Shown here: positions 1-64,000 of the stretch, in pieces
How the letters are laid out: each line of letters begins with the position of its first letter
Position numbering within the stretch: position 1 is the stretch's first letter
Position numbers and translations under genes: made by a program
Notes under the pieces: model-generated
What the model was told of the DNA's origin: nothing
Seen by the model: only the letters and a program-made list of their open reading frames with translations
The model's database searches: none
Assembly: GCA_036873755.1 (NCBI GenBank)
Contig: JAVTVY010025215.1
Span: 37,057-101,056, forward strand
Source: Hanleya hanleyi
Lineage: Eukaryota > Mollusca > Polyplacophora > Lepidopleurida > Hanleyidae
Reading direction: 5' to 3'
Length of the DNA: 64,000 bases

Positions 1-460
1 CGTATGTAAATATAGTGAAGTCCCCCAAAACTATGTAATTTATTACATAGTGACCCCCAAGATTTGAAATTAGATACTATCCAGCAGAACTTAAATGTAG
101 TTATGAAGTAACCGGCAACAAATAGTTATATATATATAATAATAATAAAAAAAACATTTCATACTATCTATAATTATGCCAACTAAAGTTAGTCCTTGTA
201 ACATTTGCTATATAATATATGACTACATCGTGCACGAAACCAACAATATGTATGAAATATCGAATATACATAAACGATATTTGAACTGTGACTATCAAAT
301 AGGTTGGCACATGAACATAATATGATCTACTATTCACTTGGCATACTTTCGAATAAGCACAATAGAAAAACAATATTCAAATGATGTAAGGATAAATCAG
401 ATAAAACAATACTGACAAGGTTGTATATCACCATACTATAAAATGTAAATGTGTTGCATA
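1..460. other. AT-rich non-coding flank of element A
   Basis: No coding segment is supported here. The stretch is AT-rich with a short palindrome around position 35-50. It lies just past the recombinase stop codon of element A (minus strand), so it is probably that element's 3' untranslated/terminal region, but I could not find a matching terminal repeat at the other end near 11.3 kb. Confidence 0.4.
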
Positions 461-805
461 TTATGGGACTGTTGCCATCGCAAGTTGCGCTTGTCGTATG
501 GACTGACTAGAAGTTCGGATGTAACGATTATACGAATCTGAGGACCATCTCCCAAGTATTTTAATCATGTGATCTTGTATCCCTGCCTCCGCGGCTGAAG
601 ACGCAGCTCCAACGCGGAAACTATGACCGGAATAGTGAGTTGGATCAAGTCCAACTCGTACTAACACGTGATTTAGGTTCAGAAGGAACATTTGTCGTGT
701 CAGTGGTTGACCGTTTGCTGTGATAAATAAAGGATCGTTTGGACTTGCACTGATTTGTAACCGATGTTTTATGTAAGTACGGACTGCTTGAACTGGGCAG
801 AGCAC
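461..805 (-). pseudogene. Tyrosine recombinase, C-terminal catalytic half (element A)
   Basis: This 114-residue frame is the C-terminal half of a phage-integrase-type recombinase. It begins with the LCPVQAV motif that precedes the catalytic fold in DIRS recombinases. It then shows H-S-F-R (residues 61-64), a tryptophan at 87 in the GRW motif, and the nucleophile region SYNRYIR (tyrosines at 92 and 95). The first catalytic arginine should lie in the N-terminal half at 7490-8164, now 6.7 kb away because element B inserted between them. The protein would cut and rejoin DNA to integrate circular element DNA. It is inactive here because it is split. Confidence 0.85.
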
Positions 806-830
806 ATTCTGATATTTGCTTCCTAAGTCT

Positions 831-1013
831 TAAACCTGCTTGAATTAAATGCCTTTTATCTCCGATTAAATGCACAATCAAACGTAGAAAAACGGAAGTT
901 AAAAGAAAAAATCAACTCCCCTAGGAGTTGTCTGCCCCTAGGAGAGCTCTCCTATTCAATCCAGCGTGGTTACTATAAAGGTCCTTGTAAGCCTTTTTCC
1001 AATCCTCTTTCTC
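831..1013 (+). repeat. Left inverted terminal repeat of element B
   Basis: This stretch is the reverse complement of 7266-7453 with only a few mismatches over about 185 bp, including the shared CCCCTAGGAG and GAGAGCTCTCC motifs. A short outer extension (812-830) follows the DIRS plan of non-identical extensions beyond the repeat. Confidence 0.85.
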
Positions 1014-1150
1014 CTGTTTGCTCGAGCAGTGCACATCTAGGGAAGTATTCAGAGTCAATTTTACAACATTGGTTGTTGTTGTCTCGCTGGTATATCCTTT
1101 ATCAAGTGTTGAGTTTGTTGTATTATTCGGAACTTACTTAATGTATTATT

Positions 1151-1395
1151 ATGTCGGAAGTTCCGTCTTTTATTCCGTGTCGTACGTGCGGGAAAAATTT
1201 GTTCCCTTTTGGACGCTCACACGGCTTGCTTTTCATGTAAAGATTTGTGTTATTGTGCGTCCACGTGCGCGGAATATGTATTATGGGTTCCGACGGCTTG
1301 GAAGATTTATGCCCAGGGCCGTCGTGCTTTGCTTTTATATGCTTGGAGGACCCGTCTATTTCGGAGATCGACAGACGGGTCTTAGAAATTTCTTT
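1151..1395 (+). pseudogene. Gag-like cysteine-rich N-terminus of element B (frameshifted)
   Basis: From the ATG at 1151 the frame reads a Cys-x-x-Cys-Gly pair (PCRTCGK), then needs one frame change near 1215 to continue with a Cys-x-x-Cys/Cys-rich block (ACFSCKDLCYCASTC), a tryptophan-rich segment and RLFRRSTDGS before a stop. The spacing of paired cysteines and tryptophans resembles the zinc-binding start of Gag-like proteins in some YR and LTR retroelements. The open frame at 1018-1419 overlaps this segment in a different frame and is not the real one. The assignment is by pattern only. Confidence 0.4.
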
Positions 1396-1399
1396 GGTC

Positions 1400-4300
1400 A
1401 ATGTGTGAAGTGTTGTTAGGATCTTGACCGAGCTGGTCAAGACCCAGTTTCTCTCACGTCGGTATGTATTCCATACTATCATACACGAAGATAATTCTAG
1501 GTTGCTAGACAGTTTGACCCGGTCCGGAGTTTCATTGTCTAGGTTGATCCAAAACCCGTTTCTTTGTTACGCTCAACAAAGACCAGGTCAGTTTTGCCTG
1601 GCCATTCCATTGTCTCCTTCAGACAAAAGAATTCTTTACCACAGGTTATTTCGCCTGTCTATCGGTACCACATATCTCTTCCAAAAAGGAAAGCTAATAA
1701 ACAACGTGGACATAGTTTAATTCCGTGCCCGATCTATTTGTGGGGCGAATCTTGGATTCGTTTGAGTCGGCCACGTGTTTAGTGTCTTTGGACGTACGTC
1801 GCTAAATACTTGGGGCGGAGATTTTAAATTCTCTTGAAATGATCGTCTGACGATGTTCTTCTAAAAGTCTTTATGAAATCTCATGTTTAACAAATAACAC
1901 AGTCCTGCATTAGGCCAGTGTGTAGTCAATATTACGTCTTCACACAAACTTTGAGTTACGACCCGGTGTGTTTGAGGTAGGTTTTTATTAGCCTCCAACA
2001 TTCCGTTTTGTTCGGTCAGTATGGAGCCTATTGTGATGTACTTTAAACGAACAAGTTTTTGCTTCGTTGTTTCATGATTTTATCCATTGAACTGTTGTAT
2101 AAATTACCAGGATTGTGAGAACTACCCTCGTTTGACGCGGGAGGTTCGGTTTTCTCCGCCGGGGAAATCCGAGTCTTTATAAGCAGTCCGTCAATGTTTC
2201 AACAACAACAACAACATGTTGTTGTTGTATGTTTTTTTGTTCGGGTGAGTGAGTGAGTAGGATTTAACGTCGTTTTCAACATTGTTTCAGTCATATCACG
2301 ACGGTGCCTACATGTGCCAGAACACGAGAGCGTCCACAGTTCCTATTATTCTGGACACTGATCAGCCCAGTCAGTACAGCACCCGGTCACCCATCCAAGT
2401 TTTTTGTTCGGACTTTGATTGTTCTCACTTGCACCCATTCAATTCTTTGGCCTACCAAGTAGGTAATCTCTTGTTATATCAAATATTATTATGTGATTTT
2501 GATATCCTGTCTTCAAGAGAGATCTTACGGAGGTTTTATTCTGCCTCTCATGTTTACTTGTTTGTTGTTTTTGTGTACGTAACCACATCTCAACCCTATG
2601 TAAACGATGTTATAATAATAGCATAAATGGATGTTACGGGGCTTCAAAGCTACGACTGTTGCAGGCGCCGCGGAGCATATTCAAAAGTGGGGGGGCTGAC
2701 CCCTATCTCGACCATAAAGTGGGGGGGCTGAAGTCGCCCCTAGATAGGGCTTATAACATTACAGCTCCAAAAAGTGGGGGGGCTGAAGCCCCCCCCAGCC
2801 CCCCCCGGCTCCGCGGCCCCTGTGTTTATTGCATTTTAATGAGCGTCTTTGCTGATCTCTTTATGTGATGAAGGGTGTGTCGATCAACAAAGGGATCACG
2901 TGTTGGTTATCGTGAGTAAGTAATTCTATTACCCACTGTTTATTGTGATTCTGTGCTATGCTTTGATACACAATTTTGTTTTATACATGTGATTTGTTTT
3001 GTTTCTCACCAAGCTGTTCCATCTGTATACTGTGTTACGCTTATAATTCAGATGGACTTATGCACTAATTTTAATTTCTTCCCTATGAGAAAATTTAAAA
3101 TTTAACTAGCGTGAGTGGGAATCTATTGGTCCGGCCAAGGTTTAAGCCTGAGGACACGTAAGTCGTGAAGTCTTCTATGGTTTCTTTCTACCAAGTTTGT
3201 TTTACCAGTACAGTCTACTAGAGCATCAAACTGCTCTTTAGTAATGTTTCTTACTGTTCTTCCGCTTCTCGACAAATTTGTTCGTGTTAGGTCATTTCAA
3301 ATTCAAAATTTTTGAATAACCTCCTGCCGGCGAGAGACCTTAAATGTTTTTCCTCTCTTCGGGAATTTAAAAATCCTTTAAGGATTTGTTTTGGTTTCCT
3401 GGAAAAATCTTTGTTCTGGATGTCGATTGTGTGACTTTTTGGTTATTGATAGTAACATTCTTGTAAATGTTTAATATTCTCTCCATATAAAACTCCAGTA
3501 CTGAATTTCATGTACAGGAGACAAATTACATCGGGAGAGGTCATAATGTAACCATATTCATTGACACATTATTTCATGTTCACTGACACAAAGATCCATA
3601 ATCCCATTTATCTCATTGAGCTTACATTTGGTGATTAACGCTACAAACATTTAATATGTTCATCTCTACTGCGTTTAAAGAGAAGGAAAATTTATTACAT
3701 TCGACTTCGGGGTTACTGTTTGCAACGCCCTTCGGTTACGTCGTGTACTTTTATAAGTTTGTATCCTGCTCCAGTTTGAGCATGTATATACATTAAGTTG
3801 TTGTGAATTGGGAAATCACTACGTTGTTTATCATATACAACGTTTCTCGCATTTTTCACATTACGCTTTCCTATTAAACCTTTGACGGCAGGTTCATTAC
3901 GCCGTCATGTGTCTCTCATACACCTGTGCGTCGTTCTATTACATCGGTTAGACGTTTCCGGTACGCCATAACGCCGTTTGTCACGTCATTTCTTCATTTG
4001 CGAGATGCATATTTTATATCCATTCATCGGCACCCCTTTGATTCTTCATCGTCGGTCATCGGCGGGAGGGGAAGTCCGTTCGTTTGGCGTCATCTTTCCA
4101 CTTGTATCAATTCTTCTCGGGTTTTTCACATTGTGATTTACTTAGGTTCGTCGTTACTCTACGAAGAGAGTCCTGTCCAGACCTTGTTGTTTCCAGTCTG
4201 GAGTTCAGAATATCAAAATTGTATTACAATCAGCAGTATTTGGTCAAATACTGTTATATGGAATAGGTCTTTGGATTATGGACGTGGATATTCTCTGAGG

Positions 4301-4580
4301 ACGACGGCGGGAATGTGAATGACGGACTAGTCACCTTTAATTGAATTCAGCACAGTGTTGTTTTAACAATGAACCATGTTGACTTTAACACACAAACATT
4401 GTGTTGAGATCCATTTACCTTAGGATTGTGCTTAAACAACACAATGTTTTCGTGGTGTACTTGGACAGTTTTTCCGGCTTTCTCCATCAAGTACTTTATT
4501 CCTGTATAGACCGTTACACCAATGGTTAGACTTTGACTTTATGGTTCTGTCATCAACCTTAAGGTTGTTTATTATATGTA
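1400..4580 (+). other. Interior of element B without a recognisable gene
   Basis: Many stops in all frames; no RT, RNase H or methyltransferase motif was found. Noted inside are a hairpin of CAA/TTG triplets at about 2202-2229, and a G-rich block at about 2675-2815 in which AAAGTGGGGGGGCTGA-like text occurs three times before a C-rich stretch. A short open segment near 4240-4310 (NTVIWNRSLDYGRGYSL) has a relative on the minus strand at about 33590-33660. Confidence 0.5.
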
Positions 4581-4589
4581 GGACCTTAC

Positions 4590-5524
4590 TTGCTACGTTC
4601 CTATATTGGTCCTGGTGCCGAGGACGTGATACCGTCCCCGATTCTATTTCCCTCGCATTGACTTCCTCCTTCACCTTCACCAGGATAGGGAGTTTCATTT
4701 TAGCACCATGGAGGGCTATCGATCTGCTCTGGCTAGCGTGTTACGTCTTACCTTTGGTACCGACTTTAGCCTTAACGATTATATCTCTGCGCTTATTCGC
4801 GCCTTCGCATTACAGTCGCGTTGTACTCGCCAACTGTTACCGAAATAGGATTTCGGTGTGGTTCTGTGTGACCTGATTTACCATCTTGTGAACCCCTTGA
4901 GTCCGCGTCTATAAAGCTGTGTCTTATGACACGGCCTTTGTGGCGGCGTTTGCTTTGACGTCCAGAGTGTCTCATCTTTATGCTCTTGAAAGATCTTCTA
5001 TGACCTGGACAGCGGATTGGTCTTGCATTCTTTTCGGCCCATTCCTGAATTTATTGCCAAAATGAGTCTGTTCGTTCAGGTCCGTGCGCTCAACGTCGTA
5101 CTCCATTCCTGCGTTGTCAGACTTTGTACATGGCCTCGGGGTCGATCTTCTGCCAGATCCTGTTTGTGCCTTCCGTCACTATCTTACTCGTACCGATTTC
5201 GTCGGCTACGGTTATCATATCCCTTCGCCGGTCAGCAAGGCTTGATATTTAAAAAAGCCGCGTAGTTGTAGAAGACCATAAAATAGTCTTATCAATTGCC
5301 AGAAGGTAGATGTACTATTGACGCCCCCACTACTGGCTTCCACTTCTTCTAATGTGTTTCGTACCATCGCTACACATGGTCTGTATGGAGGAACTTGTCC
5401 CTTCATGATATTGTCCAGTTCTTGTATCTGGACTGCAAATTCCACGTTCACAAATTTCTATCTGTGTGATATGTCAGTGCAGTCAGATAGTGTGACCACG
5501 CTTAGGCCACTAAGGGCTACCTAG
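4590..5524 (+). pseudogene. Relic tyrosine recombinase of element B
   Basis: Pieces in two or three frames follow the order of a DIRS-type recombinase. There is a core-binding segment (IDFLLHLHQDREFHFST then GYRSALASVLR, ATG at 4708), a helical part ending LLPK-stop-DFGVVLCDLIYHLV where the stop sits where a tryptophan is normal, a PVCAFRHYLTRTDFVG segment, and finally CIWTANSTFTNFYLCD at about 5400-5470, whose FY tyrosine is in the nucleophile position. Several frameshifts and at least one nonsense change make it non-functional. This reading relies on family resemblance and needs a profile search. Confidence 0.6.
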
Positions 5525-6972
5525 CACGTGGTTAGTTCTTTCAAGAAGAGACGGGGGGCAGAATTTGTCACCATTGCAGCAAGGCAGCCATCTTGCTCCA
5601 GGGAAGCTAGCTCAAATGGTAGAGCGCTCGCTTTGCAGGCGAGAGGTACCGGAATCGATTCCCGGGTTCTCCAAGCCAACAATTGTCTCAAGTATGTTTC
5701 AATTTTAAAACTTGTCATCATGATCGTCTTTGAAGGAAGGAATAAGTCGGATAGACGACCATGGACTCTCTAATCATCAATCTAAGTGGTCTGACACTTT
5801 GAGAGTTTTAATCTTTGCCTTAACTACGGTTTTGCTTGTGTCTTTCAGCTTGAAACTGACTTTCTTCTGGATGATCTCAGCTGTGTATCCTACGCTCATC
5901 TCACAAGACAAGTTGGACGTAAGTCATTGGTGGATTGAGAATGGCGTGGCTTGGCGCTCTCTAAGACCAAGAAGACCTAACAACCCGAGTGGTAGAGGAT
6001 CCTGACATCTTGGTAGAGTTTACATATCACACCACGAGCACAGCTACATGGATGGAGGCACTCAAGAATAAGTATATTCTGTATCATATCCATGATTTAC
6101 CCTTTTAAGGGAAGACACTCAAAAGATAAGTTAGATTAGTATCTTCTATTACTACTCCATATTACCCTCGGCTTTACCGGCCAGGTTTCTTTTGTTGAGA
6201 TTTATGGAAGAACCTGCCCCTTCTTGACATTGTCCAGTCTTGTCTGGTCGGCGAACTCCACGTTCACCAATTTCTATCTGAGAGATATCAGTCCAGTCGG
6301 ATAGGATGACCACGCTTGGGCCGCGTATAGATGCCCAGCACGTGATCAACTAAATTTTTTAAAAAAAAGGGGGGGGGGCGGCATTTTGTATCATCGCAGC
6401 AAATCTGCAAATTGCTGTATCATCTCATCTCATTCATACTATTGGTCCACATTTGATTGATCACATATTGAAGGAAGAAATAAGTCAGATGGACGACCTT
6501 GGATCCTCTAAGAGATGTCGGACACTAAATCATTACTCTAAGATGCCTGACTCCATGGTGAGTGTGATCTTTACCTTAATTGCGGTTTTGATTGTGTCTT
6601 ACAGGTTGAATCTGACTTCCTTCTCATGATCTCAGCTGCGTCATCTACGATCAACTCCCAAGAAGCAAGTTGGACGTAGACGTTTGTGGACTGAGAGTGG
6701 TGTGGCTTGGCGACCTCTAGGCACGGCCTGTTTATTTGCTTCACCCGGACTTAGGAACAGCCAAGATTTTGCATACAGAAAGCCTTACCAAGTAGACCCC
6801 TTAATCTTTTGTAGCGGTATAGATGGCTTCCCGAGTAGACCCACCTTTTTTCCTTTGTGGCGGGGGTCCCTCTTCTCGGTTGAAATTAATTCCACACCAC
6901 AAGCACAGCTACATGGATGTAGCAATCAAGATAAGTACAACTGTATCTTATTCACATTTTAACCTTTTCGTC
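5380..6972 (+). repeat. Diverged tandem duplication of the recombinase 3' end and trailer
   Basis: 5380-6111 and 6206-6972 are two diverged copies of one roughly 750-bp block. Both contain the recombinase tail (TFTNFYL), a GAAGGAAG.AATAAGTC segment, a GTGGCTTGGCG segment and an ACAGCTACATGGATG segment in the same order. The first copy carries a tRNA-like segment (5601-5673) not seen in the second. A duplication within the 3' part of element B is the simplest reading. Confidence 0.7.
5601..5673 (+). tRNA. tRNA-Ala(UGC)-like sequence, probably a degenerate copy
   Basis: A GGTAGAGC D-arm, an anticodon stem CTCGC/GCGAG with loop TTTGCAG (anticodon TGC, alanine), a T-arm with ATCGATT in place of the usual TTCGATT loop, and an acceptor stem GGGAAGC/GTTCTCC that pairs apart from one A-C mismatch and two G-T wobbles. 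The acceptor and T-arm imperfections suggest a pseudo-tRNA or the head of a tRNA-derived SINE, not a functional gene. It lies inside element B in the first copy of a duplicated block. Confidence 0.6.
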
Positions 6973-7114
6973 CTTGACCAGGTTTAAAATTGTTGATTGA
7001 TTGATTGCTTCATGCTAATACATACCATGTTTTTCTGTGACATTCCAGCGGTTACTTAGCCTACTTTTGGAACTACTTCAAGACCGAGGTTCCCACCTCC
7101 ATATGTTGGTACTG

Positions 7115-7220
7115 AGGCATTTAATTCAAGCAGGTTTAAGACTTAGGAAGCAAATATTAAACATTTATAATCAATGTTTCTATTTGTTACTAAGTCAAAC
7201 CTGCTTGAATTTAATGTGCC
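7115..7220 (+). repeat. Internal complementary region (ICR) of element B
   Basis: Reading plus, this segment holds the outward end of the terminal repeat, then the complement of the left extension, then the complement of the right extension, then the inward end of a terminal repeat (AAACCTGCTTGAATTTAATG). In other words it is the reverse complement of right end joined to left end, the sequence expected at the junction of a circularised element. This is the diagnostic DIRS1-type ICR. The joined extensions are themselves an imperfect 57-nt hairpin bounded by GACTTAG/CTAAGTC. Confidence 0.75.
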
Positions 7221-7265
7221 CTCCCTTCCTTCCCCTCGTACCGCGGCCTTGTACACTACTGGTCT

Positions 7266-7453
7266 CGGTTTGAGAAAGAGGATTGGAATAAGGCTTACAA
7301 TGACCTTTATAGTAACCACGCTGGATTGAATAGGAGAGCTCTCCTAGGGGCAGACAACTCCTAGGGGAGTTGATTTTTTCTTTTAACTTCCGTTTTTCTA
7401 CGTTTGATTGTGCATTTAATCGGAGATAAAAGGCATTTAATTCAAGCAGGTTT
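7266..7453 (-). repeat. Right inverted terminal repeat of element B
   Basis: Reverse complement of 831-1013 with few mismatches. It is followed outward by the extension GACTTAGTAACAAATA and on to about 7493, where element A resumes with its recombinase N-terminal half. Confidence 0.85.
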
Positions 7454-7489
7454 GACTTAGTAACAAATAGAAACATTGATTATAAATGT

Positions 7490-8164
7490 TTAATTTTTGT
7501 GCAATGTAACAACTACACCTTTCCTAAATGGATCTGTTTTTGATGTCTTAAGTTTGAGCATAGCACAATCATTGACCGAATCAAAACTAACATCTGCAAT
7601 ACAAAGGTGAATATTATGATCAAACTTGGAAACATTTATAGTAAATTCTCCACATCGGAGGAATCCGAAGAAAGCTACCTTGACAACAGTTGCCATCATC
7701 ATATCATCGAATGGTGAAAAAATTCCTCTTTTCAAGGCATTACACAATTTCAAAGCTATTTCTGCAGTAATGGGCATTCTGGTTTTGCGGTGTAGCCCCT
7801 GATCTTTCTTTATACCTCTACATATTAAATTCAACCGTTCTAATGCGTGTCCACAGGAGGATAACAACGGGTTTGGAAGACCCGCTGCAAGGTATGCAAA
7901 TCTTACCCCCGATAAGTACAAGTTAATGGTGGACCAGCAAAAGTGCAAACGTTTATGACAGTATGTCACGAACAAAATTAACTAATCTTCAGATATGGCA
8001 GGTAAGTTCGATGGCGAACATGCAATATTATGCAGGTTGACGAATTTCACAAAATGGGATAGTCCTGTGTGATACACTTTTCTAGTCCGATGTGTAATTG
8101 AACCGTGCCACAACTGTGTTGCCTCATCATCTAAGGCAGGATCACTTCGGCGAATGGCGGACAC
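7490..8164 (-). pseudogene. Tyrosine recombinase, N-terminal half (element A)
   Basis: Minus-strand frame starting at 8164, overlapping the end of the RT/RNase H frame by about 30 bases, as is common in DIRS elements. It reads a SAM-like core-binding segment (STINLYLSGVRFAYLAAGL) and the start of the catalytic domain (AFFGFLRCGEF, with the first catalytic arginine, and SKTDPFRKGVVVTLHKN). There is one in-frame TAG near 7979-7981. The frame is cut by element B after HKN; the rest of the protein is at 461-805. Confidence 0.8.
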
Positions 8165-9754
8165 TGTTGCTTGATGAGGTCTGCATCCGGAGCCAGTCGC
8201 CGAAACCTCTGGAATTGAAAACGTGAAATTGCATCGGCTATTTCATTTCGACGTCCTGGCAAATGTTCTGCTTGAATAATGAAATTGCCCTTCATTGCTG
8301 TCAAGGTTAATCGGCGAACGAATTTCATTATCAATTTACACTTAGTTGCAGAACGACCTTTCTTGATAATGTTCACAGTTGCCAGATTATCACAATGAAA
8401 CCTGATCCGCCGCTGAGACCACTGACTTCCCCATAACATGGCGGACACGACTATTGGGTATAGTTCGAGCAGTGCCATAGAAGCTTCACCTTTATCTAAA
8501 GTTTTCATTTCTGGTGGCCAGTGTTCACAAAACCAGTGTCCCTGAAAATAACCTCCAAAACCTAAAGTTGAGGAGGCATCTGTGTATAGATGCAGGTCAT
8601 CGGCATTGACAACATTGCTATGGAGAAAGAAATGAATTCCATTCCATGCTTCCAGAAAATCTTTCCATAGTGATAATTCTGATAGACAGTCCTGATTCAA
8701 ATATACATGATGGTGTAATTCCCGCACAGTAGTGGACAGATGTAGCATAAATGAAACAAAGGACCTCCCAGGCACTATCACTTTTGCTGCAAAATTTAAG
8801 TGGCCTAGCAGGGACAGCAGTTCTCGTTTTGTTATGGAACGTTTTTCCATGACTGATTGGATTTTTTGTGTGATTCGGTCTTTTTTGTCTGCTGGAAGGT
8901 AAGCTTGCATGTTGTCAGAGTCAAGTCCAATTCCCAAATATTCAAGTTCATGTGTTGGACCCACAGTTTTATGTGGTGCCAGAGGAATATTCAGGATTTT
9001 GAATAGCCTTGTCATGATAGCCATTGTTCTCCACGCACATGTGTATTCTTTATTAACACATAAAAAATCATCAAGTAAATGGATCACAAAATTTACTCCA
9101 TATTTGTGTTTCGCAATCCAACAGATTGCCTGTGATAAGTAGTCAAAGATTTTTGGACTTGACCTGGAACCGAAAACTAATCGAACATAAAAATAATATA
9201 GGCCTTGCCATTTGATGCCATGGAGATGCCAGATGGACGGATGTAAAGGCACCTGTTTGAAAGCGTCCGTGATATCGAACTTGCACAATTGTGCCCCACG
9301 CCCAACTTTATTAATCTGTGTAATGGCATCATCGACTTTAACATATGACAGGGAGTATGTCTTTGTCTATGAGATCATTGAGACTAGATACATCTGGCTG
9401 ATCATGAGGAGCCGAGAGATCGACCACCAGTCTCTTCTTCTTTGAGTATTTACCTTCTGCAATGCTCAATGGATTGATGCGATAGATTGTATAGGGCGGG
9501 GATGCGAACGGGCCAATAATGTACCCTTTTTTCAGTTCGGACTGCAGTAGTGTTGTTGTTGCTTCTGGGTCTTTTCGTGCAGAAAGGTTATTTTTGCATT
9601 CGTAAGACATTGAAGGCATTTCTGTCACCCCAGTCATAAATCCATCTTTTAAACCAGAACATAGATATTCTACGAATGATTTATTTGGGTGACCCGACAG
9701 TTCTTGCTGTAACCTATCAACATCTATTGGTGTGCTGGCTTTGGTGTGTGTCAC
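8131..9754 (-). pseudogene. Reverse transcriptase and RNase H (element A)
   Basis: Two overlapping frames, 9754-9338 and 9288-8131, joined by a frameshift near 9340. The first has the RT fingers (KKGYIIGPFASPP, KKRLVVDLSAPH). The second has motif A (KFDITDAFKQ, residues 3-11), the FGSRSSPKIFD motif B, and the active-site LLDDFL (about 71-76). RNase H follows with LYTDASSTLGFGGYF (about 234-248), KGEASMALLELYP, HCDN (298-301) and EIADAISR (349-356). The motif style (FGSRSSP, LLDD) is that of YR retrotransposon RTs rather than Ty3/Gypsy. The product would copy element RNA into DNA. The frameshift makes it non-functional unless ribosomes shift there. Confidence 0.85.
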
Positions 9755-9772
9755 CGAAAACTCGTCAACCAG

Positions 9773-11284
9773 TCACTTGGTATCAGTGGACTGGGTGACG
9801 TTTCTGGCTTTTGTACAACGCGTCACTGGATGATTTCCCTTGCATTTCGTGCAGACATGCGAAAAAGGACATGTTTGTCTTGTACATCCAAAGTCGCCAT
9901 TGAAATTATTACATATTTCCTGACCATTGTGCATAATTCTAAGTCGTCCCCTCTTGTCATTCTCCGTGTGTGGTGTATATTCTCGTCCACGTTCGCGTCC
10001 ATAGTCACGCCCAAAGTTGCGCCCATAGTCACGTCCATATCTGGCTTCGCTGAATTGCCTCTGTGGGCAAAAATCGAATGGGTGTATCACACTGTGGCAA
10101 ATTGAGCACGATGCTGCTCTACGTCCGGCCGTCAGCCTACTGAAAATATCATTGTCTCGAACAGACCAATCTACTTTCACATTCTTTTGCTCCAAGAAAG
10201 CTGCAGCCCTAGTAGCAAATTGCACATGGTAGTCATAGAACAGGCTACCTCCGAAACTATTTGCCATTTCAACAATGTCAGCTTCATATAAGTCCAGTTC
10301 TTCTCGCCTCTCGGGGAAACCGAGTGGATGTGTTTCACACATGACAGCTTTGTATTTCCCAAAAGCGACGAGAAATTCGCTTAATGTCAGAGTTTTATTT
10401 AATCGGGGATCGGGATTGCCCTTTATTTGTATTTGATTTCCTGCCAAGTCCATAATTGTTCGGTTATCTGACCTTTCGTGTATGGGGATCAAAAGTGATG
10501 CCAAATTGACATATTTACCTTCTGTAATTCTCTGTTGTAAAGCCTTTGGAACAGTGACGATCTTGGGAAGGTCATGCGATGGGATCCCGAAACGATTTCT
10601 TACATTCGGTGGCATTGTATGTGTTGCTGCTGCAATCCCTCCAAATACTGGGTGTTCCGTTTCAAAACGAATTGTCGAATTGTCCACATCGGCAGCTGTT
10701 TGCAGCGTGTAACGTTCATAACGTGCATTGTTGTTGTTGTTGTTGTTGTTCAGAGCCTCGCTCTGAATGCCCGCACTATTTCCGGTTGACGCACTCGCTC
10801 CGGCCGCCATGTGCTGAATAGTTTGGCAAAGTCCAGTCACGGTGTCTTGCATGATCCCGATGGATTGCCGTAATTCTTGAATGTCCCTGTTGGTCGTTGA
10901 TCCTTCAGTTCTTTCTTCACGTATTAAATTTGGGGATTGGTCGACATCGCTGGCATTGAGGTCTTGGTTAGGGACTCCAGAGGGGGGTGGAATCGTGGCG
11001 CGTCTTTCCCGATTTATTTCCAAAGTCCGCAATAAATTTTTTCTGGTCATGTTTGCGGGCATAAATATTCCCAGGGCCTCCAATTCCTGTCGTAGTTGTA
11101 GACCCGACCAATTTGTTGGGTTTGCTCGGTCCAACCTGGAGTTTGAACGGACTTCAGACGCTTTTCTCGTTTTTGAGCGGCCCCTGTCCGCGGCATCTTC
11201 ATCGGTCCGAACATCGTCGCTTATTGGGCTAGGAATGTCATCTGCCATCCGTTTACGACCTCTCGTTCTCATGTGTCGTTCCAT
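9773..11284 (-). CDS. Gag-like protein with SAP domain and C-terminal zinc motifs (element A)
   Basis: An intact 503-residue frame, the first ORF of element A. Residues about 58-92 (NPTNWSGLQLRQELEALG...RKNLLRTLE) fit a SAP DNA/RNA-binding helix pair. An eight-asparagine run at about 179-186 is encoded by a GTT/AAC microsatellite at 10727-10750. The C-terminus is Arg/Gly/Tyr-rich and ends in a CCCH/CCHC-like cluster (ICNNFNGDFGC...CPFSH, CTKCKGNHPVTRC). It probably packages element RNA. Start chosen at 11284 as the first Met of the frame; Met at about 11248 is an alternative. It is followed 19 bases later by the RT frame. Confidence 0.75.
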   Translation of the reverse strand: MERHMRTRGRKRMADDIPSPISDDVRTDEDAADRGRSKTRKASEVRSNSRLDRANPTNWSGLQLRQELEALGIFMPANMTRKNLLRTLEINRERRATIPPPSGVPNQDLNASDVDQSPNLIREERTEGSTTNRDIQELRQSIGIMQDTVTGLCQTIQHMAAGASASTGNSAGIQSEALNNNNNNNNARYERYTLQTAADVDNSTIRFETEHPVFGGIAAATHTMPPNVRNRFGIPSHDLPKIVTVPKALQQRITEGKYVNLASLLIPIHERSDNRTIMDLAGNQIQIKGNPDPRLNKTLTLSEFLVAFGKYKAVMCETHPLGFPERREELDLYEADIVEMANSFGGSLFYDYHVQFATRAAAFLEQKNVKVDWSVRDNDIFSRLTAGRRAASCSICHSVIHPFDFCPQRQFSEARYGRDYGRNFGRDYGRERGREYTPHTENDKRGRLRIMHNGQEICNNFNGDFGCTRQTCPFSHVCTKCKGNHPVTRCTKARNVTQSTDTK

Positions 11285-11989
11285 AGTTTTTGTTCTCCGT
11301 GAAATGATTATTTAAGTCCTTCGATGGTAACGCAAAAATAGCCTAAAAAACTGGATTGTACTAATGTGCATAGAGCTCAGCATGGACCGATCAAATATGG
11401 CGACGATGAAAGATATTTCAGACAAAGGGAAATACCCGTATGTAGACAGTGTCGCGGGATCTCGTGGAATCTCACGAGAAGAACTCGTTATGTGTCACAA
11501 ACAACATGATTCTTCGCATCAAATTTCCATATATTTCTTTATCCCAGTAACGATCGACGTCCAAGCCCAGTTACTGTAACTTGAACCATGGAACAACACA
11601 TGAGAATATCTATTTCACAGTGAAAGTACACAAAGTCGCCAAAAAGCGACTTTTAACCTGCAATTCTGGGCATATAATAAGTAATTCCACTCGCATGTTT
11701 TTGCATGAAAACACCAAAAAGTTCCTCAACCAGTTTCACTATCTCGCACAATCAGATGACTATAACAAGACTACCTCTCAAATATTACAGAATGTCAATT
11801 ATCCAATAGTTTAAACTATATAGTTCCGCCTGCATATCACACTGTTATATCACTGTCTGCTCACAAGCTCAAGAATTCTCTCCTCTGCTGTCAACACTTC
11901 TCCTATATATACTGGTACCTCATATAGAACTTTCCAGAAAATGAACAGTTTGGAACTGGTCGGTATAAAGCTTAGTGGTAGGTGATTAG
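11285..11989. other. Intergenic stretch between element A and the TTAA element
   Basis: No gene is supported. Short open frames at 11364-11579 and 11581-11814 lack recognisable motifs. I could not identify a terminal repeat of element A here, nor the 3' LTR of the Gypsy element that should lie on this side. Confidence 0.4.
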
Positions 11990-11993
11990 TTAA

Positions 11994-13069
11994 AGTGAAC
12001 GTAAAGGCTGTGACAACATACACGCGATGTGGAAGAACTATATTAAAAGTATCAGTTGGCAGCAACAAATATTTTTTGTGATTTTTTCTCTTCCGAAAAA
12101 ATAATTCCAAACACCGGAATAATTGACTGGTGCAACAATCGACTGGGGTCGGCCATGTTCGTCTATTTAGTAGCCTTGCGCCAATGAAAACGCTTCCTTG
12201 TAGCACGTGATATTTTCCTGTGACGTAGTATCACTTTGTTGTAGCTTTACTGTAACACGAATTGTAATGGCGGAGGTGGGGGGCTCGGTTGTTTCAAGCG
12301 TGTTTTGACTGTGTTGCGTGTCTCCAGCAAGTGTTTACCGAGCTGAAACTTGTCAGGGCGCAGTGATGGCAAGCAAAATACATCCGTCTCGGGTTCTCCT
12401 CTGCTACCGCTACAGTCGGATAAGTTATCATTACACAGATTCCCGTTAGGGAAGCCGGGACTCAAACAGTTGCACAACATCGGCAGACCAGACTGTACTC
12501 CAACCGAGAAATCTGTGCTGTTTTCGGTCTATTTTAAAGCCGAATGTTTCCAACCTGACCTCTACGGAAGGCTGATGTTGACGCCCAGCAGGAGAGCCAG
12601 GAGGCGAAGGAAATTAAACTTTAAAGAAGATGCAATCCCAACAGAATTGTCACATCGTAGATCAAAGACACCGAGATCAACAACATCGATTCAGAAACGT
12701 CAGAGTGTGGATTCAAGTTCTAAACTTTTAAGTGAGGTAAAAATAATTTTATTACCGTTTGGCGGGACAGAGACACTGCGAGATAGGCAGATTATACGAA
12801 GTGTCGAAATCTGGGTTTTCGATAACATGTTTACATGCTTACTGCGCTTTCTAACTCCACAAAGTAGAGAGCTCCCAAGGTGATACGACGTCACTGCTCT
12901 GAGGTGAGATAGCCAACATGGCTGCTGCCGGGGAACAATAAAACAACAGAGATAATTTCGTTCCCACTCGGTGCAAAAAAATCCCCAAAAATATTTGTTG
13001 CTGCTGTTTGATACTTTCATTGTAGTTCTTTCCCACAGAGTGCATGTTGCCTCAGCCTTTACGTTCACT
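11994..13069. mobile_element. TTAA-flanked DNA transposon with THAP relic (Kolobok-like)
   Basis: A 1076-bp element flanked by TTAA on both sides (11990-11993 and 13070-13073). Its ends are imperfect inverted repeats of about 105 bp beginning AGTGAACGTAAAGGCTG. The TTAA target duplication is shared by piggyBac and Kolobok. The THAP-like segment inside favours Kolobok, whose transposases carry THAP domains. It sits at the downstream edge of the Gypsy RNase H remnant. Non-autonomous or decayed. Confidence 0.65.
12390..12732 (+). pseudogene. Degenerate THAP-domain exon
   Basis: The plus-strand frame covering 12350-12883 contains a THAP-like run: SLHRFPLGKPG (the RFP motif), a central NIGRPDCTPTEKS, the position of the third zinc ligand read as LFSVYFKAECF where CSxHF is expected, and DAIPTEL, matching the AVPT motif that ends THAP domains. 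The zinc cysteines and histidine are replaced, so it should not fold as a working DNA-binding domain. A possible splice donor (AAGTGAGGTAAAAA) follows near 12735, suggesting a former first coding exon of a transposase. Confidence 0.5.
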
Positions 13070-13111
13070 TTAAGGTAATTTACAGTATCTCTACCAGCAA
13101 CGTGTACAATT

Positions 13112-13369
13112 TCAAATCATATGGTTGTAACAATCTTTTGAAATGTCTCCCAAGAACACTAATGGATTGTGATTAGTGTACACAATTACATCACCAGAAC
13201 TTTTGGTTACATACACTTCAAAATGTTGCAAAAGCAATACAATACTCAACGCTCCATTTTCTGTGGTAGAATATGTCCGTTGGTGTTTATTGAGTTTCTT
13301 GGAGTAATAACTCACCAGTTTGTTTACTCCAGCTTCATCCGCTTCAAGCAATACAGTTCCAACTAGCAT
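13112..13369 (-). pseudogene. RNase H fragment of Gypsy element 1
   Basis: The frame reads VSYYSKKLNKHQRTYSTTENGALSI and continues to VIVYTNHNPLVFL, the RNase H connection typical of Ty3/Gypsy elements (SxKLxxxQxxYSxxExE and TDHxPLxFL). The glutamate and aspartate of the catalytic set are weakened (ENGA for EKEx, TNH for TDH). Same strand as the RT fragment at 16380-16723, from which it is separated by the 2.9-kb element 13466-16378. Confidence 0.75.
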
Positions 13370-13651
13370 TATTCCTATCTTGAATCGTTAAGAAATGTTT
13401 GGAGCTATCAACACGGGTTCATTTTACAAAGACAGTCTGACAAGTTGACCCTGCACATTTATCACTAGCTCTGGTATAGCCTTGTTCTATACTACGTGAG
13501 AACAACGCTATGGCTGCAAACCAATCACCAGATCGAGTTGTTGGGAAAGTGCCGTACAGGCAATATTTGCCGAACCAATTGACCATAACCAATAAGATTC
13601 CATGTCCACCTACCTTTCATAAAACACCTTGTTTATCAGCGACTCCATTTT

Positions 13652-15990
13652 TATACGCCCGCCAAAAGGCGGACGTATTATGTGATGGCGGTTTCCGTCC
13701 GTGTGTCCGTCTGTCCGTCCGCCGTGTCCGGTCTATATCTGGGACAGTTTTCTGTCTACAGTTCTAATTTTTGGCGAGTGGATACCCTATGGGGAGACGA
13801 TGTGTCGCGTACCAAAATGAAGGTCGAGGTCAGAGGTCAAAGGTCACTGGCCTAAAAAAACAGGAAATCACTGAAGTGTTCGTGTCCGGTCTACATCTGT
13901 GAACGTTTTCTATCCACAGTTGCAAATTTTTGTGAGTGGATGCGCTAGGTGAAGACGATGTGTCGCGTACCAAAATTAAGGTTGAGGTCAGAGGTCAAAG
14001 GTCACTGTTGCCTAAAATCAGGAAATCATTGATCGTTGACAGTTTTCTATCTACAGTTCTAATTTTTGGTGAGTGGATGCCCTAGGGGGAACGATGTGTT
14101 GCATACCAAATGTAGGTCGAGGTCAGAGGTCAAAGGTCAGTGTGACTGAAAAATCAGGAAATCATTAAAAATTTCTAATTTTTTGTGAGTGGATTCAATA
14201 TGAGGAAATGAAGTGTCGCATACCAAAAAATAGGTCAAGGTCAAAGGTCAGTGTGACCCCAAAATCAGGAAATTATTAAAAATAACATTTTTTTTGTGCC
14301 AGTAGATACATTAGGGAGACACAATGCGTCACCTACCAAAATGTAGGTCAAGGTCAAAGGTCAAGGTCCCTGTGACCCCAAAATCGTGGAATTGTTAAAA
14401 ATCATGATTTTTTGAGTCCATTGAGAAATTACGGGGATTCGTTTCGTCATGTACCGAAATTTAGATCCAGGTCCATAGTCAAGGTCGCTGTGACCCCAGA
14501 ATCTAGGTCAAAGGTCAGTGTGACCTAAAAATCAGGAAATCAATAAAAATTACTAATTTTTTATGAGTGGATTCAATAGGGGGAAATGAAGTGTCGCATA
14601 CCAAAAAAAATAGGTTAAGGTCAAAGGTCACTGACCCCAAAATCATGAAATTATTACAAATAACATTTGTTGTGTCAGTAGATACATTAGGGGGACACGA
14701 TGTGTCACATACCAAAATGTGGGTCAAGGTCAAAGGTCAAGGTCACTGACCCCAAAATTGTGAAATTGTTAAAAATCATGATTTTTGTGTCCATTGAGAA
14801 ATTATGGGGAGACGGTTTATCATGTACCAAAATTTAGGTCAAGGTCAATAGTCAAGGTCACTGTGACTTCAGAATCAAGAAATCTTTGAAAAGTAATTTT
14901 TTTTTGTGTCCGTGGATACATTAGGGGGGACATCTAGGTCAAGGCCGAACGTCAAGGTCACTGTGACCCCCAAAATCATGAGATTTATAAAAATCATGAT
15001 TTTTTTTGTGTCCATTGATACATTGAGGGAAGACGATGTGTCCTGTACCAAAATTTAGGTCAAGGTCAAAGGTCAATGTCACTGTGACCCCAAAATCAGA
15101 AATTCATTACAAGTCACATTTTCGTATGCCTGTCGAAGACGAGGTCATGCAATGCGATGTTGCGTTCTATCCATTCATCCATTAACATTTGTTGTCCATG
15201 CGATAACTAGTTTCAAGGTATGGATTGGTACCAAATTTTGAGTATACCTTACTCGCATGGCAAAGAGGAGCCATACATCAATCGATCAAAGGTCAAGGTC
15301 ACAGTCACCCAAAACTGAATCAAGTATAAGATGTGATATATGTTACATTCTCAGAAGCACAAAATTGTAGACCTTTCTCTGGTGTGCTAGCTACCAATTG
15401 GAATCAAGGGGCTTACTGTATTCTACGAAACGAAACCGGCGAAACGAAAAGTTGTAATCAACGAAACGAAAAGTTGTAATCAACGAAACGAAAAGTTGTA
15501 ATCAACGAAACGAAACGGTTTCGCATTTTACAAATCAGGTGGGGGTAATTTGTAATTTGCGAAACGAGATTTTCCCACCCTCTTTATATCGAACTATGAT
15601 GTAATTTCTCATCAAACTGAACGCATATCGTCCAGCCGTATCCCCGGTAACGAGAAAAACTGCATTAACCCCTTGACCGGCGGAAAATGGTCATTTTATA
15701 CCCTCGTTTCGCATTTTACAAATCAGGTGGATGAGAAATTTAAAAAAAAAATTAATTTGCGATATAAAGAGGGTGGGAAAATCTCGTTTCGCAAATTACA
15801 AATTACCCCCACCTGATTTGTAAAATGCGAAACCGTTTCGTTTCGTTGATTACAACTTTTCGTTTCGTTTCGCAGATTACAACTTTTCGTTTCGTTTCGC
15901 CGGTTTCGTTTCGTATAATACAACAAACTTGAAATTTGGACCAATATAATTCCAGATATACGGGCGTATATTGAAGCCCCTTGGGCTCTT
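13652..15990. repeat. Degenerate tandem array rich in AGGTCAAAGGTCA (DR1) motifs
   Basis: Units of roughly 100-120 bp recur with GAGTGGATxC, GACGATGTGTCGC, TACCAAAAT, AGGTCAAGGTCAAAGGTCA and CCCCAAAATCA in order, from about 13735 to 15110. The block opens with CGCCCGCCAAAAGGCGG and closes with CGGGCGTATATTGAAG, so it may itself be an inserted element inside the Mutator-like element. AGGTCA-A-AGGTCA is the DR1 arrangement bound by RXR-type nuclear receptors. Confidence 0.7.
15419..15920. repeat. Foldback element of CGAAACGAAA repeats
   Basis: About 175 bp at the left (TATTCTACGAAACGAAACCG...) is repeated in inverted orientation at the right (...CGGTTTCGTTTCGTATAATA), with an unpaired centre of about 160 bp. 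Each arm holds several GAAACGAAAAGTTGTAATC units. It would form a long hairpin and has no coding content. It lies inside the array 13652-15990. Confidence 0.75.
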
Positions 15991-16009
15991 GTTAGTTTTG
16001 CAAGACGTC

Positions 16010-16166
16010 TAAACTCGGACGGGGGAGGGGGGGGGGGGTAAAACTGTTTACATCGCCGTTGTGCGTGTAGTGTTTATCGCGAGTAGTTGTGGCGCGTAAT
16101 CAGCGTTCTGATCGATGTAAAGATGGCGGCGATGTGGACAGTTTTACCCCCCTCGTCCGCGTGTAG
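16010..16166. repeat. Short foldback with G/C-run ends
   Basis: CTCGGACGGGGGAGGG with GTAAAACTGTTTACATCGCCG at the left is matched in inverted form by CGGCGATGTGGACAGTTTTAC and CCCCCCTCGTCCG at the right. Non-coding miniature foldback within the Mutator-like element. Confidence 0.55.
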
Positions 16167-16379
16167 ATCTCTTGCCAAGCTAAAAACGGACATTCACTCA
16201 TAAACAAGGTGTTATATGAAAGGTAAGTGGGCATAGAATCGAATTATTTTATTGGTTATGGTCAATTGGTTCGGCAAATATTGCCCGTACGGCACTTTCC
16301 CAACAACTCGATCTGGTGATTGGTTTGCAGCCATAGTGTTGTTCTCACGTAGTATAGAACAAGGCTATACCAGAGCTAA

Positions 16380-16723
16380 TTTATCACCAGGTTTTCTTTG
16401 TCAAGGCTGTCAGATAACTGCCTACGATGTTCAGATTGTCATCCCAGGTGTCACTATACACCAATACATCATCAATGTATGCAACACAATGCCCCAGTCC
16501 AGTTATGACCAGATTAATGAACCAATGAAAGCTGACAGGAGCATTTATAAATTAACCGTTGAAAGCCGACAGAAGTATTTTTCATACCAAACGGCATGAT
16601 CTTGCACTGGAATAAAGCAGCCGGTGTTCCAAGCGCAGATATTTCTTTAGCTCTGTCGGACAAAGGTGAATGCCAGTAGCCTTTTAGCAAGCCTTTATTA
16701 GTCAAATATGACTGACCCATCAA
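16380..16723 (-). pseudogene. Reverse transcriptase fragment of Gypsy element 1
   Basis: The 16723-16514 frame reads GLLKGYWHSPLSDRAKEISA and KIMPFGMKN, matching RT motifs A-region and B of Ty3/Gypsy. In a second frame, 16520-16385 reads HCVAYIDDVLVYSDTWDDNL, the YIDD active site. A frameshift separates them and the Mutator-like element cuts the frame immediately after. Non-functional. Confidence 0.8.
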
Positions 16724-16973
16724 TACAGTCTTCGATTCCAGGAATAATACGCTGAATCAAGGCAACTGAACTATGCCTAGTATGTGATATAACATCAGAT
16801 AACGCCAGAGACGGTGACGCCCCAGTATCTCTCAAGATAACTACAGGTTTTTCAATTTCCCTTTCGGATGAACTGGCGACTTCTTTAGATAAAAAAAAAC
16901 TCTTGTAACCCTCTGATATCTGATTTCCACTGACATCTGGTATGTCAGGCACTCTGTGTACAGGCTTGATCAA
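16698..16973 (-). pseudogene. Aspartic protease fragment of Gypsy element 1
   Basis: The frame contains VILRDTGASPSLALSDV, the retropepsin active-site DTG(A/S) motif with its hydrophobic lead. The second half of the protease (ILG motif) is not evident and the frame runs out near the RT start. The upstream side is joined, across the hAT-like insertion, to the zinc-knuckle part of Gag. Confidence 0.7.
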
Positions 16974-17003
16974 CTTTTTCAGTTTTCGACCTGTGGGAGC
17001 TCA

Positions 17004-18438
17004 GGGGCGTCGTTAGGGGGGGGTCGTCCGGTGCGAACGACCCCCCCTTGGCAGCGCCAAAAAAAAACAGAAGAAAAAGCAAAAGAAAAACAAAAAACAA
17101 AAACAAAAACAGAGAAAACAAAAACAAAATAAAAAAAGCATAAAAACATAAAATAAAAAAAACATAAAAATTACAGATAGAGTGCCAAGACGTGTAGTGG
17201 TGTGTAAAAGGCCCGTTTTGTTTGTGTCAAACCAGGAAGTCAAATGGAGTCCGGCAAATTCTTCAATATCGATGCGGGTTTATGCGAAACAAATGTGAAA
17301 ATAGAACCATAAATCTATATACATTGTGTTCAGATTTGTTTCCGAGAAAACGGGTAAAACGCATCTCCGGCAACCGGAGACCCTGGAGCTTCCGGGGCCT
17401 AGGCGGCCCCTGGACCCTCGCCGATCAGGCTGTGACGATCGCTCATTTTAGCTTTGTGTAAATGAATCGCTATCATATTGGTTCTAATGTTCCATCATGT
17501 AAAGGTCATCGGTTTTTATGTGTTCTTTTTATGTGATAAATATAACTAAACAGTCAAATGGATTCAGGCATGAAGTATGATTTTTTCAATATCGATGAGT
17601 GCTTATAAATGCGAAACATACGTGAAAATAGAACCATAAATCTGCATACATTACGTTCGAATTTATTTCTGGGAAAACGCTTAGAACGCGTCTCTGGAGA
17701 TCTGGAACTTCGGAGCTTCTGGGGCCTAAACGGCTCGTGGGCCCTCGCCTGTTGGGCTGTGAGAATTTCCTTGTTTTATCTTTGTGTGAATGAATCGTAT
17801 CTGTAGGCATAGTGGTTTCCCTCCCAAGAACTATAAGTCATCGTTTTGTATGTTTTAAATATAACTAGAACGTCAAATGGATGAAGGCATGAGGTGCGAT
17901 GTTTTCAATATCGATGCATGCTTATAATTGCGAAAAAATAATCGTGAAAATAGAATCATAAATGTGCATGCAGTATGATCAGTTTTATTTCCGGGAAAAC
18001 GTTCAGAACGCATCTCCGGCTATCTAGGACCCCGGAGCTTCCGGGGCCTAGGCGGCCCCTGGACCCCCGCCTGTTGGGCTGTGATAGTGGTCCCCAACTT
18101 TCAATGACGTTCCGACGCCACTGGGTTAGCCTACGAGGTATATAGGCCCAAAGCGTTATTATTGTGTTTTCAAGATGACAAGAGAATAAAATATAATACT
18201 GATATTTGACAAACGACGTGTTAGTTTAATTGTTGGAAATCGCTCAGAATGCATCTCAGGCCATCTAAGGTCTCAGAGCTGTATAATATAACCCTTTAAT
18301 TTAATTCCGGGAAAACGCTTAGAACGCATCTCCGGCGATCTAGGACCCCGGAGCTTCCGGGGCCTAAGCGGCCCCTGGACCCTCGCCTAAAGTGCTATGA
18401 TAATCGACCCCCCTTTGAAAAATCCTAGCGACGCCCAT
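17004..18438. mobile_element. hAT-like non-autonomous element
   Basis: A 1435-bp insertion flanked by the 8-bp direct repeat GGAGCTCA (16996-17003 and 18439-18446). The ends are inverted (GGGCGTCGTTAGG versus GGGCGTCGCTAGG), preceded by CA as in the CAGGGGCG termini of many hAT elements. No transposase; the interior has an A/G-rich stretch near 17060-17160 and a tandem array. Confidence 0.7.
17239..18390. repeat. Four diverged copies of a unit of about 315 bp
   Basis: The GTCAAATGGA start recurs at 17239, 17553 and 17872, and the GGGAAAACG...CATCTCCGG...GGGGCCTA.GCGGCCCCTGG block recurs near 17350, 17670, 17990 and 18305. Each unit ends in a GC-rich segment around GAGCTTCCGGGGCC. It fills the hAT-like element. 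Confidence 0.7.
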
Positions 18439-18498
18439 GGAGCTCACTCCGCTTTTAAAGAAAGCAACAGATTTACGGATTTTCCAACAACAGTCCGC

Positions 18499-19480
18499 CT
18501 AAAGCAGACCTTTTTCCGAACAATAATGACATGTAGGTGCATTTCCATGCTTAGAAAAGGTTTTACCAGGCTTCCCTGTTACCTTGGCCTTTCCCATCCT
18601 TCGGGGTAGAGCTAGCTTTTTGTTCGAACTTATTGCCAAATTTTCCACCTTCCACCTTTTCCCCGTAATTCCCATATCGGAATTTATCATTGCTCTTGTG
18701 GGTTAATTCGTAGTCACTAACGATAACTGCTTCCCTCTTGAACTCACTACCTAATGTTTATCAAGGTGAGTCTTAATATCCGAGGGAACTCTGTTATTGA
18801 ATTCTTCCATAAGAATAAAGTTTGTCAACTGGTCATATTCCTTCTCTACCTGCAATGACCTGTACCACATATCAAATACGATCTCTTTCTCCTTTGCAAA
18901 CTTCAGAAATATCTTGTCTGACTCTTTTCTAAATTTCTGCCCGTAGGCTTCAGCCATCAGCTCATAGGCTGTCAAAATGGCAGCTTTCACCACTTCATGA
19001 TTACTAAACTGTTCCACAGATAATGATGTGTAAACTTCAGTTGCCTTCGTACGAATACACTTTGTAACAGCAAAAATAGTCCAGAGATTTTCCGACCACT
19101 TCAAAAGACAGGTCTCCATCTCATCTTCATTGAATTTAGGAACCAGTCTAATAGTCCTGGCTAGGTCAAATTTGGGGCTACGTCTTTCCTCAGATCTACC
19201 AGACCCCCCCCTTGACCTAATTCCTAACCGAAGCATGCGCAATTTATGCTCCCTTTGTCTAGCATTCTCCAATCTCTTTCTTTTTCATCTCTCTCTCACT
19301 TTTCTCCTTCCTGATTTTCCAATCTCGACTGTTCTAATTTAAGCCGTTCTTTCTTCATCTCACTTTCTTTCTCCAACCTTAACTTTCTTTCCTCTGCATC
19401 GAGCCTTCTTTCCTCCAGAGCTCTTTCTGCCTTTCTTTCCTCTAACTCCTTTTCCCTTAGCTAAGTCTACCTCCTTGTCT
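18499..19480 (-). pseudogene. Gag of Gypsy element 1
   Basis: Three parts on the minus strand: a Lys/Glu/Arg-rich coiled-coil-like N-terminus (about 19480-19260, frame broken), the capsid-like core in the open frame 19272-18751 (FDLARTIRLVPKFNEDE, VYTSLSVEQFSN, AYELMAEAYGQKFRKESDK, LMEEFNNRVP), and a zinc knuckle near 18545 (CHYCSEKGLL, stop, ADC). The core motifs match retrotransposon Gag proteins of the type that end in a CCHC knuckle. Several breaks make it non-functional. Confidence 0.75.
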
Positions 19481-19752
19481 AACTCATATTCCTAGTCATG
19501 TTCCTCAACTAAATTATTGTTCTTCTATTGCCTGGAATATGTCATTATTCCTCATCCTGGCTGGCACACTGACATTCAAGAGGCTGGCTAATGTTTTAAA
19601 TCAGCCGTACGTGACTCCTTCAACTCATTTATGAACAGGTTGTCCTTCCTTCTCTACAAATGTCACTTTTTGTATCCCTAATATTTAATTGCAATTCTGT
19701 TTGACCAAACACTAACCAAAACTCGTTCAGATCCCAGACAGGCCCCCAAGTT

Positions 19753-20066
19753 TGTTATGCACCCACGAATATATAAGATTACTCTCAAAACAGAGCCGGA
19801 AGAAGTTTGCTAAAATGTGCAGGCAAGCAATGGTGAAACAAAATTACAACAAAAAACCACCTCGGTCAATTAAAGGTTTCACATAATTAACCATCCAGAA
19901 AATAAAAGTTACCAAATGTGGTACAATATGTCACAAATATAGTACCGTAAATGAGTGTGGCAAGCACTGTCCATAGACAGTTACGAATACAGTTCAGTCC
20001 GCTTTCTTCGTATGGTTGTACAGCTCCTCCCTGTTCAATTTCCCCCATGTCCAGTCCTGCGGACCA
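19753..20066 (-). repeat. Partial 5' LTR of Gypsy element 1
   Basis: On the minus strand the sequence ends ...GCATAACA, the CA terminus of an LTR, directly before the primer-binding candidate. The LTR is cut at 20066 by the LTR of the Gmr1-like element starting at 20067, so only about 314 bp are visible here. The 3' partner was not located. Confidence 0.5.
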
Positions 20067-21240
20067 TGTTATAGATTGAATATTAGTTTAGACTAATCTA
20101 GACGATTCCTCTGAGCCCTTCAGTCAAAACAGACCATCCATTTATGTTGCAAAAACATTTAATAAGCATATATTAATAAATAACGTATATACATATACAA
20201 ATGAAATTTTTTCTGTGTTATACTCCGTCATGAGAATATACGTTCTGAAATATATCTGAAACCCTATCAGCGTATTTTTAACGTATACAATATTACCCAA
20301 CGTTCCTTGATTTACTATCCTCACTAGTATATGTACGTAATGTCAATTGTATAATAAATCAAATAAAATGGTCTGTTCAAATCATATATGGTGTTCTGTT
20401 ATTTCTTTCTACGTCCTGTAGGTCTATACATTCAAATTTCATTAAAGTCAACAATACACAAAATGTCACTGTGCCTGTTCTGTATCTTTGCCTTTGCCTT
20501 GATATCCTCGAAACAGGTAAATCCAAAAGAATATCACACACACGCGATTATCTGAATAGCCGCTTGGTCCGGCACCGACAGTTTGTCATATAGTCCACGC
20601 ACGAGTACTCGTGGTCCACATACTTTCCTACCAATGCCTTTGTACCGATACTATAACCTTCAAATAGTCCGACACTCTTACACAGTTTTACAGACCCCTG
20701 TCTATACTTTGCCAAAAGTTATTTCACACTTCTCTCCAGAGGAATCTATCCAAGAGAATGTCATAATATCACTGTTCTGACATAGTAAACTACAGGGCTG
20801 AATCTGTAGAATATCTTTCCCGGTCGATATTCGTCTCCTCGTACCATTCGAAGCACCGTACTATATATATTACCACCGCAGCATTCTGTCAACGCTAGTG
20901 ATATTAAAGTCATGCAAATGTCCACATCGCAATTCACTATATATTCAAATTCCACCCAGAATATATTTACATAGTTCCAACACATTAAACATACTTCGAA
21001 AAGATTGATGTCCTATTATACGACGCTCTTTTTATCGGGATAAAGTCGCCACACCTTGCACAGCGAAAGGCGCTCTGTATTTAGGTCGACACGAATTATC
21101 CATTCAATCAACAGGTAATGATAACATATGTCAATCTCTGCGTGGACTGTCCAACACCTGAATTTTATATTACACAGCAATGAAGAGGGTCTCTAGGGGT
21201 GTTACTCTAGGGCATTTATAAATAATTACATTTCGTCACA
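20067..21240 (-). repeat. 3' LTR of the Gmr1-like element
   Basis: On the minus strand it begins TGTGACGAAATG just after the polypurine tract and ends AATCTATAACA (TG...CA). Large blocks match 25830-26400, for example the GCACCGTACTATATATATTACC region. It is longer than the 5' copy because 20345-20660 is missing there. Confidence 0.85.
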
Positions 21241-21306
21241 CTCCTCTCCCCTTAACAAAAATATGCTTGCTTATTTTCTATCTAGTTGTAGTAGGTAGTT
21301 GAGACC

Positions 21307-21829
21307 CTAGACACTTACTCCATGGAAGTTCTCAAAGAGTTCATGGTCAGTCGACAAATAGTCCGCAGTGACGTTGTGTTTTCCGGGAAGTGCTTCTATC
21401 CGAAATCTGTAAGGCTGAAGCTCCAACGCCCACCGCATGATTCGCGCATTTGTCCCATTACTTTTGTTTAGATAGATCAGCGGCCTGTGATCGGTTTCCA
21501 GCAATAACTCCTGACCTTATAAATACTGCTGTAGCTTCTGTATGGCCCACACGATGACCAGGCACTCGCGTTCTATAACGGAATATCGTCGTTTTCGGTC
21601 CAATAGCTTTCTGCTGAGATACACCACTGGAAACTTCAGTCATGCTGCTGCAGAAGCACAGCACCTATGCCGGTAGCAGATGCATCAGTTCGTAGAAGAA
21701 AAGGTTTTGTCAAGTCCGGTGTCCTGAGAATGAGACTTGTTGCTAGCAAACGCTTCAAAGCTCCGAACGAACGTTCCTGCTCAGGTCCCCACACAACCTT
21801 GTTTGGTTGACTCTTTTTGGTCAGATTAG
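21307..21829 (-). pseudogene. RNase H of the Gmr1-like element
   Basis: Minus-strand pieces read TDASATGIGAVL, VVYLSRKLLDRKRRYSVIERECL, then LLETDHRPLIYLN and LPGKHNVTADYLS, the ordered RNase H motifs of Ty3/Gypsy. At least one stop and a frameshift separate them from each other and from the RT frame ending at 21830. Confidence 0.75.
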
Positions 21830-23125
21830 TCAGTGGAATGGCGATTTCACTGAAAGAGGAACAAACCTCCTGTAGTATCCAATTGTTCCCAGGAATGCAC
21901 GGACTTGTTTCTTGGTTGTTGGATGCTCTGCGTTTTCAATGGCACTAACCTTCTCCATCTGGGGTTTAATTCGACCATCGCCAATTACATAACCCAAATA
22001 GTCCATTTCAGTATATCCTAGAGAACACTTTGTCCGTCTTGCACGAAGATTTGTCTCCCTAAGGCGCTGTAACACCTTGCGTAGCACCACACAGTGTTCA
22101 GCCCATGTATCTGTATGGACTAGAATGTCATCCACAAATGCCTCACAGTCGTCGATACCTTTTAGGACTTCGCGAACAGTTCGGTTGAACGAAGCAGCAG
22201 AATTGACGAGACCAAACGGCATAACAGTAAACTGGTACAGGCCCGATGGTGTGGAGAATGCCGTTTTCTCCTTGGAACTCTGCTCCATTCCCAGTTGCCA
22301 GTATCCCTTTGCCAAGTCAATTTTCGAAAGGAATATAGCTTCCGGTTGCGTCATGGGGTTTGCGTCAAACACAGTTAATTTGTTCTGTCTTCTGAAGTCT
22401 ATGCAGAAGCGATTTGACCCATCTGGTTTCTTGACTATCACAATCGGTGAAGCATACGGTGAACTAAAAGGCTCTATCATGCCCATTTTCAACATGTCGT
22501 CCACCTCTTTATTGATAATGTCTTGCATGGCCAGTGGTGTTTGATAAGGCCTTTGTCGGACTGGAACATCAGTAATCAATTCTATCCTATGTTCACCAGC
22601 TGTAGTACGACCTGGAACATCCGAGAAAACATCTTGGAATTCCTCAAGAATTTTCTCCATATCTGCGCACTGTTCCGATGTCAGCTCATTGGAAATGTTC
22701 ACATCTTTATACGTTTCCTTTGCCTCAAATTGTGGTAGATCAATCTTTATCATGGGGTCACTGTTGCAGCCCTCAATTACAGCTGCTGCTGCATACCAGA
22801 ACATCCCGGCCCTTGTGATTTCCTCGATAACATCTCGCGAGATGAACTTCTTCAAAAGATTGATGTGTAAGGTTTTTGTTTTCCCAGGAAACTGAATCTT
22901 GTAATTGGCCTCATGTACTCTCCCCAGGACCTGGTATGGACCCTTCCAATGCATCAACATTTTGTGACTGTCAGTAGGTAGTAAGACCAGTACTTCATCT
23001 CCAGGCTTAAGTGTTCTTGCCTTTGCGGATCGGTCGTAGAACTTTCTCTTCTTGTCTCGACTCTTTTTCAGTTCAGTCTGTGCCAACTCACACGTAACTT
23101 CAAGGCGGTTCTTCAAATCCAACAC
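21830..23125 (-). CDS. Integrase C-terminus fused to reverse transcriptase (Gmr1-like element)
   Basis: A 431-residue open frame. Residues about 1-90 are the integrase tail, including the GPY/F module (MHWKGPYQVLGRVHEANYKI). After a linker the RT follows: RQRPYQTPLA, the fingers SPYASPIVIVKKPDGSNRFCIDFR, motif A KIDLAKGYWQLGM, motif B VMPFGLVNSAASF, active site FVDDILVHTDTW, and the connection DYLGYVIGDGRIKP. The frame ends shortly after RAFLGTIGYYRRFVP by frameshift. Integrase tail and RT in one reading frame, integrase first, documents the Gmr1 order directly. Confidence 0.85.
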   Translation of the reverse strand: MLDLKNRLEVTCELAQTELKKSRDKKRKFYDRSAKARTLKPGDEVLVLLPTDSHKMLMHWKGPYQVLGRVHEANYKIQFPGKTKTLHINLLKKFISRDVIEEITRAGMFWYAAAAVIEGCNSDPMIKIDLPQFEAKETYKDVNISNELTSEQCADMEKILEEFQDVFSDVPGRTTAGEHRIELITDVPVRQRPYQTPLAMQDIINKEVDDMLKMGMIEPFSSPYASPIVIVKKPDGSNRFCIDFRRQNKLTVFDANPMTQPEAIFLSKIDLAKGYWQLGMEQSSKEKTAFSTPSGLYQFTVMPFGLVNSAASFNRTVREVLKGIDDCEAFVDDILVHTDTWAEHCVVLRKVLQRLRETNLRARRTKCSLGYTEMDYLGYVIGDGRIKPQMEKVSAIENAEHPTTKKQVRAFLGTIGYYRRFVPLSVKSPFH

Positions 23126-23181
23126 ATATTGGTATGTGGATTTGATCTCAATGTCTGGAATATCCCTGGATCACAACTCTT

Positions 23182-24258
23182 TTAGGACCTGCATTGGCCT
23201 CTAGCAGTTCTTCCGTACAATAATTCAAATGGTGAACATCCTAGGCTGGACTGCGGAACTTCTCTGTATGCAAAGAGCAAAGGATGAATATAGCGATCCC
23301 AGTCCCTGGGCTTTTCTGCACACATTTCCTTGAGCATACTTTTCAAAGTACCATTGAATTTCTCCACTAAACCATTACATGCTGGATGGTAGGGAGTTGT
23401 GACCATCTGCCGGATAGATAACAGTCGATTGACCTCTTTCATGACATCAGACAGGAACTGTCCACCCTGGTCAGACAATATGGTTTCCGGGATTCCAAGT
23501 CGGGAGTAAAACTCTACTAATGCTTCAGCGACAGGTTCCGTTTCTATACTAGGTAAAGCAGCTGCCTCCGGATAGCGTGTTGTATAGTCCATGTAGGTCA
23601 GTATATACCGGTTACCTCTATCAGTAGCTCGAGAGATTGACTCGAAAATGTCGACGGCTACACGTTGAAAAGGCACATCTATGAGAGGAAGATTCTGTAA
23701 CGACACCTTTGTAACCCTGCCACGTGGAAAGTTTTTCTGGCAGATGACACAGGAACGACAGTGATGATTAAATTCATTCTTCAAATGAGGCCAGAAAAAG
23801 CACGAATACACTTTTGCCCTCGTCTTATTCATCCCGAGGAGTCCTCCCATGACGGATTCATGGGCCACTTTAATTACATTTATTCTCAGCCCACGTGATA
23901 CAACCAACTGTTTATTGCCATCAGTTGTGCAATATATTCTATACAACAGTCCCTTGTCGAACACAAATCGACTCTCTCCACCGTTTTTGTAAGACAGAGT
24001 TTGCCCACTGTCAGCCATACGCTTTATTTTGGCTAAAGACGGATCTTGATCTTGACACAGTTTAAACTCCTCATAGGTAACTTCGCCTATTTGCTCCGGG
24101 ACCTTAAGTGGCTGTAGACCCTTCCGATCTCGAAGTGTCTGAGCCCTTTGTTTGAACTGCGGCCGCTGTCGTTGACTCAACGTTGACATTATCTTGACCC
24201 TTCGAGTTCCAATCACCAGCAGGGTCTCCAGAATCCCTGGCTCCAGGTATATTACCAA
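23182..24258 (-). CDS. Integrase, zinc and catalytic domains (Gmr1-like element)
   Basis: A 358-residue frame. The N-terminal zinc domain reads HESVMGGLLGMNKT...CRSCVICQK; the second histidine of the usual HHCC set (GGHLG) is leucine here. The catalytic core has D (VAVDIFE), D (ILSDQGGQF) and E (NGLVEKFNGTLKSM), so DDE is complete. It is linked by a frameshift near 23150 to the integrase tail in the next frame. It would insert element cDNA; the changed zinc ligand and frameshift argue against activity. Confidence 0.85.
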   Translation of the reverse strand: MVIYLEPGILETLLVIGTRRVKIMSTLSQRQRPQFKQRAQTLRDRKGLQPLKVPEQIGEVTYEEFKLCQDQDPSLAKIKRMADSGQTLSYKNGGESRFVFDKGLLYRIYCTTDGNKQLVVSRGLRINVIKVAHESVMGGLLGMNKTRAKVYSCFFWPHLKNEFNHHCRSCVICQKNFPRGRVTKVSLQNLPLIDVPFQRVAVDIFESISRATDRGNRYILTYMDYTTRYPEAAALPSIETEPVAEALVEFYSRLGIPETILSDQGGQFLSDVMKEVNRLLSIRQMVTTPYHPACNGLVEKFNGTLKSMLKEMCAEKPRDWDRYIHPLLFAYREVPQSSLGCSPFELLYGRTARGQCRS

Positions 24259-24697
24259 TGATCAGGTCATAGAGGGGCTGTCGTAGACAGAGTGCCTGTA
24301 CCTCACCTGTGTAGTACGGTGTGTCTATCTCGACAGTAGCTAATGGCGCTTGGATAACACTTCCGTCCAGCATTTATACATCGTTGGAGTTTTCCTGTGT
24401 AGAGTCATTCACCAAGCTACGTCTAATCACAACACCTGTACACCTAGTATCTCTCAGCACTGTAACTTTATGGTTTCCCACATAACCTTGAATAACAGGC
24501 ATCCCAGAGATGTGATCCTGTTTACTCTTGCTGGCGTCATCACAGAGTGCAGAAACTATCGGCGTAGAATATTCATCTTCGTCGCGGCTATCCTTTCTCC
24601 AGGACTCGTTTTTTGATCCACGCGTGAACTGCGTCACGTGACCTACACCCTGTCTATTTTGATAATTGAACGATCCACTGCCATACCAGTTTTTCAT
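24104..24697 (-). pseudogene. Protease region (Gmr1-like element)
   Basis: The frame 24697-24374 ends with VTVLRDTRCTGVVIRRSLV, the retropepsin active site with DTG changed to DTR, which should inactivate it. After one in-frame TAA (24371-24373) the same frame continues with a second protease half including YDLIIGNIPGA, the ILGxD-like flap-side motif. Confidence 0.7.
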
Positions 24698-25616
24698 GTC
24701 ACCCCGTTTTCCTCGGTAATCCTTGGACTTATTTTCAGGACAGTCTTTTTGAAGATGCGAAATCCTATTACATATGTAACATCTCCGCGGACCACATTGT
24801 TCCTTTGACCTGGTTTGCGTATTCCAGACGCCAGAATTTCACACCCTGGCTGGCTCGTTTGAACCCACTGGCTAGCGAGGTAAAACCACATCCATGTGCC
24901 TCTAAGAAAGTATCCGCTAGATCGGCCATTTCTTTTGCACTCTTGGGTGTGCGTTCCTTAAGAAAAACATCTAAGTCTCTACCACAGGATACCACAAACT
25001 GCTCCCTTAACATGAAGTCTTTTAGGCCAACCAAACTTTTGACAGTGTCTCCTAACTCCATTCATCTGGACAAATATGCTTCCATACGAACTAGAAACTG
25101 TCCTGCCGTTTCACCCACCTCTGGCTTGCACTCCCTGAACTTGAGACGATATCCTTCTTCCGTTAACTGATACCGTTTTAGTAATGCAGCCTTCCAAATT
25201 GCATAATCATTTGCTTCAGTTTCTGCTTAGCTCGAATACACTACTAGGGCCTTGCCAGATAACAGAGCGGCCAAGTTTGTGCTCCAAGTCCGCCTGTTCC
25301 ATCCTTGACTGCTAGCAAAACGTTCAAATCTTTGAATGTAGGCATCCAATTCATCTTTCCTATCATCAAAGGAAGGCAACTTTGGAGATTTTGCCCTCGA
25401 GCCAACAACATCTACCTCAACTTCACCTCCTACATTGCCTTGACGTTTTATCTTTTCTAATTCACTCTCTTGCTCTATTCTTTCTTGTTTTTCTTTTTCT
25501 AGATCTCTTTCCTTATATCTCTAGCAATTTTCTGTTGGTCAGAAACCCAGTTCATAAGTTCAGCGTCTACTAAACCTAGCTTTGATGCCACATTGACAAG
25601 CGCCGCTACATCCATG
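24694..25616 (-). pseudogene. Gag (Gmr1-like element)
   Basis: From the Met at 25616 (MDVAALVNVASKLG) the protein runs through an acidic coiled-coil stretch, a capsid core (PSFDDRKDELDAYIQRFERF, LLSGKALVVYS, QLTEEGYRLKFRECKPEVGE, FLVRMEAYLSR) and a CCHC knuckle (CYICNRISHLQKDC, about 24745). Two in-frame stops (about 25230 and 25060) and frame changes at each end show decay. Confidence 0.75.
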
Positions 25617-25829
25617 GTTAGTGTACATAAAAGAAGCAAATATAGAATATGCATCGCCCTACCAGTGCATTGTTGTCTCCAAATGTTGGATTTGATGCAT
25701 AACAAAATTGAACATTCCATGTAAATTGCAATTCAGTATGAATCAGGCACACGAGTATAAAAGCGATAATCTGACAGACTGAGGAATGAGGAATTTTTTT
25801 TACACTAACATCCCACCGCTGCCACCAAA

Positions 25830-26540
25830 TGTTATAGATTGAATATTACTTTAGACTAAACCAGACGTCCATTTATGTTGCAAAAACATTTAATAAGCAT
25901 ATATAAATAAATAACATATATACATATACAAATGAAATTTATTCTGTGTTATACTCCGTCATGAGAAAATACGTTCTCAAATATATCTGAAACCCTATCA
26001 GCGTATTTTTAACGTATACAATATTACCCAACGTTCCTTGATTCACTATCCTCACCAGTATATGTACGTAATGTCAACAGTCCGACACTCTCACACAGTT
26101 TTACAGACCCCTGTCTATAATTTGCCAAAAGTTATTTCACACTTCTCTCCAGAGGAATCTATCCAAGAGAATGTCATAATATCACTGTTCTGTCATAGTA
26201 AACTACAGGGCTGAATCTGTAGAATATCCTTCCCGGCTGGTATTCGTCTCCTCGTACCGTTCGAAGCACCGTACTATATATATTACCACCGCAGCATTCT
26301 GTCAACGCTAGTGATATTAAAGTCATGCAAATGTCCAAATCGCAATTGAGTATATATTCAAATTCCACCCAGAATATATGACATAGTTCCAACACATACT
26401 TGGAAAGATTAACGACGAATTTTCATCGTTAAGTCGCCACACCTTGAGTACTTGAAGTTGTCTGTATTTAGAATGCTACACGTGGTCCAGCAAACTGAAT
26501 TGTTCGGGATAACATGTCAATCACATTTCTACTGTGCTCA
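25830..26540 (-). repeat. 5' LTR of the Gmr1-like element (internally deleted)
   Basis: Matches the 3' LTR from its CA end (TGTTATAG on the plus strand) to about 26400 at high identity and then diverges. About 320 bp present in the 3' LTR (20345-20660) is absent. Directly inside the element lies GGTGGCAGCGGTGGGA on the minus strand, a plausible primer-binding site. The outer limit is not defined. Confidence 0.75.
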
Positions 26541-26809
26541 GGCACATTTTCCCGGCCTCGATGCATTAACCCTTGAACAAAACTGAACACCTGTCAATCA
26601 AAGTCCGTTTGAATAAGACAGTCATTCAACTTGTTGTTTTCGTAATTGACTTGTTGGGACAAAGTCGTGAAGGTCGATGTCATTCATCTACAAGCACGTT
26701 TACGCTCACCCATCGAATTCCGATAAACGCTTTCAAAATCCAATCTCGGAATGCAGAATCATTCAGATGGGCGGGCTACTCACCGAAATTCACTATAATA
26801 CCATCTTTG
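26541..26809. other. Spacer between LTR element 2 and the BEN-carrying element
   Basis: No gene or repeat recognised. The open frame at 26573-26881 runs into the palindromic array and has no motif. Confidence 0.4.
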
Positions 26810-26819
26810 CCCTTACAAA

Positions 26820-27075
26820 AAAATCTTATAGGATCCTATAAGATTCTGAAAAATCCTATAAGATTATTCGAAATCTTATAAGATTCTAAAAAATCCTATA
26901 AGATTCTGAAAAATCCTATAAGATTCTGAAAAATCCTATAAGATTCTGAGAAAATCTTATAAGATTCTAAGAAATCCTATAAGATTAAAAAAATCCTATA
27001 AGATTCTGAAAAGTCTTATAAGATTCTAAAAAAATCCTATAAGATTCTAAAAAATCCTACTGGATTTAATAGGAT
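26820..27075. repeat. Left subterminal array of ATCCTATAAGATTCTG
   Basis: About 14 imperfect copies of an 18-bp unit AAATCCTATAAGATTCTG. The core ATCCTATAAGAT is nearly palindromic. The mirror array is at 31265-31545. Confidence 0.85.
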
Positions 27076-28059
27076 AGAAATATAATAATCCTATTGGATT
27101 TAATATGACACTCCATAGGATCAATTGCATTAATGATATTAAGAAGAGTGGAAATTGATCCCGCTCAAGTATTTTAGTGAATTATTTCACACAAATTAAG
27201 TGCGTTTCACTGAAGTAATTGAATGTAATTTCACTCAAACATCATTTTGCCCACCACTTCAGCGATTTATTGACTTAATAAGCAAAATCCACCCAACTTG
27301 ATACTGGACTTCATTCAACTTGAGTGGGATCAATTTCCACTCTTCTTGGGAAAAAATAATTTAATGTTTTTAGAGAGTGATGTTTATGCGGTCTTCAGTC
27401 AAGACAAATATATCTAAAATGCGTTTTTGCTTAATCAGGACAGATCTGTGAATAACCACAACACAAGAAGTATTTTGGACCCTATATGATCCAGATCTTA
27501 TAGGATTTGCAATTTTATATGATCATATACGATTCAATATCAGTTCACAACACCCAAGTAATGTTCTCCATATTTGGCTGCTCGCAGTTGAAGAGAGAGA
27601 TTTTGTACCACAAATCTCCAATCTGCTGCTCATGAGGCCTCAAATATCAATTTTGGTAGTTTCATATGAAATTCATCTTAAATTTTAACTTGAATTTAAT
27701 ACAAACTCATGATTAATATTTTCAATAGCTATACTATATTACAATTGAATTGAAGGATTAATTTTATTTTCATATTGTGTGAATATTCTATCGTTATGCT
27801 GATATTTGACTGTGAAGTATTTTGAAATGTCACTTAGGAAATGCTAATAAAAATTGACAAAAAACCTAATTGCCATCCATCATAGTTCGATATCCAAACA
27901 AATGCAAGGTCACTGAAAACTAAATTTAAATATTCTAACTCAAATCGAATTCACTATTAATCTTCATCTGAAATTTATTAAAATTGGAATAAATCTATGA
28001 AGTTTTGAATATTTGATTGTTTGGAATTAAAGTTTTATTTAAAATTGAATTAAGGATGT

Positions 28060-28440
28060 CCGTAATTAACTCTTCGAATAATGTGTGTTGCTGCATTCAT
28101 AATTGTGTAATATGAGGAATATAGGTCGGTGTGCATTGTTTAGCTGTTGACACTGTTAAAAAGACGGACCCATGCTCCATTTGATAACCTAGAAAACAAA
28201 GGGAATAGCCCAGGTTTTGAATCCTATTCACAAAAATTTACAGAAATAGTATTTAACTTTTTCCTATATTCTAACTGTTTGGAGACAATCACAATGTCTT
28301 TCAAAATTTATCAAATTGGATGAATGTTGCTGCACAAACTTCTCAGCTAGAAGACTTTTAAAGGAAATCCCTGTCGCTTAATCCCAACTCAAACTGGCAA
28401 AAACTGCTGCCAAGAAAAAAATCACCTGCAGACATCCCTT
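28060..28440 (+). repeat. Copy 1 of a dispersed repeat of about 400 bp
   Basis: ATGTGTGTTG.TGCATTCATAATTGTGTAATAT, CCCATGCTC.ATTTGATAACC.AGAAA and GGGAATAGCCC are shared in order and orientation with 31675-32095. One copy is inside the 26810-31552 element and the other just outside its right end. Confidence 0.7.
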
Positions 28441-28449
28441 AAACCTTGA

Positions 28450-30054
28450 TTGTCATCATTTCATTATGAAATATGTTTTGTTATCATTCAACTACTTGAA
28501 GATTCTCATGAATGAATAAACTTCTGATCAGTTCAAATGGTTTCCCAATCTAAATGGTATTTACAAAATCTCTCTACTTCAAATGGAGGGGAGATAACTC
28601 TGCTTGTTCACACTAGGTGGCGCTACACAGAGACAAGAAAGATTTTTTTGCAGTTATTTTATTAATAGCTGACTGATTTGAGGACAGTAAAACTCATATT
28701 TCCGATTATATATGGCTGATGGAACGGACTCAGATTGATGGTAAGTACCTTTTGCAAATTGTAGGCTAAATTAGCATTCTAAAGTCTCCATTTGTTAAGT
28801 CTGGAATATGTTGGACTTGTTTAAAATATATTTTAGTTATATAAGTAACTTTGTCAGGTTTGTATATTACACTGTAAATACAACAACCAAAACATTATAC
28901 TGCCTTGGAAAGATTTATTTATCTCACCGATTTATGAAAGAAAGGGCTTGCTGGTTGATTTTCTCGTTTTCTCTAATCTCATGGGTAGGATAGTTAGGCA
29001 TGTACTTTTATTAAGCCCAGTGTAATTAACCTTAGATATAAAATGCTGTCTAACATATATTTCAATAGCTGAACAGACATGTATATTTTGTTAATTAAAA
29101 TAACCGGTCAACCTCACAAGAATAGACCAGTTTGTCTTAGTGGTCCATTGTGTAAGGGATTAACCATGCTGGGTGACTCTTTGCACAGTTCAATGTGAGA
29201 AACCCAGAAGGGGGTGTTTTTACAATCTCATTGTGTCATTTCCTGTACTGGTATACCTTCTACCTTCAATAGTCAAGCCATTTAAGATGTTTACATGACA
29301 AAATTGGCATAACATATGAATGAATTGATAACAGTTGATTTGTGATTCTTTCTAGTCCTGGCTTTTATTTCATACTGTCGGTTTCACAGTCTGAGCTTCC
29401 TGTCCTGTCAAATTGCATCTCTCCTCACCCCACCATAATGAACAGTTTATCAATGATGTTTTTATTATGACGTTTACAGCTTCACTGTGGACTCTGGCGA
29501 AGGAATACAAATACACTTACAACACAGCTTTGCCCAGTTCCGGGTAGGCCTAATCATGGAGGTATAAATCAAATTTGATTTATACCTCCATGGCCTAATG
29601 TACCAGTGGTGTGTACTATTCCTGACAACCCGAACTTTGGATGCCTTAATTTGTCGAGCTAAGGGCTGATCTATATGATGCTACAAATTGTGGTTAGTAT
29701 CGTCCATTAATTGTTCACTCCATTCAACACTCCATCGTATTCCTCTTACATATCAATATAAACGTAAATTGGTATTGTTGCCTAAACTTTAATACGTGTT
29801 GTACCCCATTTATGTACTTTTCAATTGTGATGGGGGGGGGGTTATCATGTACTGTACATTCTTTCATACATATTATCTGAACGAAGTCAAATGTCATTTA
29901 TTAGAATTTCCAGGTTGTTTGGTTACGCATTGCATTGCATTTTCACATTGCTTATTTCAATATTTAAAGTTAGTACACAATTGATTTGAAAATTGTTAAG
30001 TTTATTTTCGAAATAAATCGCGATATGATATGGTAATAATTGTTTTCCCCACAG
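28450..30054 (+). other. Intron-like DNA with two weak upstream exon candidates
   Basis: AT-rich, no long frame. A possible first exon ends at 28740 before GTAAGT (ATG at 28719). A possible second exon is 29480-29543, between TTTACAG and GTAGGC. Their phases do not join cleanly to the exon at 30055, so they may be untranslated or spurious. A perfect short palindrome (GGAGGTATAAATCAAATTTG and its complement) lies at about 29558-29590. Confidence 0.3.
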
Positions 30055-30965
30055 GAGATCAGAGAGCCTACAAAGAAGATGAGCAAGACAGTTTGTGATG
30101 CCCGGAAGAATGAGCCAAACAACATCCTCGAGAAGTTAAAAAAGCAGCGACAAGGAAACCTTCCAGTGGCACCTGTTTATGACGAGTCAGATGATGTAAG
30201 TATAAATTCAACTATCATGACTATTCAGCAAAATCCCTAGGCTATTATCAAATAATTAATTATTTTGACCATTGAGAAGATTTCTCATTAATTGTCTCAG
30301 CTATATTTACTGGTAAGATTTTAAATTTGTTTTTTTGCAAGTTTGCTAACCATTAAAATGCATATTAAATGACACTGACTTTTAATGGGTAACAAGCGAT
30401 CACTTGTAAATAATCATTTAATGTAATTAATCTTAGTAAATAATAATTCAATGAGATTTGATCCTTTGTCAACATGATTCTGCAATTTATGACTATTAAC
30501 ATTCTGACTGAATATTATCAATCCAATTGTCAGTACACATTTTGTATCTTTTATTTCATCCGAGAAAGATGACCATGGACCTAATGAGTGCATTGTTCAT
30601 GAGGAATGAAATGGCCTCCCATACTTTGACAGGGATGAAACCCAATGTGACAAGAGAGGTAGAGGCTAAGCCTGCAATTGACCAAGAAAATATCAAGCCA
30701 TCCAAGGTAAAAACTTTTCTTCATAAATATTCCAAACATCTGATAATTAATCCCAAGTTCAATGACCATGTTTTTGATAGCTTATAGTTTGAAATGTTGT
30801 GATTGAATATATTGAAATTCAGTGGCTAACTGCAAATTATTTCATTCTCTTACAGACTACTGCCTGAAGAAATTCCCAAGTTCCGTGAAAGTCATTCGGG
30901 AAGCAATGAAGTCGAAACTCAATGGCGAGCAGAAATTGTACGGAAAACTGATGGAGAGATTATGA
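30055..30965 (+). CDS. Spliced BEN-domain-like gene fragment
   Basis: Three candidate exons: 30055-30195 (after CCCCACAG, before GTAAGT; 47 codons, phase 0), 30569-30706 (before GTAAAA; 46 codons) and 30856-30965 (after CTCTTACAG). Exon 2 reads LMSALFMRNEMASHTLTGMK and exon 3 reads YCLKKFPSSVKVIREAMKSK then LNGEQKLYGK, together resembling a BEN domain (LxxxLFxxxExxxxSLTGK ... FPxxxxxxIRxxIxxK), a DNA- and protein-binding module of chromatin regulators. As read, exons 2 and 3 are one base out of phase, so the annotated junction is off or the gene is decayed. It ends 50 bases before an AATAAA. Confidence 0.5.
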
Positions 30966-31013
30966 TGCCCTCATATGTTCCTCTGTTTATATCTCAAAAG
31001 TGCACATGTACAT

Positions 31014-31019
31014 AATAAA
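31014..31019 (+). terminator. Polyadenylation signal AATAAA
   Basis: AATAAA about 50 bases after the stop codon of the BEN-like third exon on the same strand, supporting a real 3' end there. Confidence 0.5.
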
Positions 31020-31264
31020 GAAATATTTATTATATGTATTTGTTTGCTCTTCTTTCTATGCATTAGTTATTTACCAGATTATCTTTAACATAGCTGTGCT
31101 ACATCCAAAAAAGCAATGTTTATCCTAATACATTTTCTGATGTATTTGCTATTTTACAGCACAGGGGCATTTTGTATTTCATGGAGTTACTATAAAAGAT
31201 GACCTATATCACTCATCCAAATATTCCTATAGAAACTTTATATCCTGTAGATTTCTAAGAATCC

Positions 31265-31545
31265 ATTCCATAACTAAATTTTATAGGATCCTATTAAAAA
31301 ATCCTACAAGATTTTTATCCTATTAAAAAATCCTATAGGATTTCAATCTTATAGGATTTTAATCTTATAGGATTTTAATCTTATAGGATCTGATTTCTAG
31401 GATCCTATTAAAAAATCCTATAGGATTTCAATCTTATAGGATTTTAATCTTATAGGATCCTATTAAAAAATCTTATAGGATTTTGGGCCAAAATCTTATA
31501 GGATCCTATACGATTTTATCTTATAGGATCCTATAAGATTTTTTT
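31265..31545. repeat. Right subterminal array (inverted relative to the left)
   Basis: Repeated ATCCTATAGGATTTTAATCTTATAGG-like motifs (written in shorter pieces: AAATCCTATAGGATTT, AATCTTATAGGATTTT), ending in the inverted terminus at 31552. Mirrors 26820-27075 but with a different unit phrase, so the two arrays have evolved separately. Confidence 0.8.
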
Positions 31546-31674
31546 GTAAGGGACATCCCGGTACTTAGGTCAAAGGTCAAGAAGCTATGTCAGATGTCAT
31601 GACGTCAACATTCCACTGTTCGAATGTAGCCACACTCCATCCACGCCGCAGCACTTAAGTGGTAAATCAAAGTA

Positions 31675-32095
31675 ATTAACTTTTTGAATAATGTGTGTTG
31701 TTGCATTCATAATTGTGTAATATTAGAAAAAACAAAGAAAAAAATATAGGTTGGTATCTTTTAGCTGTATGCAACGTTAAGTGGACTGACCCATGCTCAA
31801 TTTGATAACCCAGAAAGCATGGGGAATAGCCCTAGTTTTGAAGCATATTCATGAAAAATAGCCCTAGTTTTGAAGCATATTCATGAAAAATTCATATAAA
31901 TACTATTTAACTTTTTCTTATATTCTAATTTTGCAGATAATCACAATGTCTATCAAAATTTAGCAAATTGGATTGTTCCTGGCAAGAAGGCTTTTAGAAG
32001 AAATTCTCATCGCTTAATCGTGGGAAGGGAGATAACCCAATAGAAAAACAGGCAAAATGGCTGCCAAAATCAAAAACCATCAGCGGACATCCTCA
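31675..32095 (+). repeat. Copy 2 of the dispersed repeat of about 400 bp
   Basis: See 28060-28440. This copy contains a small internal duplication of the AAAAATAGCCCTAGTTTTGA segment. Confidence 0.7.
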
Positions 32096-32771
32096 AACTA
32101 GAGCAATGGGTAGTCATTCCCAGGTTAATGCATGCCAAAAGCACCCCCTGCCGGTTCGAATTGAGTTATCTCTCCATGTTCAGGGGTGGTTTAATATGCA
32201 TACACTACAACTGTTCTTTCAAATGATAACTAATATGACATTCCATGTAACACAATATTACTGTATTTGAGCAATGCACACCATGTGCTCAGTTATAGTA
32301 CTTCGGGCGAATTGCCTTTTCCTGTAGGTTAGATTTTCCATTCTAAATAACAATGCTTGCATGGTGGTTTCATTTGCAACATTTGAAGAAAGCACTTCGA
32401 GATAAAATCATGAAGCTAACCCAAGAGAGATTGGTGCTCTGTCAAGGTGTCTTCCAGCAGTTGAGGGTACAGTAACTCTGTCCATAAGAGTTTTTGGCTA
32501 TTATAGTAGCAATCTAATTAAAATTAAATTCAAAAAATGCTTCATATTCTATATCTGGCGTTAACAGGAGCATGTAGATCTGAGACAATCACCCCATTCT
32601 GGTGTTCAGCATCATTTAAATTAACCAATCACAATGCTTCTCTTATTTCACGATAGTCGGCTGTTAGGCAGCGCCTTATCATAGATTGGATTGTAAAAAT
32701 ACATACATGTATAGCTACATGTAAGAGGCGGCCTGCAGTAGGTTGAACATCGAAATCAGCCCAATGGATTT
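32096..32771. other. No gene seen
   Basis: AT-rich spacer. A plus-strand segment at about 32375-32470 (THLKKALRDK-like in one frame) is too short to support. Confidence 0.4.
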
Positions 32772-32962
32772 GCGGTAATTCCCCTAATAATCCGATCACC
32801 GGAAGTGCAGCAAAAATGGCATAATTTTGGCAATATTTTCCCTGGCACCAGCTACAAAGTGTCACATATTGTCATCTTCAATTTGAATGAAGATTGAGAA
32901 TGTTACAGAGTAGAGTTGAAAAGTGAACTTCCTGTGATTGAATTATTAGGGGAATTACCGTA
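32772..32962. repeat. Foldback MITE of about 190 bp
   Basis: CGGTAATTCCCCTAATAAT at the left is matched by ATTATTAGGGGAATTACCG at the right, with the inner ATCACCGGAAGT/ACTTCCTGTGAT also inverted. A relative of the left arm lies at 38636-38720 (CGGTAATTCTCTTAATAATT). Confidence 0.7.
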
Positions 32963-33939
32963 GATCTGCATAGCTCCTGTCAATGTCGGATATAAAATAT
33001 GGAGCGTTTTGTAGATTTAATTTTAATTAGATTGTTACAGTAGGTATGTATGAGCATGATGAAGTATCACAAAGAAAACTGAACTGTATGTTGAAAAGGT
33101 TGAGTAAGTTCATCACACTGGAATCAAATTTAGTTACCAATTTTCATGCAAGAAAGCAGTAACTGTTACCTTCGTTGATAAAATTTTAGGCATTTGTTGA
33201 AATGACAAAAATAAGCTGTAAGACAAAAATAAGCTGTATGCAAAGTAATTTACTTTTTAAGCGCAAATTTCTGCAGCTAATTTGTTAATTGATGATAACA
33301 ATGATTTTATTAGTTTTTGTATTGGGTTTTCAATATTTTGTTTCATTAAATTTGTCTAACATTGCATTAAGACTTGATTTTTTTATCATGATCATGCCTG
33401 GTCTCTCATTCCGAGATGCAGTTTGGTGGCGCTGGTCAACTGTAAGACATGCATTAGTTGATTGTTTCACAAGATGTTATTTCTCAATATGAGAGCTACT
33501 TGTACGGGATATAATTGTTAATTATTAAAATTTAACTGTGTGTGATTGATCCAGTTACAAGTGTCAAGTCCATCATTCATAATCCAGCTGTCGTCCATTA
33601 GAGAATATCCGCGTCCATAATCCAAAGACCTATTCCTTTTCCATACAACAGTATTAGCACCAAATTCAAAAAGACAATCATAGTATACATAAAAATAGGC
33701 TTGTTTCCTGCAAGAGAGAAGCGGTCAACAGTTTTCAATGATGCCGGCAAGACATCATGATGTTCCAAAATATCAAATCCGTATAGCTGATCAGTATTCT
33801 TAATCCATAATATTCGTTATAGAGTCATCTAAAAAATGATGTATCTCAGTCACGCTTTGATTGTGACTGTTCATATGAGTACAATGGGGATCTTGAAGTA
33901 CATGGGCTCATATGGCCCCTAGCCCCGGGTTAAGCGGAA
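32963..33939. other. Spacer with one short shared protein-like segment
   Basis: No gene supported except a minus-strand stretch at about 33590-33660 reading RNRSLDYGRGYSLMDD, related to plus-strand 4240-4310. It lies downstream of the Penelope-like RT and may be part of a different decayed element. Confidence 0.35.
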
Positions 33940-35092
33940 TTAGACACATGTTACGAAACGTAGCGCCATAGATCTTGCTATCAGCATGAAATATGTTTCG
34001 CCAAATTTGAGAAACTTTGAGTGGAGGCGCTTGGTGGAATAGCCCTGTTTTATAAGTTTCTGCAACAATGTTTTGTGACGTTGATTAAAATCATCACATT
34101 TAACACAGGATCTAGCAAATGCTACTAAGCGAGATATGTATACGCCATATACAGGTCCCACTGAAATATTACTATCCAGAAAGGGATAGTTTACGATGTT
34201 GAAATTGTAATCAACTCTTTTGTCATAAAGTCGACGAGAGAGAATGCCCGCTTCAATTTTATAGAGATAGAGATCTAAATAAGATGTGCCTGTAGGGCTA
34301 TCTGTAGTTTCCTTCAAATCCAGTGAAGGTGGATATATATCCTTCACTGCGTCATTTATATAGCGATTATCCACAGCGAGGAGATCGTCTAAATAGCGTT
34401 TGGTGAATGAGAAGGAACGGGCTTTGAATGGATCGGTTTTTGAAAGCGCCTGCATATAGTCATATTCATAAGAGAACAGATACAGGTCAGCCAACAGGGG
34501 TGCACAATTAGTACCCATTGGAATACCTATATGCTGCTGATATATTGTGTTGCCAAATTTCACATAGATATTTTTAATGAGAAATTCACTCTATAAACAA
34601 AGAAACATCCCATGAATGATATCTCTTGTATGTAGTCGAGCTAAAGAATGCGTTATGGCTTCCGACATTAATATATCTCCGATCAGTTTTCTTGAACACA
34701 GATACTGTTAATGAACTTATATGGTCAATAAGGTCCTGATGAGGGATTGTAGTATAGAGAGTCGAGAAATCCCATGTGGATACATGTCTGTACGGTATGT
34801 GACCTTTAGCATCAAGTTCTTCCGTAAGACATTTTGAGTTTTTCAATATCCACATACATTCAACGCCAGAGTTCTTAGAAATAGTGGCGCTATACCTTTC
34901 CTTTCCTTTCCTTTCCTGACATGCTATTTCTCTAAAACTGGCCCCTATCCCACCAATTACATGTACATAATCTGATTGATGGAGAGTGTTGTGAAAGAAA
35001 TTTAATGGATTGAAAAACTGATGAATCATCCAGAAATTGCAAGCGAAAATGAGACCCGGCTGATCATCCTGAGCGAAAATGAGACCTATCAT
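33940..35092 (-). pseudogene. Penelope-like element reverse transcriptase
   Basis: Frames 35092-34586 and 34563-33940, joined by a frameshift near 34570. Motifs: WILKNSKCLTEEL, STWDFSTLYTTIPH, then HIGIPMGTNCAPLLADLYLF, the active site RYLDDLLAVDN, YLDLYLYKIEAG, YDKRVDYNFNIVNYPF and YGVYISRLVAFARSC. PMGTNCAPLLADL with RYLDDLL and YDKRxDFxF is characteristic of Penelope-like elements, which prime on telomeric or nicked DNA. The GIY-YIG endonuclease was not found; the frame ends soon after KFGETYFML. Probably truncated. Confidence 0.85.
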
Positions 35093-35700
35093 CCTAGAAT
35101 TCCAAGCAAAAATTAGACCAATCGTCGTGAAATTCCAAACGAAAATGCTCTGTTAATACACTATCCGTACAGAACCCTAATACGAGTACACGAACGTATG
35201 TACTGTTCAGTCATATTCATTCTCGCTCTGTGTTTGTGCTCGGGGGTTGGGGAGCACGGGGACTTGTTACCGTTGTTTATTGGTTAATTACGTTGATTAC
35301 AGGGGGTCGGTAGGGAATAAATGGCACATTTGTTTTCTACCTCGACACCCCACGTGAGCAACATATTTAACCAATTAACAATGGTAACGAGCCCCTGTGA
35401 TGGGGTCGGCGTAATCCACTTTAACTGGTACCTGGGACGAGTTTAATATTTGTCCCAGCTGGTACTGATGGCGGGAGACGTGAATGTCTACGATCTATTT
35501 TTTGTCTTGTCAGATCAAAGGTCAAATGTGAATAAAAAGTATATAGTAATGATATTGTGTGGTTGATTTATAGGCAACATATGTCACCCATCTATCCAGC
35601 GTAAAAAATAAGACTGTAAAAACATCACAACACTAAAAGAGAACAAATCTACAGGACGGACATAAAAACACGTCTTCACAGCTATTACTCCGACCCAAGG
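35093..35700. other. Spacer with small repeats
   Basis: Contains three diverged copies of GCGAAAATGAGACC-like text at 35040-35150 and a weak inverted repeat around 35255-35410 (TTGTTACCGTTG / CAATGGTAACGAG). No gene. Confidence 0.4.
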
Positions 35701-35790
35701 TTGAATTCTCCGCCATTATACGTGTCACGTGATCAGCAACATATCGTGCCCACGTGACCGGCTGTATGAAGCTAATGGCGGAGAATTCAA
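35701..35790. repeat. 90-bp foldback with perfect 18-bp arms
   Basis: TTGAATTCTCCGCCATTA at the left and TAATGGCGGAGAATTCAA at the right are perfect inverted repeats. Two CACGTGA E-box-type motifs lie between them. Confidence 0.7.
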
Positions 35791-36061
35791 TCGCCAGTTG
35801 ATGTTTGAAGACTGATTGTATGAGCTCTTCACGGCAATAAAACTCTTTTCCGAACTCGGAAAAATAAATGGACAGAGAGCTGGGAGGGGTTGTTTTATTG
35901 CCGGATAGAGCCGAACGACCCACGGAGCCGTGTGATCCCGGAGTTTACATGTAATTTCATTGAGAGGCATCATGGCGTAGTAGAGGAACGAACGAAGCCA
36001 TGTCAACTTGGCTATGGCCGGCCAAGCAGTTGTACAATGTCGTTGTTGGTATCAGTATACT

Positions 36062-36333
36062 ATGGTGTTCTATTTGTGCCAGATTGATTTCTCGTCGACT
36101 CGCAAAAGTCGACGCGCGACGCGAAAAGTCGACGTCGTGTTTTGAAACGCGACGTCGCCCTTTCCGTCGCGCGTCGACTTTTACAATGCTATAAGATAGG
36201 CCAAAAGGCGACGTCGACTTTTGGCCTATGTCTTCAACACTGTAAAAGTCGACGCGCGACGGAAAGGGCGATGTCGCGTTTCGAAAGTCGACTTCGACTT
36301 TTCGCAATCAATTTGGCACAAATAGAACACCAT
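36062..36333. repeat. 270-bp near-palindromic foldback rich in GTCGAC
   Basis: ATGGTGTTCTATTTGTGCCA at one end and TGGCACAAATAGAACACCAT at the other are perfect inverses. The interior has repeated AAAAGTCGACGCGCGACG-type text in both orientations. A miniature inverted-repeat element with unusually CpG-rich arms in an AT-rich background. Confidence 0.8.
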
Positions 36334-36666
36334 ATTCTGAGATACAGAAATGTTACATTTGAGTTTATTTCCGGACAGATAACGAGATTAAAAGATGCAC
36401 AAGTCAGAAGAACTGCATTTCGGTTGGTCTAATCCATTGACACATTTATTTGGACAGAACTTTTTCATCGGTAAATGAAAATGATCGCATTGCTTCAGTG
36501 GATAGATGAAAATGTACCACAGAGAAATAAAGAGTTTGGACTGATGTTTGTCCTTCAAACAAGTTCGTGCACAAGACGCTTCCGTTCAGTGTCCCCTCTT
36601 TCCGTGCATGGATTCTCAAGATAATGTCTCGTACTACGAAAGCAAACACGATTTTTCTTTCGATGT

Positions 36667-37906
36667 ATAACTACCCAATTTCTTCGTGTACCGCGTCAAG
36701 TAGATATACCAGCAAGTCGGCCGCTTCTTCAAGTGAAATAGGTTTCTCTTTCCCTCCCTCTTCCATGAAGATCCGAAACAATTCTCTGTAATTTGAGTCG
36801 CCAGGGTATTTGAAAGAATGTTCAAATCATCCGTGTTGAAAGGCATTACACATGAACGTCCTCCACACATCTGTGGAAGGTAGTACATTACGTCCGGTCT
36901 GCCAAACGTTGGGTCATTCCTTGTTTTTCTGATGTAGTGAGTGTTCCACAGTTTTAGGCATGTTTGAAGTTCTTGTCGAAGTAGATCAATGTAACAGAAA
37001 AGAACACACTCTATGTCCAATTTCTCTGCCGTGTTGATTATTCCAAAAGTAACAATGTCCCTGAAATGTTCCAGCCACGTGTTCATTCCCAACATACCGA
37101 ATTTGCTCCACCAGCTCTCTATCCGTTGGTTAGCAGTTGATTTTCCATACAAAAACGAAGTCTGCAAGCGCCCACGACTGTCATTGTTTTCTGTTCTCAT
37201 CAGAGACTGTAGAAGCTGAACGTTGCAATTTTCGGTACCATTGTCAGCTCGGACAATGGTGGGTAAACCATTTCGAGCTTTTACACTATCGACGAAATAA
37301 TTGCAAATGACGAAGGGGTCCTTGTTCGTTGACGATACCTCAAGCCATATGAGCTTCCTAGAATATCCATCGATACATCCGTGTACGCACAAACCATATG
37401 GTTTAAGCTTATCCCAACCGTCAGTATGCCAGAGATAGTCTGGACCTTGCGCATGGTAGGAACGTCTGCGCAATCTGTGTTGTCTGCGGCGTGCAACACC
37501 TACTGGGTCTAGATTTGAAAGTATAAATTTCACAGTTTCTCTGGAAACAACGAGGTGATGTTTCTTGGTTATTCTGTCTTGCATGGAACGATAACCCAAG
37601 TCTTTACCGCTGCTATGTAACTCTGTTTCAACTGCGTCAATAACTAACCTAAGATCAGAATGTTTTTTTCTTCTCCATAAGTTTCTTCCCTTCAAAATTC
37701 GCTTAAGATGCCTTAAACTGAGAGAAAACCCATTCTACCATTCTACCCATTCCATGCAGGAATGCAAGTATCTCCTCGTATGAAAATCCATGATGGAAGA
37801 AGGATTCGATTGTTTGGTCTCTATCAGCATCTACGCCAAGAGGTAAATATGACGGTGATCCGAATGCCCCGTGTTGCTGAATGAACAAAGCAGCTATGGT
37901 TGTCAC
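36667..37906 (-). pseudogene. Intronless integrase-core (rve, DDE) protein with two frameshifts
   Basis: Reading minus, an N-terminal helical part (ESFFHHGFSYEEILAFL) is followed by a frameshift at about 37730, caused by a 17-bp local duplication. The main frame has LKRILKGRNLWRRKK, ELHSSGKDLGYRSM and the integrase fold: D in YLWHTDGWDKLKPYG, GCIDGYSRKLIWLEV, D in VRADNGTENCNVQLL, and E in NQRIESWWSKFG. After HYIRKTRNDPTFGRPDVMYYLPQ a second frameshift near 36820 leads to a tail ending LLVYLLDAVHEEIG and a stop at 36667. It is a member of a family of rve-type transposase-like proteins scattered in animal genomes, and a relative of the spliced gene at 43427-54130. Confidence 0.8.
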
Positions 37907-38093
37907 GACCTAAAACAGAGAGAACATATCAAAAGCATTCTGTTTGACCCTTCAAGGTGATGTCCGGCTTACATATTATATACTATCATTCTTAACGTGT
38001 ACCGTTACTTAATTTTCATGTAAAAAAAACCCCAAACCACACTGAATGATACGATTGTACTAAATAAGCTGGTTTGTGTCCCAAACCTTAAAC

Positions 38094-38250
38094 CTGCTTT
38101 GATCTATGCCGCAATCTCCGTCAGGAATTGTCAATACAAACGTTGAAACGGAAGTTTAAAACAAACGTTATCTCCCCTAGGGGCACCATACCTGGGGAGT
38201 TATCTCCCCCAGGGGAGCTCTCCTCTCAAACAGCCCAGGCTGGATATTAA
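38094..38250 (+). repeat. Diverged solo terminal repeat related to element B
   Basis: CTTAAACCTGCTT, ATCTCCG, CGGAAGTT, CTCCCCTAGG and GGGAGCTCTCCT occur in the same order as in the terminal repeat of element B (831-1013). No matching inverted partner was found nearby. It suggests an older, separate family member reduced to one end. Confidence 0.6.
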
Positions 38251-40910
38251 AGCACTGTACACATCAGACACCACTGTACACACCAGACAGGACAAATCCA
38301 GATATCGCACCTCAAAGTGTAAATTGCTTGTATGTGTCCTCCTGTAAACCCTGATGTCCCATGGTTTTTATAGTCTGTCTTGTTGTATCGTTAATCATGG
38401 TTAATGAGAAATGTTCCAATCAGATGTTGCATACTGAACCAAGAGTTGCCTCCCATATATTTCGACTGTACGCGCCAAACATTTCTCAGGCGGGAAAGTG
38501 ACGAGTGTACTTTCAACATGTTAGCGGCTTGGGCGAAGGAAATTGACTGATGCTTCAAATATGCCATCGAAATAAACTTGATACCCGATGAAAAGTCAGG
38601 AATTGGTATGAATCAGTAAGTTCTCTCCACGTACGGTAATTCTCTTAATAATTCGATAACCGGAGGTGCAACAAAAATGGTTAAACTGCCACGGGATTTT
38701 GGTCAATAATTATTTACAAGTCAATCATGTGCCAAACATGGTTGACGTATAAGGGATTCTGATCAATTTCTGCGCCTACAGCTCCAACCCATCCTCATGG
38801 CTTAGATTGTGTTCCCTCTACATTTAGATATACATGTAGGCTACCCTGGATTCGGACAATGAAAAGAATGGCTCCACTCTGGCCTTGGTCCGTGTACATT
38901 TTCATGATCCTCGATCCTTCAAATATCACATTTGCACCTCCCCCACCGTGCACCTTCCCACTTTACATGTGACCCAGTACTCTCGTTTATACACTACTTA
39001 TAGGGATCAAAATGATTTTTCTTGCTCAAATCGTAATTTTCAATTCTTATTTGACATATGTTATATTAATTTGAGCTACAAATGGGGAATAAATGTCGCT
39101 GACTGTCATTTTCAAGCTTTTCTTTAACCCTATCTGGCCTTGGCGATTTTGGGGTGTACCGCAGCCTGGGGGTGGGGGGCGGGAAGTGCTTCCCCCTATA
39201 TTTTTTCGCTATCGCAACGGTTAGAGGGCTGGAACTTACCACACTATATCTTTGGGTCAAACTTTTCAAGAAAATGAAAAAAAAAAATCCAAGATGGCCG
39301 ACATAATAACGTCACTGTGACGTGATCTTCAAAAATAATGTTTTGGAGCGATATTTCGGTTAAAATTTTCGATTTTTAAAATTTTTGTTCTTTCTTCGCA
39401 AAAACTGCATGATAATTTAGTAAAAAATAATCTGATATGAAATAAAATAGGTTTTACCCATGTTTCCATAGAGAAAAGCAAACATTTTGAAAAAATATGA
39501 CGAAAACATCACTTTTCTGGTACCCCACTTGGCCGCCACTTTGAATTTATCCATGGTTCTTTGATGAAAAAAAATCCAACAAGGAAGGAGGGAAGGAGGG
39601 GGGTTAAAAGACAACACTCAGTTAACAAAGGCCTTAAACAGACATGAATCAAGTTGACATATGGTTCAAGTTTACCATATTGCGACTGTATGCTCTGTTT
39701 ATGAACGATATTATGTTCCTTTTTCAAGCTGAATGGACCCTGACCCATGGGATTCTCTCTACTATAATAATAAGTGAATCTTGAATTTAAAATTACCTTG
39801 CTTCAAAGTGCGAGGGCAATATATACATCTTTTTTTCAGGAATTCAGGATAGGGTTCATTTTGCTGTCATGGCATGTCGGAGTGAAAGAAATTCTGACTA
39901 ACGGGAATGGATTTTATTAATTACTGGTACTGAGCTTTGAAATCAGCTTCAAATTGATTGGGACGCTGGAAATTGGACCCCCCGCCCCTCCCTTCAACAT
40001 AGATATTGAACGGTGCCTAAAACATTATTACAGATCTTTTGTTTTTAAGGGGCAGGACCAGTAACATTTCATGTTGTTATTGCTGTTACTTGTTGACTGG
40101 CTATAAGCTTGAATATCTCGAGTTGAACACATCATAGCGAGCTGAAACTTGACCGTCTAATAAGACGCTGTTTCGATGCGCCAGTATGCAAAACTAACTG
40201 ATATTTGGATAAAAAGATGTTAATACATGCTTGTGAACTTTTGACAACAAAAGCCCCAAAACTTTTTTCAGTAGCATTCTACAACAACCAAACATATCCT
40301 ATTTGCCATTATTTTAAAAATACTCCAACTTTTTTTCTCAATTGTGAGGTGACAAAGCTCACAATTGTTTCAATACTAACAGGATTTTACAAGTAACAAA
40401 CGTATTCACCAGTTAGCCTGAATAACAGATACAAGCAGTTTCATGTTGCTATATGATTCATTTATTTTAAGATATATTTTTGCAAAAGATGACAACAAAA
40501 ACGTTGACAACATTGATCCTGTTCCAGACCCCCGGACCTTCAGAGTGATTTGTACAGATCTACAACACCATTACCGTCAGCCAAACCACCTCGAACTCAA
40601 TCTCTAGCCGTCGAAGTGCAATCTAGCCCAAGAACTCACTTTACTTGCGAAAACTGACCGCCAATACGGAAATAGCCGAACGTGAGAATGGTCGAAGTGG
40701 TATAAAATATAGGTGACATGGATGGCGTAGATTCTTGGTAACAATGACGAACAGATTTATAGTTCAAACCCCATGACATTACACACAAATACGTACATAA
40801 CAAACAACACGTACACACCAACCTGCCTTGCAATTAACCTACCCAAAACATCCTGGCGACACCCATCAAGGAGTTTGCAAGAAACGACGGAGTGAATCAA
40901 TGGCGCTCTT
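38251..40910. other. Non-coding stretch with a few repeat traces
   Basis: At 38636-38720 lies an arm related to the MITE at 32772. 39126-39856 is bounded by short inverted AACCCTATC termini and may be a MITE-like insertion (weak). Poly-A and GGAAGGAGGG runs occur inside. The open frames here lack motifs. Confidence 0.4.
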
Positions 40911-40913
40911 GTG

Positions 40914-41634
40914 ACTACTGTGCCTCATAGGGGGAGTACATACGGGTAATCTAGAGCTAAATTGACTAATATTAATAAAATAGAACAACCTAGGTAGAAA
41001 TTATTTGAACTCGAGTTAAAATGTTTCAACTGAGGTAGAAATTATTTCAACTCGAGTTGAAACGTTTCAACTCAGGTAGAAATTATTTCTACTCGAGTTG
41101 AAACGTTTTGACTGAAGTAGAAATTATTTCTACTCGAGTTAAAACGTTTTGACTGAAGTAGAAATTATTTCAATTCGAGTTAAAACATTTCAACTGAGGT
41201 AGAAATTATTTCAACTCTAGTTAAAACATTTCAACTGAGGTAGAAATTATTTCTACTCGAGTTGAAACGTTTTGACTGAAGTAGAAATTATTTCTACTCG
41301 AGTTAAAACGTTTTGACTGAAGTAGAAATTATTTCAACTCGAGTTAAAACGTTTCAACTGAGGTAGAAATTATTTCAACTGAGGTAGAAATTATTTCAAC
41401 TCGAGTTGAAACATTTTGACTGAAGTAGAAATTATTTCAACTCGAGTTAAAATGTTTTAACTGAGGTAGAAATTATTTCAACTCGAGTTAAAACATTTCA
41501 ACTGAGGTAGAAATTATTTCAAGTCGAGTTAAAACATTTCAACTGAGGTAGAAATTAACAAAAAATAAATAAACTTAACAAAAAATAAATAAATTGATAA
41601 AATAAAATGCATGTCCCCTATGAGCCACCGTAGT
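40914..41634. mobile_element. Inverted-repeat element carrying a minisatellite
   Basis: The segments CTCATAGGGGGA (about 40925) and TCCCCTATGAG (about 41612), with some further flanking matches (ACTACTGTG / CACCGTAGT), are inverted around the 41-bp array. This suggests a short inverted-repeat element expanded by a central minisatellite. Confidence 0.45.
40985..41572. repeat. 41-bp minisatellite, about 14 copies
   Basis: Unit TAGAAATTATTTCAACTCGAG followed by a TTGAAACGTTTCAACTGAGG-like half, 41 bp in all, with alternating CAACTCGAG/CTACTCGAG and GTTTCAACTGAGG/GTTTTGACTGAAG variants. Not a CRISPR array: repeats are contiguous and there are no unique spacers. Confidence 0.9.
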
Positions 41635-43426
41635 ATTCCTTGTATTTATTTATTTATTTATAAAGGAGTTCAAGTTCAAACAACCTGGCTGGCTACTGCA
41701 ACAACGCACACCAAAACCTAAAAATGTCGTCAGCATACGTCCGGTATCAACCTGCGGGTGTTGTCGTCAGCATCTACGTCCAGTAGAAATGCTATGTGAT
41801 CGATATTAATACTTTCAGACGCGCGGCTTTCTTTTGGATACTTATTGCTACATTCATTTTGTAACACCTTTCCAAATAATGTGCCCACTCAAGGCAAGGT
41901 GGGAGATTGGGGGAGACGTTGTTTTTGCTAAAAAAAATAACCAGCATAGACTTCATACCAGAGCGAACGTGAGGGCCAAAGCGGAACCTTTAGTTGTATT
42001 CGATTAATCAGTGTCCGGCCTGTCGATCCAGAATCCGAAACCAACATAGAGAACTGTCTTCTGAAGTGCACAATGTAAAGAACTTCTTTTGACAAATCAA
42101 ATGTATATGTAGAGTAAAAGTATTTTGAAAAAAACAGAACTCTTAATCCCATCTGAACTGGCGTATTTTGGGTTTCCCGGCATCTTTATTCTCGTTACCT
42201 TTGAAGGAAATAGCAGATAATCACCTGATATCAAATAAAATACAATCGGACTCAATACTACATGTATGAGCAAGAAATGCATGCGCCTTCTTGTCAGCAT
42301 CATTTGATCGGACTCATGACATGCGAGCTTGTTCACAAATTCCAACAATGTATGAATGGACAACATCGCAAGATTTACTTGACTTTCACAAGGGCCTCAA
42401 AAGAAATGAGATTATGACACTTCTCTTAAAACAGAAATTTTAATTATCAAATCACAAGATGACAAATCAATGATGCAAGATGGCGCACGCCGCTATTACT
42501 ATTATGTGCGACCTAGGGCTGGGTACGAGTCTGTTCTGTATTGCATCCCACTCGATTCCATTCCTTCGCGCACTTGTATATGTTCGGAACTATAATCTAC
42601 GTCTTTATCAAGACAATCAAACCATTAGGGAACATTCAACAGACTTGATCAACCGCGTCATCTGGTTAGATTGTTGCCACATGGCTACAAATGCGCAGAA
42701 AAACGGGATGGACGGAAATACCGATCGCCTGATTGACAATGCAACATCACAGACATTCAGAAGTGGTCTTGTTAGTGTTAGACAACGATCAAGCCAGAGA
42801 CTAGAAATGTATTAATCGTATAATTTTATGGAAGACCAATATGCCAATAATTACCGTAAACTGGTCTATTTGTTCTAGGATTTTTTTATTATGTCACTAA
42901 GAAAATTCAATGTTTCTTTCATGTTTCCGTAAATCTGCTAACATAAAATTACTTCATTATTTACTACTTGTGGTAAGTTCCCGTGAAGAGAAAACTAAGT
43001 TCAATATGCCGCGACAAATTGCACCCGCTAATTGTGACTGCACACGAGCTAAATCAGTTCACATGACTATAAATCATATTCATAATACCGAAATAATTGC
43101 TACAAGAACCAATCGACGACTACAAAGGATGCCTTTAAAATAATGTCGTTCCATTAATGGAATTCAAATGAATTCTTTCAAGTGTGTTGTTATATTTCAA
43201 GTGTCACTCTCACGGCGTCAAAAAGTATACCTCCTACTGTTCAATATACGTTATTTGACCTACAGTTTAGGTTACACGTTGGGAGAATGTCCCGCATCCA
43301 CTTGCTTTCCTATGATTTCTTTCTGGATGTTCGATGAATGTCTTTTATAGTAAACCCGCGAAGATGTGCATGCACATGAGCATGGCGTCACTACCAATGT
43401 CCATAGTGGAACTATGCGTCTACCAG
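41635..43426. other. No supported gene
   Basis: Spacer downstream of the spliced integrase-like gene. The plus-strand frame at 42480-42815 (111 residues) and that at 42910-43143 have no recognised motif or splice context. An NTS-like poly-T/ATTA region near 42880 includes a distant minus-strand AATAAA possibility. Confidence 0.35.
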
Positions 43427-43629
43427 TCACTGTAGCTTAGACATAAGCCATCCATACAATTGCAGGGCGGCGTCCTTCTCACCAGGTTTACTCTTCCCAT
43501 GCCGTAACAGGAGCGTATCGCAGATGGTTTCAAAGTCTACTTCACAGCCAGTATTCCGTGGCTCTTCACACATGTTTTTTATGACTGCTATGTCTGTTTT
43601 ACTGACCTGCGTTTTGTAATCCATCGTAC
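43427..43629 (-). CDS. Integrase-like gene, last exon
   Basis: 203 nt from ATTTTGTAG to the TGA at 43427-43429. Reads TMDYKTQVSKTDIAVIKNMC, DTLLLRHGKSKPGEKDAALQ and LYGWLMSKLQ. The ending corresponds to LLVYLLDAVHEEIG of the intronless copy. Confidence 0.75.
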
Positions 43630-46600
43630 CTACAAAATATATAAACATACTAGTTTAGTCAAATCCCTACACCACATAGATAGTTTGTTTGTCACCACAC
43701 AGATATTATGCAGTCATATTACCAAACGAAACATTGTCAATAAACGATGATCGGCCATGACAATTTTTGCCCGTGCACATTCTTAAATATGAATTTATTT
43801 GAGTTAGAAATTTGGGCTTCAGTAGGACAGCTGCTAGTGTACACTAAATTAACCACTAAACAAATGGTTTATCTTGGCTGCGATTCAGTGCCTGCGATTA
43901 AGCACTGAATTCTTTAGATTCTTGTCGCAAACTATAGAAACCGGCGTCCAATTCCGCTTTATGTTGTGTTTTAGTTATAGTTAGTTAGTACAGTTAGTTA
44001 CAGTTAGAACATTCAGTGTAGAAATACTGGATTCAACATATCTGGAGACTGGCAGAGTAAGAGATGGTAACCCATTATTATAAAGCCCGGGGATAACTGC
44101 ACAGTGTATCCACACAACACGAATATTAGCTTGCGTCCTAATTTGACACGAACACACATCAAAGGCGTGCTAATTTCAGAGACATTGACACGTGAATGTT
44201 ATTGTCCTGACGTTTGCCATTAACAGTCGATACGTAGACAGAGAGATCCAAATACTGGATGGTTGTGTATAGTTAATGGGTGATACTGTGCAGTAACAAT
44301 CAGATCCGTACTATACAGTTAATTACCGCGCATTACTGCACAATCAAGAACGCTACTGTTAAGTTGGTGCTTGGTAACTTTCAATAACTGATTGGTAGCC
44401 TACTGTACAGTGACAGTTCAGTTCTTCAAAGGAACCTTTCTGAAACAACGTTTACCTGTATCATATTGTCCTGCTTATGAATTTGTATAAATTGTGAAGT
44501 GTATTTAATTTTAATAAACCCAAATCAAGCAGAAAACTGTAGAAGGAATTGCGTTGACACGCTTAAGCTAACGGACGGACGGATAGTGGTATAATATAAT
44601 ACCAGAGGTCAAAAGGTTAGAATAAACTCTCTATCACTTCCCAGGCTGAAAGACTTCAGTTCGACTCTAGAAAACGGACCTCTCTATATCTTAGTATAAG
44701 ACTACACAATGTTGTGATTCACTACCACACGCGGCTCTTTACGTGAGACGAACTAAACCAAACTGCAAACCGACAAATTTTCGAAAACGGAAACTGAGCC
44801 CTGGGTCGGACACTTTCCAATCGTCCGGGCTGCCCACGTGGTCATCGTTGTTGAATTGTGTCCAGTGCAGAACACAGAGTGGCCACTGTCACCAATTTTT
44901 CAGGAATATATTGGAACATCCATAGTGTGCAGAATTCATGAACAGTTAGCCATAACATTATCCACTGGTAGAGCAACCAATTCGTTATTAATGGATATTT
45001 TTAACATGAACATCGTGTGATTCGGGCAAGTTAAGCCTGATATACGTCCCGTCAAAATTGACGGGCGTATAAAAGGGCAAGATGACACACCATACCAAAC
45101 TCTGCATAATATACGAAGGATTCCTGGACGTAGATATATCCAAACTTCCATATCCCAACTTATATTGTGAACACAGTGTGGTAAATACCGTGAAGTTCCG
45201 GAAGAAAGTACAGGAGGTCTGGTTTCCCAGATACAGCGACTTCGGCAGAACGTCTTGTAGTCAGTCTATGTTGATTCCATTCCATGGAAATGCGGTCCAG
45301 TTCTGTTTGCAGCAGTTCCGTGAAGCAGTATCTCAAGCATTCCCTATATGACAGGATACAAAGGGGAAACAGTTGTTGACAAATGGCAAATGTTATCCGA
45401 AAACATCGACAATGTCCCTGATTCTTATCCTGGGAAAACATTGTAATCACAGGAGACCTGAACGATATCTCCTGAGTGCTTTCAAATTTCACATACGTAT
45501 CATAATATCTCAACCAACTAATCGGACTCAACCAACTAATAACTGATCCAAGTTGACCCGTTTCGAATCCTTCTTTAGATCCAATGATTTGTAATATGGT
45601 TCAACGACTCTGCGCTAGCGGCATTCTAGGACCTTTTTTGTAGCGATCATTCTCCACTTTTTATCTCACATAGCTCCAAACGCTTAATTTGGAATTAAGG
45701 GAAAGCCGACTGAGACAAATTTAGATGGCTGCTTGCAAACGCCAAATGGGAAGACCTGTCGGATGACATTAACATGGATATTTGGTGTGACCGTGTGACA
45801 TCCGTCAGCTAAAGAATCAATACCTAACAAATACATTTACATTCATACAGGCGATAAACCAAGGATGACAAACAAAATAAAACAAGAGATGACAATCCTT
45901 GTCAAATTTTTAAGCAATCTAGAATTTCCAAGTATGTAAATAATATCAAACGTTTTAAAAACTAAAGAAATTCTTTCACTGCCATTGTTCGCTCTACTAA
46001 GGGGGAGGGCTCAAAATTAAAATAGCCCAGAAAAGTTGGATTGATCTAGTTAATGGAAACGCAGTAAATCATTCTCAAAGGACTCGAATAGTAATTTTAA
46101 TGATGCACTACCTCTAATGAAAGCGGACGGTTCTTTTGCGTACCAATGTTGCGAGAAAGCCGAAATCTTAAACGAGTTTTGTTTGCCAGTATTACTGGTA
46201 TCAAAAAGTGTAACACTCAAATGCCACCTCTGTCGATATATACGGAAAATACTTTAGATACGAGTACATTATCTCGAATCTATAGACAGTCCAAAACTCT
46301 TGGAACCGGCGTCTTAATCACTCATTGAAAGCATCAACTTATCCAACAGAATGGAAAGTTGCTAAATGTGACACGATGTATGAAAAAGGTGAACGAAATT
46401 TGCCTTCCAACTATCTTCAGGGATCATTATTAAGAGGGTCGTATGGATGGCCGAGAGGGGCCATCGCTTCATTCTTTTCTAATCTAACGCGATGGAGCTA
46501 TGGAGCTATGCAATGCGCGATGGAGCTATGTCATGGAGCATCACTGCACATGCTCGTTACTGTTCACAGAGAACAAATTGACAAGGGGCTTCTTTTAAAA

Positions 46601-49600
46601 CGGAACACGTCACATATATAGACTCGCTCCGTGACATAAGATATATTTATTTGCACACTTATGCCACGCGGGCGAAAGGCAATACAAACAACAACAAACA
46701 TACATGATTATACATGTGTTATGCTAAATTTTAGGTGTTAAGGGCACGCTAATCTATAAACAGACAGAAAAAAAAACAAGACAATTTTTTTTTTAAAATA
46801 ATAACCCATACTAGCCAGAGGCCGACTTGCCGAATATTTCACACAGGACAACAGAACATGAATCTCAGTCTCAACCACGTTACATGTGGAACACAGACGC
46901 TTCTCCAGTGAGGTATCTAAATACCAACCGCTTTCGAGTTTCAATTTATGTGCGCCAATTCTTAATTTTATAAGTGCTGATCGAAATTTTCGATTAGGAA
47001 TAGCCGACACCGTTGTTTCACGATCCAACCTGATTTTGAACATACGGTATGTGCTCAACTTCGACGAATTCGAGACGATTTGCGACCAGATGTCATAAAA
47101 TCTGTGATAAAGTTTCCCTTTAAAGGTCAACCCAAACGCTCTGAGATCAAAAATATAAAAAAATAGTCCTTTCGATTCTGAAAATAATGATATTTTTTTC
47201 ATAATTTTGTACAGTCTGGTTGGCGAGATATTGCCGTTTGAAAGGTGAAAATCGCTCTCCTGTCAATTCCAGCTGTGACGTCACGGAGGGAAGCCGTCTT
47301 GTATTCTCTATGTTAAAGCCGTATACCACAGTCGTAAGTAGCTGCTTATTTCTGGAGATTTTCGGAGTATCGGGACATCATTTGTTAAATATGCCGCGAC
47401 GTTGTGTAGTGGGAGGTTGCAGTTTTACTACAGATGACGGTGTTGGTATTCATTTGTGGCCTAAAGACGAGAAAATCGCTGCAAATTGGACGAAATTTGT
47501 ACGCAACACGAGAGTGTGGAAAGAGGGCCTGAGCCAGTACTCGTATAATTTGCTCGGCACATTTTGACAGAAATTAGACATCATTCGAGGACATCTACAG
47601 CGTAGCAGTTGAATTCGGGTACAAACCAAAACTAAAGAGAACAGCTATTCCAACTATCAAACCTAAGAACAATCAGAATGTGACGGCAAAGAAATCGGAC
47701 AAGGAGAATCTATCACGGACATCGGCTGAACGAACCTAGCCTGCAAGCGACGCCTCGAGCAGGGAGACGGCTGTACATGCCCTGCTCGCTCTCGCGTGGC
47801 ATTTGTTGCTTGAGCACCTACAGGTTAGACTGGATGAGTCTCTGTTTCATATATACTATTTAATAATACTAAAATGATCTTTCATAAATATATATACGCT
47901 TGATAAGTAAATAAATAAAAAACACCAATTGGAGTGAATGGCTGTAAATACAGAAGTGATAATAATGCTTTCATAATCCCTTGACATTTGAGATTGTGGG
48001 AATATCATTCGATTTCAATTGAATTGAGGTAATTTGTCGAAAATTGAGCAAATGTGAATGCCGATCCACTCACCATGGCTTACTTTTCGCCATGAATGTC
48101 CAAAGTATTTTTTATCAAACTATATAATTCTGAAATTGGTATTTCATGGGGATTATGGGAAAACAAACAAATTCAAATCGGACGTATATCAGTAGAGTTA
48201 TCAACAGTTTACTGTCCATACTGCCGAATCCCGGAGTTTATCCCCTCGAAAAGGCTGCCTCGGTCAGTAACAACAATAACAACACAGATGTGCTCGTTCT
48301 TTACATCACAGAATCGTTCTACATTCAATACAGTTTGAAATATATATGGACATTTGCTCTTATAGATGACGATAATAAGGTTTCCAGTCAAGTTGCATAC
48401 CAATCACTATTCAACAAACGACCTCTCCGAATGCTGTCGTCGAGTTCCACGTTGTCAGAGTGGTTGTCACTGTCAGAATCGGAGCCGTACGGCTCAAATT
48501 GATAGGGCTGAATTCCGCGGTTGGTCTGCAAACAACTGTTAATTTGCCCGTCATCATCCTCCTCTATGTCTATTTCATCTTCTTGGCGAAAAATATTTCC
48601 ATCTAAGCAGCTGATATCGCTCGAATCGACATCTGAACCGGAGCTCTGACTGCACTCGCTTTCCATGTTATCCGCTGTTTTTTCTCAGGCAACTTCCCTG
48701 CGTGACGTCATCAAGCCAGCTGTGAAAGTGTGAAAAAGCCCACTTTGCTCCCATATTACGTGTGTTTCTGATCAGATTAGAATTTTTTCAATATTTAAGT
48801 GAAGTATGAACTATGATTTTTAAGGATTTTTAGACCAAAAAAAATTCCGTTTGGGTTGACCTTTAATGAATTTAATTGTGAACTTCTGCTTTTTTACATT
48901 CCTGGTTTCCCGAAGATGCTCACTACTTGTGTTTGACAGCAATTTTTTAACGGAAGTAATCGAATTATCGCATTTAGTTGTCCGGTGTACTTCCACCTGT
49001 TCCATATAGCTCTTAACTAAGGAGGACGGGTCTGAGGACTGAATGAGGAACAGAAAGTTAATACTGTTGATTTGTGCATGAAATTTTACAGGCACTCTTC
49101 CCAATTCTTCTTATACTGCCGTATTCATTGTTTTCGAATGAGCGCCAAGAATGAATGCCCCGTCCCAGGCATGGTAGGATTAAACACAGGTTCCTCTCTG
49201 CTAAAGATGGGCGCATTCCGAATGGGTCCCATAATGGCCGATGATGCAAACCGAAAGCTCAACATAAAACACCTACGAAATAAGAGTGGTTGTTGAAAAT
49301 ATTACATTTGCAGGTGATTGTCTGTCGCCAATAATCCCTCAGACTCCAGATCTTTCATCAAATTTATCCAATAGTCGCCTCCACTTTGCCGCAGTGTCAA
49401 CCACCATCTTTCAATTCTCTTAAAAGAAAGTTCGAACGAATAAGAATACCAAAGCCGCACATAATGTGAAATATTCAGGTAAAGCAACTCGCTATATTTT
49501 CTTCAAAGTTTTTTTATAGCGATAATAGATCAGATTATGTACCCAAAGATCACCAGATGGGTATTAACAAAATACAAATTAATGCCGCATAATATAGCAC

Positions 49601-49608
49601 ATCCTGTG

Positions 49609-49643
<35 letters not shown>

Positions 49644-52600
49644 ACAATTAAAAGAGCGGTCCTGAAATGTCCCTTTGTCTGTGACAGCTGAAATGTCCGT
49701 ATGTTTATCTGTCAGAGTGCATGTTCTCTGACGGGGTGAGTGGGTGACTGGGGCAATGGTGAAAGACGGACTGGGAAGGGTGCGGGGGGGGGGGGAGAAC
49801 GCTGGGGGTAATAATGGATCAACTCCACATGTGTGAAGAGTAGTATAGAAAGGGCATATCAGATCGTATGTCACAGCTAACATCTGCCCCAGCTTCACAA
49901 GTGCAGGTAAATCCTAAATCATCTCAGAGGGTTTACCTGGATACTTTTGGTGATTCGAAAGAGTTCTTCAGTCGATGTCTCTATTTTACAATCAAATGCA
50001 TTTCATCCCCCACGTTAGTTTTGATTAACATGTGGGTATCCCCAGCCTGCGATTTTTGTTTTGACTTCCGATGTCGATTTCACCCTGACATGAAAAGTAG
50101 TTTGGCCAGCAATTAAATTCAACCTGTCACATCTCATACATCGCAGCGGATTGGCGTAATCAGCTAGCGTAGCACATTCACTGATTGATTGAAATTAAGC
50201 CCCTTGATCTATTTATATCCAGAACTGGTGTTGGTTAACCAACCGAGCCAGTGTATCGATCCTAACAAATTCACCGATACAGTGGCTCGCTAGGATGCAT
50301 ACGCCCATGCGTACAGGTCCTCTGGGTAGGGGTGTCTGGGGCAATGGTGGAAGACGGGCTGGAGGATGGGAGCTGGGGGAAAGAAGAGCGGTCCCTGATT
50401 GCTTGCTATTAAAAGAGCTGGCCTGAAATGTCCGTACGTCTGTCACAGCGCACATCTGCATTGAGCAAGACTCATATAGCTTCCTTATCCCCAATTTAAC
50501 ATGGTGGTGTTGGTGAGCTTGCCTTATTGATTACACACCAATATTAGCTCTCTCCTTCAACCCAGTTTATAATTCATAAATATTAACTCCTACCAATATT
50601 ACCTTTACAGTGACCGACACTGTAAACTAATTATTTACGTGCGTTATTACTTCAATGATAATTCTTCCACGGGAATTTGCTAGGATCTATAATTCAGGGT
50701 TGTGAGTGCTAGCTTCTCCTATGCCCCTTTCAGCCCCCAATAGTGGTACGTTATGGTGCTCTAGATTATACATGTAGTAAGATATATCGTTGATATTACG
50801 GTGGCTCGTAAGGGCCATCTTATTTGTTCGAGTATGGGATAATTTATATGTTGAAAGTAAATAAGTTGCATGGAAATGAAATGCATGAATTACTTGATTT
50901 CGGTGTGAGCTTCCATATATTACACTTCTGTCAGCGGACATATTGTCGGGGTGATCCCATCGGAACGCCTTCTGAATATTCTCAATGAATACGTTTTCTG
51001 TTCCTCTGTCCATCCTAATACACCGCGGAACCGCTTCATAACAGAACAAAGTGAAATGAATTTGTTTTCTATTCCATATGAGCAAAACAATAAACATTCC
51101 GCTACGGAAGCCTCTATAGAGGAGGTCAAACTGATATTTTAAAATAGTTTCTTGTAAATTACTTAATATACCCAAATACTATGAAAAGTAATAAAACTAG
51201 AGTAAACTTTCTCTCAACTAAGACTGGAAATATACATGTATATCACTAGAACACGAGTTAATAAATTAATAAACTAAAGTTTAACTCCATGGATTCTTCA
51301 TGAAAGCAAGCAGACTCAAATGGAATATTTATGGTCTCAATACTCAACAAGACCGCAATATAAGATGTGCTTCAAGGTTTCATCCCCCGACTGAAATCAC
51401 AAGGTTTAAACGACACAAAGCTGGATAGGATTACAGATATATGACTATAAGATTATCCAGCCTACACAAACTATGATAACAAGCTTCAGTAAACCATTAT
51501 CTATATTATCGGTTACTATCAATCTGGCATGTACCGATATCACGTTTAAATACCTTCTATGCTGTCTACGAAATCCATGAAATAGGATGCTACGATATAG
51601 GGATTGTTGTTGCTCCTCGCAACTCGAAGCCACAAAATCCTCCTGGAGAAGCTGGAATAGTAATGCAAGAGTACTGCCTTGGTAATCGGTAATTGGCAAA
51701 TTTCAAATGTCGTTAAGGAAACCCCTCACCCCGTTCCTACTACTCAATTCTTCAGTGACATTTCACTCAGGGGTGGATATTTGTGCCACTCAAAATTGGT
51801 TTAATAAGTCACTCACTTTTGAACGAAATGTGCTCGAATTTAAGTGAAAATCACTATAGTTGAGAATATTTGCAGATTTGAGCATCAGATGAATATTTAT
51901 TGAAGTGATACCACACCTCATCCCACATGCCTATTTGAATTGTTTATTCCGGCTTATTCCAGTCGGCAAAAGTTATTCGAAATAGTACTCGAGAACTACT
52001 GTTCATACTCTGGCCTATTCTCTACACCAAGAGCGCGCAATATGCAAATTGGAACGCCCTCTTTTGCTAATATCTTACCCACAAATTGCTCCGTGAATAG
52101 CGAATCCAAAGGGCTTTAGCTTGTCGTACCCATCTAAGTGAACCAAATAGTTTGGGCCCTTGTTGCTGTATTGCCTCCTTGAAAATCGTTGTTCTCTTCT
52201 CAGAGACACCCTTGTTGGGTCGACAATTCGGAGAATTTCCATGACCGTGTCCCTACAGAGTGAGCCAATACATGTGTCGCTTAAATATTCAAAATTGTAA
52301 AGCAAACCAATGTGAAGTTATGGACAGACTGCTCGGCATATGAAGCATATTGTCAAGATCGATATGAGCAGAATTTCACATGTGTGCTTTTATTCATAAG
52401 CACAGGTGACATTCTCGCACTATCGGGATTGTAACCTCCTGTACTTGTAATAACCTTTGATTCCCCGGCATATCTGGAGGAAAGCTATTGAGACTTCTGG
52501 ATACAACGATGCTGCATTTTAATAGAAAGACAGTGATCAAATACAATTCACCCAGGCAGGAATGGAAAAGGATAAGCTTCAGGTCAAATTAACCCAACTC

Positions 52601-54130
52601 TCTGTCCGCTTGATACATGGCTGTAAATACTTCGGGATACGACACGTATAATGGTTAAGTGAACAGGTAAAGAAAACGAAAACGGATAACAAACCTCGGA
52701 ACATTCAAACCGTAGTGGGAGCTCAGTCGTCTGGCCATACTTCTATACCCTAGGCAACTGCCACTTCCAGTTAGCTCATGCTGCAAAAGAACAAACGACA
52801 TTTCTGGTGACCGATGTGGTTCAATAATATAATTAGGATTCCGTGATAAAATTAATTGAACAAATTAATAAAAGAAAGCAATTCTCCCAAACGACAATAA
52901 CTACCAACAGCGCAGCTGTATACGACAATCTTTCTGTCTTGAAAACATACAATCTCTGTAAACGAGGATGGAATTAATCTGCCCGTGATCTGATCTGTGG
53001 ACTATAGGAGATAGGTCACGATATAGTTTGCGTACACTTCGCCATCCATAAGACGACTTGTGGCTCGTGTGTCCCCATTACTGCGTATCGATATCAAAAA
53101 CTTTACCGTATACACTGCGGTCGGCATCCGGCGGTCAGAAATATCGCATACTGGACACTGTACAACTCCACACAGAAAGACAACATTACCAATATATTGA
53201 AAATGTGAATGTCTACAAATTCCGTAACAGTTTGAAAGGTTTACAGAACTAAACATTTCACCAAATTTCGCCGAAAGAAGTTTGAGCTTTGTCCAACATG
53301 GCGGAGGGCATGGCGACATATGAACCCAGGGTCAGTCTTACCGCTTATAGATGACTCAGTTAGTTACAATATCTCAAACGGCAGTACACCTGAAACCCCG
53401 AATATTCCCTCAGCTGATATAAACTGTGCATGATATGGCGCTTCCTTTTAAAATATTAGTATAACTATCCGAGTGACTTAGTTCCTAATGCAAATAGCAA
53501 ATAATGCAAATAAAGGTCGAAGTACCTCAATGATTCGGACGACCAGATGGTAATTCAAGTGCTCTTGGCGACGGCGGAGTCCAAGTCTTTGTAGAATTCG
53601 CTTGATGGTTCGAGTGCTGCAAGTTATAAAGGGAGTTCGATTCAACGAACATCATAACGCATGCAAGAAGACATGCGAACTCTCTCATTTTCCTTCAGGC
53701 TTCGATACACCCCAAATACCCCCGATAACCAGATAGAGTTAATCTAATAGATCGGATTTAGCCCCCCCCCCCCCCCACCCCCCATCCCCAATCTCCAAAC
53801 AGGATGATAGGCCATATGCCTTGTCTATCATCTCTGTCCGATACCACTTACTATCTGTAGTCCTGTACAAAAACCTCATCTCACAATAATTTTCAAACTA
53901 AATCAGTATAAATTTATTTCGTTTCATACTGTTCATGTAATGGGTTCTTAATTCGCACGAGTAATGGACAAATTTAGCTAAAGTGTTGACAAAACAAGAG
54001 TAGACCTGCATTGAAGTTTCGGGCAAAACTCACGCCTACCTGATTATGGTGTTGTGATTCCAGCACAGAATTTGGCAAAGCTCCGTGTTGGTGTATCCAG
54101 CATAGAAGTACTGCCGGATGACGTCATCAT
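43427..54130 (-). CDS. Eight-exon integrase-core (rve, DDE) gene
   Basis: Eight minus-strand exons (54130-54040, 53616-53526, 52780-52695, 52252-52079, 51113-50894, 49418-49306, 45343-45189, 43629-43427) join in frame through seven GT-AG introns to give at least 376 residues and a stop, with no internal stop or frameshift. The order is an N-terminal HTH-like part (YFYAGYTNTEL, RTIKRILQRLGLRRR), a GSGSCLGYRSM segment, and an integrase fold with D129 (HLDGYDKLKPFG), D182 (RMDRGTEN) and E223 (NQRIERWW), numbered from the start of the first exon seen. It closes with ECLRYCF...WNQHR, PDLLYFLPELHG and LQLYGWLMSKLQ. A short upstream first exon with the start codon is probably missing. It matches the intronless copy at 36667-37906 throughout. 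A host-adopted transposase is likely; function unknown. Confidence 0.8.
45189..45343 (-). CDS. Integrase-like gene, seventh exon
   Basis: 155 nt between CATATAG and GTATTT. Reads ECLRYCFTELLQTELDRISM, EWNQHRLTTRRSAEVAVSGK and PDLLYFLPELH, aligning with ECVLFCYIDLLRQELQ and KLWNTHYIRKTR of the intronless copy. Confidence 0.8.
46020..46430 (+). pseudogene. LINE ORF2 fragment (EN-RT linker and start of RT)
   Basis: Plus-strand pieces read PLMKADGSFAYQCCEKAEIL and NEFC, typical of the stretch before RT in CR1/Jockey-type LINEs, and STYPTEWKVAKCDTMYEKGE followed by NLPSNYLQ, matching the WKxAxxxPxxKKGxxxxxxNYRPIS start of RT. Broken frames; lies in the sixth intron of the integrase-like gene in antisense orientation. 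Confidence 0.65.
47391..47739 (+). pseudogene. THAP-domain protein start, frameshifted
   Basis: From the ATG at 47391: MPRRCVVGGCSFTTDDGVGI (the THAP Cys-x(4)-Cys pair), W in NWTKFVRNTRVW, then a frameshift before ICSAHFD (the third Cys and His of the zinc set), a TAG, and KPKLKRTAIPTI (AVPT-like end). All four zinc ligands are still encoded. The frame ends at a TAG at 47737. THAP domains bind DNA at transposon ends. Confidence 0.8.
48388..48666 (-). pseudogene. Acidic protein start, possibly a P2RX7_C-type domain protein
   Basis: The 92-residue minus-strand frame starts MESECSQSSGSDVDSSDISC and is strongly acidic. It then reads GIQPYQFEPYGSDSDSD and RLLNSDWYAT before a stop. IxPYxFEP followed by NTDWCxCGxC is how many invertebrate proteins with a P2X7 cytoplasmic-type domain begin, and here the sequence stops just where the cysteines should start. 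Convergent with the THAP frame. The family call is tentative. Confidence 0.4.
49306..49418 (-). CDS. Integrase-like gene, sixth exon (catalytic Glu)
   Basis: 113 nt between CTTTTAAG and GTAATA. Begins exactly with RIERWWLTLRQSGGDYWINL, so the NQ-RIE-WW motif is rebuilt across the intron, then LESEGLLATDNHLQ. Confidence 0.85.
49609..49643. repeat. (TATC)n microsatellite
   Basis: About nine uninterrupted TATC/TCTA units. Confidence 0.95.
49640..50470. repeat. Two related copies of a short repeat in an intron
   Basis: AAAAGAGCGGTCCTGAAATGTCC with CTGGGGCAATGGTGAAAGACGG at 49645-49790 resembles GGGGCAATGGTGGAAGACGG and TATTAAAAGAGCTGGCCTGAAATGTCCGTACG (split here) at 50335-50445, with the parts in swapped order. 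It lies in the fifth intron of the integrase-like gene. Confidence 0.45.
50894..51113 (-). CDS. Integrase-like gene, fifth exon (second catalytic Asp)
   Basis: 220 nt between CTCTATAG and GTAATT. Begins GFRSGMFIVLLIWNRKQ, more divergent from the family than the rest, then EAVPRCIRMDRGTENVFIEN, IQKAFRWDH and SVIYGSSHRNQ. It contains the second catalytic aspartate. Confidence 0.8.
52079..52252 (-). CDS. Integrase-like gene, fourth exon (first catalytic Asp)
   Basis: 174 nt between CTCTGTAG and GTAAGA. Reads DTVMEILRIVDPTRVSLRRE, RRQYSNKGPNYLVHLDGYDK and LKPFGFAIHGAIC. It holds the first catalytic aspartate; the usual WH before it is VH here. Confidence 0.85.
52695..52780 (-). CDS. Integrase-like gene, third exon
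   Basis: 86 nt between TTTTGCAG and GTTTGT. Reads HELTGSGSCLGYRSMARRLS and SHYGLNVP, aligning with ELHSSGKDLGYRSMQDRI of the intronless copy; arginine 89 is split by the next intron. Confidence 0.8.
53526..53616 (-). CDS. Integrase-like gene, second exon
   Basis: 91 nt between ACTTGCAG and GTACTT. Completes serine 30 and reads TRTIKRILQRLGLRRRQEHL to RIIE, aligning with LRHLKRILKGRNLWRRKK of the intronless copy. Confidence 0.8.
53762..53783. repeat. Poly-C tract
   Basis: A run of C broken by one A, in the first intron of the integrase-like gene. It may be an assembly-sensitive site. Confidence 0.9.
54040..54130 (-). CDS. Integrase-like gene, first exon detected
   Basis: 91 nt between ATTTGCAG and GTAGGC. 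Reads DDVIRQYFYAGYTNTELCQI and continues to HNTIIS at the junction. Two leading bases belong to a codon begun in an upstream exon I did not find. Confidence 0.75.
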
Positions 54131-54300
54131 CTGCAAATGCATAACGCATAACACATTTTATACGTGAAACGAAATACGGCGGAACAAAAGGGAATGTTGC
54201 ATTCATTCTTTCTCTTCCTTTTCATGGAATGCTGATAGGAAACGGTGAAATGATTAACTGTAATACACTTATATATATATAAAACACACCAAAGTGAAAA

Positions 54301-54477
54301 CATTGTGTACCGATCAGTAGGGTACCATAGCGGTGAGTACGTCGTCACCATAATGATACCACAGTGGTACCGGCGCAGACACACCAACACGACGGTTCGC
54401 GCCGGTGCCGCTATGGTATACCATTACGGCGAAGGACGTTGTCGCTGCTGTGGTACCCTACCGATCGGTACACAATG
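54301..54477. repeat. Foldback of about 177 bp upstream of the integrase-like gene
   Basis: CATTGTGTACCGATCAGTAG at the left mirrors CTACCGATCGGTACACAATG at the right; the inner GTACCATAGCGG.GA also has an inverted partner. It lies 170 bp upstream of the first detected exon, in the area where the missing first exon or promoter should be. Confidence 0.75.
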
Positions 54478-54479
54478 TG

Positions 54480-55106
54480 TTCGCCGTCGGGGAAACTCTA
54501 TGCGTGTACTTTCCTGGTCTTCTGAATTACTCAAGGTAATATTTTCAAGGTCAAAAATCTTCACATTGAGGCACTTTACCCTATGAATTGTCCTTTCAGA
54601 CAGAGACATTGGGGCGAATATATATCTGATCGATCGACCCTTTCACTGTCTCTTCGGTCCACGAATACGAACGGGTATAGCTGCCGCCTGACTGATCATA
54701 CATCACAACTATAAACATCATAAACGTCACGAAGAGCATTCAAATTAAAATCCATACAGGAGTAGTAGGAAAAGATGTTTGCGTACGAACAGTCACATGA
54801 CACCACAGACCGGTAATCTGGCTGCATCATCAGACACTCTTGCACATGCACTGATGAGCTGCGGTTTAGTAGAACGAGCTTTTATTGAACCCACCCACTG
54901 CCCTCAGGGGCATGTTCCCACCGCAGGGGATCTGAACCGACCCTCATACGCCGCGAATTAACAGGTGAAACCCACATGAGCCGACCCTTAAGAAGTGAAT
55001 CCCACATGAGCCGACCCTCATACGCCACGGATTTCACCCCATGGCTCATTCACCCCCATGGGTTCATTCAACCCCATGGGTTCATTCATCCCCATGGGTT
55101 AGTTTA
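54480..55106. other. Spacer leading into the satellite arrays
   Basis: No gene. At 55025-55100 a short tandem repeat of CCCCATGGGTTCATTCA (four copies) precedes the first array. Confidence 0.5.
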
Positions 55107-55880
55107 TAGGGATAGAGAGATCGTGTGCCCTTTCTATACTACTCATCGCGCACTACTCATCGCGCATGCGCAGTCGATCCATTCTACTGTAGGGTGCAAG
55201 CCTGGCCCGTTGGAATCTCAGGTAGCGAAAACACCAGGTCCCTCGTCCCATCCTATCCCGCGCCACACCTATAGGGATAGGGAGATCCCGTGTCCTTTCT
55301 ATACTACTCATCGCGCATGCGCAGTCGACCCATTCTACAGTATGGTGCAAGCCTGGCCCATGGAATCTCAGGTAGTGAAAACCCCAGGTCGCTGGACCCA
55401 CCCTATCCCGCGCCACACCTATTCGACCCGCGTGCCCTTTCTATACTACTCATCGCGCAGTACTAATCGCGCATGCGCAGTCGATCCATTCCACTGTAGG
55501 GTGGAAGCCTGGCCCATGGAATCTCAGGTAGTGAAAACCCCAGGTATCTCGACCCACCCTATCCCGCGCCACACCTATTCGACCCACGTGCCCTTTCTAT
55601 ACTACTCATCGCGCACTACTCATCGCGCATGAGCAGTCGATCCATTCTACTGTAGGATGCAAGCCTGGCCCATGGAATCTCAGGTAGTGAAAACCCCAGG
55701 TCTCTCGACCCACCTTATCCCGCGCCACACCTATTCGACCAGCCTGCCCTTTCTATACGACTCATCGCGCATGCGCAGTCGATACATTCTACTGTAGGGT
55801 GTAAGCCTGGCCTATGGAATCTGAGGTAGTGAAAACCCCAGGTCTCTCGCCCCACCCTATCCCGCGCCACACCTATATGA
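55107..55880. repeat. Tandem array 1: five units of about 155 bp
   Basis: CCCTTTCTATAC recurs at about 55129, 55294, 55436, 55592 and 55748 (spacings 142-165). Each unit has CATCGCGCATGCGCAGTCGA, GAAGCCTGGCCCATGGAATC, CAGGTAGTGAAAACCCCAGG and CCTATCCCGCGCCACACC. Most units keep a perfect GCGCATGCGC palindrome; one has GCGCATGAGC. The array keeps one plus frame open by chance. Confidence 0.85.
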
Positions 55881-57184
55881 CCCGCTGTGCAGTGAGTAAA
55901 GCGGAGGAGGAGGAGGAGTAGGACACGCCACGGATTATTCTAGGTAGATTGGAAGGCAAATAGGCCTGTGGAAAAGAGGACGCCACTCTGCATCTTATAT
56001 TCATTTCACTTACACTCATCTGGATTTAAAGTACGTCGGGTCGAGATATAATTATTCCTCGGCATCACGGCTGTCTTCTACAATTGAAGAAAAATAATTC
56101 CATAACTGAAATCAGTGAAAGCATATGTTAACCCTGCCTTTCTATGTGAAGCATAGGGTGTACAGCAGACTGTCATTTTGAGCCTGTATTTGCATAATCA
56201 GCAGTACAAGGAATGATGGTCAATGAAAATGGCAGTCATGTAGGGTCTTAGGGCAAACCGTTTATCGTTTCGTATTCTAGACACTCCGACAGACATTTGG
56301 GGTGACCTACACCATCAATACAAACGACTTGAGCATTGACTGTTCATATTGCTGCGCATTAACTTTTGGTATTTTACCTTATTATGCTCGGTCTTGTTCC
56401 GGCCAACATCCGACCATTTGGATACATTTCTCAGCTAACTTAAGCTCTACCTTGCAAATTTGACTAACATTAATAACTATATCTCACATTGACAATTTGA
56501 CTTAAGTTGATAACTTTCGTAACAGTTAATATGTGTTGCTAATCGGAAATATTACCCCGTCTTGGTCTTGGGGAAGGCGTCCCATGATACCTTGGTCTGC
56601 AGCTTCGGAACGAAAAAAAAACAGAGGTAACTTTCTGACTTTTTAGCAAATGTTATTGCATTTTGAGTCATTTTGCACAATCAGGGATGCAAAACATCAT
56701 AGATAAATTCAAAATGGCAACCATGTGGTGTCATCGAAAAACCGTTTAAATTCTATGGCTTTAGCGCTGATTGCTGTGTGTGTGTCTGTGTGTGATATGA
56801 CGATGGTCTTCAGATTATGAACGCGAAAATGGTTTAATGGACGGCGGCTGTACAACGGACGACGGATCAGACGCGTACATATCTGTGGTTTTCTTGCGTA
56901 ATGACGTCAGTAGTGTATAACGAGCAACTAAAGTAAACTTTCCCCCGGATGTAAAAATGACGTCACAATTGAGGGTGTGGCGCCATCTCTACACTATGGA
57001 TGCAAGGGAGACAACTCGGGCATTGGGGGGTTATTGGGGGGGTGTGCATTGACAAAAAAAAAAAAAAAAAAGTTCCGGCAAAAAAAAAAAAAAAAAAATG
57101 TATTCATGCGCGGTGATGCGGTTTGGCCGCGGTTTTGGCGGTGATTCGGTCTCGGGAAAAAGCTTCCGCGGAGAAAAAGTAGTC
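55881..57184. other. Non-coding spacer
   Basis: No gene. A GTGTGTGTCTGTGTGTG tract at 56778 and two A-runs at 57053-57100 separated by GTTCCGGC lie just before array 2. Confidence 0.5.
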
Positions 57185-58165
57185 CCTAGATAAAATGGTC
57201 CGATGGGGTCGAGTGAGGTATCAAAGTGAAGCTTAGGTGAAGGGGCATCTAATGGGTTGGGTGTGGGGTTGACATATCGGCCTTCTGCGCATGCGCGGCG
57301 GCCGAAGGGTATGAAAATAGCCTTTTTGGAGCTATGGGAGCCCCTAGTTGACCGATGGGGTCGAGTGAGGTATCAAATTGAAGGTTAGGTGAAGGGGCAT
57401 CTGATGGGCTGGGCGCGGGGTTGAACTATCGGCATTCTGCGCATGCGCGGAGGCCCAAGGGTATGAAAATAGCCTTTTTGGAGCTAGGAGATTGACTACT
57501 GGTCTAGTGGGGTCGAGTGAGGTATCGATGTGAAGCATTCGTGAAGGGGCATCTGATGGGCTGGGTGTGGGGTTGAAATATCGGCATTCTGCGCATGCGC
57601 GGTGGCCCAAGGGTATGGAAATAGCGGTTTTGGAGCTAGGGGAGTCCCTAATGGGCCAATGGAGTCGTATGAGGTATCAAAGTGAAGCATTCGTGAAGGG
57701 GCATCTGATGGACTGGGCGTGGGGTTGAAATATCGGCATTCTGCGCATGCGCGGTGACCCAAGGGTATGGAAATAGACGTTTTGGAGCTAGGGGAGCCCC
57801 TAATGGTCCAATGGGGTCGAGTGAGGTATCAAAGTGAAGCATTCGTGAAGGGGCATCTGATGGACTGGGTGTGGGGTTGACATATCGGCCTTCTGCGCAT
57901 GCGCGGTGGCCCAAGGGCATGAAAATAGCCTTTTTGGAGCTAGGGGAGCCCCTAATGGTCCAATGGGATCGAGTGAGGTATCAAAGTGAAGCATTCATGA
58001 AGGGGCATCTGATGGACTGGGTGTGGGGTTGAATTAGGGTCATTCTGCGCATGCGCGGTGGCCCAAGGGTATGAAAATAGACGTTTTGGCATCTAGGGGA
58101 GCCCCTAATGGTCGAATGGGGTCGAGTGAGGTATCAACGTGAAGCCTAGGTGAAGGGGTATTTGA
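57185..58165. repeat. Tandem array 2: 152-bp unit, about 6.4 copies
   Basis: Period 152 bp. Each unit has GGGGTCGAGTGAGGTATCAA, GTGAAGGGGCATCTGATGG, TTCTGCGCATGCGCGG and GAAAATAGCCTTTTTGGAGC. Six copies of GCGCATGCGC (about 57289, 57439, 57589, 57743, 57893 and 58046) are all intact while surrounding bases vary. Confidence 0.9.
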
Positions 58166-58429
58166 TGGCTGGGTGGCTGCATGTAAAATTTTTCCTGAAA
58201 AAAAAAATACGGAACACGGACTTTATCGAAAAACCTGGAAAAATGCCTATATGGGGTATGAGGGGTATATAGGTCGCCGGGCTTAACGGGGCTTGTCTAT
58301 CAACAGAGTTATCTTCCCCTAGTTCCAGGGTGGGTGTATGTAAAAAATTTTCTGAAAAAATACGGAATACGGACTTTATCCTAAATTACGGGAAAATGCC
58401 TATATGGGGTATGGGAGGTATAGGACCAT

Positions 58430-58915
58430 CCTGGGAAACGTACTTCTATACATTTGCGGTAGGGTTGTGGGGTCTCGTTTTACTCGTCTCGTCATTTAGA
58501 ACATGATAGGAAGTGTCCCCGTGCGAATCGGTGAAATTTTTGAAAAAGTACGATATAGCCTCATATAGTCCCATACTGAGGGTATAGGATCAATGTTTGT
58601 CCCCCTGGGAAACGTACTTCTATACATTTGCGGTAGGGTTGTGGGGTCTCGTTTTACTCGTCTCGTCATTTAGAACATGATAGGAAGTGTCCCCGTGCGA
58701 ATCGGTGAAATTTTTGAAAAAGTCACCGAGCCCCATATAGACCCATACTGGGGTATAGGGTCAATGTTTATCCTACTGGGAAACCCACTTCTATACATTT
58801 GCGGTAGGGTTGTGGGGTCTCGTTTTACTCGTCTCGTCATTTAGAACACGATAGGAAGTGTTGCGGAGTGAATCGGTGAAATTTTTGAAAAAAGTCACCG
58901 AGGCCTGGGTAGGCC
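58430..58915. repeat. Tandem array 3: three units of about 173 bp
   Basis: CTTCTATACATTTGCGGTAG with GGTCTCGTTTTACTCGTCTC, GATAGGAAGTGT and GAATCGGTGAAATTTTTGAA recur at 58441, 58615 and 58786. It lacks the GCGCATGCGC palindrome. 58166-58429 holds two copies of an AAATACGGAA.ACGGACTTTATC segment. Confidence 0.85.
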
Positions 58916-58984
58916 CATAGGCCTATACTGCATGGCTATGGGTGTATAGGCCCATACGGGGTGGACATGTTGGAGTCTAGGTGG

Positions 58985-59340
58985 GCCACTCATGGTCCAA
59001 TGGGGTCGAGTGAGGTCTTATTTTGAAGCTCTCGTGGAGGAGCACTTGACTACACTAATGGTTCGTCCGTGTTCAATAGTCTGCGCATGCGCAGTCTGGC
59101 CGTAGTATAGAAAACAGGCATTTTGGGTGCTATGTAGGGGTGTGTTTGGGTTAGAGATGAGCTAATCACGGTTCGAATGGGTCGTGTGAGGTGTCAAAGT
59201 GAAGCTTGTGTGGGGTAGAGTCAGAATGGTGTGTTTTTGAATGCATGTCGCGTTAATCTGCGCATGCGCAGTTGGTTGTAGTAAGTAAAGTGGCCATTTT
59301 GGGGCAGCGAAGGAAGTTATTTGGGGTCGAGATGGGCTAA
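58985..59340. repeat. Two transitional units between arrays 2 and 4
   Basis: Units at about 58985 and 59160 share GGTCCAATGGGGTCGAGTGAGG with array 2 and still carry CTGCGCATGCGCAG (59083 and 59258), but also show the CCATTTTGGG.GC and GATGGGCTAATCACGGTTCG text that characterises array 4. They link the two arrays. Confidence 0.7.
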
Positions 59341-59344
59341 TCAC

Positions 59345-60610
59345 GGTTCGAATGCGTCCTGAAAGGTGTCATCTTGTAGTTCTCGGGGTGTACATTCCGA
59401 TTTGAGGGATGTTCGCGTCATCTGTGACGTCATCGGTGACGTCATCGGTACGAGTAGTAGCGAAAGTGGACATTTTCGGGCAGTACATGAAGGTATTTGG
59501 GGTCGAGATGGGCTATTCACGGTTCGAATGCGTCCTGGAAGGTGTCATCTTGTAGTTCTCGGGGTGTACATTCCGATTTGAGGGATGTCCGCGTCATCTG
59601 TGACGTCATCGGTGACGTCATCGGTACGAGTAGTAGCGAAAGTGGCCATTTTGGGGCAGTACATGAAGGTATTTGGGATCGAGATGGGCTATTCACGGTT
59701 CGAATGCGTCCTGGAAGGTGTCATCTTGTAGTTCTCGGGGTGTACATTCCGATTTGAGGGATGTTCGCGTCATCTGTGACGTCATCGGTGACGTCATCGG
59801 TACGAGTAGTAGCGAAAGTGGCCATTTTCGGGCAGTACATGAAGGTATTTGGGGTCGAGATGGGCTATTCACGGTTCGAATGCGTCCTGAAGGTGTCATC
59901 TTGTAGTTCTCGGGGTGTACATTCCGATTTGAGGGATGTTCGCGTCATCTGTGACGTCATCGGTGACGTCATCGGTACGAGTAGTAGCGAAAGTGGACAT
60001 TTTCGGGCAGTACATGAAGGTATTTGGGGTCGAGATGGGCTATTCACGGTTCGAATGCGTCCTGGAAGGTGTCATCTTGTAGTTCTCGGGGTGTACATTC
60101 CGATTTGAGGGGTGTCCGCGTCATCTGTGACGTCATTGATGACGTCATCGGTACGAGTAGTAGCGAAAGTGGACATTTTGTGGGTGCGTGAGGGTGAGTT
60201 TGGTGTAGAGATGCACCATCCTTAGTCCGAATGCGTCGTGTGAGGTGTCATTTTGTAGCTCTCGGGGTGTACATTCCGAATTGAGGCATGTCCGAAGCAT
60301 CTGTGACGTCATCGATGACGTCATCAGTAGGAGTATTAGCGAAAGTGAGCCTTTTGGGGCAGTGCAGGAAGGTATTTGGTGTAGAGATGGACCATCCGCG
60401 TTGCGAATGCGTCGTGTGGGGTATCATGTTGTAGCTCTCGGAGTATAGACCCTGATTTCAGGGATATTTATAGCATCTGTGACGTCATTGGTGACGTCAT
60501 TAGTACAAGTTGTAGCGAAAGTGGGCCTTTTTTAGCAGTGAAGGATGTTATTTGGTGTAGAGATGGACCATCCGCGGTCCAAATGGACCGTGTGAGGTGT
60601 CATCTTGTAG
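59345..60610. repeat. Tandem array 4: 176-bp unit with paired CRE palindromes
   Basis: Seven units with period about 176 bp. Each has GGTTCGAATGCGTCCTG, GTGTCATCTTGTAG.TCTCGG, ATCTGTGACGTCATCGGTGA with a second CGTCATCGGTACGAG, and GCGAAAGTGGCCATTTT. That gives two TGACGTCA sites per unit (14 in all). The first four are nearly identical; the last three are more diverged. Confidence 0.9.
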
Positions 60611-60898
60611 CAACGCCCACCAACACCATTCTTAATGCTTCAACGCCCTGGTGAAATAGCTCAGAAGCTCTGATATTCCATGGAATTGTCACTAATTCTT
60701 CGAAATGCGGTGATGCCCGTCAACGCCCGTCGTTACACCTTAACACTCTAACATAACGCCATGATATAGACCAGAGAGAGAACAACAACAGCAACAACAA
60801 CAAGGATGACACATGAGAGAACAACAACAACAAGAAGTTTTTTTCATATAGTTTATTTTCCCCAATGTTACATCATACCCACGCTGGGGGAGCCGCGT
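60611..60898. other. Spacer with CAACGCCC repeats and an AAC microsatellite
   Basis: CAACGCCC occurs several times between 60612 and 60735; AACAACAACA tracts lie at 60781-60833. No gene. Confidence 0.5.
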
Positions 60899-61455
60899 TG
60901 GGTATATTTACAATTCAAGAAGATTCTTATCCAATCAGAGGCCACCATTTGCATGTTTCATATTCGTTCCTGTCCGTTAGATGTATTCTTGTCCAATCAG
61001 AAGTCTCCATTTCAGAAAGTGCCATCTGAACCGTTTATTCTAATCATCGTCGGGCAGGCCAGGATACCGTTGAGGCAACATATCCTCAGATAGTTGTTTG
61101 CGCATTCTGAGTATCTATCAGTGCATGGGTGAATACTTTCATCCGATGGAGGTGGTGGTCAGTTTAACCACGAAGAACGCAACATTGGTCATTATCTCCA
61201 CTATCCACTTGGTGTTACAATTCAAGAAGACTTGTCCAATCAGAGGCCACCATTTGCATCTGTCATATTCGTTCCCGTCCGTTAGATGTATTCTTGTCCA
61301 ATCAGAAGTCTTCATTTCAGAAAGTTCCATCTTCGGCCATGTTCGCTTTGAACCGTTTATTCTAATCATCATCGGGCAGCCCAGGATACCGTTGAGGCAA
61401 CATATCCTCAGATAGTTGCTTGTGCATTCTGAGTATCTATCAGTGCCTGGGTGAA
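60899..61455. repeat. Direct repeat of about 235 bp, two copies
   Basis: 60899-61136 and 61217-61455 match closely (ACAATTCAAGAAGA, CCAATCAGAGGCCACCATTTG, CGTCCGTTAGATGTATTC, GGATACCGTTGAGGCAACAT). Each copy has two CCAATCAG (CCAAT-box) motifs. The repeats bracket a C-terminal fragment of the zinc-finger gene family, suggesting that a gene copy was deleted here. Confidence 0.85.
61130..61205 (-). pseudogene. C-terminal fragment of a third zinc-finger family gene
   Basis: Minus-strand text reads TKWIVEIMTNVAFFVVKLTT and TSIG before a stop, homologous to the TKWTVxSVTNVTFFVTKLTD and PIG ending of the two genes that follow. The rest of the gene is absent. Confidence 0.75.
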
Positions 61456-61460
61456 TACAT

Positions 61461-62383
61461 TCACCCGATGGGTTGGTCGGTCAGCTTGGTCACGAAGAAC
61501 GTAACATTGGTCACACTATCCACTGTCCACTTGGTGTTGGGCGTTGCAACCGGGCCCATTCCAAGGGATCCACGGTGTTCAGTTTCTCCAGCATCGTCTC
61601 TAGCGACACTCGGTTAATGATGGTAAACGGTTGGTCAAATACCTGGATGTTACTGCTCGGGTAAAAGTATCGGACTTGGACTGTCTCTTTATGCTGCAGC
61701 ACATAACCAAACGCCAGATTCAATTTGAAGGCCGTAGTTTGATCTTTGAAGATGGCTTCTACGTAGCTACGTAGACGGGCGAGGTCGGTCAGTCGGAAAT
61801 TGTAGATATCTTGAATAGGGCGATGACGGTGGAAACAGTGCCGTATCATGGACCAATGGCGCCGATAGATGTCACTCACTGGATGGGCGCCCTGTAAGAG
61901 ATCGCTAGGAACATTTATGGGCTCGTCCAGAAAATGTTCGATGTTGTCAGGCGTATGACTCGAAACCGTAACGGTGGGGTCCGGCTGGATATCCAGGCCC
62001 TCCTGGACCGTGGGTATAGGCAGGCTCTTCGTCATCGCATCACCAGTGGCGTTCGTCTCTCCGGGTTCATCTTCACTGGGTCTGACCTTCCGCGGCCCCT
62101 CTTTAGTGGAAAGTTGTCGCCCAAACCGTAGAGACGGGGCATGCATCAAACGTTGGTGCTGTCTAAACCGACTGGGTCGTTTGAAGAGTCGACCACAATC
62201 ATTACATAGTACCGTCGCACCCGCGTGGAGTACCCTCTCATGACGCAGTAAATGATCCTTCCGATTGAATGACCGTGCGCAGATTATACAAGTATACCGG
62301 GCATCGTTGTGGATGGAGGCCTCGTGGCGTCGTAACTTATCTAGACGAGTAAACAGCTTCTGGCAAGTTGTGCAAGTGAACAT
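61461..62383 (-). CDS. Three-finger C2H2 protein with conserved C-terminal domain (copy 1)
   Basis: Intact from the ATG at 62383 for 290 residues. C2H2 fingers at about 2-25 (FTCTTCQKLFTRLDKLRRH), 30-53 (YTCIICARSFNRKDHLLRH) and 58-80 (CNDCGRLFKRPSRFRQH); an acidic, Thr/Pro-rich linker; then from about 150 a conserved domain (SDIYRRHWSMIRHCFHRHRP, IFKDQTTAFKLNLAFGYVLQ, VRYFYPSSNIQVFDQPFTII). A one-base deletion near 61540 relative to copy 2 ends the frame at 61511 instead of the PIG-stop at 61461, removing about 20 residues. Probably a DNA-binding protein. I do not recognise the C-terminal domain; similar proteins are associated with mobile DNA in my memory, which is weak evidence. Confidence 0.75.
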
Positions 62384-62429
62384 CTTGGTGGTTGACAGAG
62401 TGTCTGATGAAACGTCCAGGCCGCTTCCC

Positions 62430-62438
62430 TTTTATAGC
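62430..62438 (-). promoter_or_regulatory. TATA box of zinc-finger copy 1
   Basis: CTATAAAAG on the minus strand, about 50 bases upstream of the ATG at 62383, in a block conserved with copy 2 (GTGCTATAAAAGGGAAGCGG). Confidence 0.7.
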
Positions 62439-62602
62439 ACGCTAGCTGGTGATCTATTTTTAGCACACTCAGTTCAACTATCCCCAAGTCGAGGGCCGAG
62501 CCTTGACATCTTCGGTAACATCCGTGTCTCTTCGGTCACCTCCGTACCGTCAACGATCAACATGTAGACATATAGAGTATGTACGGCATGTTATGGTATT
62601 CA

Positions 62603-63517
62603 TCAGTGCATGAGTGACGCATTCAGCCGATGGGAGTGGTCGGTCAGCTTGGTAACGAAAAACGTAACATTGGTCACACTCTCCACTGTCCACTTGGTGT
62701 TGGGGCGTTGTTGTTGGGCCCATTCCAAGGGATCCACGGTGTCCAGTTTCTCCAGCATCGTCTCTAGCGACACTCGGTTAATGATGGTAAACGGTTGGTC
62801 AAATACCCGGATGTTACTGCTCGGGTAAAAATATCGGACTTGGACTGTCTCTTTATGCTGCAGCACATAACCAAACGCCAGATTCAATTTGAAGGCCGTA
62901 GTTTGATCTTTGAAGATGGCTTCTACGTAGCTACGTAGACGGGCGAGGTCGGTCAGTCGGAAATTGTAGATATCTTGAATAGGGCGATGACGGTAGAAAC
63001 AGTGCCGGATCATGGGCCAATGGCGCCGATAAATGTCACTCACTGGATGGTCTTCGTGTAACAGATCGCTGGGAACATTTATGGCTTCGTCCACGAAGTG
63101 TACTTTGCCCTCCACGTCGTACAAAATCTGGCCCAAGGTCTTGTCGTCGGAATTTGACTGTTGAATTAGGGCGACATCATCATCGGCCCTCGTGCGATGG
63201 GTGGGAGTCCCCCCTGTTTCGATATTGATGCCTACGGGCTCTTCTATCTGCAAACGTGGCTGCGGAACAGGGTGTCGTGTGCGTTGGTGTCGCAGCAACT
63301 GACTGGTCAGTTTGAAAAGCCGACCACATTCTTCGCATGGACGCTTGGGTACTTCATGGCGTGCACGTGTGTGGCGCTGTAAATGATCCGGGCGCTGAAA
63401 CGACAGTGTACATATCGTACAGTTATACCGGGCGGTTCCTTCGTGCTTGGTAGCCTCATGGCGGCGCAAGTCGTGCAGACGAGTGAATGATTTCGAGCAC
63501 GTAGTACAAGTGAACAT
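62603..63517 (-). CDS. Three-finger C2H2 protein with conserved C-terminal domain (copy 2)
   Basis: 304 residues from the ATG at 63517. Fingers read FTCTTCSKSFTRLHDLRRH, YNCTICTLSFQRPDHLQRH and CEECGRLFKLTSQLLRH. The linker differs in length and sequence from copy 1. From IYRRHWPMIRHCFYRHRPIQ to LETMLEKLDTVDPLEWA the protein and DNA are nearly identical to copy 1. The tail keeps TKWTVESVTNVTFFVTKLTD, then runs past the PIG-stop position by a small indel and adds a few residues. The promoter, 5' leader and orientation are the same as copy 1, about 1.1 kb away, so this is a tandem duplicate. Confidence 0.8.
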   Translation of the reverse strand: MFTCTTCSKSFTRLHDLRRHEATKHEGTARYNCTICTLSFQRPDHLQRHTRARHEVPKRPCEECGRLFKLTSQLLRHQRTRHPVPQPRLQIEEPVGINIETGGTPTHRTRADDDVALIQQSNSDDKTLGQILYDVEGKVHFVDEAINVPSDLLHEDHPVSDIYRRHWPMIRHCFYRHRPIQDIYNFRLTDLARLRSYVEAIFKDQTTAFKLNLAFGYVLQHKETVQVRYFYPSSNIRVFDQPFTIINRVSLETMLEKLDTVDPLEWAQQQRPNTKWTVESVTNVTFFVTKLTDHSHRLNASLMH

Positions 63518-63562
63518 CTTGGTGGTTGACAGAGTGTCTGATGAAACGGCCAGACCGCTTCC

Positions 63563-63571
63563 CTTTTATAG
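63563..63571 (-). promoter_or_regulatory. TATA box of zinc-finger copy 2
   Basis: CTATAAAAG on the minus strand, about 50 bases before the ATG at 63517; same context as for copy 1. Confidence 0.7.
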
Positions 63572-63710
63572 CACGCTAGCTGATATCATGTTCGGGCACT
63601 TCCGCGTCTCTTCGGATGTAAAAGTCCCCGGATGTAAAAGTGCCCGAATGTTTACGAATGTTCCACCATTCCAGACTTCTATCAGGTCCATGTCCAGAAG
63701 CTCTCATACG

Positions 63711-63765
63711 CCGCCATTTTGGAGCCGCCATGTTGGATCCGCCATTTGGGAACCGCCATCTTGGA
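63711..63765. promoter_or_regulatory. Cluster of four GCCAT (YY1-like) motifs
   Basis: GCCGCCATTTTGGA, GCCGCCATGTTGGA, CCGCCATTTGGGA and CCGCCATCTTGGA follow at about 14-bp steps. CCGCCATNTTG is the YY1-type core. It lies about 200 bp upstream of zinc-finger copy 2; it may be a promoter cluster or simply a short tandem repeat. Confidence 0.45.
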
Positions 63766-63900
63766 TATGTCCCATAATGCACCGGGTCAAAATACTCGCT
63801 TCTGATTGGACGAGAGCTCTTTGACGGATTTTAAATACTCGCTTCTGTTTGGTGTACGTCGCTAAAGGTGACCGGAACTGACCTTTGACCCCGGCGCGCA

Positions 63901-64000
63901 AAGGTTTCCACCGCACCGCGGATCCCTTGGAATGGGCCCAACAACAACGCCCCAACACCAAAGGTTTCCACCGCACCGCGGTGGAAACCTTTACACCGCG
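63901..64000 (+). pseudogene. Inverted gene-family fragment between GC-rich repeats
   Basis: At 63925-63960 the plus strand reads LEWAQQQRPNT, the same text as near the end of zinc-finger copy 2 but in opposite orientation. It is flanked by two copies of AAGGTTTCCACCGCACCGCG, the second followed by its own inverse (CGCGGTGGAAACCTTTAC). The window ends here. Confidence 0.6.

Follow-up and report, generated by a model that had tools for sequence, protein, structure and literature searches.

Does the integrase-like coding sequence on the minus strand of contig JAVTVY010025215.1 of the mollusc Hanleya hanleyi belong to a mobile element, or has it become a resident gene of its host? The window is the whole stretch of 64,000 nucleotides that was analysed (C20572:37057-101056 in the searched genome, which holds 2.48 Gb in 52,793 contigs). 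A first-pass annotation had described eight exons and seven introns in it. The single open spliced frame stands, but the count does not, as nine coding exons and eight introns, all GT-AG, were found between 54131 and 43427 on the minus strand. The segments joined by splicing encode 383 residues in one open frame up to a TGA at 43427, and the gene spans 10.7 kb. Its parts and neighbours are as follows.

54040..54131, minus strand: exon 1, the first exon seen, with an N-terminal helix-turn-helix-like start
53526..53616, minus strand: exon 2 (STRTIKRIL...)
52695..52780, minus strand: exon 3 (HELTGSGSCLGYRSM...), with a weak HTH_21 match under the cut-off
52079..52252, minus strand: exon 4, with the first catalytic D in HLDGYDKLK
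51554..51651, minus strand: exon 5 (GFSRRILWL...)
50894..51033, minus strand: exon 6, with the second catalytic D in MDRGTEN
49306..49418, minus strand: exon 7, with the catalytic E in RIERWW, terminating in a split ATG
45189..45343, minus strand: exon 8 (ECLRYCF...)
43427..43629, minus strand: exon 9, with the C-terminal domain and the TGA stop
47120..48866, no strand assigned: insertion within intron 7 that resembles a DNA transposon and has perfect inverted repeats of 19 bp (TTAAAGGTCAACCCAAACG)
54296..54482, no strand assigned: inverted-repeat (MITE-like) element adjoining exon 1 on its upstream side
36634..37734, minus strand: REL1, an intronless broken relative

The acceptor of exon 5 is best set at 51651, a placement that restores the GFSRR motif of the family. 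The two junction motifs described earlier, HLQ-M-ECLRYCF over the split ATG and NQ joined to RIERWW, are both present. An additional exon probably precedes exon 1, judging from the near-identical contig C11442. The in-frame ATG immediately upstream of exon 1 reads ATA in that contig and an indel upstream alters the frame, while the AG preceding exon 1 is preserved. An upstream exon with a GYTSL-like motif, known from three molluscan homologues, was sought up to 60.5 kb and was not found.

The proposed integrase core is borne out by Pfam, in which the joined protein matches rva_4 (integrase core) with an E-value of 1.7e-30. Pfam helix-turn-helix matches of the joined protein are weak and below the cut-offs, and its DDE integrase-like core comes with no match to a zinc-binding integrase family (HHCC or H2C2). 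The catalytic triad is D135, D194 and E235 when numbered from the R of RYAFA; numbering from exon 1's first D gives 130/189/230. Its spacing is D-58-D-40-E. The residues had earlier been given as D129, D182 and E223; the three acidic residues are real, but those positions are one to seven residues too low. A protein search returned 989 relatives, the best 120 of which were used for alignment. The triad is intact in 118 of these 120 listed homologues and in all 16 homologues of the molluscan clade. Among the best 120 of 989, a Haliotis rubra protein covers 79% of the query at 67% identity, and proteins of limpet, scallop, clam, oyster, nemertean and brachiopod cover 88-100% of its length at 46-51%. 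Where at least 90% of the best 120 of 989 homologues carry one residue, the window protein agrees at 82 of 84 such near-invariant columns and REL1 at 73 of 84. Across the eight junctions the window protein lacks no residue carried by more than 1% of the 120 homologues, and its gaps there amount to at most two columns, occupied in 1% of them. Because the homology is full-length, the gene model stands far above chance. The window gene is a real nine-exon member of the integrase-core family with its catalytic residues intact. The predicted structure of homologue P0002 (mean pLDDT 78.7) shows helices at the N terminus and a core of mixed strands and helices. Its eight solved Foldseek matches with an E-value up to 0.001 are all transposases of the MuA or TnsB type, with E-values of 2e-5 to 2.4e-4 and whole-chain TM-scores of just 0.19-0.30.

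The same genome holds many relatives of this protein. A search with the joined protein gave at least 107 matches, many of them intronless and open over long frames; a pattern of one internal TAG and one internal TAA recurs in many of the others. The intronless, frameshifted relative that had been noticed about 6 kb away is REL1, which lies 5.7 kb from the window gene, carries an in-frame stop and, by eye, has bits of both protein ends in another frame. REL1 was considered as a retrocopy of the window gene and rejected, since it is just 36% identical to the window protein and groups in the tree with the intronless copies of the genome, apart from the window gene. Members of two intronless families, A (L018-L023) and B (L024, L025, L027, L029-L034), are mostly 94-99.7% alike, repeat-only alignments aside. 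One sharp TACGG or CCGTA end with differing flanks was seen at 6 of 6 family-A and 8 of 8 family-B loci printed (nine B rows, two of them from one locus); the second ends, and with them any 6-bp duplications, lie beyond the stretches fetched. These intronless cousins look like mobile elements.

Their termini invite comparison with the IS3EU transposons. In published descriptions, IS3EU elements have TA..TA termini and usually 6-bp duplications (PMC10045372), and those of rust fungi have TAYGG..CCRTA termini (PMC12730594). The two intronless families resemble them in their TACGG/CCGTA ends (PMC10045372, PMC12730594), and the window protein resembles IS3EU/GingerRoot transposases in having an integrase-like DDE core with no match to a zinc-binding N-terminal domain. 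The window gene differs in its eight introns, its length of 10.7 kb and the lack of such ends in the flanks searched. What ties the window gene to IS3EU is rva_4, the tree and the ends of the intronless copies, and the name is taken from the papers and not from a direct match.

Searches for transposon ends around the window gene covered several kinds of terminus. Flanks of 20 kb and 9.8 kb (21 candidate sites on the left, 17 on the right) gave no TAYGG..CCRTA pair accompanied by a 6-bp duplication, and 4-kb flanks gave no TA..TA repeats with an exact 6-bp duplication. One generic repeat pair with a 4-bp duplication flanks the gene (shuffle mean 0.35), as does a generic CA-rich pair with 15 of 20 positions matching and a duplication of 5 bp (none in 20 shuffles). 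Neither pair was accepted as element ends. A transposon bounded by inverted repeats within 42-56 kb was likewise rejected, as none of the 25 longest of 53 pairs brackets the gene. One loose TA..TA pair surrounds REL1 (shuffle mean 0.18). IS3EU-type ends were thus not found around the window gene within the searched flanks, and a larger or decayed element is possible. A viral or prokaryotic home was rejected. Viral contigs yielded a single fragment, of 45% identity, and in a further scan none of 76 pattern matches proved to be a relative. The scan of bacterial and archaeal genomes met two relatives (29% and 32%), both from metagenome bins, and their long frames read by eye as putative eukaryotic contamination.

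The exon structure is shared by diverged loci of the same genome. Paralogue C35435 is 77% identical over exons 3-8, and by eye all seven junctions checked, from the exon 2/3 junction (acceptor only) to exon 8/9, agree in position and phase, one of them using a GC donor. Exons 1-2 of this paralogue were looked for without success, and exon 9 is divided between two frames. Paralogue C24420 is 66% identical over 288 codons, with all six junctions from exon 3/4 (acceptor only) to exon 8/9 in place; no stop codon occurs in the exon pieces read, and exon 3 was not found within the fetched stretch. Even the decayed paralogue C5227 (about 50% identity) keeps seven of seven junctions (exon 2/3 acceptor only). 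Stop codons interrupt its exon 7 and exon 5 of C49618, and these two contigs are near-identical (95-96% over about 4 kb). A query with exon 4 gave 121 genome matches, from which 20 short-frame loci were fetched, some short or partial ones being left unread. The exon-4 acceptor lies at the exact position in 13 of the 20 loci, and the donor too in 12 of these 13; C22408 keeps the acceptor and has lost the donor, and the other seven loci have neither at that position. By our own grouping of the printed exon-4 peptides, these boundaries are common to nine diverged lineages, counting window/C11442 and C35435; compared with C35435, the other lineages show 49-81% identity in exon 4. A query with exon 8 gave 42 genome matches; many of the contigs recur among them, again with short frames. 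Intron-sharing copies occur on many contigs, some sets near-identical and others decaying. The first-pass annotation had held that its reading would be refuted if numerous copies sharing these introns were scattered over the genome. Such copies do exist, which bears that objection out in part, and they are mostly old and well diverged.

The comparison of synonymous and non-synonymous change that had been suggested was run within the genome and supports conservation. Contig C11442 is a near-identical copy, either allelic or recently duplicated, in which all exons are present and intron-containing blocks align at 93-98%. Over exons 1-8 and the first part of exon 9, the window differs from it by 6 synonymous and 3 non-synonymous substitutions (dN/dS 0.14). 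The exons carry 9 substitutions in 1152 positions and the introns 106 in 7410, a weak control (p = 0.097). Against C35435, dN is 0.16 and pS 0.865, and against C24420 they are 0.27 and 0.90, synonymous sites being saturated in both pairs. Low dN with saturated synonymous sites indicates that the protein sequence has been conserved by purifying selection. Low dN would equally be expected from selection acting at the level of transposition.

The tree separates the window gene from the intronless copies. It has 53 rows, of which 14 are intronless copies from this genome, namely REL1 and 13 other loci; L014, which has no usable frame, L019-L022 and L024-L034 are outside it. The window gene and C35435 group with two Haliotis proteins in an 18-row molluscan clade (support 100/98), which contains none of the 14 intronless rows of the same genome in the tree. 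Subclades within it mix gastropods with bivalves. Gene models of homologues also break at the window junctions. Haliotis model P0074 begins at the exon 2/3 junction and stops at the 7/8 junction, and its residues beyond both junctions read like translated intron; Mercenaria model P0073 stops at the 7/8 junction; and the match of the sea-star isoform P0047 starts at the 1/2 junction. The remaining 14 of the 17 homologues with incomplete matches are uninformative or broken at other sites. The intron-bearing lineage is probably older than the gastropod-bivalve split, given the tree and these three broken gene models. Molluscan genes named 'uncharacterized protein' (LOC124292120 and LOC124285060 of Haliotis, and others of Pecten, Mercenaria, Ostrea and Crassostrea) belong to the same family and clade, and two of the partial molluscan models are those that break at the window junctions. 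The listed sources give these genes no functional name.

On this evidence we lean towards a nine-exon gene resident in the host, one of a molluscan, perhaps wider lophotrochozoan, family that arose long ago from a transposase of the IS3EU/GingerRoot type. The first-pass annotation had proposed a long-resident and perhaps domesticated transposase. Long residence is supported, since diverged, saturated loci share the exon structure, purifying selection is evident, the molluscan clade is separate and no ends were found in the flanks searched. Domestication is no more than likely: the window gene is probably a domesticated member of an ancient IS3EU-derived family. The earlier argument that selfish copies lack introns proves weak, because some Ginger1 transposases carry 1-4 introns (PMC2836005). 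With same-intron copies also spread through the genome, introns alone are no proof of domestication. The host-gene reading is further weakened by the number of same-intron contigs, the decaying copies, the disruptions of exon 9 and the weak exon/intron contrast.

The chief rival is a DNA transposon that amplifies slowly and has eight introns in its transposase gene, the copies being old insertions with decayed ends. We consider it unlikely, though it accounts for the same introns at many loci, the near-identical sets on several contigs and the intact DDE triad, and introns are known in some Ginger1 transposons (PMC2836005). Against it stand the IS3EU-type ends that were sought and not found in the flanks searched around the gene, and the alignment with C11442, which extends beyond both ends of the gene and so indicates that the gene has not moved between the two copies. 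The divergence of exon 4 (49-81% identity to that of C35435) also differs from the 94-99.7% that mostly prevails within the IS3EU-ended families, and subclades mixing gastropods and bivalves are expected of old paralogues.

That the gene is old and formerly functional but recently disabled and now drifting appears improbable. In C11442, exon 9 differs in length by one base, which shifts the frame within the exon. Contig C21319, which spans exons 8-9 at 99.4-99.7% identity to C11442, carries a 1.5-kb insertion in exon 9 with 15 shared bases at its borders. These disruptions, like the divided frames of exon 9 in C35435, reflect either sequencing error or relaxed constraint. The ATA that C11442 has in place of the candidate start codon, and the stops or lost splice site of some paralogues, also favour a disabled gene, whereas the window copy is open across nine exons with intact splice sites, retains 82 of 84 conserved columns and differs from C11442 mostly at synonymous sites. 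The chance joining by eye of unrelated open stretches is a negligible prospect, for although the exons are short and the introns hold other repeats, no evidence supports it, and full-length homology and junctions conserved at independent loci refute it.

Under the resident-gene reading, an IS3EU/GingerRoot-type transposase would have been captured long ago as a host gene. Its protein may still bind DNA through N-terminal helical (HTH-like) domains and retain a folded, possibly active RNase-H-like strand-transfer core, and it would be unable to mobilise its own gene. The host role may be that of a DNA-binding, possibly catalytic recombinase. Tentatively, a recombinase-like factor could act on the ends of related transposons, repressing or cross-acting on IS3EU elements of the same genome, or on a host site. 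Such families gain copies as well as lose them, and some of the members seen here have decayed. The stronger proposition, that this ancient intron-rich mollusc (perhaps lophotrochozoan) family has kept a complete catalytic site since before the gastropod-bivalve split and works as a host recombinase, is possible but on the doubtful side. If true, it would mean a host enzyme that cuts or joins DNA, for example restraining or processing related mobile elements of its own genome.

To our knowledge, few host genes derive from cut-and-paste transposases of the integrase-like kind. Literature searches returned no title on the window gene, which does not establish its absence from print. Vertebrate Gin-1 and Gin-2 are one parallel, being host genes from an integrase-like transposase whose members share intron positions (PMC2836005). 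They differ in belonging to another superfamily, with a Gypsy-like integrase and a zinc finger, and in their occurrence in vertebrates and perhaps tunicates. Three Ginger1 introns persist in Gin-1 and Gin-2, and these three universal introns also occur in a Ginger1 transposon, whereas no such source is known for the window introns (PMC2836005). The window gene would belong to a mollusc-wide family from a superfamily other than Gin's with its catalytic site intact. Transposase-derived genes have also expanded in molluscs among lophotrochozoan transposon-derived transcription factors (PMC10027918). The factors named there include ZBED, CENPB, FHY3, HTH-Psq and THAP, and the term IS3EU is absent from that text.

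Dead intronless relatives, near-identical mobile-looking families and putative intron-bearing resident genes coexist in this one genome, which makes both domestication and action on mobile relatives testable. Insertions in the introns differ between the window and C11442 copies. Those specific to C11442 measure about 2 kb in intron 1 and about 5 kb in intron 5, and the window carries one of about 2 kb in intron 7, where 47117-49156 has no aligned counterpart in C11442.

Nine intronless loci of the source genome (L024, L025, L027, L029-L034) form a family that looks mobile, one of two in this genome with an IS3EU-like TACGG/CCGTA terminus. All nine have TAG and TAA stops in the transposase frame, and the stop count is identical in eight of them. 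These shared stops suggest that the copies apparently spread once the gene was already broken. The broken copies were presumably moved in trans.

Among the best 120 of 989 protein relatives, the N terminus of 66 is strongly hydrophobic and resembles a signal peptide, as scored by a crude hydropathy cut-off. An LPxYxP motif is present in 32 of the 120. This is not seen in any molluscan-clade member of this set having an N terminus. The start of two intronless copies in the source genome (L005 and L006) resembles the signal-peptide-like N terminus of the homologues. A secretory signal on a transposase would be unexpected.

Further features of the window and of related contigs are as follows.

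47120-48866: inverted-repeat element nested in intron 7 of the window gene
461-11311 and 21636-25520: retroelement pieces (Pfam), RT with a tyrosine-recombinase-like frame and RT/integrase
61511-62431 and 62603-63565, minus strand: two adjoining, similar C2H2 zinc-finger frames
57031-57980: overlapping open frames
C11442, introns 1 and 5 (L035-L037): inserted DNA as compared with the window
C4013:33169-36700: intronless copies L007 and L011 in opposite orientation

The intron 7 element has perfect 19-bp inverted repeats with TTAA at its ends, and C11442, the near-identical copy of the gene, has no aligned counterpart of it. It contains acidic and THAP-looking frames; a Pfam search of its frames gave no match. 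At the C11442 insertions, the flanking alignments overlap by 6 and by 7 bases, the pattern expected of target duplications. L007 and L011 lie ~1.4 kb apart on one contig.

Of the retroelement pieces, the one with the tyrosine-recombinase-like frame is DIRS-like and the RT/integrase one Gypsy-like. The overlapping frames are offset by ~152 bp, suggesting a tandem repeat. The two zinc-finger frames have a long C-terminal part in common.
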